NCBI RefSeq assembly: GCF_002149035.1
Contig: NZ_NGFP01000035.1
Span: 1-49,280 of the forward strand
Length of the DNA stretch: 49,280 bases
Origin: Streptosporangium minutum
Lineage (GTDB): Bacteria > Actinomycetota > Actinomycetes > Streptosporangiales > Streptosporangiaceae
Direction: 5' to 3'
Below the pieces are notes generated by a model that saw only the letters and a program-made list of their open reading frames with translations, ran no database searches and had not been told where the DNA came from. The stretch's first letter is position 1. Each line of letters starts with the position of its first letter. Both the position numbers and the translations under genes were made by a program. This document shows positions 1-49,280 of this stretch, one piece after another.

Positions 1-10
1 CGCCCACACG

Positions 11-173
11 CCGTACGGCCCGCTCCCGCATACCCGCACGGCGGTTCCGGCACCGCATAACCGTACGGCCGTACGGCGTACCCACGCGGCCGTACGGTCG
101 GTCCCCATACCCGTGCGGACCGCGTCGGCGGCAGCCGTACGGCCGCACCGGCGGACCCCGCAGGGCCGTACGG
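11..173. repeat. Cluster of CCGTACGG palindromic octamers
   Basis: Six exact copies of the self-complementary octamer CCGTACGG lie at 11-18, 61-68, 69-76, 90-97, 135-142 and 166-173, with near copies (CCGCACGG, CCGTGCGG) between them. No coding frame with actinobacterial codon bias crosses 1-230, so the stretch upstream of the first gene is essentially this motif cluster. The octamer also occurs singly elsewhere in the window, so it may be a genome-wide motif that is dense here. Confidence 0.6.
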
Positions 174-245
174 CGGCTCCGGCATGCGGCGTTCGGACGG
201 GCGGGGCCGTCGCAATTCTCTCCACAGTGATTCATGTCACATTTT

Positions 246-298
246 TCTAACGCCAAAAATCCCATGGCTCCGTTAGATTGTCCCCAAGAACCTAACGG
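246..298 (+). promoter_or_regulatory. Putative operator/promoter region upstream of the redox operon
   Basis: Three alternating half-sites surround the AT-richest part of the leader: CTAACG (246-251), CGTTAG (271-276) and CTAACG (292-297). The last two form the inverted repeat CCGTTAG/CTAACGG (270-276 and 292-298). The region lies 35-90 bases before the first gene, where a repressor or activator site would be expected. A TAGATT at 274-279 could be a -10 element, but no convincing -35 is visible. Operator function is inferred from symmetry and position only. Confidence 0.35.
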
Positions 299-332
299 GC
301 GAATCCGTTGGGAACCGTGACAGGGAGATGAG

Positions 333-776
333 ATGACCTTCCAGACCGGCCATGTCGGCCTCAACGTCTCCGACCTCGACAGGTCCAGGGACTTCTACCT
401 GAAGATCTTCGGCTTCGAGGTCTTCGGCGAGTCGGCCGACCCGGACCGCCGCTACGCCTTCCTCGGCTCCGACGGCAACCTGCTGCTGACCCTCTGGCAG
501 CAGAGCGAGGGCCGCTTCGCCACCGGGGTGCCGGGGCTGCACCATCTGTCCTTCCAGGTGCCGGACATCGAGGCGGTCCGCCGGGCCGAGACCGTGATCC
601 GGGAGCTCGGCGCCACGCTCCACCACGACGGCGTGGTGCCGCACGGCGAGGGGGCGTCCTCGGGCGGCGTGTTCTTCGAGGACCCGGACGGGATCCGGTT
701 GGAGATCTTCGCGCCCAGCGGCGCCGACGAGCGGCCCGCCCCGACCGCTTCCGCCCCCACCTGCGGCTTCTTCTAA
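333..776 (+). CDS. VOC (glyoxalase/bleomycin-resistance fold) family protein
   Basis: A 147-residue protein with the two-module vicinal-oxygen-chelate fold. The N-terminal module opens with GHVGLNVSDLDRSRDFYLK. The second begins near residue 70 with PGLHHLSFQVPDIE and ends with the typical FFEDPDGIRLEIFAP strand, whose Glu is a usual metal ligand; His7 and the HH pair at 70-71 are other ligand candidates. Family members are metal-dependent dioxygenases, isomerases or antibiotic-binding proteins, and the substrate cannot be read from sequence. The ATG has a good GGGAG Shine-Dalgarno at 323-327. It is the first gene of the rightward redox operon, with the next start 4 bases after its stop, so a role in the same catabolic or detoxification pathway is plausible. 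The C-terminal 20 residues are low-complexity Pro/Ala. Confidence 0.85.
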   Translation: MTFQTGHVGLNVSDLDRSRDFYLKIFGFEVFGESADPDRRYAFLGSDGNLLLTLWQQSEGRFATGVPGLHHLSFQVPDIEAVRRAETVIRELGATLHHDGVVPHGEGASSGGVFFEDPDGIRLEIFAPSGADERPAPTASAPTCGFF

Positions 777-780
777 ACCC

Positions 781-1734
781 ATGAGGCACGCGGGAGAGCT
801 GGCCGTGCAGCGGCGGGCCGGGGTGCGGGCCGGGGCCTGGGGCTCGGCCTCGGCCAGGCCGGAGATCCCGGCCACCGCCGCCGCGTTCCTGGCGCGACAG
901 CGGATGCTGCTGATCGGGGCCGAAGGCCGGGACGGGCGGCTGTGGGCGAGCGCGCTGACGGGGGCGGCGGGGTTCGCCGAGGCCGTGGACGAGCGGACGA
1001 TCGTGATCGAGGCGGTCCCGGGCGAGCACGATCCGCTGGCGGGGCTGACCGGCGGCGAGATCGGGATGCTCGCGATCGAGCCGCTGACCAGGCGCAGGAT
1101 GCGGGTGAACGGCACGGTCCGGCGCGACGGCGGGCGCCTGACCGTCCGCACCGAGCAGACATACGCGAACTGCCCCAAGTACATCCAGACGCGGGACATC
1201 TCCGACGAGCCCGCCGCCGCCTCTCCCGCGGCCGCCTCGGCCACCCGGACGCTCACCGGCGAGCACCGGGCGTGGATCGAGAGCGCCGACACCTTCTTCG
1301 TGGCCACCCGGGCTCCGGATCTCGGCGCCGACCTGTCCCACCGGGGCGGCAACCCGGGATTCGTCCGGGTGGCCGGCCGCCGGCGGCTGGTCTGGCCCGA
1401 CTACGCCGGCAACTCGATGTACATGACGCTCGGGAACCTGGAGCTCGACGAGAGCTGCGGCCTGCTCTTCCTCGGCTGGGAGAACGGCGAGGCGCTGCAC
1501 CTGACCGGGCGGGCCCGCGTCGACTGGGATCCGGGGGACGTCCCGGGAGCGCAGCGGCTGGTCGAGTTCGAGGTGGACCAGGCCGTCCACGTGCGGGGGG
1601 CGAGCCCGTTGCGCTGGGCGTTCGACAGGTACTCCCGCTTCAACCCACCGGTCCGGTCCGCCCCCGCGGAGGCGGGGGCCGGCGCGGTGGAGAGCGGCAG
1701 GGATGGTCAGGATGGCCAGGAAGGGGAGCCGTGA
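781..1734 (+). CDS. Pyridoxamine 5'-phosphate oxidase-related FMN-binding protein
   Basis: A 317-residue protein of the PNPOx-like split-barrel family. These bind FMN (some bind F420 or heme) and reduce or oxidise small molecules. Supporting stretches are [20 protein letters not shown] near residue 38, the NCPKYIQTR motif near residue 130, characteristic of this subgroup, and a second barrel-like half with [15 protein letters not shown] and [13 protein letters not shown] at about 175-215. At 317 residues it is longer than simple PNPOx proteins, consistent with the two-half architecture often found next to ferredoxins. The stop overlaps the next gene's ATG (TGATG), so electron transfer with that ferredoxin is likely. 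An in-frame GTG at 805, preceded by GGGAGAG at 792-798, has a better ribosome site than the ATG used here. The last ~20 residues are Gly/Asp-rich and probably unstructured. Confidence 0.8.
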
Positions 1735-1925
1735 TGAGGGTCTTCGTGGATCGGGCGCTGTGCCAGGTGCACGCGCAGTGCGTGTTCGCCGCGCCCGAGG
1801 TGTTCGAGCTGGACGACGACGACCGGCTCGTCCACGTCGCCGAACCGGACGACGGATTGATCGACGCGGTCGAGGAGGCCGCGCGGGCCTGCCCCGTGCA
1901 GGCGATATTCCTGGAGGAAGCATGA
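1734..1925 (+). CDS. Small [3Fe-4S] ferredoxin
   Basis: A 63-residue acidic ferredoxin of the type that serves cytochromes P450 and similar oxidoreductases in actinomycetes. The cluster ligands are visible: Cys10 and Cys16 (a CX5C spacing, lacking the middle Cys of a [4Fe-4S] site) and Cys53 in ACPVQAI. This pattern is typical of a single [3Fe-4S] cluster. Its ATG overlaps the upstream TGA by one base, and its own TGA overlaps the downstream ATG (ATGA), so it is translationally coupled on both sides. No P450 gene is in the window. The likeliest partner is the FMN-binding protein just upstream or the molybdenum hydroxylase downstream; this is inference from proximity. Confidence 0.88.
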
Positions 1926-2347
1926 ACTTCACCGAGGAGACGGCCAGGGCCAAGGTGCAGGCCGCCGAGGACGCGTGGAACACGCGGGACCCCGACCGGG
2001 TCGCGCTCGCCTACACGCCCGACTCCGTCTGGCGCAACCGGGACGAGTTCGTCACCGGCCGCGAGGAGATCAGGGAGTTCCTCACCCGCAAGTGGGCCAG
2101 GGAGCTGAAGTACGCGCTCCGCAAGGACCTGTGGACGTTCGGCGGCAACCGCATCGCCGTACGGTTCCAGTACGAGTGGCACGACGCGGACGGTCAGTGG
2201 TGGCGCAGCTACGGCAACGAGCTGTGGGAGTTCGCCGACGACGGGCTGATGCGGCGTCGCGAGGCGAGCATCAACGACGTCCGGATCGACGAGGCGGACC
2301 GCCGCATTCTCGGCGACCGCACACCGAAGGAACTTCCACTGGCGTGA
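1922..2347 (+). CDS. DUF1348 / nuclear transport factor 2-like family protein
   Basis: A 141-residue protein with the NTF2/SnoaL-like cone fold, matching the DUF1348 family by its strongly conserved core ([19 protein letters not shown] near 35-53 and [19 protein letters not shown] near 80-98). Members are small single-domain proteins of unknown biochemical role, often found beside oxidoreductases. The chosen ATG overlaps the ferredoxin stop (ATGA); a longer in-frame reading from 1703 would run through the ferredoxin gene and is not credible. It is the last gene before a 94-base gap that may carry a separate promoter for the cox genes. The specific function is unknown. Confidence 0.85.
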
Positions 2348-2357
2348 TACCAGGGGG

Positions 2358-2385
2358 TTGACCGGGCACAACAGGGGCGTACGTT
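2358..2385 (+). promoter_or_regulatory. Candidate internal promoter for the cox genes
   Basis: TTGACC at 2358-2363 and TACGTT at 2380-2385 are separated by 16 bases, close to the vegetative actinobacterial -35/-10 consensus. They lie 57 bases upstream of the coxS start, in the only gap between the first four genes and the molybdenum hydroxylase genes. This is a sequence match only. Confidence 0.35.
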
Positions 2386-2441
2386 CACTTTTGTTGGCTC
2401 TCACTTCTCCTATGTCCCCTGCGGATGTTCTTGGAGGACGT

Positions 2442-2935
2442 ATGCCCCGAATCACCGTCACCGTCGACGGAGTCACCTATGAGGAGGACGTCGAGCCGCG
2501 TCTCCTCCTCGTCCACCTGTTGAGGGATCGGCTCGGCAAGACGGGGACGCCCGTCGGCTGCGACACCAGCAACTGCGGCGCCTGCACCGTGATGCTCGAC
2601 GGCAGGAGCGCGAAGAGCTGTTCCGTGCTCGCCGTACAGGCCGACGGGAGCGACGTCGTCACGATCGAGGGCCTGGCGCGGGGGGACGAGTGGCACCCCA
2701 TGCAGAAGGCCTTCCACACCGAACACGCCCTGCAGTGCGGATACTGCACCCCAGGCATGATCATGGCCGCGATCGACCTGCTCAGGGACGACCCGGACCC
2801 GTCTGAGGAGGCCGTCCGCGAGGGGCTCGAAGGCAACCTGTGCCGGTGCACCGGTTACTGCAACATCGTCCGGGCGGTACGGCTCGCCGCCCAGGAGATG
2901 TCCCAGGCCGGGGAGCGGCGGGAAGTGCGGACGCC

Positions 2936-2939
<4 letters not shown>
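2442..2939 (+). CDS. coxS: CoxS-like [2Fe-2S] small subunit of a molybdenum hydroxylase
   Basis: A 165-residue iron-sulfur subunit of the xanthine oxidase/CO dehydrogenase family. It carries two [2Fe-2S] clusters that pass electrons from the Mo site to FAD. The N-terminal plant-type cluster ligands are Cys40, Cys45, Cys48 and Cys60 ([12 protein letters not shown]). The C-terminal four-helix cluster uses Cys99, Cys102, Cys134 and Cys136 (QCGYCTPGM and [10 protein letters not shown]). All eight Cys are present. The ATG at 2442 has GGAGG at 2433-2437 with ideal spacing; an upstream in-frame start at 2358 lacks one and adds nothing conserved. The gene order S-L-M is that of form-II enzymes. The stop overlaps coxL. 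Confidence 0.93.
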
Positions 2940-5541
<2,602 letters not shown>

Positions 5542-5545
<4 letters not shown>

Positions 5546-6429
5546 TCCCCGCGGCGTTCGACTACATCCGGCCCGCCTCGCTGGAGGAGGCCTGCCGCGT
5601 GCTCGCCGAGGCCGACGCCGCCGGTGACGACGTCAAGGTGCTGGCCGGCGGCCAGTCCCTGCTGCCTCTGTTGCGCCTGCGGCTGGCCTATCCGGCCGCG
5701 CTGGTGGACCTCGGGCGGCTGCCGGAGCCACGCGGCGTGGAGGACCGGGGCGACCACGTGTTCGTCGGCGCGCTCACCACGCACGACGAGGTGCTGCGCT
5801 CCGGCGTGGTCAGGGAGCAGGTCCCGCTGCTCGCGCTGGCCACCGCCACGGTGGCCGACCCCGCCGTACGGCACCGCGGCACGTTCGGCGGGTCGATGGT
5901 CCACGCCGACCCCGCCGGCGACCTGCCCGCCGTCGCCCTGGCGCTGGACTGCGTGTTCGTCGTCAGGTCGAGCGAGGGAGAGCGGGAGGTCCCGGCCGCC
6001 GAGTTCTTCGTCGACTACCTGGAGTCCGCGCTCGGACCCGGCGAGGTGCTGCTCGGCGTCCGGGTGCCCAAGCTCGGGCCCGGCTGGGGCTTCCACTACG
6101 AGAAGTTCCACCGGACCGCGCAGGCCTGGGCGATCGTCGGCGTGGCGGCGGCCGTACGACGAGAGGGGGGGACCATCGGGGAGGCGCGGATCGCGCTGAC
6201 CAACATGGGCCCGACACCGGTGCGGGCGCGGGCGACGGAGGCCGCGCTGCGCGGCCTGAGCCCCGCGCCGACCGGTGACGGCGACGGCGCGCGGGACCAG
6301 GTCAGGGACGCCTGCGGCCAGGCGGACTCCGGCACTTCGCCCCCGGCTGACCTGCACGCCAAGCCCGACTACCGCCGCCACCTGGCCCGGGTGCTGACCT
6401 ACCGGGCGGTCAGGGCCGCGAGCGGCTGA
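5542..6429 (+). CDS. coxM: CoxM-like FAD-binding medium subunit
   Basis: A 295-residue FAD subunit of the molybdenum hydroxylase, which takes electrons from the [2Fe-2S] clusters to the final acceptor. The N-terminal FAD-binding domain shows AGGQSLLPLLRLRLAYP (near 34-50). The second FAD-contacting segment is VADPAVRHRGTFGGSMVHAD (near 106-125). The C-terminal CO_deh_flav_C domain follows from about residue 180 and ends with PDYRRHLARVLTYRAVRAA. The start overlaps the coxL stop (ATGA), implying coupled 1:1 expression. An Ala/Gly/Asp-rich insertion (about 243-268) sits within the C-terminal domain. It is followed by 243 bases with tandem repeats before coxG. Confidence 0.92.
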
Positions 6430-6455
6430 GCCGCGTCCCACCGGCCGGGAACCCT

Positions 6456-6600
6456 CCGGCCGGTGGGCGGGCATCCGTGCCGCTCGGGAGCTCACCCCCC
6501 CCGGCCGGTGGGCGAATATCAGCGCCGGCCGGAAGCTCACCACCCGGCCGGCGGGCGGGCGTCCGCGCCGGTCAGAAGTTCAGCTTCCGGCCGGTGGGGC
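6456..6600. repeat. 43-45 bp tandem repeat between coxM and coxG
   Basis: CCGGCCGGTGGGCGG-type cores recur at 6456, 6501, 6544 and 6587, giving three full degenerate units plus the start of a fourth with spacing 45, 43 and 43. Each unit also holds a CCG...GGAAGCTCACC-like segment. The array fills most of the coxM-coxG gap and has no coding potential; the GGCCGG cores could pair with each other and affect read-through. Confidence 0.6.
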
Positions 6601-6672
6601 AGGCAGAGTTGTGACAGCCGCCGCGCGCGGTCGTAATGTCGCAGAAGCGGCCGATCGACAAGGAGCGGATCG

Positions 6673-7602
6673 ATGGCGATGCGATTCGAGCACGAGTTCA
6701 CGGTTCCGGTGCCGGTCGAGCAGGCGTGGTCGGTGCTGCTCGACGTCGGGCGGGTCGCGCCCTGCCTGCCGGGGGCCGCCCTCGACACGGTGGAGGGCGA
6801 CTCCTTCACCGGCCGGATGAGGGTGAAGGTCGGGCCCATCACGGTGACCTACCAGGGCGAGGCCACGTTCGAAGACGTGGACAAGGACGCCCACGCCCTG
6901 ACCATCAAGGCTTCCGGCAAGGAGACGCGGGGCGCGGGGACGGCCGGCGCCACGGTCGTCGCCCGCCTGCACCCCGCGGGCGCGGAGACCCGGGTGACCG
7001 TCGAGACCTCGTTCAACGTGACCGGCCGCCCGGCCCAGTTCGGCCGGGGGGTGATGGCCGAGATCGGCGGCAAGCTGATCGACAGGTTCGCGGCCAACCT
7101 GGCCGAGCTGCTCGGCGAGGGCCCGGTCGCGGAGCCGGACGCGCCGCCGGCGAGCGTCTCGCCCTTCCCCTCGCCGGTCCCCGCGCAGGGCACGGCCGAG
7201 CAGGTCACCGCCGGCGTGGAAGACCGGCCGGGATCACCGGACACCACGGGCGCCCCGGAACCCACAGTCCTCAGGGACACCTCGGAGGCCCCGGGCCTTA
7301 CAAGCACCCCGGGCACGGGGGGTGAGGGCTCCGGCGGGTCCTCCGGGCGGCACGAGCCGGTCCGCCACCTCACCGCCGTGCCCTCCTCACCCGAGGGGGC
7401 CGCGGTGGAGAAGGCCCTCGGCCTGGACGCCCACCCGGCGGGCACCTCCCGCACCTCCCTCACCCCCGAGGAGGAGGCGCTCGACCTGATGGAGATCGCG
7501 GGCCTGCCCCTGCTCAAGCGCGTCGCCCCGCTGGCGGCCGCCGCGCTGACCGGTATCGTCCTGGCGGGCTGGCTGATCCGCCGGACCCTGCGCCGCCGCT
7601 GA
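6673..7602 (+). CDS. coxG: CoxG-like SRPBCC protein with C-terminal membrane anchor
   Basis: A 309-residue protein. Residues 1-150 form the CoxG/SRPBCC lipid-binding helix-grip domain (opening MAMRFEHEFTVPVPVEQAW, with VNVTGRPAQFGRGVM-like sequence near 116-130). A ~130-residue Pro/Thr/Gly-rich linker follows, then a terminal hydrophobic helix (LAAAALTGIVLAGWLI, about 287-302) with a basic cap RRTLRRR. CoxG proteins are known to tether Mo-CO dehydrogenase to the membrane and handle quinone; the same role for this form-II enzyme is inferred. AAGGAG at 6660-6665 supports this ATG. It is probably the last gene of the operon, since the next gene is convergent. Confidence 0.88.
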   Translation: MAMRFEHEFTVPVPVEQAWSVLLDVGRVAPCLPGAALDTVEGDSFTGRMRVKVGPITVTYQGEATFEDVDKDAHALTIKASGKETRGAGTAGATVVARLHPAGAETRVTVETSFNVTGRPAQFGRGVMAEIGGKLIDRFAANLAELLGEGPVAEPDAPPASVSPFPSPVPAQGTAEQVTAGVEDRPGSPDTTGAPEPTVLRDTSEAPGLTSTPGTGGEGSGGSSGRHEPVRHLTAVPSSPEGAAVEKALGLDAHPAGTSRTSLTPEEEALDLMEIAGLPLLKRVAPLAAAALTGIVLAGWLIRRTLRRR

Positions 7603-7701
7603 GCCGGCCCGTCTCCACCGGCCGTCATACGCGTCTCATCCGTGGCGCCGGTACGGCTGAGGCCTGCGACAGGGCTTGAGGCCGACATGTGCGCGGCCGG
7701 T

Positions 7702-8838
7702 TCAGCGCAGGCACTCCTCCTTCTGATCCTCCTTCTGATCCGGCCCGCAGCCCTCGGGGATGACAGGCTCGTCGTCGGTCCAGCCGAGCCTTTTGATCAC
7801 CATGGACATGTAAACGATGCCCGGCGGGATGTTCCCCTGGTCGGCGGTCGGAACGGGCAGCACGTCCTGGGTCGCCAGCAGGTCGCCCGTCTCCCGGTCG
7901 ATGACGATCTGCTCCTCCGACTCGCCGTCGGCTCCTCCGCGCAGGATGGCCACTCCCACCCGCCCTTCGACGTCCCGGATCCCGTCCGCGACCCGGACCC
8001 CGGGCAGCCCCGCGAGCATGCGGTAGACGGCCGCCCGGGTTCCCGGGGTGGTCGGGGCGTCCAGGAGGAGACGCTCACCCAGCCCCCACAGCCAGTAGTC
8101 CTGCTCGGGGAGCTTCACCTGCGCCGAGGACGTGGACTGCGTGTCCTTCATGGCCTCCCGCGCGGCGGGCCAGTACGACAGCAGCTTCTCCTTCAGCTCC
8201 GCCGGGTCATGGGGCAGGTCAAGGATCTCCCTCACACTCAGCTCCGTGGTCGACTGTTCAAGGCCCTCTTCCTCACTGCTGACGACATATCTGGTCTTCC
8301 CCATGGGAATCATGTCGTTCTGGCAGTCGGTGTCTGATCCGCAGAGCCGGGGCGAGCCCGCCTTCTCCCACTCGGCCCTGTCGGCGGCGGTGAAGGGCCG
8401 GGTGTCGAGCCCGCTGAACACCATGACCTTGTTCCGGTCGATCCCGTTCCACAGGACGTCTCTGACGCGGTCCTCGGCGACGAACTCGCGTCCCTCGACG
8501 CTGATCCGCTGTCGGTAGACCTGTTCCATCTCCCTGCGCCAGTACCGGTCGCCGGTCGCCTCCTGCCGCCGGGCCAGCCGGTCGACGGCGGCGGAGAGCA
8601 CCTCCTCGGCGCTCGTCTGGGTCACCGTGGCGACCGGACCGCCCCCCAGCCTGGGGACGACCGCGATCGCGCCGATCACGGCGACGGTCGCGGCCGACGC
8701 GACCAGGACCCCCGTCCACGCGGAGATCCGCCGGCGTCGCCCGCCGTTCAGCACCCTGGCCCTGGCCTCGGCGACCTTCCCCGGGTCGGAGGACGGCACA
8801 TCCGGCATCACGTCGTCGATGAGCTTGAACTCGTTCAT
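7702..8838 (-). CDS. CU044_5270 family membrane-anchored protein, probable sigma partner
   Basis: A 378-residue protein matching the actinobacterial CU044_5270 family. It has a short cytoplasmic N-terminus (MNEFKLIDDVMPDVPSSDPG), a basic stretch GGRRRRIS, one transmembrane helix (about 40-65, TGVLVASAATVAVIGAIAVV) and a large extracytoplasmic domain without recognisable catalytic motifs. The gene directly follows an ECF sigma factor gene (stop and start overlap as ATGA). This suggests co-translation and an anti-sigma or sensor role, but a classical zinc anti-sigma motif (HX3CX2C) is absent, so that role is inferred. The C-terminal residues are Lys/Glu-rich. Confidence 0.75.
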   Translation of the reverse strand: MNEFKLIDDVMPDVPSSDPGKVAEARARVLNGGRRRRISAWTGVLVASAATVAVIGAIAVVPRLGGGPVATVTQTSAEEVLSAAVDRLARRQEATGDRYWRREMEQVYRQRISVEGREFVAEDRVRDVLWNGIDRNKVMVFSGLDTRPFTAADRAEWEKAGSPRLCGSDTDCQNDMIPMGKTRYVVSSEEEGLEQSTTELSVREILDLPHDPAELKEKLLSYWPAAREAMKDTQSTSSAQVKLPEQDYWLWGLGERLLLDAPTTPGTRAAVYRMLAGLPGVRVADGIRDVEGRVGVAILRGGADGESEEQIVIDRETGDLLATQDVLPVPTADQGNIPPGIVYMSMVIKRLGWTDDEPVIPEGCGPDQKEDQKEECLR

Positions 8839-9374
8839 CGGATCTCCACTCCCAGCGACTTGTGCAGCTTGGCCCTGGCCCGGCTGAGCCGGGAGGCGAC
8901 GGTGCCGTAGGCGATCCCGAGCGCCTCGGCGACCTCGTCATAGGTCAGCCCGCCGTAGGCGACGAGCAGCACCACGTCACGCTCACCCTTGGACAGCCCC
9001 GCCAGCGCCCCCGAGAGCCGGCCGACCGTCACCCCCGCCGCGACGCGGTCGACGACCCGCTGGTCGTGGCCGTCGTCGTCGGGTGGCGGCCCCGTCCTGG
9101 CCAGCGCCCGGTAGCGGCGCAGCTCGGCCCGGCGGTGGCGGCCGATCAGGTTGGTGGCGATGCCGTACAGCCAGGGCCGGATCGCGCCCCGGGCGGGGTC
9201 GAACCGGCTGCGCCGGCGGAAGGCGATCAGGAAGGTCTCGGCGGCCAGGTCCTCGGCGGTGTCGAGATCGAGCCGCCGTCCGATGTAGCGGCGGATCTCC
9301 TCGTAGTGCGCGTCGAAGACGGTGCCGAACCGCTCGGAATCGACGACCGAGGCGGCGTCAGGGACAGCGATCAT
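8835..9374 (-). CDS. ECF-type sigma-70 family RNA polymerase sigma factor
   Basis: A 179-residue extracytoplasmic-function sigma factor. Region 2 (FDAHYEEIRRYIGRRLDLD to RPWLYGIATNLIGRHRR, about residues 17-85) binds the -10 element and core polymerase. Region 4 (LSKGERDVVLLVAYGGLTYD, then a helix-turn-helix with EALGIAYGTVASRLSRARAKL, about 122-172) reads the -35. The ATG at 9374 follows a GGGGAG-like site; a longer reading from 9434 adds 20 residues without conserved character. It is co-transcribed with the CU044_5270 gene downstream, likely its regulator. The target promoter is unknown and no obvious autoregulatory site was recognised. Confidence 0.9.
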   Translation of the reverse strand: MIAVPDAASVVDSERFGTVFDAHYEEIRRYIGRRLDLDTAEDLAAETFLIAFRRRSRFDPARGAIRPWLYGIATNLIGRHRRAELRRYRALARTGPPPDDDGHDQRVVDRVAAGVTVGRLSGALAGLSKGERDVVLLVAYGGLTYDEVAEALGIAYGTVASRLSRARAKLHKSLGVEIR

Positions 9375-9686
9375 GCAAGGGTCTCCCCTGCCGGAAGGAT
9401 CAGGACATCCCTTCTTGCCCGATGGTCGCACCACCCTTCCCTGCTTTCCCTCCCTGCTTTCGAGTCAGGACCTGTCCCCGGACATCGCCGGAGCCCGACC
9501 GTCGTGAAGCGCCTCCTGACAAGGCATGCAAATTGCACACCGAAGACCGTGCAATCCCGGTGTCCATGCACTTCATCAGTGCATGTCAGGAGGTGCGCCA
9601 GACACTGGCAGGCAGCGGACGCCGGGGAGCACGATTGACTCCGGCCCCCCATCATGCCGTTTCACGTATAACTGGAGTACATCACC
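9375..9686. promoter_or_regulatory. Divergent intergenic region with inverted repeats
   Basis: This 312-base gap separates the ECF sigma gene (leftward) from the NmrA-like gene (rightward). CCTCCTGAC at 9512-9520 and GTCAGGAGG at 9585-9593 are a perfect 9-base inverted pair. Between them lie several TGCA-containing elements (around 9527, 9550, 9567 and 9579), which look like operator half-sites. A segment at 9471-9498 recurs almost exactly at 10676-10703. GTATAACTGGAGTAC just before 9687 supplies the GGAG ribosome site. No gene is visible. Confidence 0.4.
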
Positions 9687-10508
9687 ATGACTTTCCTCGT
9701 CACCGGAGCCACGGGAACCGTCGGCCGCCTCGTCGTCGCCGAGCTGCTCGAAGCCCGGCAGCAGGTGCGTGCGCTCACCCGGAACCCGGCCAAGGCCGAC
9801 CTGCCCGCGGGCGTCGAGGTGGTCGGCGGCGACCTGGGCGACCCCGGCACCCTGGGCCGGGCGTTCGACGGCGTCACCGGCGTCCACCTGATCAACTTCG
9901 CCGGTGACGACTACGCGCCCCTGCGGCACGGCGAGCAGATCGTGGAGCTGCTCGCCGAGGCGGGCGTCAAGCGGGTCACCGTGCTCGGCGGGCGGGTGGA
10001 CGGTCCGCTGGAGACCGTGCTGGCCGCGAGCGAGCTGGAGTGGACGCTGCTCAACCCGGTGGAGTTCATGTCCAACACCCTCAAGTGGTGGGCCGACGGC
10101 GTGCGCTACCAGGGCGTCATCCGCGAGCCGTTCGGCGGGCGGCTCAGCGCGATGGTCCACGAGCGCGACATCGCGGCCGTGGCCGCCAAGGTGCTCGTCG
10201 AGGGTGGACACGGTGGGCGCACCTACACGCTGACCGGCCCCGAGGCGCTGCGCACCACCGAGAAGGTCGAGCGGCTCGGCGCGGCGATCGGCAAGGAGAT
10301 CGGCTTCGAGGAGCTGACCGAGGCGCAGGCGCGTGAGATGTGGGCCGGGTTCGGCATGGGGCAGGAGACGATCGAGTTCCTGATCGACGCGCTCGGCAAC
10401 ACCCCGGAGGTCGGCTACACCGTGGTGCCGACCGTCGAGGAGGTCACCGGGCGTCCGGCTCGGTCCTTCGCCGAGTGGGCGCGCGAGAACGCCGAGTCGT
10501 TCCGCTGA
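9687..10508 (+). CDS. NmrA-like NAD(P)-binding atypical short-chain dehydrogenase
   Basis: A 273-residue Rossmann-fold protein of the NmrA/azoreductase-like atypical SDR group. The dinucleotide site is VTGATGTVGRLV (residues 4-15). Basic residues after the second strand (LTRNPAK, 31-37) favour NADP(H). The usual SDR YxxxK catalytic pair is not evident, so it may be a redox sensor or a quinone/azo reductase rather than a classical dehydrogenase. Downstream features include WTLLNPVEFMSNTLKWWA (about 115-132) and the C-terminal helix ARSFAEWARENAESFR. It appears to be a single-gene unit bounded by a hairpin at 10651-10678. No adjacent HxlR or TetR gene, common partners of this family, was found. 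Confidence 0.82.
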   Translation: MTFLVTGATGTVGRLVVAELLEARQQVRALTRNPAKADLPAGVEVVGGDLGDPGTLGRAFDGVTGVHLINFAGDDYAPLRHGEQIVELLAEAGVKRVTVLGGRVDGPLETVLAASELEWTLLNPVEFMSNTLKWWADGVRYQGVIREPFGGRLSAMVHERDIAAVAAKVLVEGGHGGRTYTLTGPEALRTTEKVERLGAAIGKEIGFEELTEAQAREMWAGFGMGQETIEFLIDALGNTPEVGYTVVPTVEEVTGRPARSFAEWARENAESFR

Positions 10509-10650
10509 AGCCAAGGCCACATGTCCATGACAGATGAGGGACGGCCGTCCTCGGCGACGGGGTGCGGCCAGAACTCGTTGGTGACCAAGGCCCCTCGAAG
10601 ATCGAGAAGTAGGGCCAAATCGGTCCGGCGGATTCCAGCTTTTCCGAATC

Positions 10651-10678
10651 AGGCCCTGGCCCGTACGGGCCAGGGCCT
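10651..10678. terminator. 28-bp perfect palindrome, probable bidirectional terminator
   Basis: A perfectly self-complementary 28-base GC-rich sequence (centre CCGTACGG) lies between the convergent ends of the NmrA-like gene (stop at 10508) and the lectin gene (stop at 10785). It has no U-tract, as is usual for actinomycete terminators. Confidence 0.6.
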
Positions 10679-10784
10679 GTCCCCGGACGTCGCCGGAGTC
10701 CGAGACCGCCGGAGGGGGGAGGGGCGGCGCGGCGACCGCACGGTCTCGGACGCCGTCACCGATCCACGGCCCGGCGGGGGTGGG

Positions 10785-11321
10785 TCAGTCGCTGAGTGAC
10801 CACCTCTGCCCGGCCCCGCCGTCGCACTCCAGCAGATGGATCTCGGTGGCGGGGTTTTCGAGGGTGGCCGGGTCCGCGGACAGGCACTTGTCCGGACGGA
10901 TGCGGCTGTGGATGGTGTCGTCGCCTGGCATGTCCCACTTCTGCCGGGCCTCGTCGTCGCACTCCAGCAGCTGGACCTTCGTGGCGGGACTGTTGAGGGT
11001 GGACGGATCCGCGGACAGGCACTTGCCCGGCAGGATACGGCTGTGGAGCGTGCCGTCGTTCGTCATGTACCACTTCTGCTGGGGCTGTTCGTTGCACTGC
11101 TCCCACAGCCGGATCTGCGTGGCGGGATCTTCGAGGGTGGCCGGGTCCGCGTCCAGGCACTTGCCCGGGAGGATCTCGTTGCGGACCGTCACGTCGACGT
11201 CGTCCGCGCGCGCGGGCCCCGTGTCCCCCAGGGCGGCGCCCGTGGTGAGGAGGGTCAGCGCCGAGACGGCGGTGGCGGCGGCGATGCGCGCGGAGCGGTG
11301 ACGTGCTGTGAGCCTTCGCAT
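10785..11321 (-). CDS. Secreted ricin-type beta-trefoil lectin protein
   Basis: A 178-residue exported carbohydrate-binding protein. The signal peptide has a basic start (MRRLTARHRSARI), a hydrophobic core (AAATAVSALTLLTTGAA) and a likely cleavage after ARA near residue 38. The mature part is three tandem beta-trefoil subdomains, each with a GKCL/DKCLxADPxTLxxPAT segment and a Q-x-W end (QQKW, RQKW, GQRW): the ricin B pattern. No catalytic domain is attached, so it is a stand-alone lectin, perhaps binding the producer's or a competitor's wall glycans. The ATG at 11321 is preceded by AAGGAACGAGG; an upstream start at 11375 would displace the signal peptide. The three DNA repeats are visibly similar, indicating internal duplication. 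Confidence 0.88.
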   Translation of the reverse strand: MRRLTARHRSARIAAATAVSALTLLTTGAALGDTGPARADDVDVTVRNEILPGKCLDADPATLEDPATQIRLWEQCNEQPQQKWYMTNDGTLHSRILPGKCLSADPSTLNSPATKVQLLECDDEARQKWDMPGDDTIHSRIRPDKCLSADPATLENPATEIHLLECDGGAGQRWSLSD

Positions 11322-11501
11322 CTGGACCTCGTTCCTTCTGTCGCACTTAGCGGAAAGGCGCGGAGTGCCGGGCAACGGGGTGTCCGGCAGGGGAAACGGT
11401 GCCAGGAGCCGCTGTCGCGACGGTCACCTTACAGTCACTTATTACTCACACAGCGTCATCAACAGGTGACCGAACGCCAAGGATAAGTAACATAGCGTGA
11501 C

Positions 11502-12638
11502 GTGACGGATGCGCAGCGGGAGAACCCCCCGCCGGGGCCGGGTTTCGAGTTCGGGGTCCTGGGACCGCTCAAGGTGCTGCACGACGGCGATCCCGTGGCG
11601 ATCGGAGCGGCCAAGCAGCGGGTGCTGCTGGCCTCGCTGCTGATCGACGCCAACCGGGTCGTCCCCGCCGAGACGCTGACGGCCCGGCTGTGGGGGGAGA
11701 CCCCGCCCGACGGGGCCCGCAACGCCCTGCAGAACCACGTGATGCGGTTACGCCGCGTGCTGGGCGGCGCCGGAGGGAGCGATCCGGTGCTGACCCGTCC
11801 GCAGGGCTACCTGATCGGCGTGGCCGACGGGGCGGTCGACCTGCACCGCTTCGACGTCCTGGTGCGCCGCGCCAGGACGGCCGTCGCCGCCGGTGAGGCG
11901 GAACAGGCGTCGGCGCTGCTGCGGGAGGCACTGGGGCTGTGGCGCGGGCAGCCGCTCTCGGATGTGCCGTCGGAGCTGTTGCAGCGGGAGGTCGCGCCGG
12001 CGCTGGCCGAGCGCCGGTTGGGCGCGGTCGAGCTGCGCATCCAGGCGGACCTGGCCCTGGGGCGGCACGGGGACGTGCTCCCGGAGCTGCGGGAGCTGAC
12101 CGCCGCGCACCCGCTGAGGGAGCGGTTCTGGGCGCAGCGGATGCTGGCGCTGTGCCGGTCGGGACGCCAGGGCGAGGCCCTCCAGTGCTATCGCGCCGTC
12201 GGCGAGCTCCTCTCGGAGGAGCTGGGCATCGACCCCGGCGCGGAGCTGCGGGAGCTGCACCGGCGGCTGCTGGCCGCCGATCCCGCCCTCGCCGGCCCGG
12301 GTCCGACCGGCGGCGGCGCACTCCCCCTCCCGGGGGCGCGCGCCGGTGACGCGCGGCCGGCCGCCGGCCTTCCCGCCGAGCTGACGACGTTCGCCGGGCG
12401 CGAGCGGCAGCTCGCCGAGGCTCAGCGGCTGCTGACGCAGGCGCGGGACCGGTTCCGGCGGGGCGGCGAGATCGACGACGTCCACACGGCCACGACGATG
12501 CGGGCCATGGCCGCGGCCCTCCTCGGCGCCTGGGCCCACATGGCAGCCTTCGAGCACGGCGTCCGTACCGAGGACGTCATCGGCCTGGCCCCGGGCGGGA
12601 ACCCGGTCAGCGGGGGACCGCCGGTTGGGAACCAGTAA
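11502..12638 (+). CDS. BTAD-domain (SARP/AfsR-type) regulator with atypical short C-terminus
   Basis: A 378-residue regulator. Residues ~15-95 are an OmpR-like winged helix (FGVLGPLKVLHDGDPVAIG, then LWGETPPDGARNALQNHVMR, and RPQGYLI). Residues ~105-255 are the bacterial transcriptional activator domain (FDVLVRRARTAVAAGEAEQA to LSEELGIDPGAELRELHRRL). After a Pro/Gly-rich linker comes LTTFAGRERQLAE, the usual entry to an NB-ARC ATPase domain. Instead of a P-loop, however, only ~75 residues without recognised motifs follow and the protein ends. It may therefore be a truncated AfsR relative or a small SARP with a novel tail. GTG start. It lies directly upstream of the glycopolymer genes and could regulate them, which is not shown. 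Confidence 0.82.
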   Translation: MTDAQRENPPPGPGFEFGVLGPLKVLHDGDPVAIGAAKQRVLLASLLIDANRVVPAETLTARLWGETPPDGARNALQNHVMRLRRVLGGAGGSDPVLTRPQGYLIGVADGAVDLHRFDVLVRRARTAVAAGEAEQASALLREALGLWRGQPLSDVPSELLQREVAPALAERRLGAVELRIQADLALGRHGDVLPELRELTAAHPLRERFWAQRMLALCRSGRQGEALQCYRAVGELLSEELGIDPGAELRELHRRLLAADPALAGPGPTGGGALPLPGARAGDARPAAGLPAELTTFAGRERQLAEAQRLLTQARDRFRRGGEIDDVHTATTMRAMAAALLGAWAHMAAFEHGVRTEDVIGLAPGGNPVSGGPPVGNQ

Positions 12639-12701
12639 AAACAGCTCCAACAGTTCACAAGCCAGACGGAACCACTCTTAGTCACGGGAACACCTCATAG
12701 T

Positions 12702-15587
12702 GTGATCAACCCACCGGACTGCAGCGTGGTCGTCATCACCTACAACGACGCCGTGCGGCTGCCCAGGGCCGTACGGTCCGTGCTGGGCCAGTCACTGCGG
12801 AACATCGAGGTGATCATCTCGGACGACGCGAGCACGGACGACACCGAACGGGTCGTGCGGGAGCTCCAGCGGGAGGACCCCCGGATCCGCTACCTGCGCG
12901 CCGACGTCAACAGCGGCGGCTGCGGCGGGCCGCGCAACAGCGGGGTGGCGGCGGCCCGCGCGCCGTACGTCATGTTCCTCGACAGCGACGACCGGCTGAC
13001 CAGGCACGCCTGCAAGAGCATGGTGCTGGAGATCGAGCGGACCGGCGCCGACTTCGTCACCGGGCAGATCTCCCGGCTGTACGAGTGGAGCGGCAGGACC
13101 CAGCGCTACTACCCCGGCCTGTACGCCAGGCGCAGGACCGTCGAGGGGATCGCGCAGGAGCCCGAGCTGTTCCTCGACTCCTTCAGCACCAACAAGCTCT
13201 ACCCGGCCGAGCTGCTGCGGCGGCTGCCCTTCCGGGAGGACCTGTACTACGAGGACCACGTCTTCACCACCGAGCTCCTCTGCGCCGCGCGGCGGTTCGC
13301 CGTGGTCCCGTGGGTCGTCTACCTCTGGCACCGGGCCCTGGAGAGGAGCGAGGAACGGCTGTCGATCTCGCTGAGCATCAAGGAGATGGACAACGTCCGG
13401 CACCGGATCAGGGCGGCCCGGCTGAGTGACGACATCCTGCGCGGCTACGGCCTCGCCCACCTGGTGCCCGCGCGCCAGCTCCGCTTCCTCCGCCAGGACC
13501 TGCGGGTCTACCTGAACCCGCTGCCCTCGCGTGATCCGGCGTGGGCCGAGGAGTTCTCCTCGCTGGTCCGGCCCTACCTGGCGGAGATCGACCCCGAGGC
13601 CTTCGGGCTGATCGAGCCGGTCGCCCGGGTCTGCTGCGGCCTGATCCTCGACGGCCGGACCGACGAGCTCGTGGTGGCCGCCCGGTCCCTGAACGGGCCG
13701 CACGCCGCCCCGCGACACACCGTACGGCAGGACGGCCGGACCTACTGGGGCACCGCCCCCGCCGAGAAGATGGACATCACCTCGCTCCGGATGGCCGAGC
13801 TGCCCTTCACCGCGGCCCGGCTCCGCCATGAGGCCGCCTTCACCGGCGAGGGCACCCGGGTCACGCTGACGATCAGGACCTACGACCCGTTCGGGGTGCT
13901 CGCCGCCAACCCGGGCTGGACCGCGTTCCTGCGGGTCAAGGACCACCAGGTGCCGCTGACGCCACGCGAGCAGGACGACGGCAGCCATCTGAGCGAGGTG
14001 ACCGTCGACCTCGCCGCGTTCGGGCACGGCCCCCTGGGCTTCGGCGGCCACCACGACCCGCTGGTCGGGATCGTCCGCGCCGACGGCCGGGTCACCACCG
14101 ACCGGCTGCTCGTCGACCCGTCCGCCGGGCCGTTCACCGCCGCCGTCCCCGGGCACCGGGTCACGGTCCGGGCGGAGGGGACTGCCGCGTTCCTCCGGGT
14201 GCAGTGGCGGCGCGGGGGCCTGCTCCGGCCGGTGCCCCGGTTGGGCCGGATCGCCCGCAAGGCGATCCGGCGGGCGGGCCGGGCGGACGTGAAGCTCCGC
14301 GTCTACAAGGGCCTGATCAAGGTCGTGCCGCCCCGCCGGGACCTGGCGCTGTTCGAGTCCGACGTCGGCGCCGGATACACCGGCAACCCGCGCTACGTCT
14401 ACGAGGAGCTCAGGCGGCGGCAGGCGCCCCTCGACGTGGTCTGGTCCGTCACCAGGGCCAGGCGGAACTTCCCCGGGGACGCCAGGCTGGTGCGGCGGAT
14501 GAGCTGGCGCCACCTGTGGACCATGGCCAGGGCGGGCTACTGGGTGGACAGCCACGGCATGCCGCTGGCCTACCCGAAACCGGCCCGGACCCGCTACCTG
14601 CAGACCTGGCACGGCCAGGGCATCAAGTCGGTCGGCTTCAACTCACCGGACCTGCGGGCCGACTTCCCCGGGCCGCGCGAGCAGTGGCGGGCGGCGGTGG
14701 CGCGCTGGGACGCGCTGGTCTCGCCGAGCGCCGAGTTCGAGCGGGTCTTCCTGCCCTCCCACGGATACGAGGGGCCGGTGCTGCGGTACGGCTCGCCCCG
14801 GTGCGACGTGCTCGTCCACGGCGACGACGAGGCGGTACGGCGGGCCAGGGACACCCTGGAGATCCCGCCGGCGCGCAGGGTGCTGCTGTACGCACCCACC
14901 TACCGGGACCGGGCAAGGTTCTCGGGGCGGTCGATCCGCGCCGATCTGGACATGATGGCCGAAGCGCTGGCCGACGAGTGGGTGGTGATCCTGCGCCCCC
15001 ATCCGGTCGAGCGCTACCGGGTCCCCCAGCACCTGCGCCACTTCGTCCGCCCTGCCGGGAGCTACCCCGAGGTCAACGACCTGATGCTGGCTTCCGACGC
15101 GCTGTTGACCGACTACTCCTCGCTGATGTGCGACTACGCGATCACCGGCCGGCCGATGCTGTTCCTGATCGACGACTGGGAGGAGTACCGGCGTGTCGAG
15201 CGGGGCGTCTACCACGACCTGCCGTCGATCGCCCCCGGCCCCTGCCTGACCACCACGGAGGAACTGATCGGCGCGCTGCGCGACCTCGACGACGTGGCCG
15301 CGTCGTTCGCCGCCAGATACATCGAGTTCCGCAGGATGTGGTGCGCCGACGAGAAGGGCCACGCCTCGGCGAAGGTGGTGGACGCCTTCTTCGGCCCGGC
15401 GCCGCCCCGGGCCGGCGCGCCGGCCGTCCCGCCCTTCACCGCGCGGCGGCCGATCCGGCTGCCCCGGCCGGAGCGGTCACCGGTCCGGCTCTCCCTGCCG
15501 GGACGGCTGTTCCGGTTCTCCCTGCCGGGACGGCTCGTCCGGCTCTTCCCGCCGGGACGGCTCTTCCCGCCGGAAAGACCGAGGTGA
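12702..15587 (+). CDS. Bifunctional GT2 glycosyltransferase / CDP-glycerol glycerophosphotransferase
   Basis: A 961-residue fusion. Residues ~5-230 are a GT-A family-2 glycosyltransferase (SVVVITYNDAVRLPRAVRS, FLDSDDRL as the metal/nucleotide DxD). A beta-rich middle (~330-510) of unknown role follows. Residues ~545-900 are a TagB/TagF-type domain that polymerises polyol phosphate for wall teichoic acids. Its catalytic His is kept (QTWHG, His637), with the donor-site segments YAPTYRD, RPHPVERY and DYSSLMCDYAITGRP. The end is an unusual 30-residue tail of LPGRLFR-like repeats. The GTG start is weakly supported by a GGGA site. The GT4 gene follows after 7 bases. CDP-glycerol synthesis (TagD) is not in the window, so the true donor is unproven. 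Confidence 0.87.
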   Translation: MINPPDCSVVVITYNDAVRLPRAVRSVLGQSLRNIEVIISDDASTDDTERVVRELQREDPRIRYLRADVNSGGCGGPRNSGVAAARAPYVMFLDSDDRLTRHACKSMVLEIERTGADFVTGQISRLYEWSGRTQRYYPGLYARRRTVEGIAQEPELFLDSFSTNKLYPAELLRRLPFREDLYYEDHVFTTELLCAARRFAVVPWVVYLWHRALERSEERLSISLSIKEMDNVRHRIRAARLSDDILRGYGLAHLVPARQLRFLRQDLRVYLNPLPSRDPAWAEEFSSLVRPYLAEIDPEAFGLIEPVARVCCGLILDGRTDELVVAARSLNGPHAAPRHTVRQDGRTYWGTAPAEKMDITSLRMAELPFTAARLRHEAAFTGEGTRVTLTIRTYDPFGVLAANPGWTAFLRVKDHQVPLTPREQDDGSHLSEVTVDLAAFGHGPLGFGGHHDPLVGIVRADGRVTTDRLLVDPSAGPFTAAVPGHRVTVRAEGTAAFLRVQWRRGGLLRPVPRLGRIARKAIRRAGRADVKLRVYKGLIKVVPPRRDLALFESDVGAGYTGNPRYVYEELRRRQAPLDVVWSVTRARRNFPGDARLVRRMSWRHLWTMARAGYWVDSHGMPLAYPKPARTRYLQTWHGQGIKSVGFNSPDLRADFPGPREQWRAAVARWDALVSPSAEFERVFLPSHGYEGPVLRYGSPRCDVLVHGDDEAVRRARDTLEIPPARRVLLYAPTYRDRARFSGRSIRADLDMMAEALADEWVVILRPHPVERYRVPQHLRHFVRPAGSYPEVNDLMLASDALLTDYSSLMCDYAITGRPMLFLIDDWEEYRRVERGVYHDLPSIAPGPCLTTTEELIGALRDLDDVAASFAARYIEFRRMWCADEKGHASAKVVDAFFGPAPPRAGAPAVPPFTARRPIRLPRPERSPVRLSLPGRLFRFSLPGRLVRLFPPGRLFPPERPR
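15475..15580 (+). repeat. In-frame repeat encoding the LPGRL tail of the GT2/TagF protein
   Basis: The segment CTSCCTGCCGGGACGGCT and close variants recur about every 27-36 bases, four times, giving LSLPGRLFRFSLPGRLVRLF-like protein sequence. The tail is basic and amphipathic. It could dock the enzyme on the membrane or simply be repeat expansion at a gene end. Confidence 0.55.
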
Positions 15588-15594
15588 GCGGCGG

Positions 15595-16683
15595 ATGAGC
15601 TGCGTGATGTTCGCCTGCATGGACGCCGACACGCTCGGCGGGACGCAGCGGGTCACCCACACCGTGGCACAGGGCCTGGCCGAACGGGGGTACGACGTGC
15701 ACGTGGTCGGGCTGCACCGGGCCGAGAGCCCGTTCCGCTACGTGGACCGGCCCGGCTACCGGCACCACGTGATCCACCGCACGCCGGTCGGCAGGCTCTC
15801 CCGGCTGGGCGTGCGCCGGGAGCGCCGCAGGCTCGCCGAGTTGTTCCGGGAGCTGGGGGCGGGCTTCGCCGTCCTCGCCTCGCCGGGCGTGGTGACCCGG
15901 ATCGCGCCCCTGCTCCCGGAGCGCCTGCTCCCGATCGGGCAGTACCACGGGTCCTACGAGCACGCGCGGGGCTCCTGGCACCTCGGCTCGGTCCGGGGCC
16001 ACTACGGCGAGCTGGAGAAGGCGGTGTTCCTCAGCGAGAACGACGCCTGGCTGTTCTCCGAGCACGCGCTGCTGCCCAACACCTGGGCCATCCCGAACCC
16101 GCTGCCCACCTGGCCGTCGCGGACCGCCGAGCTGACCGGCCACCGGATGCTCGGGGTCGGCAGGCTGGAGGGGGTCAAGCGGTTCGACCGGTTGATCTCG
16201 GCCTTCGCGGAGGCCGGCCGTACCGCGGGCGAGGACTGGGAGCTGCACCTGATCGGCGAGGGTGAGGAGCTGGAGCGGCTCCGCTCGCACGCGCGGGCGT
16301 GCGAGGTGGCGGACCGGGTGGTGTTCCGCGGCGCGGTACCCGCCGCCGAGATGGGCCGCGAGTACCTGTGCGGGTCGCTGCTGGGGCTGGCCAGCGAGCA
16401 CGAGGGGCTGCCACTGGTGCTCGGCGAGGCCGCCTCCTACGGCGTGCCCTCGGTGGCCTTCGACGTGTCGGGCGGGGTGCGGTCGCTGATCCTCCACCGG
16501 GAGACCGGCCTGCTGGCGCCGCCGGCCGATGTGCCGGCCCTCGCCGCGGCCCTGGCCGGGCTGATGGCCTCCGTGGAGGAGCGGCGGCGGCTGGGCGCCG
16601 CCGCTCGCGCACACGTCGAGTCGTTCCGGCCGGAGCGGGTCGTGGACCGGTGGGAGGCTCTGTTCGAGCAGGTCAGCCGTTGA
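15595..16683 (+). CDS. GT4-family (GT-B) glycosyltransferase
   Basis: A 362-residue retaining glycosyltransferase. The N-terminal acceptor domain begins CMDADTLGGTQRVTHTVAQG, the classic GGxxR/T entry of GT4 enzymes. The C-terminal donor domain shows MLGVGRLEGVKRFDRLISAF (about 183-202) and the nucleotide-sugar site SEHEGLPLVLGEAASYGVP with its EX7E pair (Glu at ~265 and ~273). The gene follows the upstream fusion's stop by 7 bases, so it is co-translated with it, and probably adds a sugar to the same glycopolymer. The donor cannot be deduced. It is the last rightward gene before the convergent sulfotransferase genes. Confidence 0.88.
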   Translation: MSCVMFACMDADTLGGTQRVTHTVAQGLAERGYDVHVVGLHRAESPFRYVDRPGYRHHVIHRTPVGRLSRLGVRRERRRLAELFRELGAGFAVLASPGVVTRIAPLLPERLLPIGQYHGSYEHARGSWHLGSVRGHYGELEKAVFLSENDAWLFSEHALLPNTWAIPNPLPTWPSRTAELTGHRMLGVGRLEGVKRFDRLISAFAEAGRTAGEDWELHLIGEGEELERLRSHARACEVADRVVFRGAVPAAEMGREYLCGSLLGLASEHEGLPLVLGEAASYGVPSVAFDVSGGVRSLILHRETGLLAPPADVPALAAALAGLMASVEERRRLGAAARAHVESFRPERVVDRWEALFEQVSR

Positions 16684-16742
16684 CCGCCGGCCCGGGGAGA
16701 GTCCTTGCCCGGCCGGGCGGCCGTCGGGGAATCCGCGTCCGA

Positions 16743-16809
16743 GCGGGTCAGTTGTCGACCTTGACGGGCTCGTTGCGGGTCAGTTGTCGACCTTGACGGG
16801 CTCGTTGCG
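16743..16809. repeat. 32-bp tandem duplication covering the sulfotransferase stop codon
   Basis: Two copies of a 32-base unit (16745-16776 and 16777-16808) are identical, and the match extends to 16743 and 16809. The inner copy encodes the last nine residues (RNEPVKVDN) and TGA of the sulfotransferase. The outer copy repeats that coding end out of frame, immediately downstream. Because 32 is not a multiple of three the duplicate is non-coding for this protein. Confidence 0.9.
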
Positions 16810-17823
16810 CGGCAGGGGCACCCCGGCCAGCACGAGCTGACCGGTGGTGAGCCGGGCGCCCAGCGGGTTCGGCTCGCGGAGCCGTGTCAGCCGGTCGAAG
16901 GCCACCCGCTTGAACCGGGCCAGCTTCCGCTTGGCCGCGGTCCGCTCGTAGGCGACCATCCGCGAGGTCTCCGTCTTCGGCGCGCCGCTGAGCTCGTAGC
17001 CGTAGGTCTCCAGCCGGTCGCCGAGGACGCTCTCGCACAGCGAGATCTCCCAGGGGTCGAGCCTCTTCGTCCACGAGCCCGACCGCGAGGTGGTCACGTC
17101 CTCGTGCGTACGCGAATGCCAGGACTTGTGCGCGGGGCAGGCGATGTCGGCCACCAGCTTCGGCTCGCACATGACCGGGTCGAAGTCCTCCCCGAGGAAA
17201 TCGCACAGCCTGCGCAGGTGCGCCTCGGGGTCCGTCGTCAGATCCTCGTAGCGCAGTTCGTGGTAGCTGCCCTCGGGGAGCTTCGGCGCGCCGTGCCGGG
17301 CGAAGTCGATCGCCTCGGCCCAGGCGGCGACCGCGCTGTAGACGCTCCCGCTGTACCAGGGCATCTCCTTCAGCGACGCCACGCAGTCACGGCCGTCCCT
17401 GATCAGGTGGACGAACTGGGCGTCGGGGAAGAGCCGCAGCAGCACGTCGATGTGCTGGAAGTACGACGGCCGCTTGTCACCCCAGCGCGGCTTGCCGTGC
17501 CGGGCCGCGTAGGCGCGGAGCACGATGCCCAGCGCCGAGCCGAGCGTCGACGGCCCGGCGACGATCTGCTCGATGACCTCCTCGCCGTCCAGTCCCAGGT
17601 CGTGGAAGCGCGACTGGCGGCGGTTGACCACCCACTCCGCCAGCTCGCGCCTGTGTGCCGGATCGTTCAGATCGCCGAAATGCAGCCGTCGCTGGTAGGC
17701 GGCGACCATGAACCGGGTCTCCGGAGGAATCGCGATGCGGGGGTGGGCGTGCGTCATGAGCTGCAGCATCGTCGTCCCCGAGCGAGGACAGCCGACGATG
17801 AAGATCGGTCGATCCGATTGCAT
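16780..17823 (-). CDS. Sulfotransferase family protein (distal of a tandem pair)
   Basis: A 347-residue PAPS-dependent sulfotransferase (Sulfotransfer_3-type). The 5'-phosphosulfate loop is GCPRSGTTMLQLM (residues 9-21). The 3'-phosphate-binding segment is LIRDGRDCVASLKEMPWY (about 138-155). The C-terminal substrate region ends with a basic stretch ERTAAKRKLARFKRVAFDRL. It is a close paralogue of the adjacent upstream gene and starts 2 bases after that gene's stop. The long reading frame upstream of 17823 overlaps the paralogue and is not coding. In this cluster the acceptor may be the wall glycopolymer, an inference. The 3' end including the stop is tandemly duplicated. Confidence 0.9.
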   Translation of the reverse strand: MQSDRPIFIVGCPRSGTTMLQLMTHAHPRIAIPPETRFMVAAYQRRLHFGDLNDPAHRRELAEWVVNRRQSRFHDLGLDGEEVIEQIVAGPSTLGSALGIVLRAYAARHGKPRWGDKRPSYFQHIDVLLRLFPDAQFVHLIRDGRDCVASLKEMPWYSGSVYSAVAAWAEAIDFARHGAPKLPEGSYHELRYEDLTTDPEAHLRRLCDFLGEDFDPVMCEPKLVADIACPAHKSWHSRTHEDVTTSRSGSWTKRLDPWEISLCESVLGDRLETYGYELSGAPKTETSRMVAYERTAAKRKLARFKRVAFDRLTRLREPNPLGARLTTGQLVLAGVPLPRNEPVKVDN

Positions 17824-17825
17824 GG

Positions 17826-18836
17826 TCAGACCTTCGCCAGCTCGCCCAGCTGCCGGGTGGTGAGCTGCGCGGCCACCGGACTCGGCTCGCGGAACCGGTT
17901 CAGGCGGTCCCGGAACTCCTTGCGCCGGCGGGCCCAGCGCCGTTTGGACGCCGCGTTCTCGCACGCCTCGACGTGCTCCTTGGCCGCCTTGGGGGCGCCG
18001 CTCAGCTCGTAGCCGTTGGCGGTCAGCCGCTCGGCCAGCACGGTCTCGCAGACCGACACCTCCCACGGCTCCAGCCTGGACTTCCATGAGCCGGACCGGG
18101 CGGTGGTCACGTCGCCGTGGGTGTTCTGGTGCCAGACCTTGTGCTCCGGGATCGCCACCCGGGCCACGTGCTGCGGCTCGCTCATCGCCGGGTCGTAGTC
18201 CTCGCCGAGGAAGTCGCACAGCTTGCCGAGCTCGGTCTCCGGGTAGGCCGTCAGGTCCTCGTAGCGCAGCTCGTAGTAGCTGTCGGCCGGGAGGTTCTTG
18301 GCGTGCCGGCGGCCGTAGTCGATCGCCTCGGCCCAGTTGGTCACCGCGTGGAAGACGTCCTTGGTGTACCAGGGCATCTCCTTCAGCGACGCCACGCAGT
18401 CACGGCCGTCCCTGATCAGGTGGACGAACTGGGCGTCCGGGAAGAGCCGCAGCAGTAGGTCCACGTGGTGGAAGTAGCTCGGCCGCTTGTCGCCCCAGCG
18501 GGACTTGCTGTGCTGCTCGGCGTAGGAGCGGAAGGTGATGCCCATCGCCGAGCCCAGCGTCGGCGGCCCGGCGGCGATGTTCTCGATCAGCTCCTCCCCG
18601 TCGAGCTTGAGCTCCTTGAACTTGGTGTCCTTGTCGCTCACGATCCATCGGCCCAGCCTGCGCCGGTTCCCCTGCTCGCGCAGGTCGCCGAAGACGAACC
18701 TGCGGTAGTAGCCGGGCACCAGGAACCGTGTCTCCGGAGGCACCGCGATGCGCGGATGCGAATGCAACATGAGCTGCAACATGGTGGTGCCTGAGCGTGG
18801 GCAGCCGATCACAAAGATCGGTCGGTCGGACTGCAT
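17826..18836 (-). CDS. Sulfotransferase family protein (proximal of a tandem pair)
   Basis: A 336-residue sulfotransferase beginning MQSDRPIFVIGCPRSGTTML, whose GCPRSGTT loop binds the 5'-phosphosulfate of PAPS. The 3'-phosphate site is LIRDGRDCVASLKEMPWY. Its first 170 residues are nearly superimposable on the downstream paralogue, down to AQFVHLIRDGRDCVASLKEM, whereas the C-termini diverge. This indicates recent tandem duplication followed by change in the acceptor region. It lies 25 bases downstream of the CDP-alcohol phosphatidyltransferase gene and is probably co-transcribed with it. No PAPS synthesis genes (cysD/N/C) are in the window, so PAPS must come from elsewhere. Confidence 0.9.
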   Translation of the reverse strand: MQSDRPIFVIGCPRSGTTMLQLMLHSHPRIAVPPETRFLVPGYYRRFVFGDLREQGNRRRLGRWIVSDKDTKFKELKLDGEELIENIAAGPPTLGSAMGITFRSYAEQHSKSRWGDKRPSYFHHVDLLLRLFPDAQFVHLIRDGRDCVASLKEMPWYTKDVFHAVTNWAEAIDYGRRHAKNLPADSYYELRYEDLTAYPETELGKLCDFLGEDYDPAMSEPQHVARVAIPEHKVWHQNTHGDVTTARSGSWKSRLEPWEVSVCETVLAERLTANGYELSGAPKAAKEHVEACENAASKRRWARRRKEFRDRLNRFREPSPVAAQLTTRQLGELAKV

Positions 18837-18861
18837 GACAACGAACCCCCGTAGAAGACGA

Positions 18862-19695
18862 TCAAACAGGTACGCGCTGCGCGTTCTCCGAGCGCGGCGC
18901 GGCAGGCACGGCCCGGGTGAACAGCCACATTCGGTAGATCAGAAAGACCTCGTTGAGCAGGAGCAGCGCTCCTGCCGCGATCGAGACGGGCAGCAGCGCC
19001 GCCACCCCGATCAGCGGGGCGACCACGAACACCGCCGCGTGGAACTCGATGCCACTGATCAGGTGCGTCCGCACCCGGTGGCGGGTGAGGAACCGGCTGA
19101 GCCTGCGCCGCAGGGTGAGCGACCGGGGCGCCCTGGGCACCAGCGGATCCCTGGGCTCACGGGGCGGCACCGGCCCGATCTTCGCCGGGGGTTCCGGCCT
19201 GTTCTCTCTGACCACCTCGCGGACGCGCTTCATCTGCGGCGCGTTGACGTAGCGGAACAGGTCGAGGACGGCGACCCCGGCGCCGAGCATGATGTAGGCG
19301 ACGTCCCCCGTCGCCATGTACTGCCCGAACGCCAGCCCGATCGCGCAGCAGACCACCCGGATCCGGTCGCCCACGTAGTCGAGCCACAGGCCGAACGCGG
19401 TCCCGGTCTCCTTCAGCCGTGCGATCTTCCCGTCCATGCAGTCGACCATGAAGCTCACGTAGAACAGCGCGGCCCCCGCCACGAGCTGTCCGAACGCGAA
19501 GCAGACCGCCGACACCATGCCGAGAACCAGCGACAGACGCGTGAGCCCGTTGGGCGTGATGGCTGTGTGGTTGGCGACGAGCAGTGTGAGCCTGCACGCC
19601 ACCGGATCGACCACGAAAACCGTCCACCAGGAGTCTCTTCGTTTGCGGGTCGCGTGAACGTCGTTCAACGAATAGGCCCTCATGCCTTCCAGCAT
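18862..19695 (-). CDS. CDP-alcohol phosphatidyltransferase family membrane protein
   Basis: An integral membrane enzyme that transfers a phospho-alcohol from a CDP-activated donor. The full signature D(X2)DG(X2)AR(X8)G(X3)D(X3)D is present without deviation (residues 85-110 from the chosen start, in MVDCMDGKIARLKETG to WLDYVGDR). Several hydrophobic helices flank it and two more lie near the C-terminus. A hydrophilic, Pro/Arg-rich loop (RPEPPAKIGPVPPREPRDP) interrupts the membrane part. The start is uncertain: ATG at 19695 follows AGGGTGG, while ATGs at 19683 and 19749 are alternatives. In this locus it could make the lipid- or polyol-linked primer of the wall polymer. It differs from PgsA only by context, so substrate is open. 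Confidence 0.85.
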   Translation of the reverse strand: MLEGMRAYSLNDVHATRKRRDSWWTVFVVDPVACRLTLLVANHTAITPNGLTRLSLVLGMVSAVCFAFGQLVAGAALFYVSFMVDCMDGKIARLKETGTAFGLWLDYVGDRIRVVCCAIGLAFGQYMATGDVAYIMLGAGVAVLDLFRYVNAPQMKRVREVVRENRPEPPAKIGPVPPREPRDPLVPRAPRSLTLRRRLSRFLTRHRVRTHLISGIEFHAAVFVVAPLIGVAALLPVSIAAGALLLLNEVFLIYRMWLFTRAVPAAPRSENAQRVPV

Positions 19696-19939
19696 GACCA
19701 CCCTGCGTGATCGAAGGTTGACACTCGGGAGCCAAGAGAGAATCTCCATACCGGTTCTTGACCAGCAGCGTCAGTCAGGGGTTTCCACACCCGTGAGGCT
19801 CCCGCCGGTACGCCCCGGCGATTGCCGTTATTTCCGGAGAAAACATGCGAGACCGTCCGGCAGCCGCTCAGAGAGGCCCCGGCCGTACGGCAGGCGCCAC
19901 GGGCGGCGGCCCCGGTGGGCGTCGGGGAGCCGGTGCGGC

Positions 19940-22900
19940 TCAGCTCCCGAAGACGTGGTCGACGACGCGGGCGGCGGCCCTCCCGTCGTCCAGATGGCAG
20001 AAACGTTCCCTGAAGCCGCTGTATGCGGAGGCGTAGGCCGGGACGATGCCGTCGAGACCGGCCAGCGCGTCGATCACCTCGTCGGAGGTCGTCAGCAGGG
20101 GTCCCGGAGCGTGCCCGGCCGGATCGAGGTAGAAGCCGCGCACCCGGTCGCGGTAGTGCTCCAGATCGTAGGTAAAGAAGATCATCGGGCGGCCGGTGCC
20201 GGCATAGTCGAACATGAGCGACGAGTAGTCGGTGACGAGGACGTCGGCGACGAGCAGCAGGTCCGTGACGTCCGGATACCCGGTGACGTCGACGACCCCC
20301 CGGACCCGGCAGGCGGGCTTCGGCGCCTCGGACGTGTGCGGATGGCCCCGCAGGAGGAAGACGTGGTCGTCGCCGAGCGCCTGGAGCGCCCGGTCGAAGT
20401 CCAGCCGGATGTCCAGGTGGTACCTGCCTCCCGGAAGGACCTGGTCGTCCCGCCAGGTCGGCGCGTACAGCACCACCCGCCTGTCCGGGGAGAGTCCCAG
20501 GGCAGCTCGCACCCGCTCGGCCTCCTGCCGGCTCCCGGGCCGGTGCAGCAGGTCGTTCCGGGGACGTCCGGCCTCCAGGACGGGCCCGTTGTACCGGAAC
20601 GCGCCCGGCAGGATCGAGGTGCCGAAGGAGCTGGGCGAGACCAGCAGATCCCACCTCGCCACCTCCCGCGCGAGCCGCCGCCGGTGGTCGGCTCCGCTGC
20701 CGAAACGGCCGTCGGCGATGTCGTGGCCGATCCGCTTGAGCGGGGTCCCCTGTCCCGTCTGCACGTAGAGCTGGCCCTCACGCCCGGTGAACCAGCCCGG
20801 CGCTCTCTCGTTGGAGAAGACGTGGCCGGCGCGGGCCAGCGCCTCGTAGTGGTCCCGGCTGTCGCGCAGCACGACCCGCGCGTCCCCGGGAGGCCGCAGC
20901 CGGCCGTCGGCGGAGACCCACACGCACTCCCGGCCGTCACCCCTGCGCCGCAGCTCCTCGTATATCGCCCGGGGGCCGTCGGAGTAGCGCCGTCCCTGCC
21001 AGGAATCGAACACCACGAGCTCCCGGAGCGGTTCCTCCATGAAGGCCGGGTAGTCCCGCTCCATGAGACGCCGCTGGGCGTGGGCCCCCCGGTCGGCGCC
21101 GAGCGCCGGCTGGACGTCGATGGCGACGCCGTTCGAGCGGTGGGCCCGCACCCGGAACGTCTGCATCCCGGCCGTCTGCACGGGGGGCGGATCGGCGAGC
21201 AGGCTCCTGGCCGCCCTGACGGGAGACAGGTCCGCCCCGGACTCGACCAGGACCTCCCACCGGCCGCCGGCGAGCGGCACGTGCTCGCCGTACAGCTCGA
21301 ACCGGGTCAGTGGGAGCACGCAGGAGAACCGCTCCCCCTCCTGCTCCAGCGGCACGTGATGGACCTCGCCGCCGCCCGCCTTCCGCAGGACGAGCCGGGC
21401 CTGCGGGCCCGTCGCCCCGGCGCGCCGTCCCGCCAGGTGCAGGCTGCCGCCCACCCCCTGCCAGACGTCGGTCACCGTCGGCCGGACGGGGCGGACCACC
21501 GCGCCGAGAGGGCCGAGCCTGGTCGCGACCACACCGACCTCCCGGTCCTCCACGGTCACGTACTCCTCGACAGCCGCGAGGCCGGCCGTCAGCCTGCGGA
21601 GCTTGCCGCCGCCCACGACGACGAACAGGTCCCACCTGGGATCGGGGTCGATCTGCGGGCCGGTCGTGTCGCCGGTGGTGGCGCCGGCCGGCAGGTCGGC
21701 CGGGAGCAGTCCCGCGACGGGGAGGCGGGCGCTGAACCCGACCCGGCCGCCGCCGAGGGGCACGCAGGACGCGGGGAAGCTCAGTTCCCTGCCGCCCCGG
21801 CGCAGCCGGGCCAGCAGCGTCCCGCTCACGTCGGCCTGGTCGTCGGAGGCCGTCCAGCCCGACACCTCGATCATGTCCTCCCCGGCCGGCCGGGGCTCCG
21901 CCACGGTGTGGACCCGCTGGACCTTGAACAGGACCTCGTCGTCGGCGTTCACCTCCACGTACAGGCTGATCTGCGGGGTGACCGGGATGCCTGGGAGGCG
22001 GCGGACGTCACTGCCGGTGGTGGCGGTCAGCGGGCCGGACCGCCGCACGTCCTGCGCGACGACCTCGACCTCCAGCCGCCACCTGGCCTTCCGGCCGGCC
22101 CCGGCCAGCACGGCGAGATCGATGTCGACCTCGAAGCCCGACCAGTCGTAGCAGGTCGTGTCGCGGCCGGAGGCGGCGGTCACGTCCGGGCGGAGCAGCC
22201 GCCGGACCGGCAGCTCGACCACGCGCTGGGTCCGGGTGTTGCGCAGCGTCACCGTGATCTCCGACGAGTCCTCCGCCGGCAGGCCGATGCCCTTGATGTG
22301 GGCGCGACCGGTCACGCGGAGGCGGTCGCCGTCCTCCCAGTCGAGCTGGTCGACCCGGCAGACCAGGGTGAAGTCGCCGTCGCCCGCGCGGAAGACCTTC
22401 CGGGGCAGCACGCCCCCGTGCATCATCGGGTGGTCGGCGTACCAGCCGAACACCCGGCGCGTCAGACCGTGGAAGGCGCCCTCCCGCCGGTCGGCCAGCA
22501 CCTCGATGAAGTCGTCCGCCTGCCGACGCCTCAGCAGCTCGAACACCAGGCGCTGCTCCCAGGGGAGTCCGGACAGGATGTCGGGGTCCATGCGCTCGAC
22601 GAGCGAGCCGGCGTTGTCCACCAGGCGCCCCCGGTAGTCCTCGCCGGCGTCCAGCGCCGCGTTGACGTAGAGGGTGAGGTCGCTGCGGAGGACGAGTTCG
22701 TCGAACTGGCGCTGGAGCGCGGGAGACGCGTGAGCGGCCAGGAAGTCCCGGACCCGCGTGATCGACGCGATCCGGTCCTCCAGGTTGCCGGGCTCGGTCC
22801 GGCGCTGCGTGATCGACGGGTCCCCCGGCTCCCGCTGCCGCCAGTAATAGACCACGTCGCTGAGTACGTCGACCGAGCGCGCCAGCACATGGGCCGGGAT

Positions 22901-23458
22901 GGTGACGGGCGCGTCCTCGTAAAGCCCCCCGGGAAAGCTGAGACCGTGCTCCCGGTAGAAATCATGGCGGAATACCTTGTTCCATGCCGTGCGGTCCATG
23001 AGCAGTTCGGGACGCGCGTTCACGTGGGTCCGCTGGACGGTCTCCCTGAAAGGCCGGGAGTGCAGGCCGGACCGCCAGGTCTCGGTCGAGTTGAGGTAGA
23101 GGACGTTACCGCACGCGAAATCGGAGCCCGATCCGGAGAGCGAGGAGACCAGCAGTTCATAGGCGTCGGCGGGCAGCACGTCGTCGCTGTCCATGAAGCA
23201 CAGGTACTGGCCGGTCGCGTGGAGCGCACCGGCGTTCCTGGCCGCCCCCAGCCCGGCGTTCTCCTGGTGGACCACCCGGAAGCGGCTGTCCCTTCCGGCG
23301 AACTCCTTGGCGATGACAGCGCTGCCGTCGAGCGATCCGTCATCCACGCAGATGACCTCCAGATCGCGGAGCGTCTGCCTGGCGATCGACGCCAGGCAGC
23401 ACTCGAAATAAGGTTCCACGTTGAAGAAAGGGACGATAACGCTCAGCAGCGGCGACAA
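19940..23458 (-). CDS. Bifunctional GT2 glycosyltransferase / TagF-type polymerase with altered catalytic motif
   Basis: About 1172 residues. Residues ~1-220 are a GT-A family-2 domain (LSVIVPFFNVEPYFECCLAS, VDDGSLDGS, FMDSDDVLP). A long beta-rich middle of ~550 residues may hold glycan-binding modules. The C-terminal ~380 residues form a CDP-glycerol glycerophosphotransferase-like GT-B domain (YAPTWRDDQV, LLRGHPHT, DYSSLMFDYAGTGRPMIFF). Where the family normally reads TWHGTPLK it reads TGQGTPLK, so the expected catalytic His is Gln903. The start chosen is TTG, because GGAGG at 23467-23471 is spaced 8 bases from it and the protein then begins like its paralogue at 24922; ATG 23476 and GTG 23509 are alternatives. 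It is preceded by a repeat array and a terminator, so it probably has its own promoter. Confidence 0.85.
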   Translation of the reverse strand: MSPLLSVIVPFFNVEPYFECCLASIARQTLRDLEVICVDDGSLDGSAVIAKEFAGRDSRFRVVHQENAGLGAARNAGALHATGQYLCFMDSDDVLPADAYELLVSSLSGSGSDFACGNVLYLNSTETWRSGLHSRPFRETVQRTHVNARPELLMDRTAWNKVFRHDFYREHGLSFPGGLYEDAPVTIPAHVLARSVDVLSDVVYYWRQREPGDPSITQRRTEPGNLEDRIASITRVRDFLAAHASPALQRQFDELVLRSDLTLYVNAALDAGEDYRGRLVDNAGSLVERMDPDILSGLPWEQRLVFELLRRRQADDFIEVLADRREGAFHGLTRRVFGWYADHPMMHGGVLPRKVFRAGDGDFTLVCRVDQLDWEDGDRLRVTGRAHIKGIGLPAEDSSEITVTLRNTRTQRVVELPVRRLLRPDVTAASGRDTTCYDWSGFEVDIDLAVLAGAGRKARWRLEVEVVAQDVRRSGPLTATTGSDVRRLPGIPVTPQISLYVEVNADDEVLFKVQRVHTVAEPRPAGEDMIEVSGWTASDDQADVSGTLLARLRRGGRELSFPASCVPLGGGRVGFSARLPVAGLLPADLPAGATTGDTTGPQIDPDPRWDLFVVVGGGKLRRLTAGLAAVEEYVTVEDREVGVVATRLGPLGAVVRPVRPTVTDVWQGVGGSLHLAGRRAGATGPQARLVLRKAGGGEVHHVPLEQEGERFSCVLPLTRFELYGEHVPLAGGRWEVLVESGADLSPVRAARSLLADPPPVQTAGMQTFRVRAHRSNGVAIDVQPALGADRGAHAQRRLMERDYPAFMEEPLRELVVFDSWQGRRYSDGPRAIYEELRRRGDGRECVWVSADGRLRPPGDARVVLRDSRDHYEALARAGHVFSNERAPGWFTGREGQLYVQTGQGTPLKRIGHDIADGRFGSGADHRRRLAREVARWDLLVSPSSFGTSILPGAFRYNGPVLEAGRPRNDLLHRPGSRQEAERVRAALGLSPDRRVVLYAPTWRDDQVLPGGRYHLDIRLDFDRALQALGDDHVFLLRGHPHTSEAPKPACRVRGVVDVTGYPDVTDLLLVADVLVTDYSSLMFDYAGTGRPMIFFTYDLEHYRDRVRGFYLDPAGHAPGPLLTTSDEVIDALAGLDGIVPAYASAYSGFRERFCHLDDGRAAARVVDHVFGS

Positions 23459-23466
23459 AATGCCAG

Positions 23467-23471
23467 CCTCC
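23467..23471 (-). promoter_or_regulatory. Ribosome binding site deciding a TTG start
   Basis: GGAGG on the minus strand, 8 bases before TTG at 23458. Neither of the upstream in-frame starts (ATG 23476, GTG 23509) has a comparable site. Confidence 0.55.
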
Positions 23472-23689
23472 AACATCGTCGAAATCCGGAATGACCGAAG
23501 TGACCTCACGAAGGGGTCCGGAGCGGTTCCGGAGACGCTCCATCTCGATGAGATCGAGAATGAGGAGAACGTCCGATAGACGCACGGGCCATGCGTTTAA
23601 ATGACGCGGCTGTTGTCGAGCCTTGACCGCCTCGGACAGCCCGGCGGCTTGTCCGCGGGCACGGACCGCCCACGGTCGCCGTGACGCGC

Positions 23690-23731
23690 CGAGGCCCGCA
23701 GGCCGGCGGATCGGCCGGCCTGCGGGCCTCG
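23690..23731 (-). terminator. Strong hairpin downstream of pseI
   Basis: An 18-base perfect stem (23690-23707 with 23714-23731) and a 6-base loop GGATCG. It lies ~160 bases past the pseI stop, beyond the 18-bp repeat array and ahead of the next leftward gene. It probably ends the pseB-to-pseI transcript and separates it from the polymerase/sulfotransferase transcript. The rest of the 433-base gap (23459-23891) contains only the repeat array and a probable promoter region with the small inverted repeat CTCGATGAGATCGAG (23544-23558). Confidence 0.7.
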
Positions 23732-23774
23732 GGTCGCGCCGGGTCGGCGCCGTGAGCGGGTCAGATCGGATCGC

Positions 23775-23900
23775 GGCTGAGGGCCGGATCCCGGCTGAGG
23801 GTCAGATCGCGGCTGAGGGCCGGATCCTGGTCAGGGGTCAGGTTCCGGCAGAGGGTCAGATCCCGGTTGGGGGTCAGGTTCCGGCTGAGGGTCAGATCAG
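23775..23900. repeat. Seven exact-length 18-bp tandem repeats at the pseI 3' end
   Basis: Seven contiguous 18-base units start at 23775, 23793, 23811, 23829, 23847, 23865 and 23883 with the consensus GGCTGAGGGTCAGATCCC and one to several substitutions each. The last unit contains the pseI stop codon (23892-23894), so the array begins inside the gene and extends beyond it. One frame on the plus strand reads as a six-residue repeat (AEGQIP-like) but has no start signal or support as a gene. There are no spacers, so it is not a CRISPR array. Confidence 0.9.
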
Positions 23901-24938
23901 GTCCCAGGTGAGCGGAGTGCCCCGGGGGGTGTCACGGTGAAAGGTCCGGCCGGTGACCGTCGTGATCGCGTCCGGCGGGAGCCCCCCGGCGGGGCGGATC
24001 GAGCGGACGTTGCTCTCCGACACCGCGTCACCGGCACGGACGTCGGCCACGACGTACAGGGACCGGCGGAAGCGCATCCCCTCGTCCTCCGCGGAGACGG
24101 GGCGGACCACGGCGCTGCCGAGCGCCTGCCACGCGCGGCCGCTCTCGACGACGAGCGCCGACAGCTCGTCCGGCTCCAGCGAGAACGCCGCGTCGACGCC
24201 CCCGCCCGCCCTGTCGAGGGTCACGTGCTTCTCGATCACGCATGCGCCGAGCGCCACCGCGGCCACCGCGGCGCCGATGCCCGGGGTGTGGTCCGACAGC
24301 CCGACCGGCAGCCCGAACGCCTCCGCCAGCACGGCAAGCCTGCGCAGGTTGCTGTCGGAGACCGCCGCGGGATAGGCCGCCGTGCAGCCCAGCAGGACCA
24401 GGTGCTCGCAGCCGGCCCCCCTGGCCGCCTGAACCGCGGCGTCCATCTCCCCCAGGCTCGCCATCCCGGTCGAGATGATCAGCGGTCTGCCCGTCCGCGC
24501 GACGCGGCGGATCAGCGGCAGGTCCACGATCTCCGACGACGCGATCTTGTAGGCGGGCGCCCCCAGGCTCTCCAGCAGGTCCACGGCCGTCGGGTCGAAG
24601 GGGCTGGAGAAGACGGTCAGCCCCGCCGACCGGGCCCGTTCGAAGATCGGCTCGTGCCACTCCCAGGGCGTGTGCGCGCGTTCGTAGAGGTCGTAGAGAC
24701 GCTGACCGCCCCACAGATCGTGCCCTTCGGACAGCCGGAACGACGGCCCGTCCGCATCGATGGTGATCGTGTCCGCGCGGTAGGTCTGGAGTTTGAGCGC
24801 GTGCGCCCCCGACGCCGCCACCGCATCGACGATCTTCATCGCCCTGCCGAGGTCCCCGTCGTGGTTACCGGACATCTCCGCGATGACGTACGGCGGGGCA
24901 TCGGCGCCGACGGGCCGCCCATTAATGATCATCTTCAC
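23892..24938 (-). CDS. pseI: Pseudaminic acid synthase (PseI-type NeuB family)
   Basis: A 348-residue enzyme that condenses the 6-deoxy-AltdiNAc sugar released by PseG with phosphoenolpyruvate to give pseudaminic acid. The N-terminal NeuB TIM barrel shows YVIAEMSGNHDGDL, ALKLQTYRADT, KIASSEIVDLPLIR and IEKHVTLDR. The segment HDLWGGQRLYDLYERAHTPW is the PseI-type signature that separates it from NeuB and LegI. A C-terminal SAF (antifreeze-like) domain (RRSLYVVADVRAGDAVSESN to TPLTWDLI) is complete. Its start overlaps the upstream GT2 gene by 17 bases, implying coupling; an ATG two codons later is possible. Other pseudaminic acid genes lie at 29.7-34.5 kb. Confidence 0.92.
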   Translation of the reverse strand: MKMIINGRPVGADAPPYVIAEMSGNHDGDLGRAMKIVDAVAASGAHALKLQTYRADTITIDADGPSFRLSEGHDLWGGQRLYDLYERAHTPWEWHEPIFERARSAGLTVFSSPFDPTAVDLLESLGAPAYKIASSEIVDLPLIRRVARTGRPLIISTGMASLGEMDAAVQAARGAGCEHLVLLGCTAAYPAAVSDSNLRRLAVLAEAFGLPVGLSDHTPGIGAAVAAVALGACVIEKHVTLDRAGGGVDAAFSLEPDELSALVVESGRAWQALGSAVVRPVSAEDEGMRFRRSLYVVADVRAGDAVSESNVRSIRPAGGLPPDAITTVTGRTFHRDTPRGTPLTWDLI

Positions 24939-26772
24939 TCCGTTGGACTCTCAGCGCCATGTTTCCGCGCGATGTGCGCGCCATCTGCGTCTCCCACCCG
25001 TCCAGCTCCCACCTGGGGAGCTCGTGCAGGGCCACGGGCATCCGCAGCGGCCTGCCGTCGGCCATCCCGGACAGGTACATGTTCCAGACGGCCGTCTCCC
25101 CCTCGGCCCGCAGGTCCTCGACGGGCACGTCCACGACGAACTCCCGCCGGCCGTCCCGCGCCGGAGCGGTCGTGACGGGGTAGGACCGCTCGGGACCGTC
25201 CGGGACGCCCATCACCAGGGTGAGGCCCGCGGCGCTCTCCTGCTCGGCGTGCCATCCGAGGATCCGCAGCCGGCCCTCGGACGCCTCGCACCCGGTCACC
25301 GCCGCCCGCGGGCGCTTGACGGCGATGACGGCGAACCCCTTGTCGTCCACGAGCGGCTGGATCCACATCCCGTCATCCGTCTCACCGGGACCGAGCGCCG
25401 GGGTGCTCCCCCTCAGCCGCGCCTCCCGGACGATGCCGTCCACGGTGAGCCTGACCCACACCTCCCACTTGGCGGCCCGTCCGGGAAGCGTGCCGGGATC
25501 GCAGACGAAGCCGAACTCCAGGTCGGAGCGCTCCACGGGCAGCTCCAGCACCGTGCCGGTCGCGCGCTCGCGCAGCCACAGGCTGATCGCGCAGGACGGA
25601 GCCGTCCCGACCATGACGCCCGGCAGCCGTACCCTGCCCTCGCCGTGCAGCCGGCCCTCGCGCCACTCCCAGCCTTCCAGCCGGCCGGCCATCGTGAGCT
25701 CCCGCGAGACGTCGAAGACCCAGCGGGGGATCCCGTAGCCGCGCCGGAAGGGATAGTCGGCATACCACTTGCGCCGCGACAGCAGGCCCCGCCGCAGGCG
25801 GGCCTCGTCCATGCTCTCCCGCTCGAACCGGACCGCCTCCGCCAGCTCCGCGACCATGCGCCGGTGCATCAGCTGGAGCTGCAACCTGCGGATCGCGGGC
25901 AGCTCCAGATGCGACCTCCGGTTCACCGTGTCGAGGTAGGAGCAGGCGGCGTCCAGCAGGCGATCGGGCTCGACGCCCGCCGCCAGCGCCTCGACCGCCA
26001 CCCGCAGGTCGTTGTGGAGCGTGTCCCTCTCGTAGACGCGGCGCAGCCCGGGGGCGTGCTCCCCGAGGAACCTCGCGGTCTCCGCGACGGAGATCACGAG
26101 ATCGGTGACGTTCTCGGCGCGGAAGCGGCGCTCGGTGATGGACCCCTCACGCAGGCGCCAGACGTAGACGACCTCGGAGAGCACGTCCACGGCCCGCGCG
26201 CGCACATGGGCGGGGAGGGTCACAGGCATGTCCTCGTACAGCCGGGCGGGGAACTCCATGCCCAGGTCGTCCCAGAACGAGCGCCGGAAGACCTTGTTCC
26301 ACACCGACCGGTCGAACAGCAGGTGCACGTTCCGGGTGATGTGCGTGCCCACCTGGGTCTTCCTGAAGGCGTTGCGGTGCGCCCAGGACTGCACCAGCCC
26401 CTCGGAGGTGAGCCGCTGCACGTTGCCCGACGCGATGTCGGACCCGCTCCGCTCCAGGGAGTCCACCAGGAGCTCGTAGGCGCGCGGGGGGACGATGTCG
26501 TCGCTGTCGGCGAAGGCCAGGTAGCGTCCCGACGCGTGCATCACACCGGTGTTCCTCGCCGGGCCGAGGCCCTGGTTCTCCTGGACCACCACCCGGAAGC
26601 GCGGGTCTCGGGACGCGTACTCCTTGGCGATGACCGCACTCGCGTCCATCGATCCGTCATCCACGCAGATGACCTCAAGGTCGCCGAGCGTCTGGCCCTG
26701 GATCGAGGCCAGGCAGGCGTCGAAATACCGTTCGACGTTGTAGTACGGAACAACCACGCTGAGTCGTGGCAT
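24922..26772 (-). CDS. GT2 glycosyltransferase, paralogue lacking the TagF domain
   Basis: A 616-residue protein. Residues 1-220 are a GT-A family-2 domain (MPRLSVVVPYYNVERYFDAC, VDDGSMDAS, FADSDDIVP). The remaining ~390 residues include a helical part and a beta-sandwich-like region, with repeated arrangements such as GRLEGWEWREGRLHGEGRVR and RLRILGWHAEQ. It closely resembles the N-terminal and middle parts of the 19940-23458 protein (shared DLEVICVDDGS and SAVIAKE) but stops before any CDP-glycerol polymerase domain. ATG 26772 is chosen over GTG 26781 because GGGGGTG is well spaced before it. It overlaps pseI at its 3' end, suggesting it transfers a sugar in the Pse-polymer pathway. Confidence 0.87.
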   Translation of the reverse strand: MPRLSVVVPYYNVERYFDACLASIQGQTLGDLEVICVDDGSMDASAVIAKEYASRDPRFRVVVQENQGLGPARNTGVMHASGRYLAFADSDDIVPPRAYELLVDSLERSGSDIASGNVQRLTSEGLVQSWAHRNAFRKTQVGTHITRNVHLLFDRSVWNKVFRRSFWDDLGMEFPARLYEDMPVTLPAHVRARAVDVLSEVVYVWRLREGSITERRFRAENVTDLVISVAETARFLGEHAPGLRRVYERDTLHNDLRVAVEALAAGVEPDRLLDAACSYLDTVNRRSHLELPAIRRLQLQLMHRRMVAELAEAVRFERESMDEARLRRGLLSRRKWYADYPFRRGYGIPRWVFDVSRELTMAGRLEGWEWREGRLHGEGRVRLPGVMVGTAPSCAISLWLRERATGTVLELPVERSDLEFGFVCDPGTLPGRAAKWEVWVRLTVDGIVREARLRGSTPALGPGETDDGMWIQPLVDDKGFAVIAVKRPRAAVTGCEASEGRLRILGWHAEQESAAGLTLVMGVPDGPERSYPVTTAPARDGRREFVVDVPVEDLRAEGETAVWNMYLSGMADGRPLRMPVALHELPRWELDGWETQMARTSRGNMALRVQRSEDDH

Positions 26773-26797
26773 ACGGATCACCCCCAGAGATGTCGAG

Positions 26798-28831
26798 CTA
26801 ACGTGCGACGCTTCCGTTCGAGCCGGTCCCGAACATCCGCCGTACCGGCCGGAGAGCCGACGCCGGAGCCATGATCATGCGCCCCAGCCGGGAGCCCTCC
26901 GGGGGCCGGGGCTTCTCATCTCGCCGTTGTGCCTGCTTGGCGGCACGGACGGCCTTCGCCAGCTTGGCCTCGGAGGTCTCCAGATCGCGCTCAAGCATCG
27001 TGATCTTCTGCTGGGCCTCCTCCAGCCGCGCCCGGAGCCGCCCCCGGGCGGCGTACAGCTCCCGGTAGCTCTCCCGCCACTCCCCCGGCCCGCCCGCGCT
27101 CCCGTGCCGGGCCGGCCCGGCCCGGCCGGGCGCGTCCACGCGTGGACCGTCCTCATCCCACGCGTTTCCGGCCGACCCGTCCTCACCTGGCGCACCCCAG
27201 ACCCGCACGTCGCCGTACGGCGCCTTCCCATCCGGCCCGTTCCCGGCCTGCGGCTCGCCGTACGGCGCGTGCCCGGCTTGCGCGTTCCCGGCCTGCGCGT
27301 TCCCGGCCTGCGGCTCGCCGTACGGCGCGTGCCCTTCCGGCGCGTCCCCGCGCGGGCCGCCGTCGCCGGCCGCCCCGTCCCGGGCGCCGTCCTCCAGGAC
27401 GGCGTCCAGGTCGGCGCCGATCTCCGCGTCCAGCTCGGCGCCCCGCCGGACGGTCTGCCGGTCGGCCGTGCCGCCCGCCATCGCCAGCAGCGTCAGCGTC
27501 AGCCGGTCGGCCCCGACCTGCCAGGACCACGGATGCCACTGCCCCGAATCCAGCAGGCGCACGGCGAAGTGACGCAGGATCCGGGCCAGGGCCACGTCGA
27601 GGTCGAGCTCGCCGGGGAGCTGCCAGCTCGCGTCGAGCAACGCGAACCCGGTGCCGTCGAAGAGCACATTGTCGGCCGTGGCGAAGGCCGTCGACGCGGG
27701 CACCCGCCCGCCGGCGCCGTGCCCCTCCAGCCACCGCCGGAAGAGGACGAGGAGCTCACGGATCGCGACGACGTCGTTGCGCGCGCAGGCCGCCATGAGG
27801 ATCTCGGCCAGGAAACGGCCCTCGGGGACCGGCCCGTCGAGCAGCTCGGGCGTCCGTGTCACCCGTCCCGACACGCGCAGCGTCCGGTCCCCTCGCGCCC
27901 TGCGGGCCCACCCGCCCTGCGCCGCCGGAGCCAGCTCGCAGGAGAGCCGCCAGTAGGGAGCGGCGTCGGCGTCGGCGGTCAGCGCCACCGGCGAGGTCAC
28001 GGGGCGGCCGCCGGCGGCGTGCGCCATGACCACCCAGCGCGTCGCGATCCTGGCCCCGAGCCCGCCGGCTATCGCCATGCGCCCGAGATGCCGGGCGTCG
28101 TAGCCCGCCGCGGGCGTGCCGAAGACCCCGACGCAGGCGGCCACGGCGAGGGCCGTCGGCGCCGAGGCGGCTTCCAGGGCCAAGACGTCCAGCAGCAGGT
28201 GCGGCCCGGCCGCATGGCCGTACGCCGCGTAGCTCCTGCCCACCGTGAGGCCGGCGCCGTTCAGGAGGTCCGTGAGCCGCTCCAGGTTCACCGGCCGGGA
28301 CTGGTCCAGCTCCACGGCGGCCCAGTCGTCGTCCGGGCGCTGATGGACCTCCGAGGGATCTCCGGCGAACCGGTGGACGCCCAGTGGGTTCTCCACTCCC
28401 AGCACGAGCGTCCCGCCGGGGGCGAGCATCGCGGTGAGCCGTCCCAGCGACTCCGCCCAGGAGCCGGCCGCGTGGTCGGAGGAGGTGAGGCGCTCGACCC
28501 CGTCGAGAGCGATCACCACGTCGAACGCCTCGGGGAACGCCGCCTTCTCCAGGCTGCCGCAGTAGACCGTGGCCTCGTGGTGCTCCGCCAGGCGGCAGGC
28601 GTCGGAATGGGAGCGCAGCAGCACGCTCAGCTCGCACGCCCCGGCGGCCGCCGCGTCGAGGAGCTCGGCGGGGTGCGGCCCCGCCACCAGGACCCGGCCG
28701 CCGGTGAGAAGGGGGCGCAACAGCTCGCCGAGCACCCCGGCTCCGGGAGATCCACCCGGTCCGTCGTCGGACCACTCAAGCATCTCTCCCCCCAGGAGGT
28801 GTATTCGGGCCGCCGCGTCGTCACAGATCAT
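26798..28831 (-). CDS. Methyltransferase-fold protein with repeat linker and C-terminal coiled coil
   Basis: A 677-residue multidomain protein. The N-terminal ~230 residues fit a class-I SAM methyltransferase fold (LLTGGRVLVAGPHP as motif I, FDVVIALDGVERL as motif II, LAPGGTLVLGVENP as motif III). Residues ~230-470 are an Ala/Leu-rich domain I cannot name. Residues ~480-570 are a low-complexity linker with repeated APYGEPQAGN/AQAGN units. Residues ~580-640 are a charged coiled coil (RARLEEAQQKITMLERDLE), then a basic end. Its start overlaps the upstream gene's stop by 11 bases. Proteins joining a methyltransferase to a coiled coil can cap glycan chains or set their length, so a similar role is possible but unproven. 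The degree of SAM-motif conservation is modest. Confidence 0.6.
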   Translation of the reverse strand: MICDDAAARIHLLGGEMLEWSDDGPGGSPGAGVLGELLRPLLTGGRVLVAGPHPAELLDAAAAGACELSVLLRSHSDACRLAEHHEATVYCGSLEKAAFPEAFDVVIALDGVERLTSSDHAAGSWAESLGRLTAMLAPGGTLVLGVENPLGVHRFAGDPSEVHQRPDDDWAAVELDQSRPVNLERLTDLLNGAGLTVGRSYAAYGHAAGPHLLLDVLALEAASAPTALAVAACVGVFGTPAAGYDARHLGRMAIAGGLGARIATRWVVMAHAAGGRPVTSPVALTADADAAPYWRLSCELAPAAQGGWARRARGDRTLRVSGRVTRTPELLDGPVPEGRFLAEILMAACARNDVVAIRELLVLFRRWLEGHGAGGRVPASTAFATADNVLFDGTGFALLDASWQLPGELDLDVALARILRHFAVRLLDSGQWHPWSWQVGADRLTLTLLAMAGGTADRQTVRRGAELDAEIGADLDAVLEDGARDGAAGDGGPRGDAPEGHAPYGEPQAGNAQAGNAQAGHAPYGEPQAGNGPDGKAPYGDVRVWGAPGEDGSAGNAWDEDGPRVDAPGRAGPARHGSAGGPGEWRESYRELYAARGRLRARLEEAQQKITMLERDLETSEAKLAKAVRAAKQAQRRDEKPRPPEGSRLGRMIMAPASALRPVRRMFGTGSNGSVAR
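27230..27345. repeat. In-gene repeat encoding the APYGEPQAGN linker
   Basis: A ~30-base segment reading GGCCTGCGGCTCGCCGTACG on the plus strand occurs at about 27250 and 27310. Two shorter GCGTTCCCGGCCT-type units lie between the copies. Translated on the minus strand it gives alternating HAPYGEPQAGN and AQAGN peptides. The repeat keeps frame. Confidence 0.65.
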
Positions 28832-29654
28832 TGGTCTCCCCCGACCATCCGAAAACGGTTCTGATCTCCTCGGGGGACACCCGGTACCTGACCCCCAGCT
28901 CCTCTGCCGCGATCTGCCGCGCGGTGACGAGATCGACCTCCGCGCCGTGCAGCTCCGGCCACAGCCGCCGGACGCGGGCGACCCCGCCGTGCATCGGGTC
29001 CTCCTCCGCCAGGACCATGGGGTCGCCGTAGACGGCGGGTTCGCATCCGGCCGCGATGCCGTGGAAGACGGCGGTGCTCAACCGGTTGGACGCCACCCGC
29101 CGGTGGCGGCGGAGCTCGGCGAGCTGCCTGTGCGGGAAGAGCGGATCGGTCCCCTTCTTCATCCAGCCCCGGGCTCCGTGGCTGATCACCCGGAAGCCGG
29201 CGTCCTCGTAGACGCTCCGGATCCCGGGCTCGCCGAACTCCAGCCAGTAGAGGCAGACGGTGACCGGTCCCCGCTCGACCTCGCGGATCTCGTCGATCAG
29301 CCGCTGATGGTCGCCGTTCACGTGCTGGCGCTCCCAGCCGTGGAAGGGGTACCAGATCGTGCCCTCCCGCTCCGCCTCCGGCACGGCGGGGGGCTCCATC
29401 TGCGTCAGGTAGAGCCACGGGGCGCCGATCGGGTAGTAGTCGCGGCGCCCGCGCGCCCAGCCCCGGCGGCGCATCGTGTCCGTCCAGACGAACTTCGGCG
29501 TCGCCGGGACGTATTTCTCGCGGGGGCCGAACCCGTCCAGGGCGTTCCATCCGTGCTGGAGGTAGCCGTTGATACGCGGCGGCCTCCGCCGGTCCAGCCC
29601 GCAGTACCGGGCGAAGATGTGGGCATGCCCGTAGAAGTGATTCGTGTGGTGCAT
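28821..29654 (-). CDS. Unrecognised protein, possible GT-B glycosyltransferase
   Basis: A 277-residue protein I cannot assign to a named family. The N-terminus is rich in His and aromatic residues (MHHTNHFYGHAHIFARYCGL, INGYLQHGWN, YPIGAPWLYL). The C-terminal half has Rossmann-like features, with VTVCLYWLEF, then a segment RRVASNRLSTAVFHGIAAGC followed by EPAVYGDPM. This recalls the donor-site region of inverting GT-B enzymes, including sialyl-/polysialyl- and CDP-glycerol-type transferases. It sits directly after pseC (11-base gap) and overlaps the following gene. A role in transferring pseudaminic acid is attractive but rests on position and a weak fold resemblance. The ATG at 29654 follows a GGAGAAACG site; a longer reading from 29780 lies inside pseC. 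Confidence 0.5.
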   Translation of the reverse strand: MHHTNHFYGHAHIFARYCGLDRRRPPRINGYLQHGWNALDGFGPREKYVPATPKFVWTDTMRRRGWARGRRDYYPIGAPWLYLTQMEPPAVPEAEREGTIWYPFHGWERQHVNGDHQRLIDEIREVERGPVTVCLYWLEFGEPGIRSVYEDAGFRVISHGARGWMKKGTDPLFPHRQLAELRRHRRVASNRLSTAVFHGIAAGCEPAVYGDPMVLAEEDPMHGGVARVRRLWPELHGAEVDLVTARQIAAEELGVRYRVSPEEIRTVFGWSGETNDL

Positions 29655-29665
29655 CGTTTCTCCGC

Positions 29666-30790
29666 TCAGCCGAGAATGGCGTGGAGAGCTTCGATGACCC
29701 GGTCCTGGTCCGAGTCGGTGAGGTCGGGGAACAGTGGCAGCGACAGTTGCCGCGCGTAGAACTCCTCGGCCACGGGGCACATGCCGCGCCGGTAGCCCAT
29801 GTCCGCGAAGACGGGGTGCCGGTAGGCGGGCAGGTAGTTCACCTGGACCCCGATGCCCGCCTGTCGCATCCGCTCGTAGACCTCGCGCCGCCGCCCGTCG
29901 AGGACCCCCACGGCGTACAGGTGCCAGGCGGGGTCCACGTGGGGGCGCCGGGCGGGCAGCCGCAGGCCGGCCAGGCCGGAGAGGGCCTCGTTGTAGCGCG
30001 CGACGAGCCGGGCCCGGCGCGCCTTGAACTCGCCCAGCCGCCGCACCTGGCTGATGCCGAGGGCGCAGAGCACGTCGGGCAGGCGGTAGTTCAGTCCGAA
30101 CGTGTGGACCTCCTGGTGCCAGTCGCCCTCACCCGGCTCGCGCTGCTCCTCCGGGTCCCTGACCAGCCCGTGGTTCCTGAATCGCCGGGCACGCCGGAGA
30201 AGCTCCTCGTCGGCCGTGGCGACGGCGCCGCCCTCGGCCGTCGTGATCGTCTTGGTCGGGAAGAAGGAGAAGGTCGTCAGGTCAGCGAGCGCGCCGACCG
30301 GCCGGCCGTGATAGCGCGACCCGACGGAATGGGCCGCGTCGCCTACGACCACGGCCCCGGCGCGCGAGGCGATCTCGCGCAGCGCGTCGTACTCGGCCGG
30401 GTGGCCGGCGTAGTCGACGGCGGCGACGGCCCGCGTGCGCGGACCGGTCACCGCCTCCGCGGCCGCCGGGTCGAGATTGGCGGTGTCCTGCTCCACGTCG
30501 GCGAAGACGACGCGGGCGCCGAGCATCGCGGCCGTGGCCGCGGTGGCGACGAAGGTGATCGGCGAGGTGACCACCTCGTCCCCCGGGCCGATCCCGGCCG
30601 CCGCGTAGGCTGTGTGCAACGCCGCGGTGCCCGAGGTCACGGACACGCACGGCACCCCGCCGGTCCAGGCCGCGAGCTCCGCCTCGAACGCGCCGACGGC
30701 CGGGCCGGTGGTCAGCCAGTCTCCGGTCAGGACGCCCAGGACGCCTTCGATGTCGCGCTCGTCGATCGACTGCCTGCCGTACGGAAGCAT
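29666..30790 (-). CDS. pseC: PLP-dependent aminotransferase, PseC type
   Basis: A 374-residue DegT/DnrJ/EryC1/StrS aminotransferase. In the pathway it aminates C4 of UDP-2-acetamido-2,6-dideoxy-L-arabino-hexos-4-ulose to give UDP-4-amino-4,6-dideoxy-AltNAc. The opening LPYGRQSIDERDIEGVLGVL and GDWLTTGPAVGAFEAELAAW are typical of PseC. The PLP Schiff-base Lys is in SFFPTKTITTAEGG (~residue 183), with the VVGDAAHSVGS phosphate/ring-binding region before it. The ATG overlaps the pseB TGA by one base (TGATG), so the two are translationally coupled. The longer frame upstream of the ATG runs into pseB and is excluded. Confidence 0.93.
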   Translation of the reverse strand: MLPYGRQSIDERDIEGVLGVLTGDWLTTGPAVGAFEAELAAWTGGVPCVSVTSGTAALHTAYAAAGIGPGDEVVTSPITFVATAATAAMLGARVVFADVEQDTANLDPAAAEAVTGPRTRAVAAVDYAGHPAEYDALREIASRAGAVVVGDAAHSVGSRYHGRPVGALADLTTFSFFPTKTITTAEGGAVATADEELLRRARRFRNHGLVRDPEEQREPGEGDWHQEVHTFGLNYRLPDVLCALGISQVRRLGEFKARRARLVARYNEALSGLAGLRLPARRPHVDPAWHLYAVGVLDGRRREVYERMRQAGIGVQVNYLPAYRHPVFADMGYRRGMCPVAEEFYARQLSLPLFPDLTDSDQDRVIEALHAILG

Positions 30791-31773
30791 CAGACCCTCG
30801 CCGCGAGCAGCTCGCGGATGCCCTCGACCGACAGCCACTGGTCGTTGCCGTCGGAGCGGTAGGAGAACCCCTCGGGGACGTTCTGGCCGCCGGGCGGAGG
30901 GACGTAGCCCCAGGTCGCGATGGTGGGCTGGACCACGTAGCGGGTGGCGAGCCGGATCGTCCTGCGGCTGTCGTCGGCGGCGATCATCTCTTCGTGGAGC
31001 TTCTCCCCCGGGCGGATGCCGACCTCGTGCGTCGAGGCGCCCGGCGCGACGGCCTCGGCCAGGTCCATGATCCGCATGCTGGGGATGCGCGGGACGTAGA
31101 GCTCGCCGCCCTGCATCAGGTCGAAGGAGTCGACCACGAACCGGACGGCCTGGTCCAGGGTGATCCAGAAGCGGGTCATCCGCTTGTCGGTGATCGGCAG
31201 GCTCTTGTCCTCGGCCGCCAGTTTCTGGAAGTAGGGGATCACCGAGCCGCGGCTGCCCATCACGTTGCCGTACCTGACCACGGCGAACCGGGTCACATGG
31301 TGTGAAGCGTAGTGATTGGCCGACACCAGCAGTTTGTCCGCTACCAGCTTGGTCGCCCCATAAAGATTGATAGGGCTGGAGGCTTTGTCCGTGGAAAGCG
31401 CGATGACTTTCCGGACACCGCAGTCGATGGCCGCCTCGACGACATTCTGTGAACCGCTGACATTCGTCAGGACGTATTCGAACGGATTGTATTCGGCTGT
31501 GTCGACCTGCTTGAGCGCGGCCGCGTGCACCACGTGGTCGACGCCGTGCATGGCACGGGTCAGACGGCTACGATCGCGCACGTCGCCGATGAACCAGCGC
31601 AACCTGGAGTCGTCGGCGAACAGCTGCCTGACCTCGTACTGCTTGAGCTCGTCCCGCGAGAAGACGACGACCCGCCGCGGGTCGTGATGGTCGAGCACAT
31701 GCCGGATAAAAGCCTTTCCGAACGACCCCGTCCCCCCGGTGACAAGGATCGACGCCCCTTCAAGCTCCCCCAC
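30790..31773 (-). CDS. pseB: UDP-GlcNAc 4,6-dehydratase (inverting), PseB
   Basis: A 327-residue extended SDR that performs the first step of pseudaminic acid synthesis: C4 oxidation, C5-C6 dehydration and C5 epimerisation of UDP-GlcNAc. The NADP site is VTGGTGSFGKAF (residues 11-22). Catalytic motifs are STDKASSPINLYGATK, with the Asp-Lys pair and the YxxxK, and VVRYGNVMGSRGSVIPYF for substrate. Its length matches characterised PseB (~330). The GTG at 31773 follows GGGGGG closely; an ATG at 31815 lacks a ribosome site and adds an unconserved N-terminus. It is the first gene of the long leftward operon and is divergent from pseF. Confidence 0.94.
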   Translation of the reverse strand: MGELEGASILVTGGTGSFGKAFIRHVLDHHDPRRVVVFSRDELKQYEVRQLFADDSRLRWFIGDVRDRSRLTRAMHGVDHVVHAAALKQVDTAEYNPFEYVLTNVSGSQNVVEAAIDCGVRKVIALSTDKASSPINLYGATKLVADKLLVSANHYASHHVTRFAVVRYGNVMGSRGSVIPYFQKLAAEDKSLPITDKRMTRFWITLDQAVRFVVDSFDLMQGGELYVPRIPSMRIMDLAEAVAPGASTHEVGIRPGEKLHEEMIAADDSRRTIRLATRYVVQPTIATWGYVPPPGGQNVPEGFSYRSDGNDQWLSVEGIRELLAARV

Positions 31774-31876
31774 GTGAGCCCCCCATACAAGACTTTCGTA
31801 ACTTACAGTAGTCATTCAGTGACAAGCTCGTAGCTTAACGCAGGGTCATCGTCACTCAACCGAGTTAGGAAATGTT
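31774..31876. promoter_or_regulatory. Divergent promoter region between pseB and pseF
   Basis: This 103-base gap is the AT-richest spot in the glycopolymer locus and must drive both the pseB operon (leftward) and pseF-pseG (rightward). On the minus strand TTGAGT and TAAGCT are spaced by 16 bases, and TTGTCA lies before TACGAA. The symmetric GTCATTCAGTGAC (31812-31824) could be an operator. Assignments are by eye only. Confidence 0.4.
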
Positions 31877-32611
31877 TTGGCCGTTCACATCGCCGGAGTC
31901 ATTCAGGCCCGCATGGGCTCCACCCGCCTGCCGGGAAAGGTCCTGCGGACGCTGGGCGGGCGCACCGTCCTCGAACGGGTCGTGCGCGCCGTCCCGCGCG
32001 GCGTCCTCGACGACCTCGTGGTGGCCACCACCACCGAGCCCGCCGACGACGCCGTCGTCGCGGAGTGCGAGCGGCTCGGCGTCGCCTGGCACCGCGGCCC
32101 GGTGGACGACGTGCTGACCCGCTTCCTGGGCGTTCTCGACCGGCTGGAGTGCGACGCGGTCATGCGCCTCACCGCCGACTGCCCGCTGCTCGATCCGGAG
32201 ATCATCGCGATGGCGGCGGGCATGTGGCGGGCCGCCCCCGGGCTCGACTACCTGAGCACCAGCCCGCAGCCCAGGACCCTGCCCAGGGGGCTGGACGTCG
32301 AGATCATCTCCGCCGGGGCGCTCCGGAGCCTCGACGGTACGGCCACCGGCCACCACCGCACCCACGTGACGTCGTACGTCTACACGCACGCGGAGCGTTT
32401 CCGGATCATCGGTCTCACGTTCCCGCCGGGCGACGCCGATCTGCGCGTCACACTCGACACCGTGGAGGACTGGGAGCTGATCAGGGCCGTCGTCGACCAC
32501 TTCGGGGACGGCCCGGTGCCGCTGCGGACCCTGGTCGGCTGGCTGAGGGAACGGCCCGAGGTCGTGGCGCTCAACGCCGCGGTGGAGCAGAAGGCCCTGG
32601 AGCTGGCGTGA
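31877..32611 (+). CDS. pseF: SpsF-type cytidylyltransferase, probable CMP-pseudaminic acid synthetase (PseF)
   Basis: A 244-residue nucleotidyltransferase of the SpsF/CMP-KDO-synthetase-like GT-A group. The nucleotide-binding signature is VIQARMGSTRLPGKVLRTLG (residues 8-27). The metal/sugar site follows in AVMRLTADCPLLDPEII. Later motifs include TSPQPRTLPRGLDVEII and RVTLDTVEDWELIRAV. It probably activates pseudaminic acid as CMP-Pse for transfer. The class differs from the NeuA-like PseF of Campylobacter, so the substrate is assigned from context. TTG start with TTAGGA just upstream. Its stop overlaps the pseG GTG (GTGA). Confidence 0.83.
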   Translation: MAVHIAGVIQARMGSTRLPGKVLRTLGGRTVLERVVRAVPRGVLDDLVVATTTEPADDAVVAECERLGVAWHRGPVDDVLTRFLGVLDRLECDAVMRLTADCPLLDPEIIAMAAGMWRAAPGLDYLSTSPQPRTLPRGLDVEIISAGALRSLDGTATGHHRTHVTSYVYTHAERFRIIGLTFPPGDADLRVTLDTVEDWELIRAVVDHFGDGPVPLRTLVGWLRERPEVVALNAAVEQKALELA

Positions 32612-33807
32612 GACGCGTCGGCATCCGCTGCGACGCGGGCGTCGGCCGCGGCGTCGGCCACCTGATGCGCTGCCTGGCCCTGGCCGAGGAGCTGCGGGAA
32701 CGGCGGCTGGAGGTCGTCGTCCTCGGCGACATGGGCGGGCTGGAGTGGGCCGCGGAGCAGCTGGCCCGGCGCGGCCTGAGGCTGCTCCCCGGGCCGGGCG
32801 ACGCGGCGGCCATGGTCCGGGCCGCCCGCCGCCTCGCGCTCGACGCCGTGGTCGTCGACTCCTACGATCTCGACCCCCGCTGCCCGGGAGCGCTCCGCCG
32901 GGCCGGGATACGGGTGCTGGCCGTCGTCGACGACGACGACCGCGGCCAGGACGCCGACATCTATCTGGACCAGAACCTCGGCGCCGAGCGCCGCCCCGGC
33001 CGCACTCCCGCCGGATCGGTCCGGCTCGCCGGGGTGCGCTACGCCCTTCTCCGCGACGACGTACGGCGCCTGCGCCGACGGGGGCCGACGGAGCCCGGGC
33101 AACCGGACAGCGCGCTGACAGATCACCTGCGGCCGGATCGGCGACCGGTGAAGCCTCAGCCTCCGGACGGGGTGCTGCCGGCTCAGGGACCGGTGAAGCC
33201 TCAACAGCCGGACGGGCGACCGGTGGAGCCCCGGCAGCCGGACGGGGTGCTGCCGGCTCACCGGCAGCCGGGTCAGGGACCGGTGGAGCACGGACGGCCG
33301 CCTCGGGTGCTGTGCTTCTTCGGCGGCACCGACGCGGCCGGGGCGGCTCCCACCGTGGTGGGAGAGCTCATCGCGACGGGCGTGCCGTTCCTGGCGACGG
33401 CCGTCACCCCGCGAGAGCGGGCGCTGGACCATCTCCGACCGGCCGGCGGCCAGACGGTCCGCCGGATCCCCCCCACCGACGACCTTCCCCGGCTGATCGC
33501 GGCGGCGGACCTCGTCGTCACGGCGGCGGGGAGCAGCATGTGGGATCTCCTCTACCTGGGGAAGGCCGCCGCGCTCGTCTGGGTGGCGGCCAACCAGCGG
33601 CCGGGTTACGAGGAGGTGGTCTCGCGCGGGCTGGCCGCCGGGCTCGGCCACCTCGACGCCGTGGCCGGTACGGCCGGCCCCGCCCGCGCGTGCCTGCGGG
33701 ACCTGCTCACCTCCGCGCGGGCCCGCGAGGAGCTCGGCGCGCGGGGGCCCGCGCTGGTCGACGGCGAGGGCAGGACGAGAGTCGCCGACGCCCTGCTCTC
33801 GCCGTGA
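32608..33807 (+). CDS. pseG: UDP-sugar hydrolase PseG with a repeat-filled interdomain insertion
   Basis: A 399-residue GT-B-fold hydrolase that removes UDP from UDP-2,4-diacetamido-2,4,6-trideoxy-beta-L-altropyranose. Domain 1 (1-155) has GIRCDAGVGRGVGHLMRCLA, a PseG hallmark with the catalytic His in GHLMRC, and VVVDSYDLD. Domain 2 (232-399) has VLCFFGGTDAAG, AADLVVTAAGSSMWDLLYLG and WVAANQRPGYE. Between them is a ~75-residue Pro/Gln/Asp/Gly-rich insertion (158-232) built from repeated RPVKPQPPDG/VLPAQ units. Characterised PseG proteins are ~275-360 residues with a short linker. The GTG overlaps the pseF stop. The 3' end forms the first unit of a 35-bp repeat array. Confidence 0.9.
   Translation: MRRVGIRCDAGVGRGVGHLMRCLALAEELRERRLEVVVLGDMGGLEWAAEQLARRGLRLLPGPGDAAAMVRAARRLALDAVVVDSYDLDPRCPGALRRAGIRVLAVVDDDDRGQDADIYLDQNLGAERRPGRTPAGSVRLAGVRYALLRDDVRRLRRRGPTEPGQPDSALTDHLRPDRRPVKPQPPDGVLPAQGPVKPQQPDGRPVEPRQPDGVLPAHRQPGQGPVEHGRPPRVLCFFGGTDAAGAAPTVVGELIATGVPFLATAVTPRERALDHLRPAGGQTVRRIPPTDDLPRLIAAADLVVTAAGSSMWDLLYLGKAAALVWVAANQRPGYEEVVSRGLAAGLGHLDAVAGTAGPARACLRDLLTSARAREELGARGPALVDGEGRTRVADALLSP
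33115..33300 (+). repeat. In-frame repeat in the pseG interdomain linker
   Basis: Units containing CCGGTGAAGCCTCARC and GACGGGGTGCTGCCGGCTCA recur at irregular but frame-keeping distances. They encode the PVKPQ-PDG-VLPA pattern at pseG residues ~170-230. The insertion lies exactly between the two Rossmann domains, so it should not destroy either. Confidence 0.75.
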
Positions 33808-34018
33808 TCACCCCAGCCGCCGACGCCCTGCTCTCGCCGTGATCACCCCAGCCGCCGACGCCCTGCTCTCGCGGTGATCATCCCAGCCGCCGACGCCGGC
33901 TTCCCCCAGGGATCACCCCGGCCGCCGACGCCGGTTTCCCCCAGGGATCACCCCGGCCGCCGATGTCGCGTCCTCCCGTGATCCCCGATCGCCGATGCCC
34001 CACCCCAGGCCGTGGTCG
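33784..34018. repeat. 35-bp tandem repeat array spanning the pseG stop codon
   Basis: Units begin at 33784, 33819, 33854, 33889, 33924 and 33959 with exactly 35-base spacing, and a degenerate seventh starts at 33991. The consensus is GCCGACGCCCTGCTCTCGCC plus GTGATCACCCCAGCC. The first unit is the last 24 coding bases of pseG including TGA; each copy carries a TGATC at the same place. The later copies change to GGCTTCCCCCAGGGATCACC. The array fills the whole gap between pseG and convergent pseH. No spacers are present. Confidence 0.9.
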
Positions 34019-34050
34019 CCCGGGGTGGCGGCACGGCGGCCGTCCCGTGA

Positions 34051-34539
34051 TCATCTCGTCAGCTCCATGACGACGACGGGCTCCCGGACACCGCCCACCT
34101 CGCGCGTGTAGGTGCCCACCTCGGCGAACCCGTGGCGGCGGTGCAGGGTCCTGACCGCCTCGTTACGGGCCAGCACCTCGCCGCGCAGCGTGCCGATCCC
34201 CAGCTCGGTGAAGGCGTACGCGATGGCCTCGGCCTCGATCCGCATCCAGGCGGCCAGCAGCTCGCCCCGCTCGCCGAGCCCGTCGACGTCGAGGTAGAAA
34301 CCCCATCCGGCCCGCCGCGCGCGGGCGTCGTGGTCGAAGAGGTTCACCACTCCGCTCGGCACGCCGCCGTGCTCGTAGACGAGGATCCGGCGCGTGCCGT
34401 CCGCCACCGTCGCCCGCCACCACCTGCGGTGTTCGACCTCGCCGATCTCGTGGTCGGTGAAGCTGACCCCCCGCACGCGCGGGTGGTTGCGCCACCGCCG
34501 GATCATCTCGCACTCGCGCTCGACCGCTCCCCTGAGCAC
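34051..34539 (-). CDS. pseH: GNAT N-acyltransferase, PseH type
   Basis: A 162-residue GCN5-related acyltransferase. In pseudaminic acid synthesis it N-acylates the C4 amine made by PseC. The N-terminal ECEMIRRWRNHPRVRGVSF and EHRRWW are typical of the PseH/RimJ-like subgroup. The cofactor-binding core is about residues 85-125 (GERGELLAAWMRIEAEAIAY), followed by LRGEVLARNEAVRTLHRRHG and a final beta strand. The GTG start lies 5 bases after the FkbH-like gene's stop, so it is coupled to it. Most PseH enzymes use acetyl-CoA; the ACP and FkbH genes in the same operon raise the option that this one takes an ACP-bound acyl group. Confidence 0.85.
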   Translation of the reverse strand: MLRGAVERECEMIRRWRNHPRVRGVSFTDHEIGEVEHRRWWRATVADGTRRILVYEHGGVPSGVVNLFDHDARARRAGWGFYLDVDGLGERGELLAAWMRIEAEAIAYAFTELGIGTLRGEVLARNEAVRTLHRRHGFAEVGTYTREVGGVREPVVVMELTR

Positions 34540-34544
34540 GGCGG

Positions 34545-35594
34545 TCAGCCGGTCCGTACCGTGAGGTACGCGGGAGGGTCCTGGATGCGGTCGAGGTCGG
34601 ACTCCAGGATCCGGAGCTCGCCCCGGGTCTCCACCTCCTGGAAACCCGCGAAGCGGTAGGTCACGAACATCACCCGGTTGCGGTCGTTGGGCAGGAACTC
34701 CGCCCGGAGCCGCACTCCGGCGTCCCGCGCCAGGCGCATGACGTGGTTCAGCAGGACCGTCCCGACGCCCCGGGACATCACCCGGCAGGACATCAGCAGG
34801 AGCTTGAGCGTCCAGATCTCGGCTCCGCGCTCGACGAGAGCGAGGCCGATCCTCCCGTAGGAGCCGAACCGGTCCTCAAGGCCGGCCACCAGCAGCAGGT
34901 GGTCGGGGGACCGCGTGAACGCGCGCAGCTCCTCGTAGGAGTAGGTGACGCCGGTGGAGTTGAGCTGGTTGGTCCGGACGCTGAGCTCCTCGGCACGCCG
35001 GAGGTCGGCCTCCGCCGCCGCGGAGATCGAGAAGGTCATGTCGAGGGTGGCCAGGAAGTCGTCGCTCGTCCCGCCGAACTCGCGCTCGGCGGCGTCCCTG
35101 AGCTCGGACCCCATGTACATGGAGCGCCGGTTGCGGGAGTCTTCGGTGACGAACCTCGGCATGAAGACCGGCATCTCCGGAATCCTCGCCACCTCGTCGG
35201 CGTCCAGGCAGAGCACCTGGGGATGGCTGAAGGCGACCTCCTCCCGCTCGAAGGGCTGGTCGTCGATGAGGGCCAGCGCGTCGATCCCGATGTTCAGGGA
35301 CTTCGCGATGGCCGCCACGGACTCGGACTTGGAGTTCCAGCCGATCTGCGGAGCGAGGAAGTAGTCGCGCAGGCCGAACCGCTCCAGCTGCTCGATGGCG
35401 GCCGGGCCGTGGTTCCTGCTGGCGATCGACTGCAGGATTCCCCGCTCGTCGAGCACCCTGACGACCTCCGCGACCCCGGGCCGGAGCGTGACCTCCCCGT
35501 CCTCCAGGAGGACGCCGTCCCACAGGGTGTTGTCCAGGTCCCAGACGACGCACTTGATCGGGCCGGTCCCCCGCCCCTCGACGCCCGTGGTCAT
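34545..35594 (-). CDS. FkbH-like HAD-IIIC family protein
   Basis: A 349-residue member of the FkbH family. The HAD phosphatase domain carries the nucleophile motif VVWDLDNTLWDG (Asp pair near residues 18-20) and LIDDQPFEREEV as the late acidic motif. The second half (from about 190) is the GNAT-like domain of FkbH proteins with LSVRTNQLNSTG and SCRVMSRGVGTVLLNHVM. Characterised relatives dephosphorylate 1,3-bisphosphoglycerate and load a glyceryl group onto an ACP. The start overlaps the ACP stop (ATGA). Here the acyl unit is more likely meant for a sugar than for a polyketide, since no PKS gene is present; that is inference. Confidence 0.9.
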   Translation of the reverse strand: MTTGVEGRGTGPIKCVVWDLDNTLWDGVLLEDGEVTLRPGVAEVVRVLDERGILQSIASRNHGPAAIEQLERFGLRDYFLAPQIGWNSKSESVAAIAKSLNIGIDALALIDDQPFEREEVAFSHPQVLCLDADEVARIPEMPVFMPRFVTEDSRNRRSMYMGSELRDAAEREFGGTSDDFLATLDMTFSISAAAEADLRRAEELSVRTNQLNSTGVTYSYEELRAFTRSPDHLLLVAGLEDRFGSYGRIGLALVERGAEIWTLKLLLMSCRVMSRGVGTVLLNHVMRLARDAGVRLRAEFLPNDRNRVMFVTYRFAGFQEVETRGELRILESDLDRIQDPPAYLTVRTG

Positions 35595-35878
35595 GCGGGC
35601 ACCGCCCCCGTCTTCGGGCCGGCGGAGATCCGCCGGACCAGCGCGGCCATGGAGCGGACGCTGCGGAAGTTGTCCATGTGGAGCTCGTCGTTGGGCACCG
35701 TCACCGCGAAGGCCCGCTCGACGAACATCACGACCTCCATCGCGAACATCGAGTCGACGAACCCCAGGGCGAAGATGTCGTCGTCGTCGGTCCAGCTCCG
35801 GCCGGGGAAGCGAGGTTCGATGAACGCCCTGATCTGCGTGTCGATATGATCTTGCACCGATTTCGCCCTTTCGGTCAC
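35591..35878 (-). CDS. Acyl carrier protein
   Basis: A ~95-residue discrete carrier protein. The phosphopantetheine attachment Ser is in LGFVDSMFAMEVVMFVE (DSM, near residue 43), followed by the acidic helix II typical of ACPs. The rest is predicted helical, with a short Gly/Pro tail. It is the first gene of the ACP-FkbH-PseH operon and overlaps the FkbH gene by 4 bases, matching the known need of FkbH enzymes for a dedicated ACP. The GTG at 35878 has no ribosome site; the in-frame GTG at 35857 follows AAAGGG and may be the real start. The ~170 bases upstream must carry the promoter, but no clear consensus was found. Confidence 0.88.
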   Translation of the reverse strand: MTERAKSVQDHIDTQIRAFIEPRFPGRSWTDDDDIFALGFVDSMFAMEVVMFVERAFAVTVPNDELHMDNFRSVRSMAALVRRISAGPKTGAVPA

Positions 35879-36047
35879 GGCAGGCAGCGGAGTAGCTCAC
35901 AGTATCGTCGCGACAGCGTAGTGTAGCGGCACGATGCGTGAGGGTCCGTACGGCCATGCGCCTGCCGGGCCGGCCCGCGGTCACCGGCCCGTCGGACGCG
36001 CTCGGCTCGCGGAGCGCGACCGTGACGAGGTCCTACGTGACGAGGTC

Positions 36048-36437
36048 CTAACGGTCCGGGCCGCCGTCAGCCTCGAAGAAGCGTTTGGCGTCGCCGAACA
36101 GGTCTCCCAGGTCGACGCCCAGGTCGACGCCCAGGCCGCCCATCAGCGTGGCCCGCGACTCGCTCGCGGCCTGCTCGGCCTTGTGGACCGCCTCGACCAG
36201 CGCGTCGCCGAGCGTCACACCGTCATGCCGCCGCTTGCTCAGCTGGCTGATGTCGAGGGCCAGCAGGTTTCCCGAGGCGTCCACGGTCGCCGTGATCCCA
36301 CCCCTGTCGGCCTTGCCGGTGAACTCCCGCGTGGCCCACTGCTCCGCAGCCGCGCCGGTCTCGGCCAGAGCCGCCGACCGCCGCTCCAGCCGTTCCAGCC
36401 GCTCCGTGAGCATCCGCAGCCTGGCCGTCTCATCCAT
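36048..36437 (-). CDS. YbaB/EbfC-like small protein (second of pair)
   Basis: A 129-residue protein with the layout of actinobacterial YbaB/EbfC-related proteins: an N-terminal helix (MLTERLERLERRSAALAETG), a central beta hairpin (GGITATVDASGNLLALDIS), then a helix DALVEAVHKAEQAASES. The end contains the direct repeat GVDLGVDLGDL. YbaB proteins bind DNA, but paralogues in ESX-like gene neighbourhoods appear to serve secretion-associated roles, so DNA binding is not assured. The start is ATG 36437, overlapping the upstream gene by 8 bases; the longer frame from 36512 lies in the neighbour. Confidence 0.7.
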   Translation of the reverse strand: MDETARLRMLTERLERLERRSAALAETGAAAEQWATREFTGKADRGGITATVDASGNLLALDISQLSKRRHDGVTLGDALVEAVHKAEQAASESRATLMGGLGVDLGVDLGDLFGDAKRFFEADGGPDR

Positions 36438-36819
36438 GCCCGTCCTCCCGCAGAAACGCGTCGAAGTAACGCGCGAACGGATCGTCCTCCGGGGCGGGCC
36501 GCGGCCGGCCACCGTCCAGCCCGCCCAGGATCTCGTCCAGCCCTTCCCCCGCGGCCCGGCGCGCCGCTCCGACCGCGTCCAGCACGGCCTGGCTCAGCGC
36601 CACATGGTCGAGGTCGCGCATCGCCCGAGGGTCGATGCGCACGTGCAGAAGCCGCGACGAGCCCGTCACCGTGGCCACCACCCGGCCACTGCTGTCGGCG
36701 CCGGTCACCTTGCGCTCGTCCAGCTCCCGCATCCCGTCCGCGAACGTGCCGGCCATGCGCTCGACCTCGCGGAACAACCGCGGGAGGTCCTCTTCGTCGC
36801 CCGCGCCGATGTACGTCAC
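36430..36819 (-). CDS. YbaB/EbfC-like small protein (first of pair)
   Basis: A 129-residue relative of its downstream neighbour with the same plan: helix (DLPRLFREVERMAGTFADGM), hairpin (GRVVATVTGSSRLLHVRIDP) and long helix (VALSQAVLDAVGAARRAAG), then an acidic tail with DDPFARYFDAFLREDG. The GTG start shares one base with the upstream gene's TAG (TAGTG), indicating coupling. Two YbaB-like genes in tandem after a membrane protein gene are a pattern of actinomycete ESX-like or toxin loci. The actual function is unknown. Confidence 0.72.
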   Translation of the reverse strand: MTYIGAGDEEDLPRLFREVERMAGTFADGMRELDERKVTGADSSGRVVATVTGSSRLLHVRIDPRAMRDLDHVALSQAVLDAVGAARRAAGEGLDEILGGLDGGRPRPAPEDDPFARYFDAFLREDGHG

Positions 36820-37727
36820 TAGTTTTCCTTGGTGACGGGCACCCAGAGATTGGGGTCGTAGCCCACCGGCTTCAGATGCAGTTTGTTGTCACCCACGTTG
36901 AAGAGCCCTCGGAGTTCGAACATCTTGTGGCCGAGAGTCTCCAGCTTGAGGTCGAGTGACTTGAGCTTGCCGATGAACTCCTTCACCAGCCCCCAGAGCA
37001 GTTTGAGGAACCCGAAGGCGGCCGCCACCAGGAGGGCCTTACCGGGCAAAGTCCCGGAGAACGGCACGAGCGCCATGAGGATGGGGCCGTAACTCGTCAC
37101 CAGATCGACGAGGCTGGTGTTGTAATCAACGATGTCCCAGGCCAGGGTGGTCAGGGTGCCGCTTATCTCAGTGGCGATGCGTCCGAGCTCGTCGAACATG
37201 CCGATCAGCTCGAATCTGAGATAGCGCTGGACCGTTTCGGACGCGTGCCCCATCCAGTACGGTGCGACCTCGCTGAAGTAAGTGATCCATACATCCCAGG
37301 CGCTGACCTTGAGATCTTCCAGCATCTCGTTCCATGTACTCCGGTCATCGAAGTACTTGGTGGGATCAGCCACGTGCATAAGGGCGGTGACGACCAGCGG
37401 AACGCCTATCACGGCGAGGCCGCCTATGGTCATCGCCCTGACGATTCTCTGGCTACCGGGTTTGAGCTGGTTCCACATTCTGTCGAATAAATTCGAATCC
37501 ACCTTGACCTGGGCGGCCTTGGCCCGGCCGGCCGTGTCCCACTCAGCTTGCCGGTCCGCCATGGACCACTGAGCCCGCTGAGCGATCCTGGCCTTCTCAG
37601 CAAGCCTGGCCTCCTCAGCGAGCTCAGCGGTCCTGGCCTGCTCGGTGGCAGCCCGAAGCCGTTCTGCCCGCCTGTACAGGTGAGCGTTCTGGCCCCCGTG
37701 GGGCGGATTGCCCGAGGCATTCGACAT
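36819..37727 (-). CDS. Unrecognised coiled-coil membrane protein
   Basis: A 302-residue protein with no family I recognise. Residues ~18-75 are a charged Ala/Glu/Arg coiled coil (RTAELAEEARLAEKARIAQR). The first hydrophobic helix is near 97-118 (TIGGLAVIGVPLVVTALMHV). A middle amphipathic region rich in Trp/Tyr (VWITYFSEVAPYWMGHASET) follows, then a second hydrophobic segment near 225-250 (KALLVAAAFGFLKLLWGLV) and a soluble tail. The gene has visibly lower GC and a more balanced codon use than its neighbours. This architecture resembles non-toxin parts of WXG100/LXG-type exported proteins, but no toxin domain or WXG motif is evident. Confidence 0.65.
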   Translation of the reverse strand: MSNASGNPPHGGQNAHLYRRAERLRAATEQARTAELAEEARLAEKARIAQRAQWSMADRQAEWDTAGRAKAAQVKVDSNLFDRMWNQLKPGSQRIVRAMTIGGLAVIGVPLVVTALMHVADPTKYFDDRSTWNEMLEDLKVSAWDVWITYFSEVAPYWMGHASETVQRYLRFELIGMFDELGRIATEISGTLTTLAWDIVDYNTSLVDLVTSYGPILMALVPFSGTLPGKALLVAAAFGFLKLLWGLVKEFIGKLKSLDLKLETLGHKMFELRGLFNVGDNKLHLKPVGYDPNLWVPVTKEN

Positions 37728-37739
37728 CTAGGGCATCCT

Positions 37740-38306
37740 TCACAGTCTGATCTGATCGACGGCTTTTTCAGCGTTCCCGTGGGCGTCGTCGTACCTCTGT
37801 GCCACGTCCCTCAGCTTCGGCGCGTCGTCCCCGAGCACCTTCTGCAGGGTTCCCGCGGCTTCGACCCACTCCTCGATGAAGCCGTTGAGCCTTCTGAGCT
37901 GACGACCGGGGATGGGGGGGACGCCGAGCACCGGATTCCAGTGGTCGGCTGTGGCGGCCCTGATCTTGAGCTTGCCGATGTTCGCCTCGGCCTCGAGCAT
38001 CACGTTGGCGAATGTGATGATCTTGTCGGTCCGCGCCTCGTAGCCGTCCTTGTCATCCAGGGCAGGCTCGGCGGGTCGGCCCGGGGTGTGAACGTAGTCT
38101 CCCTGCCCGGAGAAAAGAGGGCCGGGAGAGCGGCCCAGTCTGTCTTCCGGCAGGCACGGGCGGATCCGGCACGGGGGATCGTGCGGGCATGAGGACTGAT
38201 CCGACGGGGAGGAGCTCGATGACGGACTGGACGTCCCGGGGTCACTCGGCGACAGACCTGCGGATGAGTCCGGATATGTCGGGCTTGAAGGGACGCCGTC
38301 GGACAC
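37740..38306 (-). CDS. Small helical protein, possibly WXG100-like
   Basis: The conserved-looking part is the last ~115 residues (from GDYVHTPGRPAEPALDDKDG), a mostly helical protein with ITFANVMLEAEANIGKLKI, a WNPV turn near the middle and LNGFIEEWVEAAGTLQKVLG. This is similar in plan to small ESX-type partner proteins, although no WXG motif is present. The ~70 preceding residues are Ser/Pro-rich and may be non-native or partly non-coding; no start codon with a ribosome site lies closer to the conserved part. GTG 38306 follows GGAAGG with 8-base spacing. It is the first gene of the four-gene leftward operon. A frameshift near residue 70 is possible. Confidence 0.5.
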   Translation of the reverse strand: MSDGVPSSPTYPDSSAGLSPSDPGTSSPSSSSSPSDQSSCPHDPPCRIRPCLPEDRLGRSPGPLFSGQGDYVHTPGRPAEPALDDKDGYEARTDKIITFANVMLEAEANIGKLKIRAATADHWNPVLGVPPIPGRQLRRLNGFIEEWVEAAGTLQKVLGDDAPKLRDVAQRYDDAHGNAEKAVDQIRL

Positions 38307-38570
38307 TCGATACACCTTCCATGCGCTCGGCGGGTTGAACGACAGCCCTCAGCGCAGGCGGCCGGCCGGCGGAGGATGTGGCGTCCGGGAGGCACCGGGA
38401 CGAGTGCCTTCTCGCCGCCGGTGCGATCGGCAATGATCAAGTCTCAATGTAGGGGATGGAGTTCATTGGCGTCCACGAAAGCACATTCGCCATATATGCG
38501 ACACACAGCCCGTGAACTACCGACATGTCCCCGTGACCGGTCGCGTGACACCGCGCGGACGGCACGGCGC

Positions 38571-40850
38571 TCAGGAGACGATCGAGTAGACGGCGAACGG
38601 GCCCTCCGCGTGGCGGAGCCGGGCGAACTCTCCGAGGTCCGGCGCGGCCGGGAGGCGCCTCCCGTCGACCATCAGCCAGCGCACGCCGTAGCGTCGCGCG
38701 AGCAGGTCGACCGCCCGCGCGGTGGGGGCGGTGAAGACGGCGTCGTTGGCCGCCAGCAGCTCCGCGTCCCAGAACGGGACCGAGGCCGCGGGTTCCCGGT
38801 CGACGTCGGTCAGCGACGCCAGCGCCCGCGCCGTGTATCCCCAGCCCTCGACCAGGACCCGTCTCTCGGTATAGCCAGATATCCAGAAATGCCGGTTGTC
38901 ACAGGAACCGGGGACGACGAACCGGCAGTGGGCGTTGGTCGCGACGACGTCGTCCGCGCCCGAGTGGTCCCGCAGCCAGCGCGCGACCGCCACCCCCTCC
39001 GCCGGAATCTCCATCGTCTGAACCGGGACCCTGTAGGTCAGGCCGGCGACCACGGACTGGGCCACCGAGGGCGCCGAGAGTCCCGCGAGCAGCAGGAGTA
39101 CGGCAGCCCGCCGCCACCGAAGCCGCCAGAGCAGGCAGAGCGCGGCGCCCACGACCGCGCACGGCACGATCACGGGCAGCACGAAGACAGTGACGAGAGC
39201 GGGACCGCCGAGCGCCGCCAGATCGGGCGGAGACTCCGGCCGCACCGCGGCGACCAGCAGTGCCACCGCGCCTCCGACCGCACCGCAGACGCACACCACC
39301 CGGACGCGCGACCGCCGGGGGACGGCCGCCAGGGCGGCCAGGATGCCGGCCGCGGCGGCGATCGACAGGTACGGCCTGGCCGCGGCGAGGAAGTACATCT
39401 GGCTCATGCCCGGGTGCCCGAGCACGGTCACCGCGGCGACGCCGCCCAGCCCGATCCCCAGGAACAGCGTCAGCGCCCGGTCCGGCCCGGAGCCGGGAGC
39501 GGCCCGGCCCCCGAAGGCTCCCGCCCAGAGGGCCGCCCACCCCAGAAGGAAGACCAGGGAGAGCACCACGGGCGCGAACTGGAGATCGCCGCCGCCACTG
39601 CCGGGGACGGACCGCATGACGAACCTGACGGCCGTGGAGAACGGCGAGACCCGCAGCCCCTGCGAGGCCCCGCCGAAGAGGACGAGCTGCGCGAACGCCA
39701 GCGTCACGAGGGTGAGGAGGCCGAGCGCCACCAGGGTGCGGTCCAGCCGCCTGGACCGCGTCCACTCCACCGCGGCGAGCAGGCAGAGACCGGCGGCCAG
39801 CAACGGGAGATAGGTGGCCTTCGCCCCCGCCAGCGCGGCGAGCAGCACGACCACCGGCACGAAGATCGATCTGCCCGGCGCCCGCCGTCCCAGCAGGGCG
39901 ACCACCGGCAGGGTGAAAGCCGCGAAGAGCGCGGCTCCGAACGTCTGGGTGGGGCTCAGCCACGCCAGGGAGACGGTCGGCGGGCCTCCCGGGAAGTCCG
40001 TCCCCGTCCAGGGGTAGGGATCGAGCGGGCCGGCGAAGTAGGTGATGAGCAGCCCCAGGACGCCGGCCCGCCACGTCCCGGTGATCATGAAGGCCACGGC
40101 CGGGATGAGCACGACGGAGATCGCGATCATCGGAAGGACCGCGAGGCGGTACAGGAGCGTCTGGGCCTCGATCCCGGTCGCCCAGCTCGTGGCCGCCATG
40201 TCGGCGTAGACGAACCAGTGGTAGGAAAGCGGCTCGCCCAGCACGTGGGGGGTGGTCGGCGGCAGATGGTTGCGCAGCTCGCCGACGAGCCCCAGATGGA
40301 AGGGCATGTCGACGTACGGGTTCCCGTTCTCAGGCCATCGCAGGCCGTGGCCGCCGAAGAAGGTGAGGCCGCTGGAGACGACGAGGAAGCAGAAAACCGC
40401 GGCCATGGCGGCGGCGGGACGGACGGGGATCCGCAGCTCGGTCGCGGTCCGCCAGTGGCGGCGCAGGCGGGGGTGGGCGAGGAAGACCGCGATCACGGCC
40501 GGCGGGCCGAGCAGGATCAGTCCGGGATGGCCCACGGCGCGGGCCACCAGGTAGAGCAGGATCTCCAGCGCGTATCCCAGCGCCGTGCCCGCGGCGAGGT
40601 CGACGGCCGGCGGGGACGGCAGCCGGGCGAGAGCACGCCAGAGCAGGGTCCCGGGGAGGGTGAGGCCGAACGCCACGTAGACCGCGAAGAGCCCGATCGT
40701 CGCCGGCGGGGTGCCGTAGGCCAGCAACGTGCCGACGGTCACCGCCGCGGCGGCCGTACCCGGGACCACGGCGAGCAGCCGTGACCGTCGCCGCGGTCCC
40801 GGCGCCGCCTCACCGTGCTCCGCGCCCGCGGCCAGTGTCGCCGTATCCAT
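38571..40850 (-). CDS. Large polytopic membrane protein, GT-C-like
   Basis: A 759-residue integral membrane protein with ~14 hydrophobic helices and a C-terminal soluble domain of ~150 residues (PAEGVAVARWLRDHSGADDV to the end). The acidic loop after an early helix (GNPYVDMPFHLGLVGELRNH, near residue 195) resembles the first extracytoplasmic loop of GT-C glycosyltransferases, where an Asp is catalytic. The soluble end with LLARRYGVRWLMVDGRRLP is similar to that of large actinobacterial membrane glycosyltransferase-like proteins. A polyprenyl-phosphate-sugar transferase acting outside the membrane is the best guess. It is divergent from the deacetylase gene, with 287 bases between them. Confidence 0.65.
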   Translation of the reverse strand: MDTATLAAGAEHGEAAPGPRRRSRLLAVVPGTAAAAVTVGTLLAYGTPPATIGLFAVYVAFGLTLPGTLLWRALARLPSPPAVDLAAGTALGYALEILLYLVARAVGHPGLILLGPPAVIAVFLAHPRLRRHWRTATELRIPVRPAAAMAAVFCFLVVSSGLTFFGGHGLRWPENGNPYVDMPFHLGLVGELRNHLPPTTPHVLGEPLSYHWFVYADMAATSWATGIEAQTLLYRLAVLPMIAISVVLIPAVAFMITGTWRAGVLGLLITYFAGPLDPYPWTGTDFPGGPPTVSLAWLSPTQTFGAALFAAFTLPVVALLGRRAPGRSIFVPVVVLLAALAGAKATYLPLLAAGLCLLAAVEWTRSRRLDRTLVALGLLTLVTLAFAQLVLFGGASQGLRVSPFSTAVRFVMRSVPGSGGGDLQFAPVVLSLVFLLGWAALWAGAFGGRAAPGSGPDRALTLFLGIGLGGVAAVTVLGHPGMSQMYFLAAARPYLSIAAAAGILAALAAVPRRSRVRVVCVCGAVGGAVALLVAAVRPESPPDLAALGGPALVTVFVLPVIVPCAVVGAALCLLWRLRWRRAAVLLLLAGLSAPSVAQSVVAGLTYRVPVQTMEIPAEGVAVARWLRDHSGADDVVATNAHCRFVVPGSCDNRHFWISGYTERRVLVEGWGYTARALASLTDVDREPAASVPFWDAELLAANDAVFTAPTARAVDLLARRYGVRWLMVDGRRLPAAPDLGEFARLRHAEGPFAVYSIVS

Positions 40851-41137
40851 GGATTCACCCGTCCCTCATGCACGACCCCGCGGACTCAGGTGGTGCGCGA
40901 CCCGGATACGATGATCTTTCCGGGGATGGACCGGGCCCCCGCGATTCGCCTCCCGCACACCGTGCTCTTGCCGAGCTTTTAACGGTGTACGCAGGACGGC
41001 TCTCCCTGAGTGCGGGCTGGCAGAAGCCTGAACGTCGGCTGGCAGACGAGCGATCGCCCCACATTCAGGCAAAGTGTCCGGATAGGATGCTTTTTTCTGT
41101 CCCGCCCGCATCTCTCGTAACACCCGGAGCTCCCCTC

Positions 41138-42010
41138 ATGAAGTCTCCTGCTCGAATGCTGCTGGCCGTCCCCTGCGCGCTGGCCTTGGTGGCCGCGCCG
41201 ACCACCGCCTGGAGCGCGGACCAGCCCAAGCCCACTTCCACGGCCAAGCCCACCAGCACGGCCAAGACCACCACGGCCAAGACGACGGACAAGGCCAAGT
41301 CCGCCGCCAAGGTCGCGCCGGTGGACTGCGTGAAGGTCAAGTGCATCGCGCTGACCTTCGACGACGGTCCCGGCAAGTACGCCGACAAACTGCTCGACAC
41401 CTTCAAGAAGTACAAGGCCAAGGGCACGTTCTTCCTTGAGGGCCAGTACGTGAAGTCCCGCCCGGCCTTCGCCAAGCGGATGGCCGCCGAGGGCCACGAC
41501 CTCGGCAACCACAGCTACACCCACCCGCACCTGCGGGAGGTCTCCGAGGACAAGATCCGCGAGGAGCTGACCAAGACCCAGGACATCGTCAAGCAGGTCA
41601 CCGGCAAGTCGCCGACCATGATCCGCCCGCCGTACGGCGAGATGGACGACCGGGTCAAGGCGATCGCGGCGGAGATGGGCATGCCGATCGTGCTGTGGAA
41701 CGGCGGCTCACGTGACTGGGCGACCAAGAACGAGAAGGCCATCTACGACGAGGTGCTCAAGAACGCCAAGCGTGACGGCGTCATCCTCATGCACGACTGG
41801 GTCGAGCAGACCGTCAAGGTGATGCCCAAGCTGCTGACCGCGCTGCAGAAGCAGGGCTACCACGTCGTCGCGGTCTCCTCCCTGCGCGGCGTGAAGGACC
41901 TCAAGGCCGCCGACATCTACCCGGTCGGCAGCGAGAAGGACGAGGACTTGACGGGTGACACGCCCGCCGAGGGCGCCGAGAGCGCGGAGTCGCCCGCCGA
42001 CGGCCAGTGA
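41138..42010 (+). CDS. Secreted polysaccharide deacetylase (NodB/CE4)
   Basis: A 290-residue exported deacetylase. The signal peptide is MKSPARMLLAVPCALALVAA, with cleavage likely after TAWSA. A Thr/Lys repeat linker (KPTSTAKPTSTAKTTTAKTT) follows, then the NodB domain with all five motifs: LTFDDGP (catalytic base and metal Asp), HSYTHPH (metal His pair), RPPYGE, WNGGSRDW and ILMHDW. These enzymes remove N-acetyl groups from peptidoglycan or chitin-like polymers. GGAG precedes the ATG. The last 94 bases overlap the convergent acyltransferase gene; this acidic tail (EDLTGDTPAEGAESAESPAD) lies beyond the catalytic domain. Confidence 0.93.
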   Translation: MKSPARMLLAVPCALALVAAPTTAWSADQPKPTSTAKPTSTAKTTTAKTTDKAKSAAKVAPVDCVKVKCIALTFDDGPGKYADKLLDTFKKYKAKGTFFLEGQYVKSRPAFAKRMAAEGHDLGNHSYTHPHLREVSEDKIREELTKTQDIVKQVTGKSPTMIRPPYGEMDDRVKAIAAEMGMPIVLWNGGSRDWATKNEKAIYDEVLKNAKRDGVILMHDWVEQTVKVMPKLLTALQKQGYHVVAVSSLRGVKDLKAADIYPVGSEKDEDLTGDTPAEGAESAESPADGQ

Positions 42011-43176
42011 GCCACCCGCCTGCCCAGCCGCTGCATCGGCAGCTCGACGTAGCGGTAGGTCAGCCAGCTCAGGCCGACCACCGCCGCGACGAAGCCCGCC
42101 GACAGTGACACCTGCACCACCGGCTGCATGGACCGGACGTCTCCCAGGAGGGAGTTCGCCAGCCTCAGCAGCGGGTGGTGCAGCAGGTAGAGCGAGTAGC
42201 TGATCAGGCCGAGCCGGACGAGGAAGCCTGGCAGGCGCCGGTGGCGCAGGGCCATCGCGCCCGCGAACGTCGCCCCCGCGAGCGCCATCGTGGTGAACCA
42301 CACGCCCGGCTGCACCCACCACCACCCGGCCTGGCCCGACCACACCGGGGCCAGGGCCACCAGAACGGTCGCCACGGCCACCGGCCGGAGCCCGCCCGTG
42401 CCCTGCTCCCACCGGCGGACGGCGGTCCCGATGAACATCACCGCGAGGATCGCCGCCCCGAGCCACGGTACGAAGCTGCCGAAGATCAGCAACACCACGG
42501 ACATCCCGCCGAGGACGTAGGCGGCCGCGGTCCGGAACCTGCCGCTGATCAGGCACACCATGCCGACGAGGAAGAGCACGCCGGACACGTAGGCGGGCCA
42601 GGGGCCCTTGAGCAGCGGCGCGGACAGCACCAGCCCGGCGACGACCGCCACCGCGCCGAACCCCACCGCGAAGGTCCCGCTCCGGTGGTGCAGGCCGCGG
42701 ACGAACAGCGCGGTGACCAGCAGGTAGAAGACCATCTCGTAGGAGAGCGTCCACATGGTGTCGGCCAGCCCGCCCAGGTGGACCACGTCCAGCAACATCG
42801 TGACGTGCGCGGACACGGCCGACAGGTCACGGGGGACCTGCTCGCGGACCGGCGTCCAGAAGGCCATGAGCAGGACGGAGGCCGCGACCAGCAGGTAGAT
42901 CGGGTAGAGCCGGAAGACCCTGCTGATCCAGAAGGCGCGGACGTCGCCGCGCCTCTCCAGCGAGACCGGGATGATGTAGCCGCTGACCAGGAAGAAGACC
43001 AGGACGCCGTACATACCGAGGTTGAACCAGTACGGCCGGAGGGCGGGCATGAACCAGGGCAGCAGATGTTCCAGCAGCACCGCGACGGCACCGAGTCCGC
43101 GCAGGGCGTCCAGCCAGGCCAGCCGGCTGGCTGGAGTGGCCGTGGAAGATCCGGCATCGATGACTGTCGGGGGCAC
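41917..43176 (-). CDS. Acyltransferase-3 family membrane protein
   Basis: A 419-residue polytopic membrane acyltransferase (OafA/NodX type) that O-acylates cell-surface glycans. The N-terminal RLAWLDALRGLGAVAVLLEHLLPWF contains the catalytic His. GMYGVLVFFLVSGYIIPVSL and FWISRVFRLYPIYLL follow with the conserved R-x10-FRLYP region, and DTMWTLSYEMVFYLL is typical too. About ten hydrophobic helices are present. GTG 43176 is used because upstream frame content is not conserved and 43338 has no ribosome site. The C-terminal ~30 residues are encoded opposite the deacetylase tail. With a deacetylase convergent to it, both may modify the same envelope polymer. Confidence 0.88.
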   Translation of the reverse strand: MPPTVIDAGSSTATPASRLAWLDALRGLGAVAVLLEHLLPWFMPALRPYWFNLGMYGVLVFFLVSGYIIPVSLERRGDVRAFWISRVFRLYPIYLLVAASVLLMAFWTPVREQVPRDLSAVSAHVTMLLDVVHLGGLADTMWTLSYEMVFYLLVTALFVRGLHHRSGTFAVGFGAVAVVAGLVLSAPLLKGPWPAYVSGVLFLVGMVCLISGRFRTAAAYVLGGMSVVLLIFGSFVPWLGAAILAVMFIGTAVRRWEQGTGGLRPVAVATVLVALAPVWSGQAGWWWVQPGVWFTTMALAGATFAGAMALRHRRLPGFLVRLGLISYSLYLLHHPLLRLANSLLGDVRSMQPVVQVSLSAGFVAAVVGLSWLTYRYVELPMQRLGRRVAHWPSAGDSALSAPSAGVSPVKSSSFSLPTG

Positions 43177-43452
43177 CCGCCCCAACTTACCTGGACAGAC
43201 ATAGTGAAACCGGCCTAACGACCATCTATCCCGATACGGACACTCTTCCCACCGCGCAGTGGACAGACCACAATTCCGGCGATCACGCGCGGAGTCCCCC
43301 TGCGGCGGCGACCGGCGGTGAGGACCGGAGCGCCCCAAGCCGACCTATAGCGGGTCCCAGAAGTACCGGTGGATGACTGATTCCCCGGCCCGCCGATCTC
43401 CGTAACTTTATGACCTGCAGGAACAACCGCAGGAAACAAGGAGACGAGCGAC

Positions 43453-43821
43453 ATGAACGACACCGCCAAGCTGGTCGAGCGCTACCTGGCCACCTGGAAC
43501 ATCACCGACGCCGCCGAGCGGCGTGCGGAGATCGACGCCATCTGGGCCGAGGACGCCCGCTATGTCGACCCCCTGGCCGACGCCACGGGCCGCGACGCGA
43601 TCGACGCCACCATCGCCGCCGTCCAGCAGCAGTTCCCCGGCCTGGTGTTCACCCCGGGCGGCGAGGTCGACGCCCACCACAACCTGGCCCGCTTCACCTG
43701 GAACCTCGGCCCCGAGGGCGGCGAGGCCATCGTGGTCGGCTTCGACGTCGCGGTCCTGACCGAGGACGGCCGCATCCAGACCGTCCACGGCTTCCTCGAC
43801 CAGGTCCCCGCCGCCCTCTGA
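43453..43821 (+). CDS. SnoaL/NTF2-like family protein
   Basis: A 122-residue single-domain protein with the NTF2-like cone fold (SnoaL-type). It opens MNDTAKLVERYLATWNITDA, then ERRAEIDAIWAEDARYVDPL and GRDAIDATIAAVQQQFPGL, ending with a beta-sheet half (HNLARFTWNLGPEGGEAIVV). Such proteins are small cyclases, isomerases or uncharacterised binding proteins. AAGGAG at 43438-43443 supports the ATG. The next gene follows after 44 bases and is probably co-transcribed. No substrate can be suggested. Confidence 0.85.
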   Translation: MNDTAKLVERYLATWNITDAAERRAEIDAIWAEDARYVDPLADATGRDAIDATIAAVQQQFPGLVFTPGGEVDAHHNLARFTWNLGPEGGEAIVVGFDVAVLTEDGRIQTVHGFLDQVPAAL

Positions 43822-43865
43822 GGGCCGGCCGTACCCCGTCCGCCCGTCCGGAAAGGCTTTTCGAG

Positions 43866-44273
43866 ATGACCGCCGTCGCCGCCGTCCCCACCACCGACCC
43901 CTACCGGCTCGTGCGTCTGGCCCTGCGCCTGGACGCCGTCGTCACCGCCGTCAACGGCCTCGCTTACCTCGCCCTGACCGCTCCGATCAACGACCTGCTC
44001 GGGCTGCCGGCCGGCCTCCAGTACGGCATCGGCGCGTTCCTCACCGTGTACGGCGTCGCGGTCTGGCTGATCGCACGGCCTGCCGCGGTCAACCGGACCG
44101 CCGTCGTGGCGGCGGTCGCCCTCAACGCCCTGTGGACCGTGGTCAGCGTCGCCGAACTGGCGGCCGGCGGCTTGGAGGTCACCACTCTCGGCGCCGTCTG
44201 GGTCGTCATGCAGGCGGCCGTCGTCGGCGGGTTCGCCGCCCTGCAGTGGCTCGGCCTCCGCAAGGCCGGGTGA
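43866..44273 (+). CDS. Small four-helix integral membrane protein
   Basis: A 135-residue hydrophobic protein with about four transmembrane helices (LRLDAVVTAVNGLAYLAL, YGIGAFLTVYGVAVWLIA, NRTAVVAAVALNALWTVVSV, LGAVWVVMQAAVVGGFAALQ). It resembles uncharacterised actinobacterial membrane proteins found with SnoaL-like genes. GGAAAGG lies upstream of the ATG at 43866; the longer frame from 43410 overlaps the SnoaL gene and is not coding. It ends just before a 42-bp palindromic terminator. Function unknown. Confidence 0.75.
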   Translation: MTAVAAVPTTDPYRLVRLALRLDAVVTAVNGLAYLALTAPINDLLGLPAGLQYGIGAFLTVYGVAVWLIARPAAVNRTAVVAAVALNALWTVVSVAELAAGGLEVTTLGAVWVVMQAAVVGGFAALQWLGLRKAG

Positions 44274-44282
44274 GGACGGAGA

Positions 44283-44324
44283 ACGGCGCGGCCCCCGGGG
44301 ATCGATCCCCGGGGGCCGCGCCGT
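44283..44324. terminator. 42-bp perfect palindrome, bidirectional terminator
   Basis: A sequence fully self-complementary over 42 bases (centre ATCGAT at 44301-44306) lies in the 60-base gap between the convergent membrane-protein gene and guaA. Such a stem would stop transcription in both directions. Confidence 0.8.
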
Positions 44325-44333
44325 CGGTCCTGC

Positions 44334-45884
44334 CTACTCCCACTCGATGGTGCCCGGGGGCTTGCTGGTCACGTCGAGCACCACGCGGTTGACCTCACGG
44401 ACCTCGTTGGTGATCCGGGTGGAGATGCGGGCGAGCACGTCGTAGGGGACGCGGGACCAGTCGGCGGTCATGGCGTCCTCGCTGGAGACCGGGCGCAGGA
44501 CGATCGGGTGGCCGTAGGTGCGGCCGTCGCCCTGGACGCCCACCGAGCGGACGTCGGCGAGCAGGACGACCGGGCACTGCCAGATGTCCCGGTCGAGACC
44601 GGCGCGGGAGAGCTCCTCACGGGCGATGGCGTCGGCCTCGCGGAGGATCTCCAGGCGGTCGTGGGTGACCGCGCCGACGATGCGGATGCCCAGGCCGGGA
44701 CCGGGGAACGGCTGGCGCCAGACCATCGCGGCCGGCAGGCCGAGCTCCTCGCCCGCGCGGCGGACCTCGTCCTTGAACAGCGCGCGCAACGGCTCGACCA
44801 GGGAGAACCGCAGGTCGTCGGGGAGGCCGCCGACGTTGTGGTGCGACTTGATGTTGGCGGTGCCGGTGCCGCCGCCGGACTCGACCACGTCGGGGTAGAG
44901 CGTGCCCTGGACGAGGAAGTCGACCGGGCCGTCGGCGATGATGGCGCGCTGCTCGTCCTCGAAGACCCGGATGAACTCGCGGCCGATGATCTTACGCTTC
45001 TCCTCCGGGTCGGTGACCCCGTCGAGCGCCTTGAGGAAGCGCTCCTGGGCGTCCACCACGCGGAGCCGGACGCCGGTGACGGCGACGAAGTCACGCTCGA
45101 CCTGCTCGGCCTCGCCCTTGCGCAGCAGCCCATGGTCGACGAACACGCAGGTCAGACGGTCACCGATGGCGCGCTGCACCATGGCGGCGGCGACCGCCGA
45201 GTCCACGCCGCCGGAGAGGGCGCAGATGGCGCGGCCCTCCGGGCCGATCTGGGCGCGGACCGCCTCGACGGCGTCCTCGACGATGTTGAGCATCGTCCAG
45301 GAGGGGCGGCAGCCCGCCGCGTCGAGGAAGTGCTTCAGCACGGTCTGGCCGTGCTCGGAGTGGAGGACCTCGGGGTGGAACTGCACGCCGTACAGGCCCT
45401 TGCCGGGGTGCTCGAAGGCGGCGACCGGCGTCTCGGAGGTCGCGGCGGTGACGAGGAAGTCCTCGGGGGCGGCGGCGACGCTGTCGCCGTGGGACATCCA
45501 GACCGACTGCTGGGCGGGCAGCCCCGAGAACAGGACGCCCTCCTGGGTCACCTCCAGCTGGGTCCCGCCGTACTCCGCGATGCCGGTCCTGGCCACCTGA
45601 CCGCCGAGGGCCTGGGCCATGACCTGGAAGCCGTAGCAGATCCCGAAGGTCGGGACCCCGGTCTCGAACAGGCCGGCGGGCGCGGCCGGGGCGCCTTCGG
45701 CGTAGACCGACGAGGGGCCGCCGGACAGGATGATGGCCTTGGGCTTCCTGGCCAGCATCTCCTCCACCGGCATCGTCGACGGGACGATCTCGGAGTAGAC
45801 GTGGCATTCACGCACCCGTCGCGCGATCAGCTGCGCGTACTGCGCACCGAAGTCGACGACCAGGACCGTGTCGAACTCAGACAC
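44334..45884 (-). CDS. guaA: GMP synthase (glutamine-hydrolysing)
   Basis: A 516-residue enzyme converting XMP, ATP and glutamine to GMP in purine synthesis. The N-terminal class-I glutamine amidotransferase starts [20 protein letters not shown]. Its nucleophile Cys is in [12 protein letters not shown], with the His-Glu partners in [11 protein letters not shown]. The ATP-pyrophosphatase domain has the P-loop [12 protein letters not shown]. The C-terminal GMP synthetase dimerisation domain ends with the conserved [11 protein letters not shown]. The GTG at 45884 follows GGGGG; GTG 45905 would add seven unconserved residues. It is a housekeeping gene and a useful taxonomic anchor. Confidence 0.98.
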
Positions 45885-46064
45885 CAAGACCCCCAAAGGA
45901 AACACAGCGGTGTATCCAGTCTATCTGCGCCTGTCAGCATCGTTACTCGTAGGTGCGAAACGTGGGCGAAACACCCGATCCGTCCCCCGCCCCGGGAGGC
46001 CTCGGCCGTACGGTTCCCGATGAGCGACGAGGTGTCCTCATCGCCGTGGGCCCACCCGGTCGGC

Positions 46065-46097
46065 GGAGGGGCGACGGCCGCCGGCCGTCGCCCCTCC
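46065..46097 (-). terminator. Hairpin downstream of the DUF885 gene
   Basis: A 15-base perfect GC-rich stem with a 3-base loop lies 35 bases past the DUF885 stop, between it and the guaA promoter region. Confidence 0.7.
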
Positions 46098-46131
46098 CAC
46101 CGTGACACCCCGTCCGGACCGGCGAGTACGG

Positions 46132-47652
46132 CTAGGCCCGGAGCGCGTGGCCGAGCAGGCCCAGGGGCGGGGAGCCGAGGTCGAGCATGGCCGTGTGGAA
46201 GCGCTTGAGGGTGAATCCGGCGCCCCACTCGGCCCTGGCCCGCTCGCGCAGGTCGAGGATCTCCAGCTTGCCCCAGGTGTAGCGGCCGTAGGTCGGGTCG
46301 AAGGTGGCCCGCGCCGCCTCCGACAGGGCCGCGGGGCCGGCGATGTGGGTGTCGGCCTCGAAGCGCCGGGCTCCCTCCTCAACGGTCATCGTCCCGGTGT
46401 GCACGCCGATGGCGCAGGCCAGGCGGGTCACCCGGATCAACGCCTCCAGCCACACGCCGATCTCGAAGCGCGGGTCGTCGGGCGCGAAGCCCTCCTCGAC
46501 GCAGAGCTCCTCGGCGTAGTGCGCCCACCCCTCGGCGAACGCCATGGACATCAGCGTCCGCCGCACGTCGGAGGGGGCGTGGCGGAGGGCGCGGCCGTGG
46601 GAGAAGTGCCCGGGGGCGACCTCGTGCACGTTGATCGCGGGCAGGGTGGTCTCGCTGAAGACCTCCAGCCACTCCTCGATGTCGCGCTCCGGCCAGGAGG
46701 GATCGGGCGGGGTGATGTGATACCAGGACGGGCCGTCGGGCTCGCCGGGCGCCGACCAGCTCATCATCGCCATGGCCCACCGCCGCGACTCCGGCGCGAG
46801 ACCGACCAGGCACTCGCCGTCGTGGTAGGGCACCAGGTCCTTCTCCCGGGTGAAGGCGATCGCCCTCTCGGTGCCGGTCCTGGCGGCGTCGATCACGCCG
46901 TCGATGCCGGGGTGCTGCCTGACCAGCTCGCGCGAGACCTCCAGCGGCGACCGGCCGGCCGAGCCCAGCCTGGCGCAGGCCTCGGTCAGCCGGGCCATGA
47001 GCCGGTCGCGTTCGGCGTCGGCCCGCTCGGCGAGCCGGCCCAGATCCACCGTGAGGCCCTCGCCCGCGCTCATCAACCGGGTCAGCCCTCCGGCGCCGAG
47101 GGCCGCCTCCGGGTCGCCGGTGCGCGCGGCCTCCTCGACGTGCTCCACCAGGCGGGCGTGGGCCTTGAGCGCCGCCTCGCGCACGGACTCCTCCGCGTCC
47201 GCCGGAACCCCGGCCGCCAGGCCGCGCACGGCTCCGAGCAGCGCGCTCGCGACGGGGGCGCTGAGGCGGTCGAGCGAGGCGATCGCGTTCTCCACGGCCT
47301 CCGGCCACCGGGCGAGATGGGCGTGCTTGGCGGCGGCCCGCTCGGCCTCGGGGGCGTAGTCACGGTCGTAGGTGGCGAGGTCGAGGTTGTTCGCGTGTTC
47401 GAGCGGGCTGCCGCGGTGCAGCTCCAGCTCGCCGAACCGGACCCGGGTGGCCTCCTCGAAGATCTGCAGGTGCGCCGCGTCGTAGGGGTCGGCGGGCGGC
47501 GTCCCCCCGCCCAGTGCGGCCAGTCCCGCGCGCACGCCCTCGGGCGAGAGGTCCTGGATCCGGCCGTCGTACTCGTGCCGTCCGGCCATCTCCCGGACAT
47601 CGGCGACGGCCAGGTCACACACCGCGCGGAGGCGGCTGTCGAGTTCGGTCAT
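46132..47652 (-). CDS. DUF885 family protein (putative metallopeptidase-like)
   Basis: A 506-residue predicted cytoplasmic protein matching DUF885 over its full length, with no signal peptide. The family's zinc-peptidase-like motif is VHEVAPGHFSHGRAL (HExxxGH, near residue 342). The downstream partner Glu/His region is AFAEGWAHYAEEL (near 370-382), and a third conserved part is SWYHITPPDPSWPERDIEEW. These resemble gluzincin-type active sites, so peptidase activity is likely although few members are characterised. On the minus strand TATAGC lies 9 bases before the ATG, so the transcript may be leaderless. No operon partner is evident; the decarboxylase gene upstream is separated by a hairpin. 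Confidence 0.9.
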   Translation of the reverse strand: MTELDSRLRAVCDLAVADVREMAGRHEYDGRIQDLSPEGVRAGLAALGGGTPPADPYDAAHLQIFEEATRVRFGELELHRGSPLEHANNLDLATYDRDYAPEAERAAAKHAHLARWPEAVENAIASLDRLSAPVASALLGAVRGLAAGVPADAEESVREAALKAHARLVEHVEEAARTGDPEAALGAGGLTRLMSAGEGLTVDLGRLAERADAERDRLMARLTEACARLGSAGRSPLEVSRELVRQHPGIDGVIDAARTGTERAIAFTREKDLVPYHDGECLVGLAPESRRWAMAMMSWSAPGEPDGPSWYHITPPDPSWPERDIEEWLEVFSETTLPAINVHEVAPGHFSHGRALRHAPSDVRRTLMSMAFAEGWAHYAEELCVEEGFAPDDPRFEIGVWLEALIRVTRLACAIGVHTGTMTVEEGARRFEADTHIAGPAALSEAARATFDPTYGRYTWGKLEILDLRERARAEWGAGFTLKRFHTAMLDLGSPPLGLLGHALRA

Positions 47653-47670
47653 GACCGCGACGCTATATCA

Positions 47671-47703
47671 GGACACGTCCGGGTGATCGGACCGGACGTG
47701 TCC
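47671..47703. terminator. Inverted repeat between the decarboxylase and DUF885 genes
   Basis: GGACACGTCCGG at 47671-47682 pairs perfectly with CCGGACGTGTCC at 47692-47703 around a 9-base loop. It follows the decarboxylase stop (47829, leftward) and lies only ~20 bases ahead of the DUF885 start, so it could be a terminator, an operator, or both. Confidence 0.5.
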
Positions 47704-47828
47704 CGGCGGAACGGCCCTTCCGGGCCGCCGCCGACCCCGGAGCCTCACGGGTCCCCTCGACGTCCTCAACCCCGGCCCGGCATCGGGACCCGCCGTTCTC
47801 ACGGACTCCCCGGCCCGGGGTGGACCCG

Positions 47829-49220
47829 TCACCCGCCGGGGCCGCGCTCCTGCTCGCCGATCCGGTCGAGCAGCGCCTCCAGCGTCTTGTCGTCCGTGGC
47901 GGGGGCCATCACGGTGACCCGCAGGTGACGGACGCCGCCGATCTCGGCCGAGGTGAGCTGGAACGCGCCGTCCGCCATCAGCCGCTCGCGGATCTCCGCC
48001 TGGTCGGCGCCGCCGTACCGGAAGCAGACGATGTTGCTCTCCGGCTCGTAGGGGCACTCGAAGCCGGGCCGCTCCCGGGCCAGCTCCCAGAAGCGGCGCG
48101 CCGTGGCGTACTGCCGCGCGACGTGGTCGCCCAGCCCCCGCTCGCCCCGCCAGGCCAGGTTGAGGAAGACCTTCAGGCCCAGCTCGGCCTTGCTGCACTC
48201 CACGGTCCTGCCGATCAGGTCGAAGCCCTGGTCGCCGTAGAACAGGTAGCTCGCCCGCTGCTGGAAGGCCGCGTCCAGGTCGCCCTCCCTCCTGGTCAGG
48301 ACCGCCGCCGCCAGGCTGGAGGTACGCAGCATCTTGTGCGCGTCCCAGATCAGGGAGTCGGCGAGCTCGATCCCGTCGAGCAGGTGCCGGTGCTCCTCGG
48401 CGAGCAGCGCCGACGCCCCGTGGGCGCCGTCCACGTGGAACCAGACGCCGTTGGCGGCACAGAACTCGCCGATGCCGCGCAGGTCGTCGTAGAGGCCGGT
48501 CCCCGTCGAGCAGGCACTGGCCACCAGGGCCATCGGCCGCCGTCCCGCCCGCCGTACCCGGCCCAGGGCCTCGGGCAGGCGCGCCACGTCGATCCTGCCC
48601 AGCCCGTCCACGTCCAGCGGCACGACGGCCCGCTCCCCCAGCCCCAGGATCGCGGCGGCGCGGGTGAGCGAGTAGTGCGCCGAGGCGGGGGCGAGCAGGG
48701 CGAGGTCGGCGGGGACCCCGTCGGTCCACGCCTCCGGCGCGACCGCCGCGCGCGCGGCCAGCAGCGCGGTGAGGTTGGCCAGCGAACCCCCGTGGGTGAG
48801 CACCCCTCCGCCGGTCTCCCCGAACCCCACCTTGCCCAGCATCCAGCGCAGGACCTCGAACTCGACCGTGGCCGCCGAGGCGCCCATCTCGTAGACCGCC
48901 ATCGGGTTGTTGGTCGCGCCGTGGACGAAGTCGGCGAGCGCGGCGGGGAAGTCGGGGGCGGCGATCTGGTGGCCGAGGTAGGCGGGGTGGTGCAGCCGGG
49001 TCCCCTCGTCCAGGTAGGCCGCCAGGAACTCCGCGTAGCTGTCCGGCGTCATCCCGCCCTCGCGGATCCACCGCACGAGCCCGAGCCGTTCGGCCACCTC
49101 CCGCGGCGGTCGGCCGCGGATGACGGGCGGCAGGCCCCGCTGGCTCTCGTCCACGTAGGCGGCCAGCCCGTCGGCGGTCACCGCGGCGGCGCGTGCGAAC
49201 TCTTCAACATTCCAGATCAC
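47829..49220 (-). CDS. PLP-dependent amino-acid decarboxylase (group II)
   Basis: A 463-residue fold-type-I PLP enzyme of the aromatic-amino-acid/glutamate decarboxylase family. The PLP-stacking region has GGVLTHGGSLANLTAL. The Asp that pairs with the pyridine nitrogen is in WFHVDGAHGASAL. The Schiff-base Lys is in LIWDAHKMLRTSS (near residue 290). HPAYLGHQIAAPDFPAALAD near residue 77 matches the substrate-binding part seen in DOPA/2,4-diaminobutyrate decarboxylase relatives. Substrate is not assignable from motifs alone. ATG start, no clear ribosome site. The gene appears to be monocistronic or the last gene of an operon entering from the right edge. Confidence 0.9.
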   Translation of the reverse strand: MIWNVEEFARAAAVTADGLAAYVDESQRGLPPVIRGRPPREVAERLGLVRWIREGGMTPDSYAEFLAAYLDEGTRLHHPAYLGHQIAAPDFPAALADFVHGATNNPMAVYEMGASAATVEFEVLRWMLGKVGFGETGGGVLTHGGSLANLTALLAARAAVAPEAWTDGVPADLALLAPASAHYSLTRAAAILGLGERAVVPLDVDGLGRIDVARLPEALGRVRRAGRRPMALVASACSTGTGLYDDLRGIGEFCAANGVWFHVDGAHGASALLAEEHRHLLDGIELADSLIWDAHKMLRTSSLAAAVLTRREGDLDAAFQQRASYLFYGDQGFDLIGRTVECSKAELGLKVFLNLAWRGERGLGDHVARQYATARRFWELARERPGFECPYEPESNIVCFRYGGADQAEIRERLMADGAFQLTSAEIGGVRHLRVTVMAPATDDKTLEALLDRIGEQERGPGG

Positions 49221-49280
49221 ACCGGGATACTGGTCGAATCCACGACATATCGCCAGTTACACCGACGTCCCGCGCTACGT

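Follow-up and report, generated by a model that had tools for sequence, protein, structure and literature searches.

Which sugar is made by the pseudaminic acid (Pse) genes of Streptosporangium minutum, and why does the N-acyltransferase gene pseH lie there beside genes for an acyl carrier protein (ACP) and an FkbH protein? The genes were analysed in a stretch of 49,280 nucleotides (contig NZ_NGFP01000035.1, positions 1 to 49,280), referred to here as the window. By their family matches, a Pse pathway is really encoded at this locus, with candidate genes for all six steps. The pathway genes and the ACP-FkbH module are the following:

23892-24938, minus strand: PseI, pseudaminic acid synthase (TIGR03586 453.9 bits, cut-off 340.25; best solved relative 8h2c, E 1.5e-71)
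29666-30790, minus strand: PseC, aminotransferase (TIGR03588 411.7, cut-off 423.5; top family, runner-up family 269.1)
30790-31815, minus strand: PseB, UDP-GlcNAc 4,6-dehydratase (TIGR03589 492.8, cut-off 407.75; 2gn4, E 1.7e-107)
31877-32611, plus strand: PseF, SpsF-type cytidylyltransferase, named by position (PF02348, CTP_transf_3, E 2.9e-23)
32608-33807, plus strand: PseG, UDP-sugar hydrolase with a repeat-containing linker (TIGR03590 114.9, cut-off 153.55, E 5.1e-33, match in two stretches)
34051-34539, minus strand: PseH-family GNAT N-acyltransferase (TIGR03585 91.2 bits, cut-off 93.1, sole NCBIfam match)
34545-35594, minus strand: FkbH of 349 aa (HAD-IIIC), which presumably loads the ACP with a glyceryl group (TIGR01686 270.9 bits, cut-off 146.65, scored in the longer frame 34545-35984)
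35591-35857, minus strand: acyl carrier protein of 88 aa with a GTG start codon (PF00550, PP-binding, E 3.8e-7, 30.7 bits, cut-off 20.8)

The original prediction had named all six Pse enzyme types. PseB and PseI scored above their cut-offs, PseC and PseH fell just short, and PseG remained below with a split match; tandem repeats were found within pseG at 33128-33246. The best solved match of PseH was 4xpk, a PseH (E 5.5e-5). PseF is SpsF-like and had no PseF-family NCBIfam match, with KdsB- and MobA-type matches below cut-off; it carries its name because the open reading frame overlaps the start of pseG. The gene string does not stop at 34539, where the original prediction had ended it, but extends to 35857, and the module overlooked there places ACP and FkbH directly upstream of pseH. 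The ACP gene overlaps the fkbH start by ATGA, and pseH begins 5 nt past the fkbH end.

FkbH enzymes place glycerate on carrier proteins. The S. minutum proteins have three features of a glyceryl-ACP loader, namely an FkbH above its cut-off, the conserved D/D/C residues and a partner ACP. Residues D19, D21 and C270 were kept in 97/97 aligned FkbHs (from 99 loci, two of which were lost; the set includes one locus twice, as G135 and L071). The serine in the DS(M) of the 35591-35857 protein is presumably the carrier-protein motif. This fkbH is the sole FkbH match in the S. minutum genome.

With the ACP-FkbH module taken into account, the predicted sugar changes. The whole explanation, on which we are evenly divided, is that the locus makes CMP-Pse, probably for a wall polymer, with the PseH step changed to a glyceryl-ACP donor. 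Its specific form, which we put forward tentatively and a little more in doubt than in belief, is a carrier-protein-fed nonulosonic acid branch in which PseH takes glyceryl-ACP and 7-N-glyceroyl-pseudaminic acid ends up in an actinomycete wall polymer. PseB and PseC would yield the UDP-4-amino sugar, while FkbH, going by the chemistry of such enzymes, would put D-glycerate from activated phosphoglycerate on the ACP. Glyceryl-ACP would stay the end product, the oxidising partners, an acyl-CoA dehydrogenase (ACAD) and an FkbK-like dehydrogenase, being absent. The adjoining PseH-type GNAT would then transfer the glyceryl group to the sugar 4-amino group, PseG, PseI and PseF would lead to CMP-Pse with 5-N-acetyl and 7-N-glyceroyl groups, and the glycosyltransferases of the locus may incorporate the 5-N-acetyl-7-N-glyceroyl Pse into the polymer. 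What is observed are the genes and how they are ordered, pseH recurring next to ACP-FkbH, and the missing oxidising genes; we infer glycerate as the acyl group, PseH as transferase, N-7 as the site and a wall polymer as the destination. Acyl variants of pseudaminic acid are known chemically, and we know of no acyl-carrier-protein route to Pse acyl groups. If the proposal holds, glycerate of central metabolism becomes a wall decoration, a polyketide-type loading enzyme is joined to cell-surface sugar synthesis, and ACP-FkbH beside pseH without ACAD is a genome signature for glyceroylated Pse.

The position of pseH was compared across 52 pseI loci, some of which end at contig or fetched-stretch ends. 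The pse genes occur together in 51 loci besides that of S. minutum, and because of this recurrence their grouping is more than chance. An ACP-FkbH pair was present in 6/52 loci; in all six, pseH stands beside it, 8.6-34 kb from pseI. In the loci without ACP-FkbH, pseH lies less than 150 bp from pseI in 45/46. Fisher's test gave p = 3.4e-7 for the pairing of pseH with ACP-FkbH when kinship of the loci is ignored. Since the five cases from the genus share descent, they and the sixth are two separate ACP-FkbH-pseH arrangements and not six independent cases. Within the genus, ACP-FkbH is part of the Pse locus in five of the six PseI-positive genomes, S. minutum included; the single FkbH of the remaining genome (G015) lies 2.6 Mb from pseI. 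The second arrangement was found in a genome of another genus (G074), where ACP-FkbH adjoins a divergently oriented pseH together with pseF, at least 33 kb from pseI, pseC, pseB and pseG. The G074 FkbH groups with those of the genus at a support of only 0.672. Of 16 additional PseI genomes from the wider phylum, two had an FkbH match: in G520 it lies 190 kb away from pseI, and in G046 the two genes are on different contigs. A possible parallel in Sinorhizobium was considered, where a plasmid-encoded FkbH-like protein of S. meliloti (~30% identity) lies 35 kb from pseI in Rm41. It was not counted, because strain 1021 also has an FkbH-like protein, yet is absent among the 40 of 99 pseI records listed.

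The pairing might also arise if PseH used acetyl-CoA, giving 5,7-di-N-acetyl-Pse, and another enzyme spent the glyceryl-ACP, for example on an O-glyceroyl ester of the sugar or polymer. We consider this unlikely, though it deserves the most attention among the alternatives. It is consistent with the match of PseH to TIGR03585, on which the four genus orthologues reached 94.0-99.3 bits (4/4 over the cut-off of 93.1). FkbH-paired PseHs scored 91.2-99.3 on this model and three PseHs from type-B Streptosporangiaceae Pse loci 73.4, 80.6 and 90.0; the higher scores of the paired proteins do not favour a changed donor. A search for a sequence signature of the FkbH-paired PseHs was unconvincing: only M99 was private to all six of the 52, and nothing ties it to acyl choice. 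Genome G029 also speaks for acetyl-CoA. Its PseH falls into the genus PseH clade (support 0.988, 73% identity) and is encoded apart from pseI, and the 39 kb examined there contain neither ACP nor FkbH; the sole FkbH of this genome lies at a distance of 520 kb from pseI and has its ACP 1.2 kb off. On the other hand, no other acyltransferase family was found among the scanned open reading frames from 12702 to 35857, where two proteins have no family, and use of acetyl-CoA leaves pseH as the neighbour of ACP-FkbH in both arrangements unexplained.

FkbH-ACP modules are part of methoxymalonyl-ACP-type PKS/NRPS pathways, and such small carrier-protein systems usually belong to antibiotic pathways. 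The module of the Pse loci resembles these in its nearby ACP and in its FkbH, which is up to 63% identical to those in the listed genome contigs and 65.5% to those in plasmid records. It differs from them in having a sugar N-acyltransferase as neighbour and in lacking the oxidising genes. Among 39 other listed FkbH loci (at least 53% identity; G135 and L071, being one and the same locus, were counted once), an ACAD gene lies within 4 kb of FkbH in 38 and an FkbK-like gene in 35, whereas both counts are 0/6 in the Pse loci. All five ACAD neighbours tested by Pfam were ACADs. Three annotated plasmid records (H1, H2 and H9; FkbH 64-66%) each contain a row of 3-hydroxyacyl-CoA dehydrogenase, ACP, acyl-CoA dehydrogenase and FkbH, and each of these stretches also includes a PKS or NRPS gene. 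There are at least 80 FkbH loci in genome contigs; none of the 80 listed had a match to PseI, PseH, PseC, PseF or PseG, and one (L125) had a weak PseB match (33%). With ACAD and the FkbK-like gene missing from the Pse loci, the module seems to stop at glyceryl-ACP, and PseH is probably the enzyme that uses it. That the acyl group loaded by FkbH-ACP is instead not glycerate, or that the pair serves a separate small-molecule pathway, with pseH next to it by chance, is quite improbable. The ACAD genes beside most related non-Pse FkbHs and the PKS/NRPS genes of the three plasmid records would fit such a pathway, but pseH is the neighbour in two arrangements from different genera, including 5/6 of the Pse-carrying genus members, the scanned window ORFs contain no PKS or NRPS domain, and the S. 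minutum genome has no second FkbH.

A Pse-type rather than a Neu-type sugar is well supported by these matches, since PseI scores above the PseI cut-off and below that of the NeuB NCBIfam model (277.3 against 399.65), as the original prediction had expected, and since the nearest solved chains to PseI and PseB are annotated 'Pseudaminic acid synthase' (8h2c) and 'UDP-GlcNAc C6 dehydratase' (2gn4, which we take to be the inverting FlaA1). A legionaminic or neuraminic type sugar, with misleading PseI and PseB assignments, would suit the sub-cut-off scores of PseC, PseH and PseG and the missing PseF-family match, but the PseI and NeuB scores, PseB well over its cut-off and the solved relatives make it very hard to credit.

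The destination of the sugar is suggested by the rest of the locus, which contains:

12702-15587, plus strand: GT2-TagF-type fusion (PF04464 E 2.2e-83, PF00535 E 1.8e-32)
15595-16683, plus strand: GT4 glycosyltransferase (PF00534 E 4.1e-29)
16780-17829, minus strand: sulfotransferase (PF13469 E 5.8e-45, scored in the longer frame 16780-18219)
17826-18836, minus strand: sulfotransferase (PF13469 E 3.6e-45)
18862-19749, minus strand: CDP-alcohol phosphatidyltransferase (PF01066 E 1.1e-14)
19940-23509, minus strand: GT2-TagF-type fusion (PF04464 E 7.3e-99, PF00535 E 1.6e-36)
24922-26781, minus strand: GT2 glycosyltransferase (PF00535 E 6.7e-36; no Glyphos_transf (TagF) match at E<=1)
26798-28831, minus strand: 677 aa protein with a repeat linker, without Pfam match
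28821-29654, minus strand: protein without Pfam or NCBIfam family, present at 44/52 Pse loci

A wall-polymer setting of the Pse locus, as originally predicted, is likely because of the two GT2-TagF fusions, the CDP-alcohol phosphatidyltransferase and the recurrence of both types across 48 family loci (the 12702-type fusion at 44/48, the CDP-alcohol enzyme at 45/48). The two fusions do exist, but they lie outside 23892-34539 and are not interleaved with the pse genes as had been stated; of other glycosyltransferases, that interval holds the GT2 protein at 24922-26781. A teichulosonic acid would be a candidate for this polymer, but no gene could be singled out as its polymerase or as the Pse transferase, and for TagD the sole match in the whole genome reached 39 bits, far below the cut-off of 165.4. 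The earlier statement that no flagellar gene is present agrees, for the flagellin N-domain, with 0 matches in the whole S. minutum genome; 4/14 control genomes had matches.

The PseBCHGIF pathway is known from the flagella of Helicobacter and Campylobacter. The S. minutum locus shares its enzyme types in five steps, with PseB and PseI over curated cut-offs, and differs in the SpsF-type PseF, the pseH paired with ACP-FkbH and a genome without flagellin match. Teichulosonic acids are Kdn- or Pse-containing actinomycete wall polymers; the actinomycete host and the TagF-type fusions around the sugar genes are as in these systems, whereas the acyl module and the two sulfotransferases are extra, and the polymer of S. 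minutum is a prediction from the genes. The type-B locus of Nonomuraea gerenzanensis (L199) shares the pse genes and has relatives of the GT2-TagF, GT4, sulfotransferase and CDP-alcohol phosphatidyltransferase genes, but there pseH directly adjoins pseI and the 29 kb stretch has no ACP or FkbH match.

Two proteins encoded between pseI and pseC were compared with known structures. A 9-sequence profile of the 26798-28831 protein matched a glycine N-methyltransferase at E 0.049, and a methyltransferase-like part is weakly possible. For the 28821-29654 protein, a 12-sequence profile found nothing at E<=1 among PDB sequences, and a single-sequence AlphaFold2 fold (mean pLDDT 38.6) was too poor for use. 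Its co-occurrence with Pse loci makes it a candidate Pse transferase.

The original prediction of a complete pseudaminic acid (Pse) pathway at 23892-34539 was confirmed by family scans, with the qualification that PseF is only of SpsF type and is named by its position. PseI and PseB exceeded their curated cut-offs. PseC and PseH were the best families for their genes (12 and 2 bits short of the cut-off, respectively), and PseG reached 114.9 bits against a cut-off of 153.55, its match being split over two stretches. The family scan identified PseF as a CTP_transf_3 protein and yielded no PseF-family match for it. The proposed assignment of PseI to Pse rather than Neu synthases held: PseI passed its own cut-off, while the NeuB model scored 277.3, far under its cut-off of 399.65. 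The top solved relatives of PseI and PseB were Pse synthase 8h2c and UDP-GlcNAc C6 dehydratase 2gn4, respectively, and ArnB-type aminotransferases were the closest solved chains to PseC. No solved relative of PseG was found at E<=0.01. PseG length varied from 317 to 412 aa among 12 relatives. Internal repeats were visible in pseG (33128-33246) and in a 677 aa gene (27210-27358), and about five 35-bp tandem copies (33783-33963) extend from the pseG 3' end into the intergenic gap that separates it from the convergent pseH.

Immediately upstream of pseH are two genes absent from the original prediction, encoding an acyl carrier protein (ACP, 35591-35857) and an FkbH protein (34545-35594), the single FkbH match in the genome. 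The two genes overlap by ATGA, and 5 nt separate the end of fkbH from the start of pseH. FkbH enzymes load glycerate onto carrier proteins. Residues D19, D21 and C270, which we take to be catalytic, were kept in all 97 aligned FkbHs. An adjacent pair of YbaB/EbfC-family genes (36048-36819) is located upstream of the ACP; of the four genus genomes sharing ACP-FkbH, three have relatives at the same place.

Counting the window's own genome throughout, PseI scored over the cut-off in 6/16 genus genomes, 13/396 genomes drawn from the phylum and 48/297 family genomes, the family being that of the genome collection and possibly wider than the NCBI family. One genome of this family, G135, shows full identity to Spongiactinospora rosea (Streptosporangiaceae in NCBI) along 13.5 kb. 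FkbH was searched in the 48 family genomes and 16 others (12 other phylum matches and 4 additional). We compared 52 loci (48 family loci plus genomes G038, G039, G040 and G046, leaving out the 12 other phylum matches), some of which end at contig ends, e.g. in G040, G105 and G268. ACP and FkbH occurred within six Pse loci, five in the genus and one in G074, from a different genus. In all six, pseH adjoins ACP-FkbH at 8.6 to 34 kb from pseI. The pseH-FkbH gap was 9 bp by match ends in five loci and 358 bp in G074, where pseH and the ACP gene are divergent neighbours. In 45 of the 46 loci without ACP-FkbH, pseH lies at most 150 bp from pseI, the exception being genome G029. Fisher's exact test on pseH placement versus ACP-FkbH gave 3.4e-7, although the five genus cases share common descent and therefore count, together with G074, as two arrangements.

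Among 99 FkbH loci compared, 46 had at least 53% identity to the window's FkbH: the six Pse loci and 40 others, reduced to 39 because two were one and the same locus. These FkbH modules outside Pse loci mostly carry an acyl-CoA dehydrogenase gene (38/39 within 4 kb of FkbH, locus L081 lacking one) and an FkbK-like dehydrogenase gene (35/39), whereas neither was found within 4 kb in any of the six Pse loci. All five neighbours tested with Pfam were confirmed as acyl-CoA dehydrogenases. Three plasmid records (H1, H2 and H9), taken from the best 20 of 115 closest-FkbH matches, shared the annotated order 3-hydroxyacyl-CoA dehydrogenase, carrier protein, acyl-CoA dehydrogenase and FkbH-type HAD-IIIC phosphatase, and in each of them the stretch also holds a PKS or NRPS-type gene. 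Since the oxidising neighbours are missing at all six Pse loci, the module there appears, judged by gene content, to end at glyceryl-ACP. The best reading of the ACP-FkbH genes, to which we give an about even chance, is that glyceryl-ACP feeds an acylation. After PseB and then PseC, PseH would take the acyl group from glyceryl-ACP; PseG, PseI and PseF would then yield CMP-Pse carrying a 7-N-glyceroyl group, from which the modified Pse would be transferred into a polymer. In G074, the second ACP-FkbH arrangement, a Methyltransf_24 methyltransferase gene lies beside pseH (L137:6564-7376); one thought is that its product might O-methylate the glyceroyl group.

The main result counting against strict PseH-FkbH pairing is G029. 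Its PseH forms one group with the genus PseHs (support 0.988), unlike its PseI, PseB and PseC, which group with those of genome G015 (0.999). G029 thus received or kept this PseH without a nearby ACP-FkbH; its own FkbH and pseI are 520 kb apart, and an ACP lies 1.2 kb from that FkbH. The PseH of G074 was placed apart from the genus and G029 group, and, among the FkbHs, that of G074 groups with those of the genus at weak support (0.672). With the ordinary PseH model, FkbH-paired PseHs scored 91.2-99.3 and three PseHs from loci with pseH beside pseI and no ACP-FkbH scored 73.4-90.0, which does not favour an altered acyl donor.

A wall polymer is a likely setting for the Pse locus. The TagF-type fusions are not interleaved with the Pse genes as had been proposed, but lie outside, at 12702-15587 and 19940-23509; the large genes within 23892-34539 encode one plain GT2 and one protein without a Pfam family. 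No flagellin match was found in the whole 9.58 Mb genome. The 28821-29654 protein is present at 44/52 Pse loci, the eight loci where it was missed all being covered by 25.6 kb or less, and this co-occurrence alone makes it a candidate Pse transferase. The wall locus also holds a CDP-alcohol phosphatidyltransferase gene (18862-19749) and a tandem sulfotransferase pair (16780-18836); a match to the gene at 17826 occurs in 45/52 Pse loci in variable copy number. Sulfation of the polymer is possible.

Elsewhere in the genome, a 685 aa ORF (L055:9532-11589) combines cytidylyltransferase, NeuB and weak HAD (at cut-off) domains, and is possibly a one-protein CMP-Kdn pathway. NeuB-type matches of like score were present in 15/16 genus genomes, the fusion itself being checked in the window's own genome.
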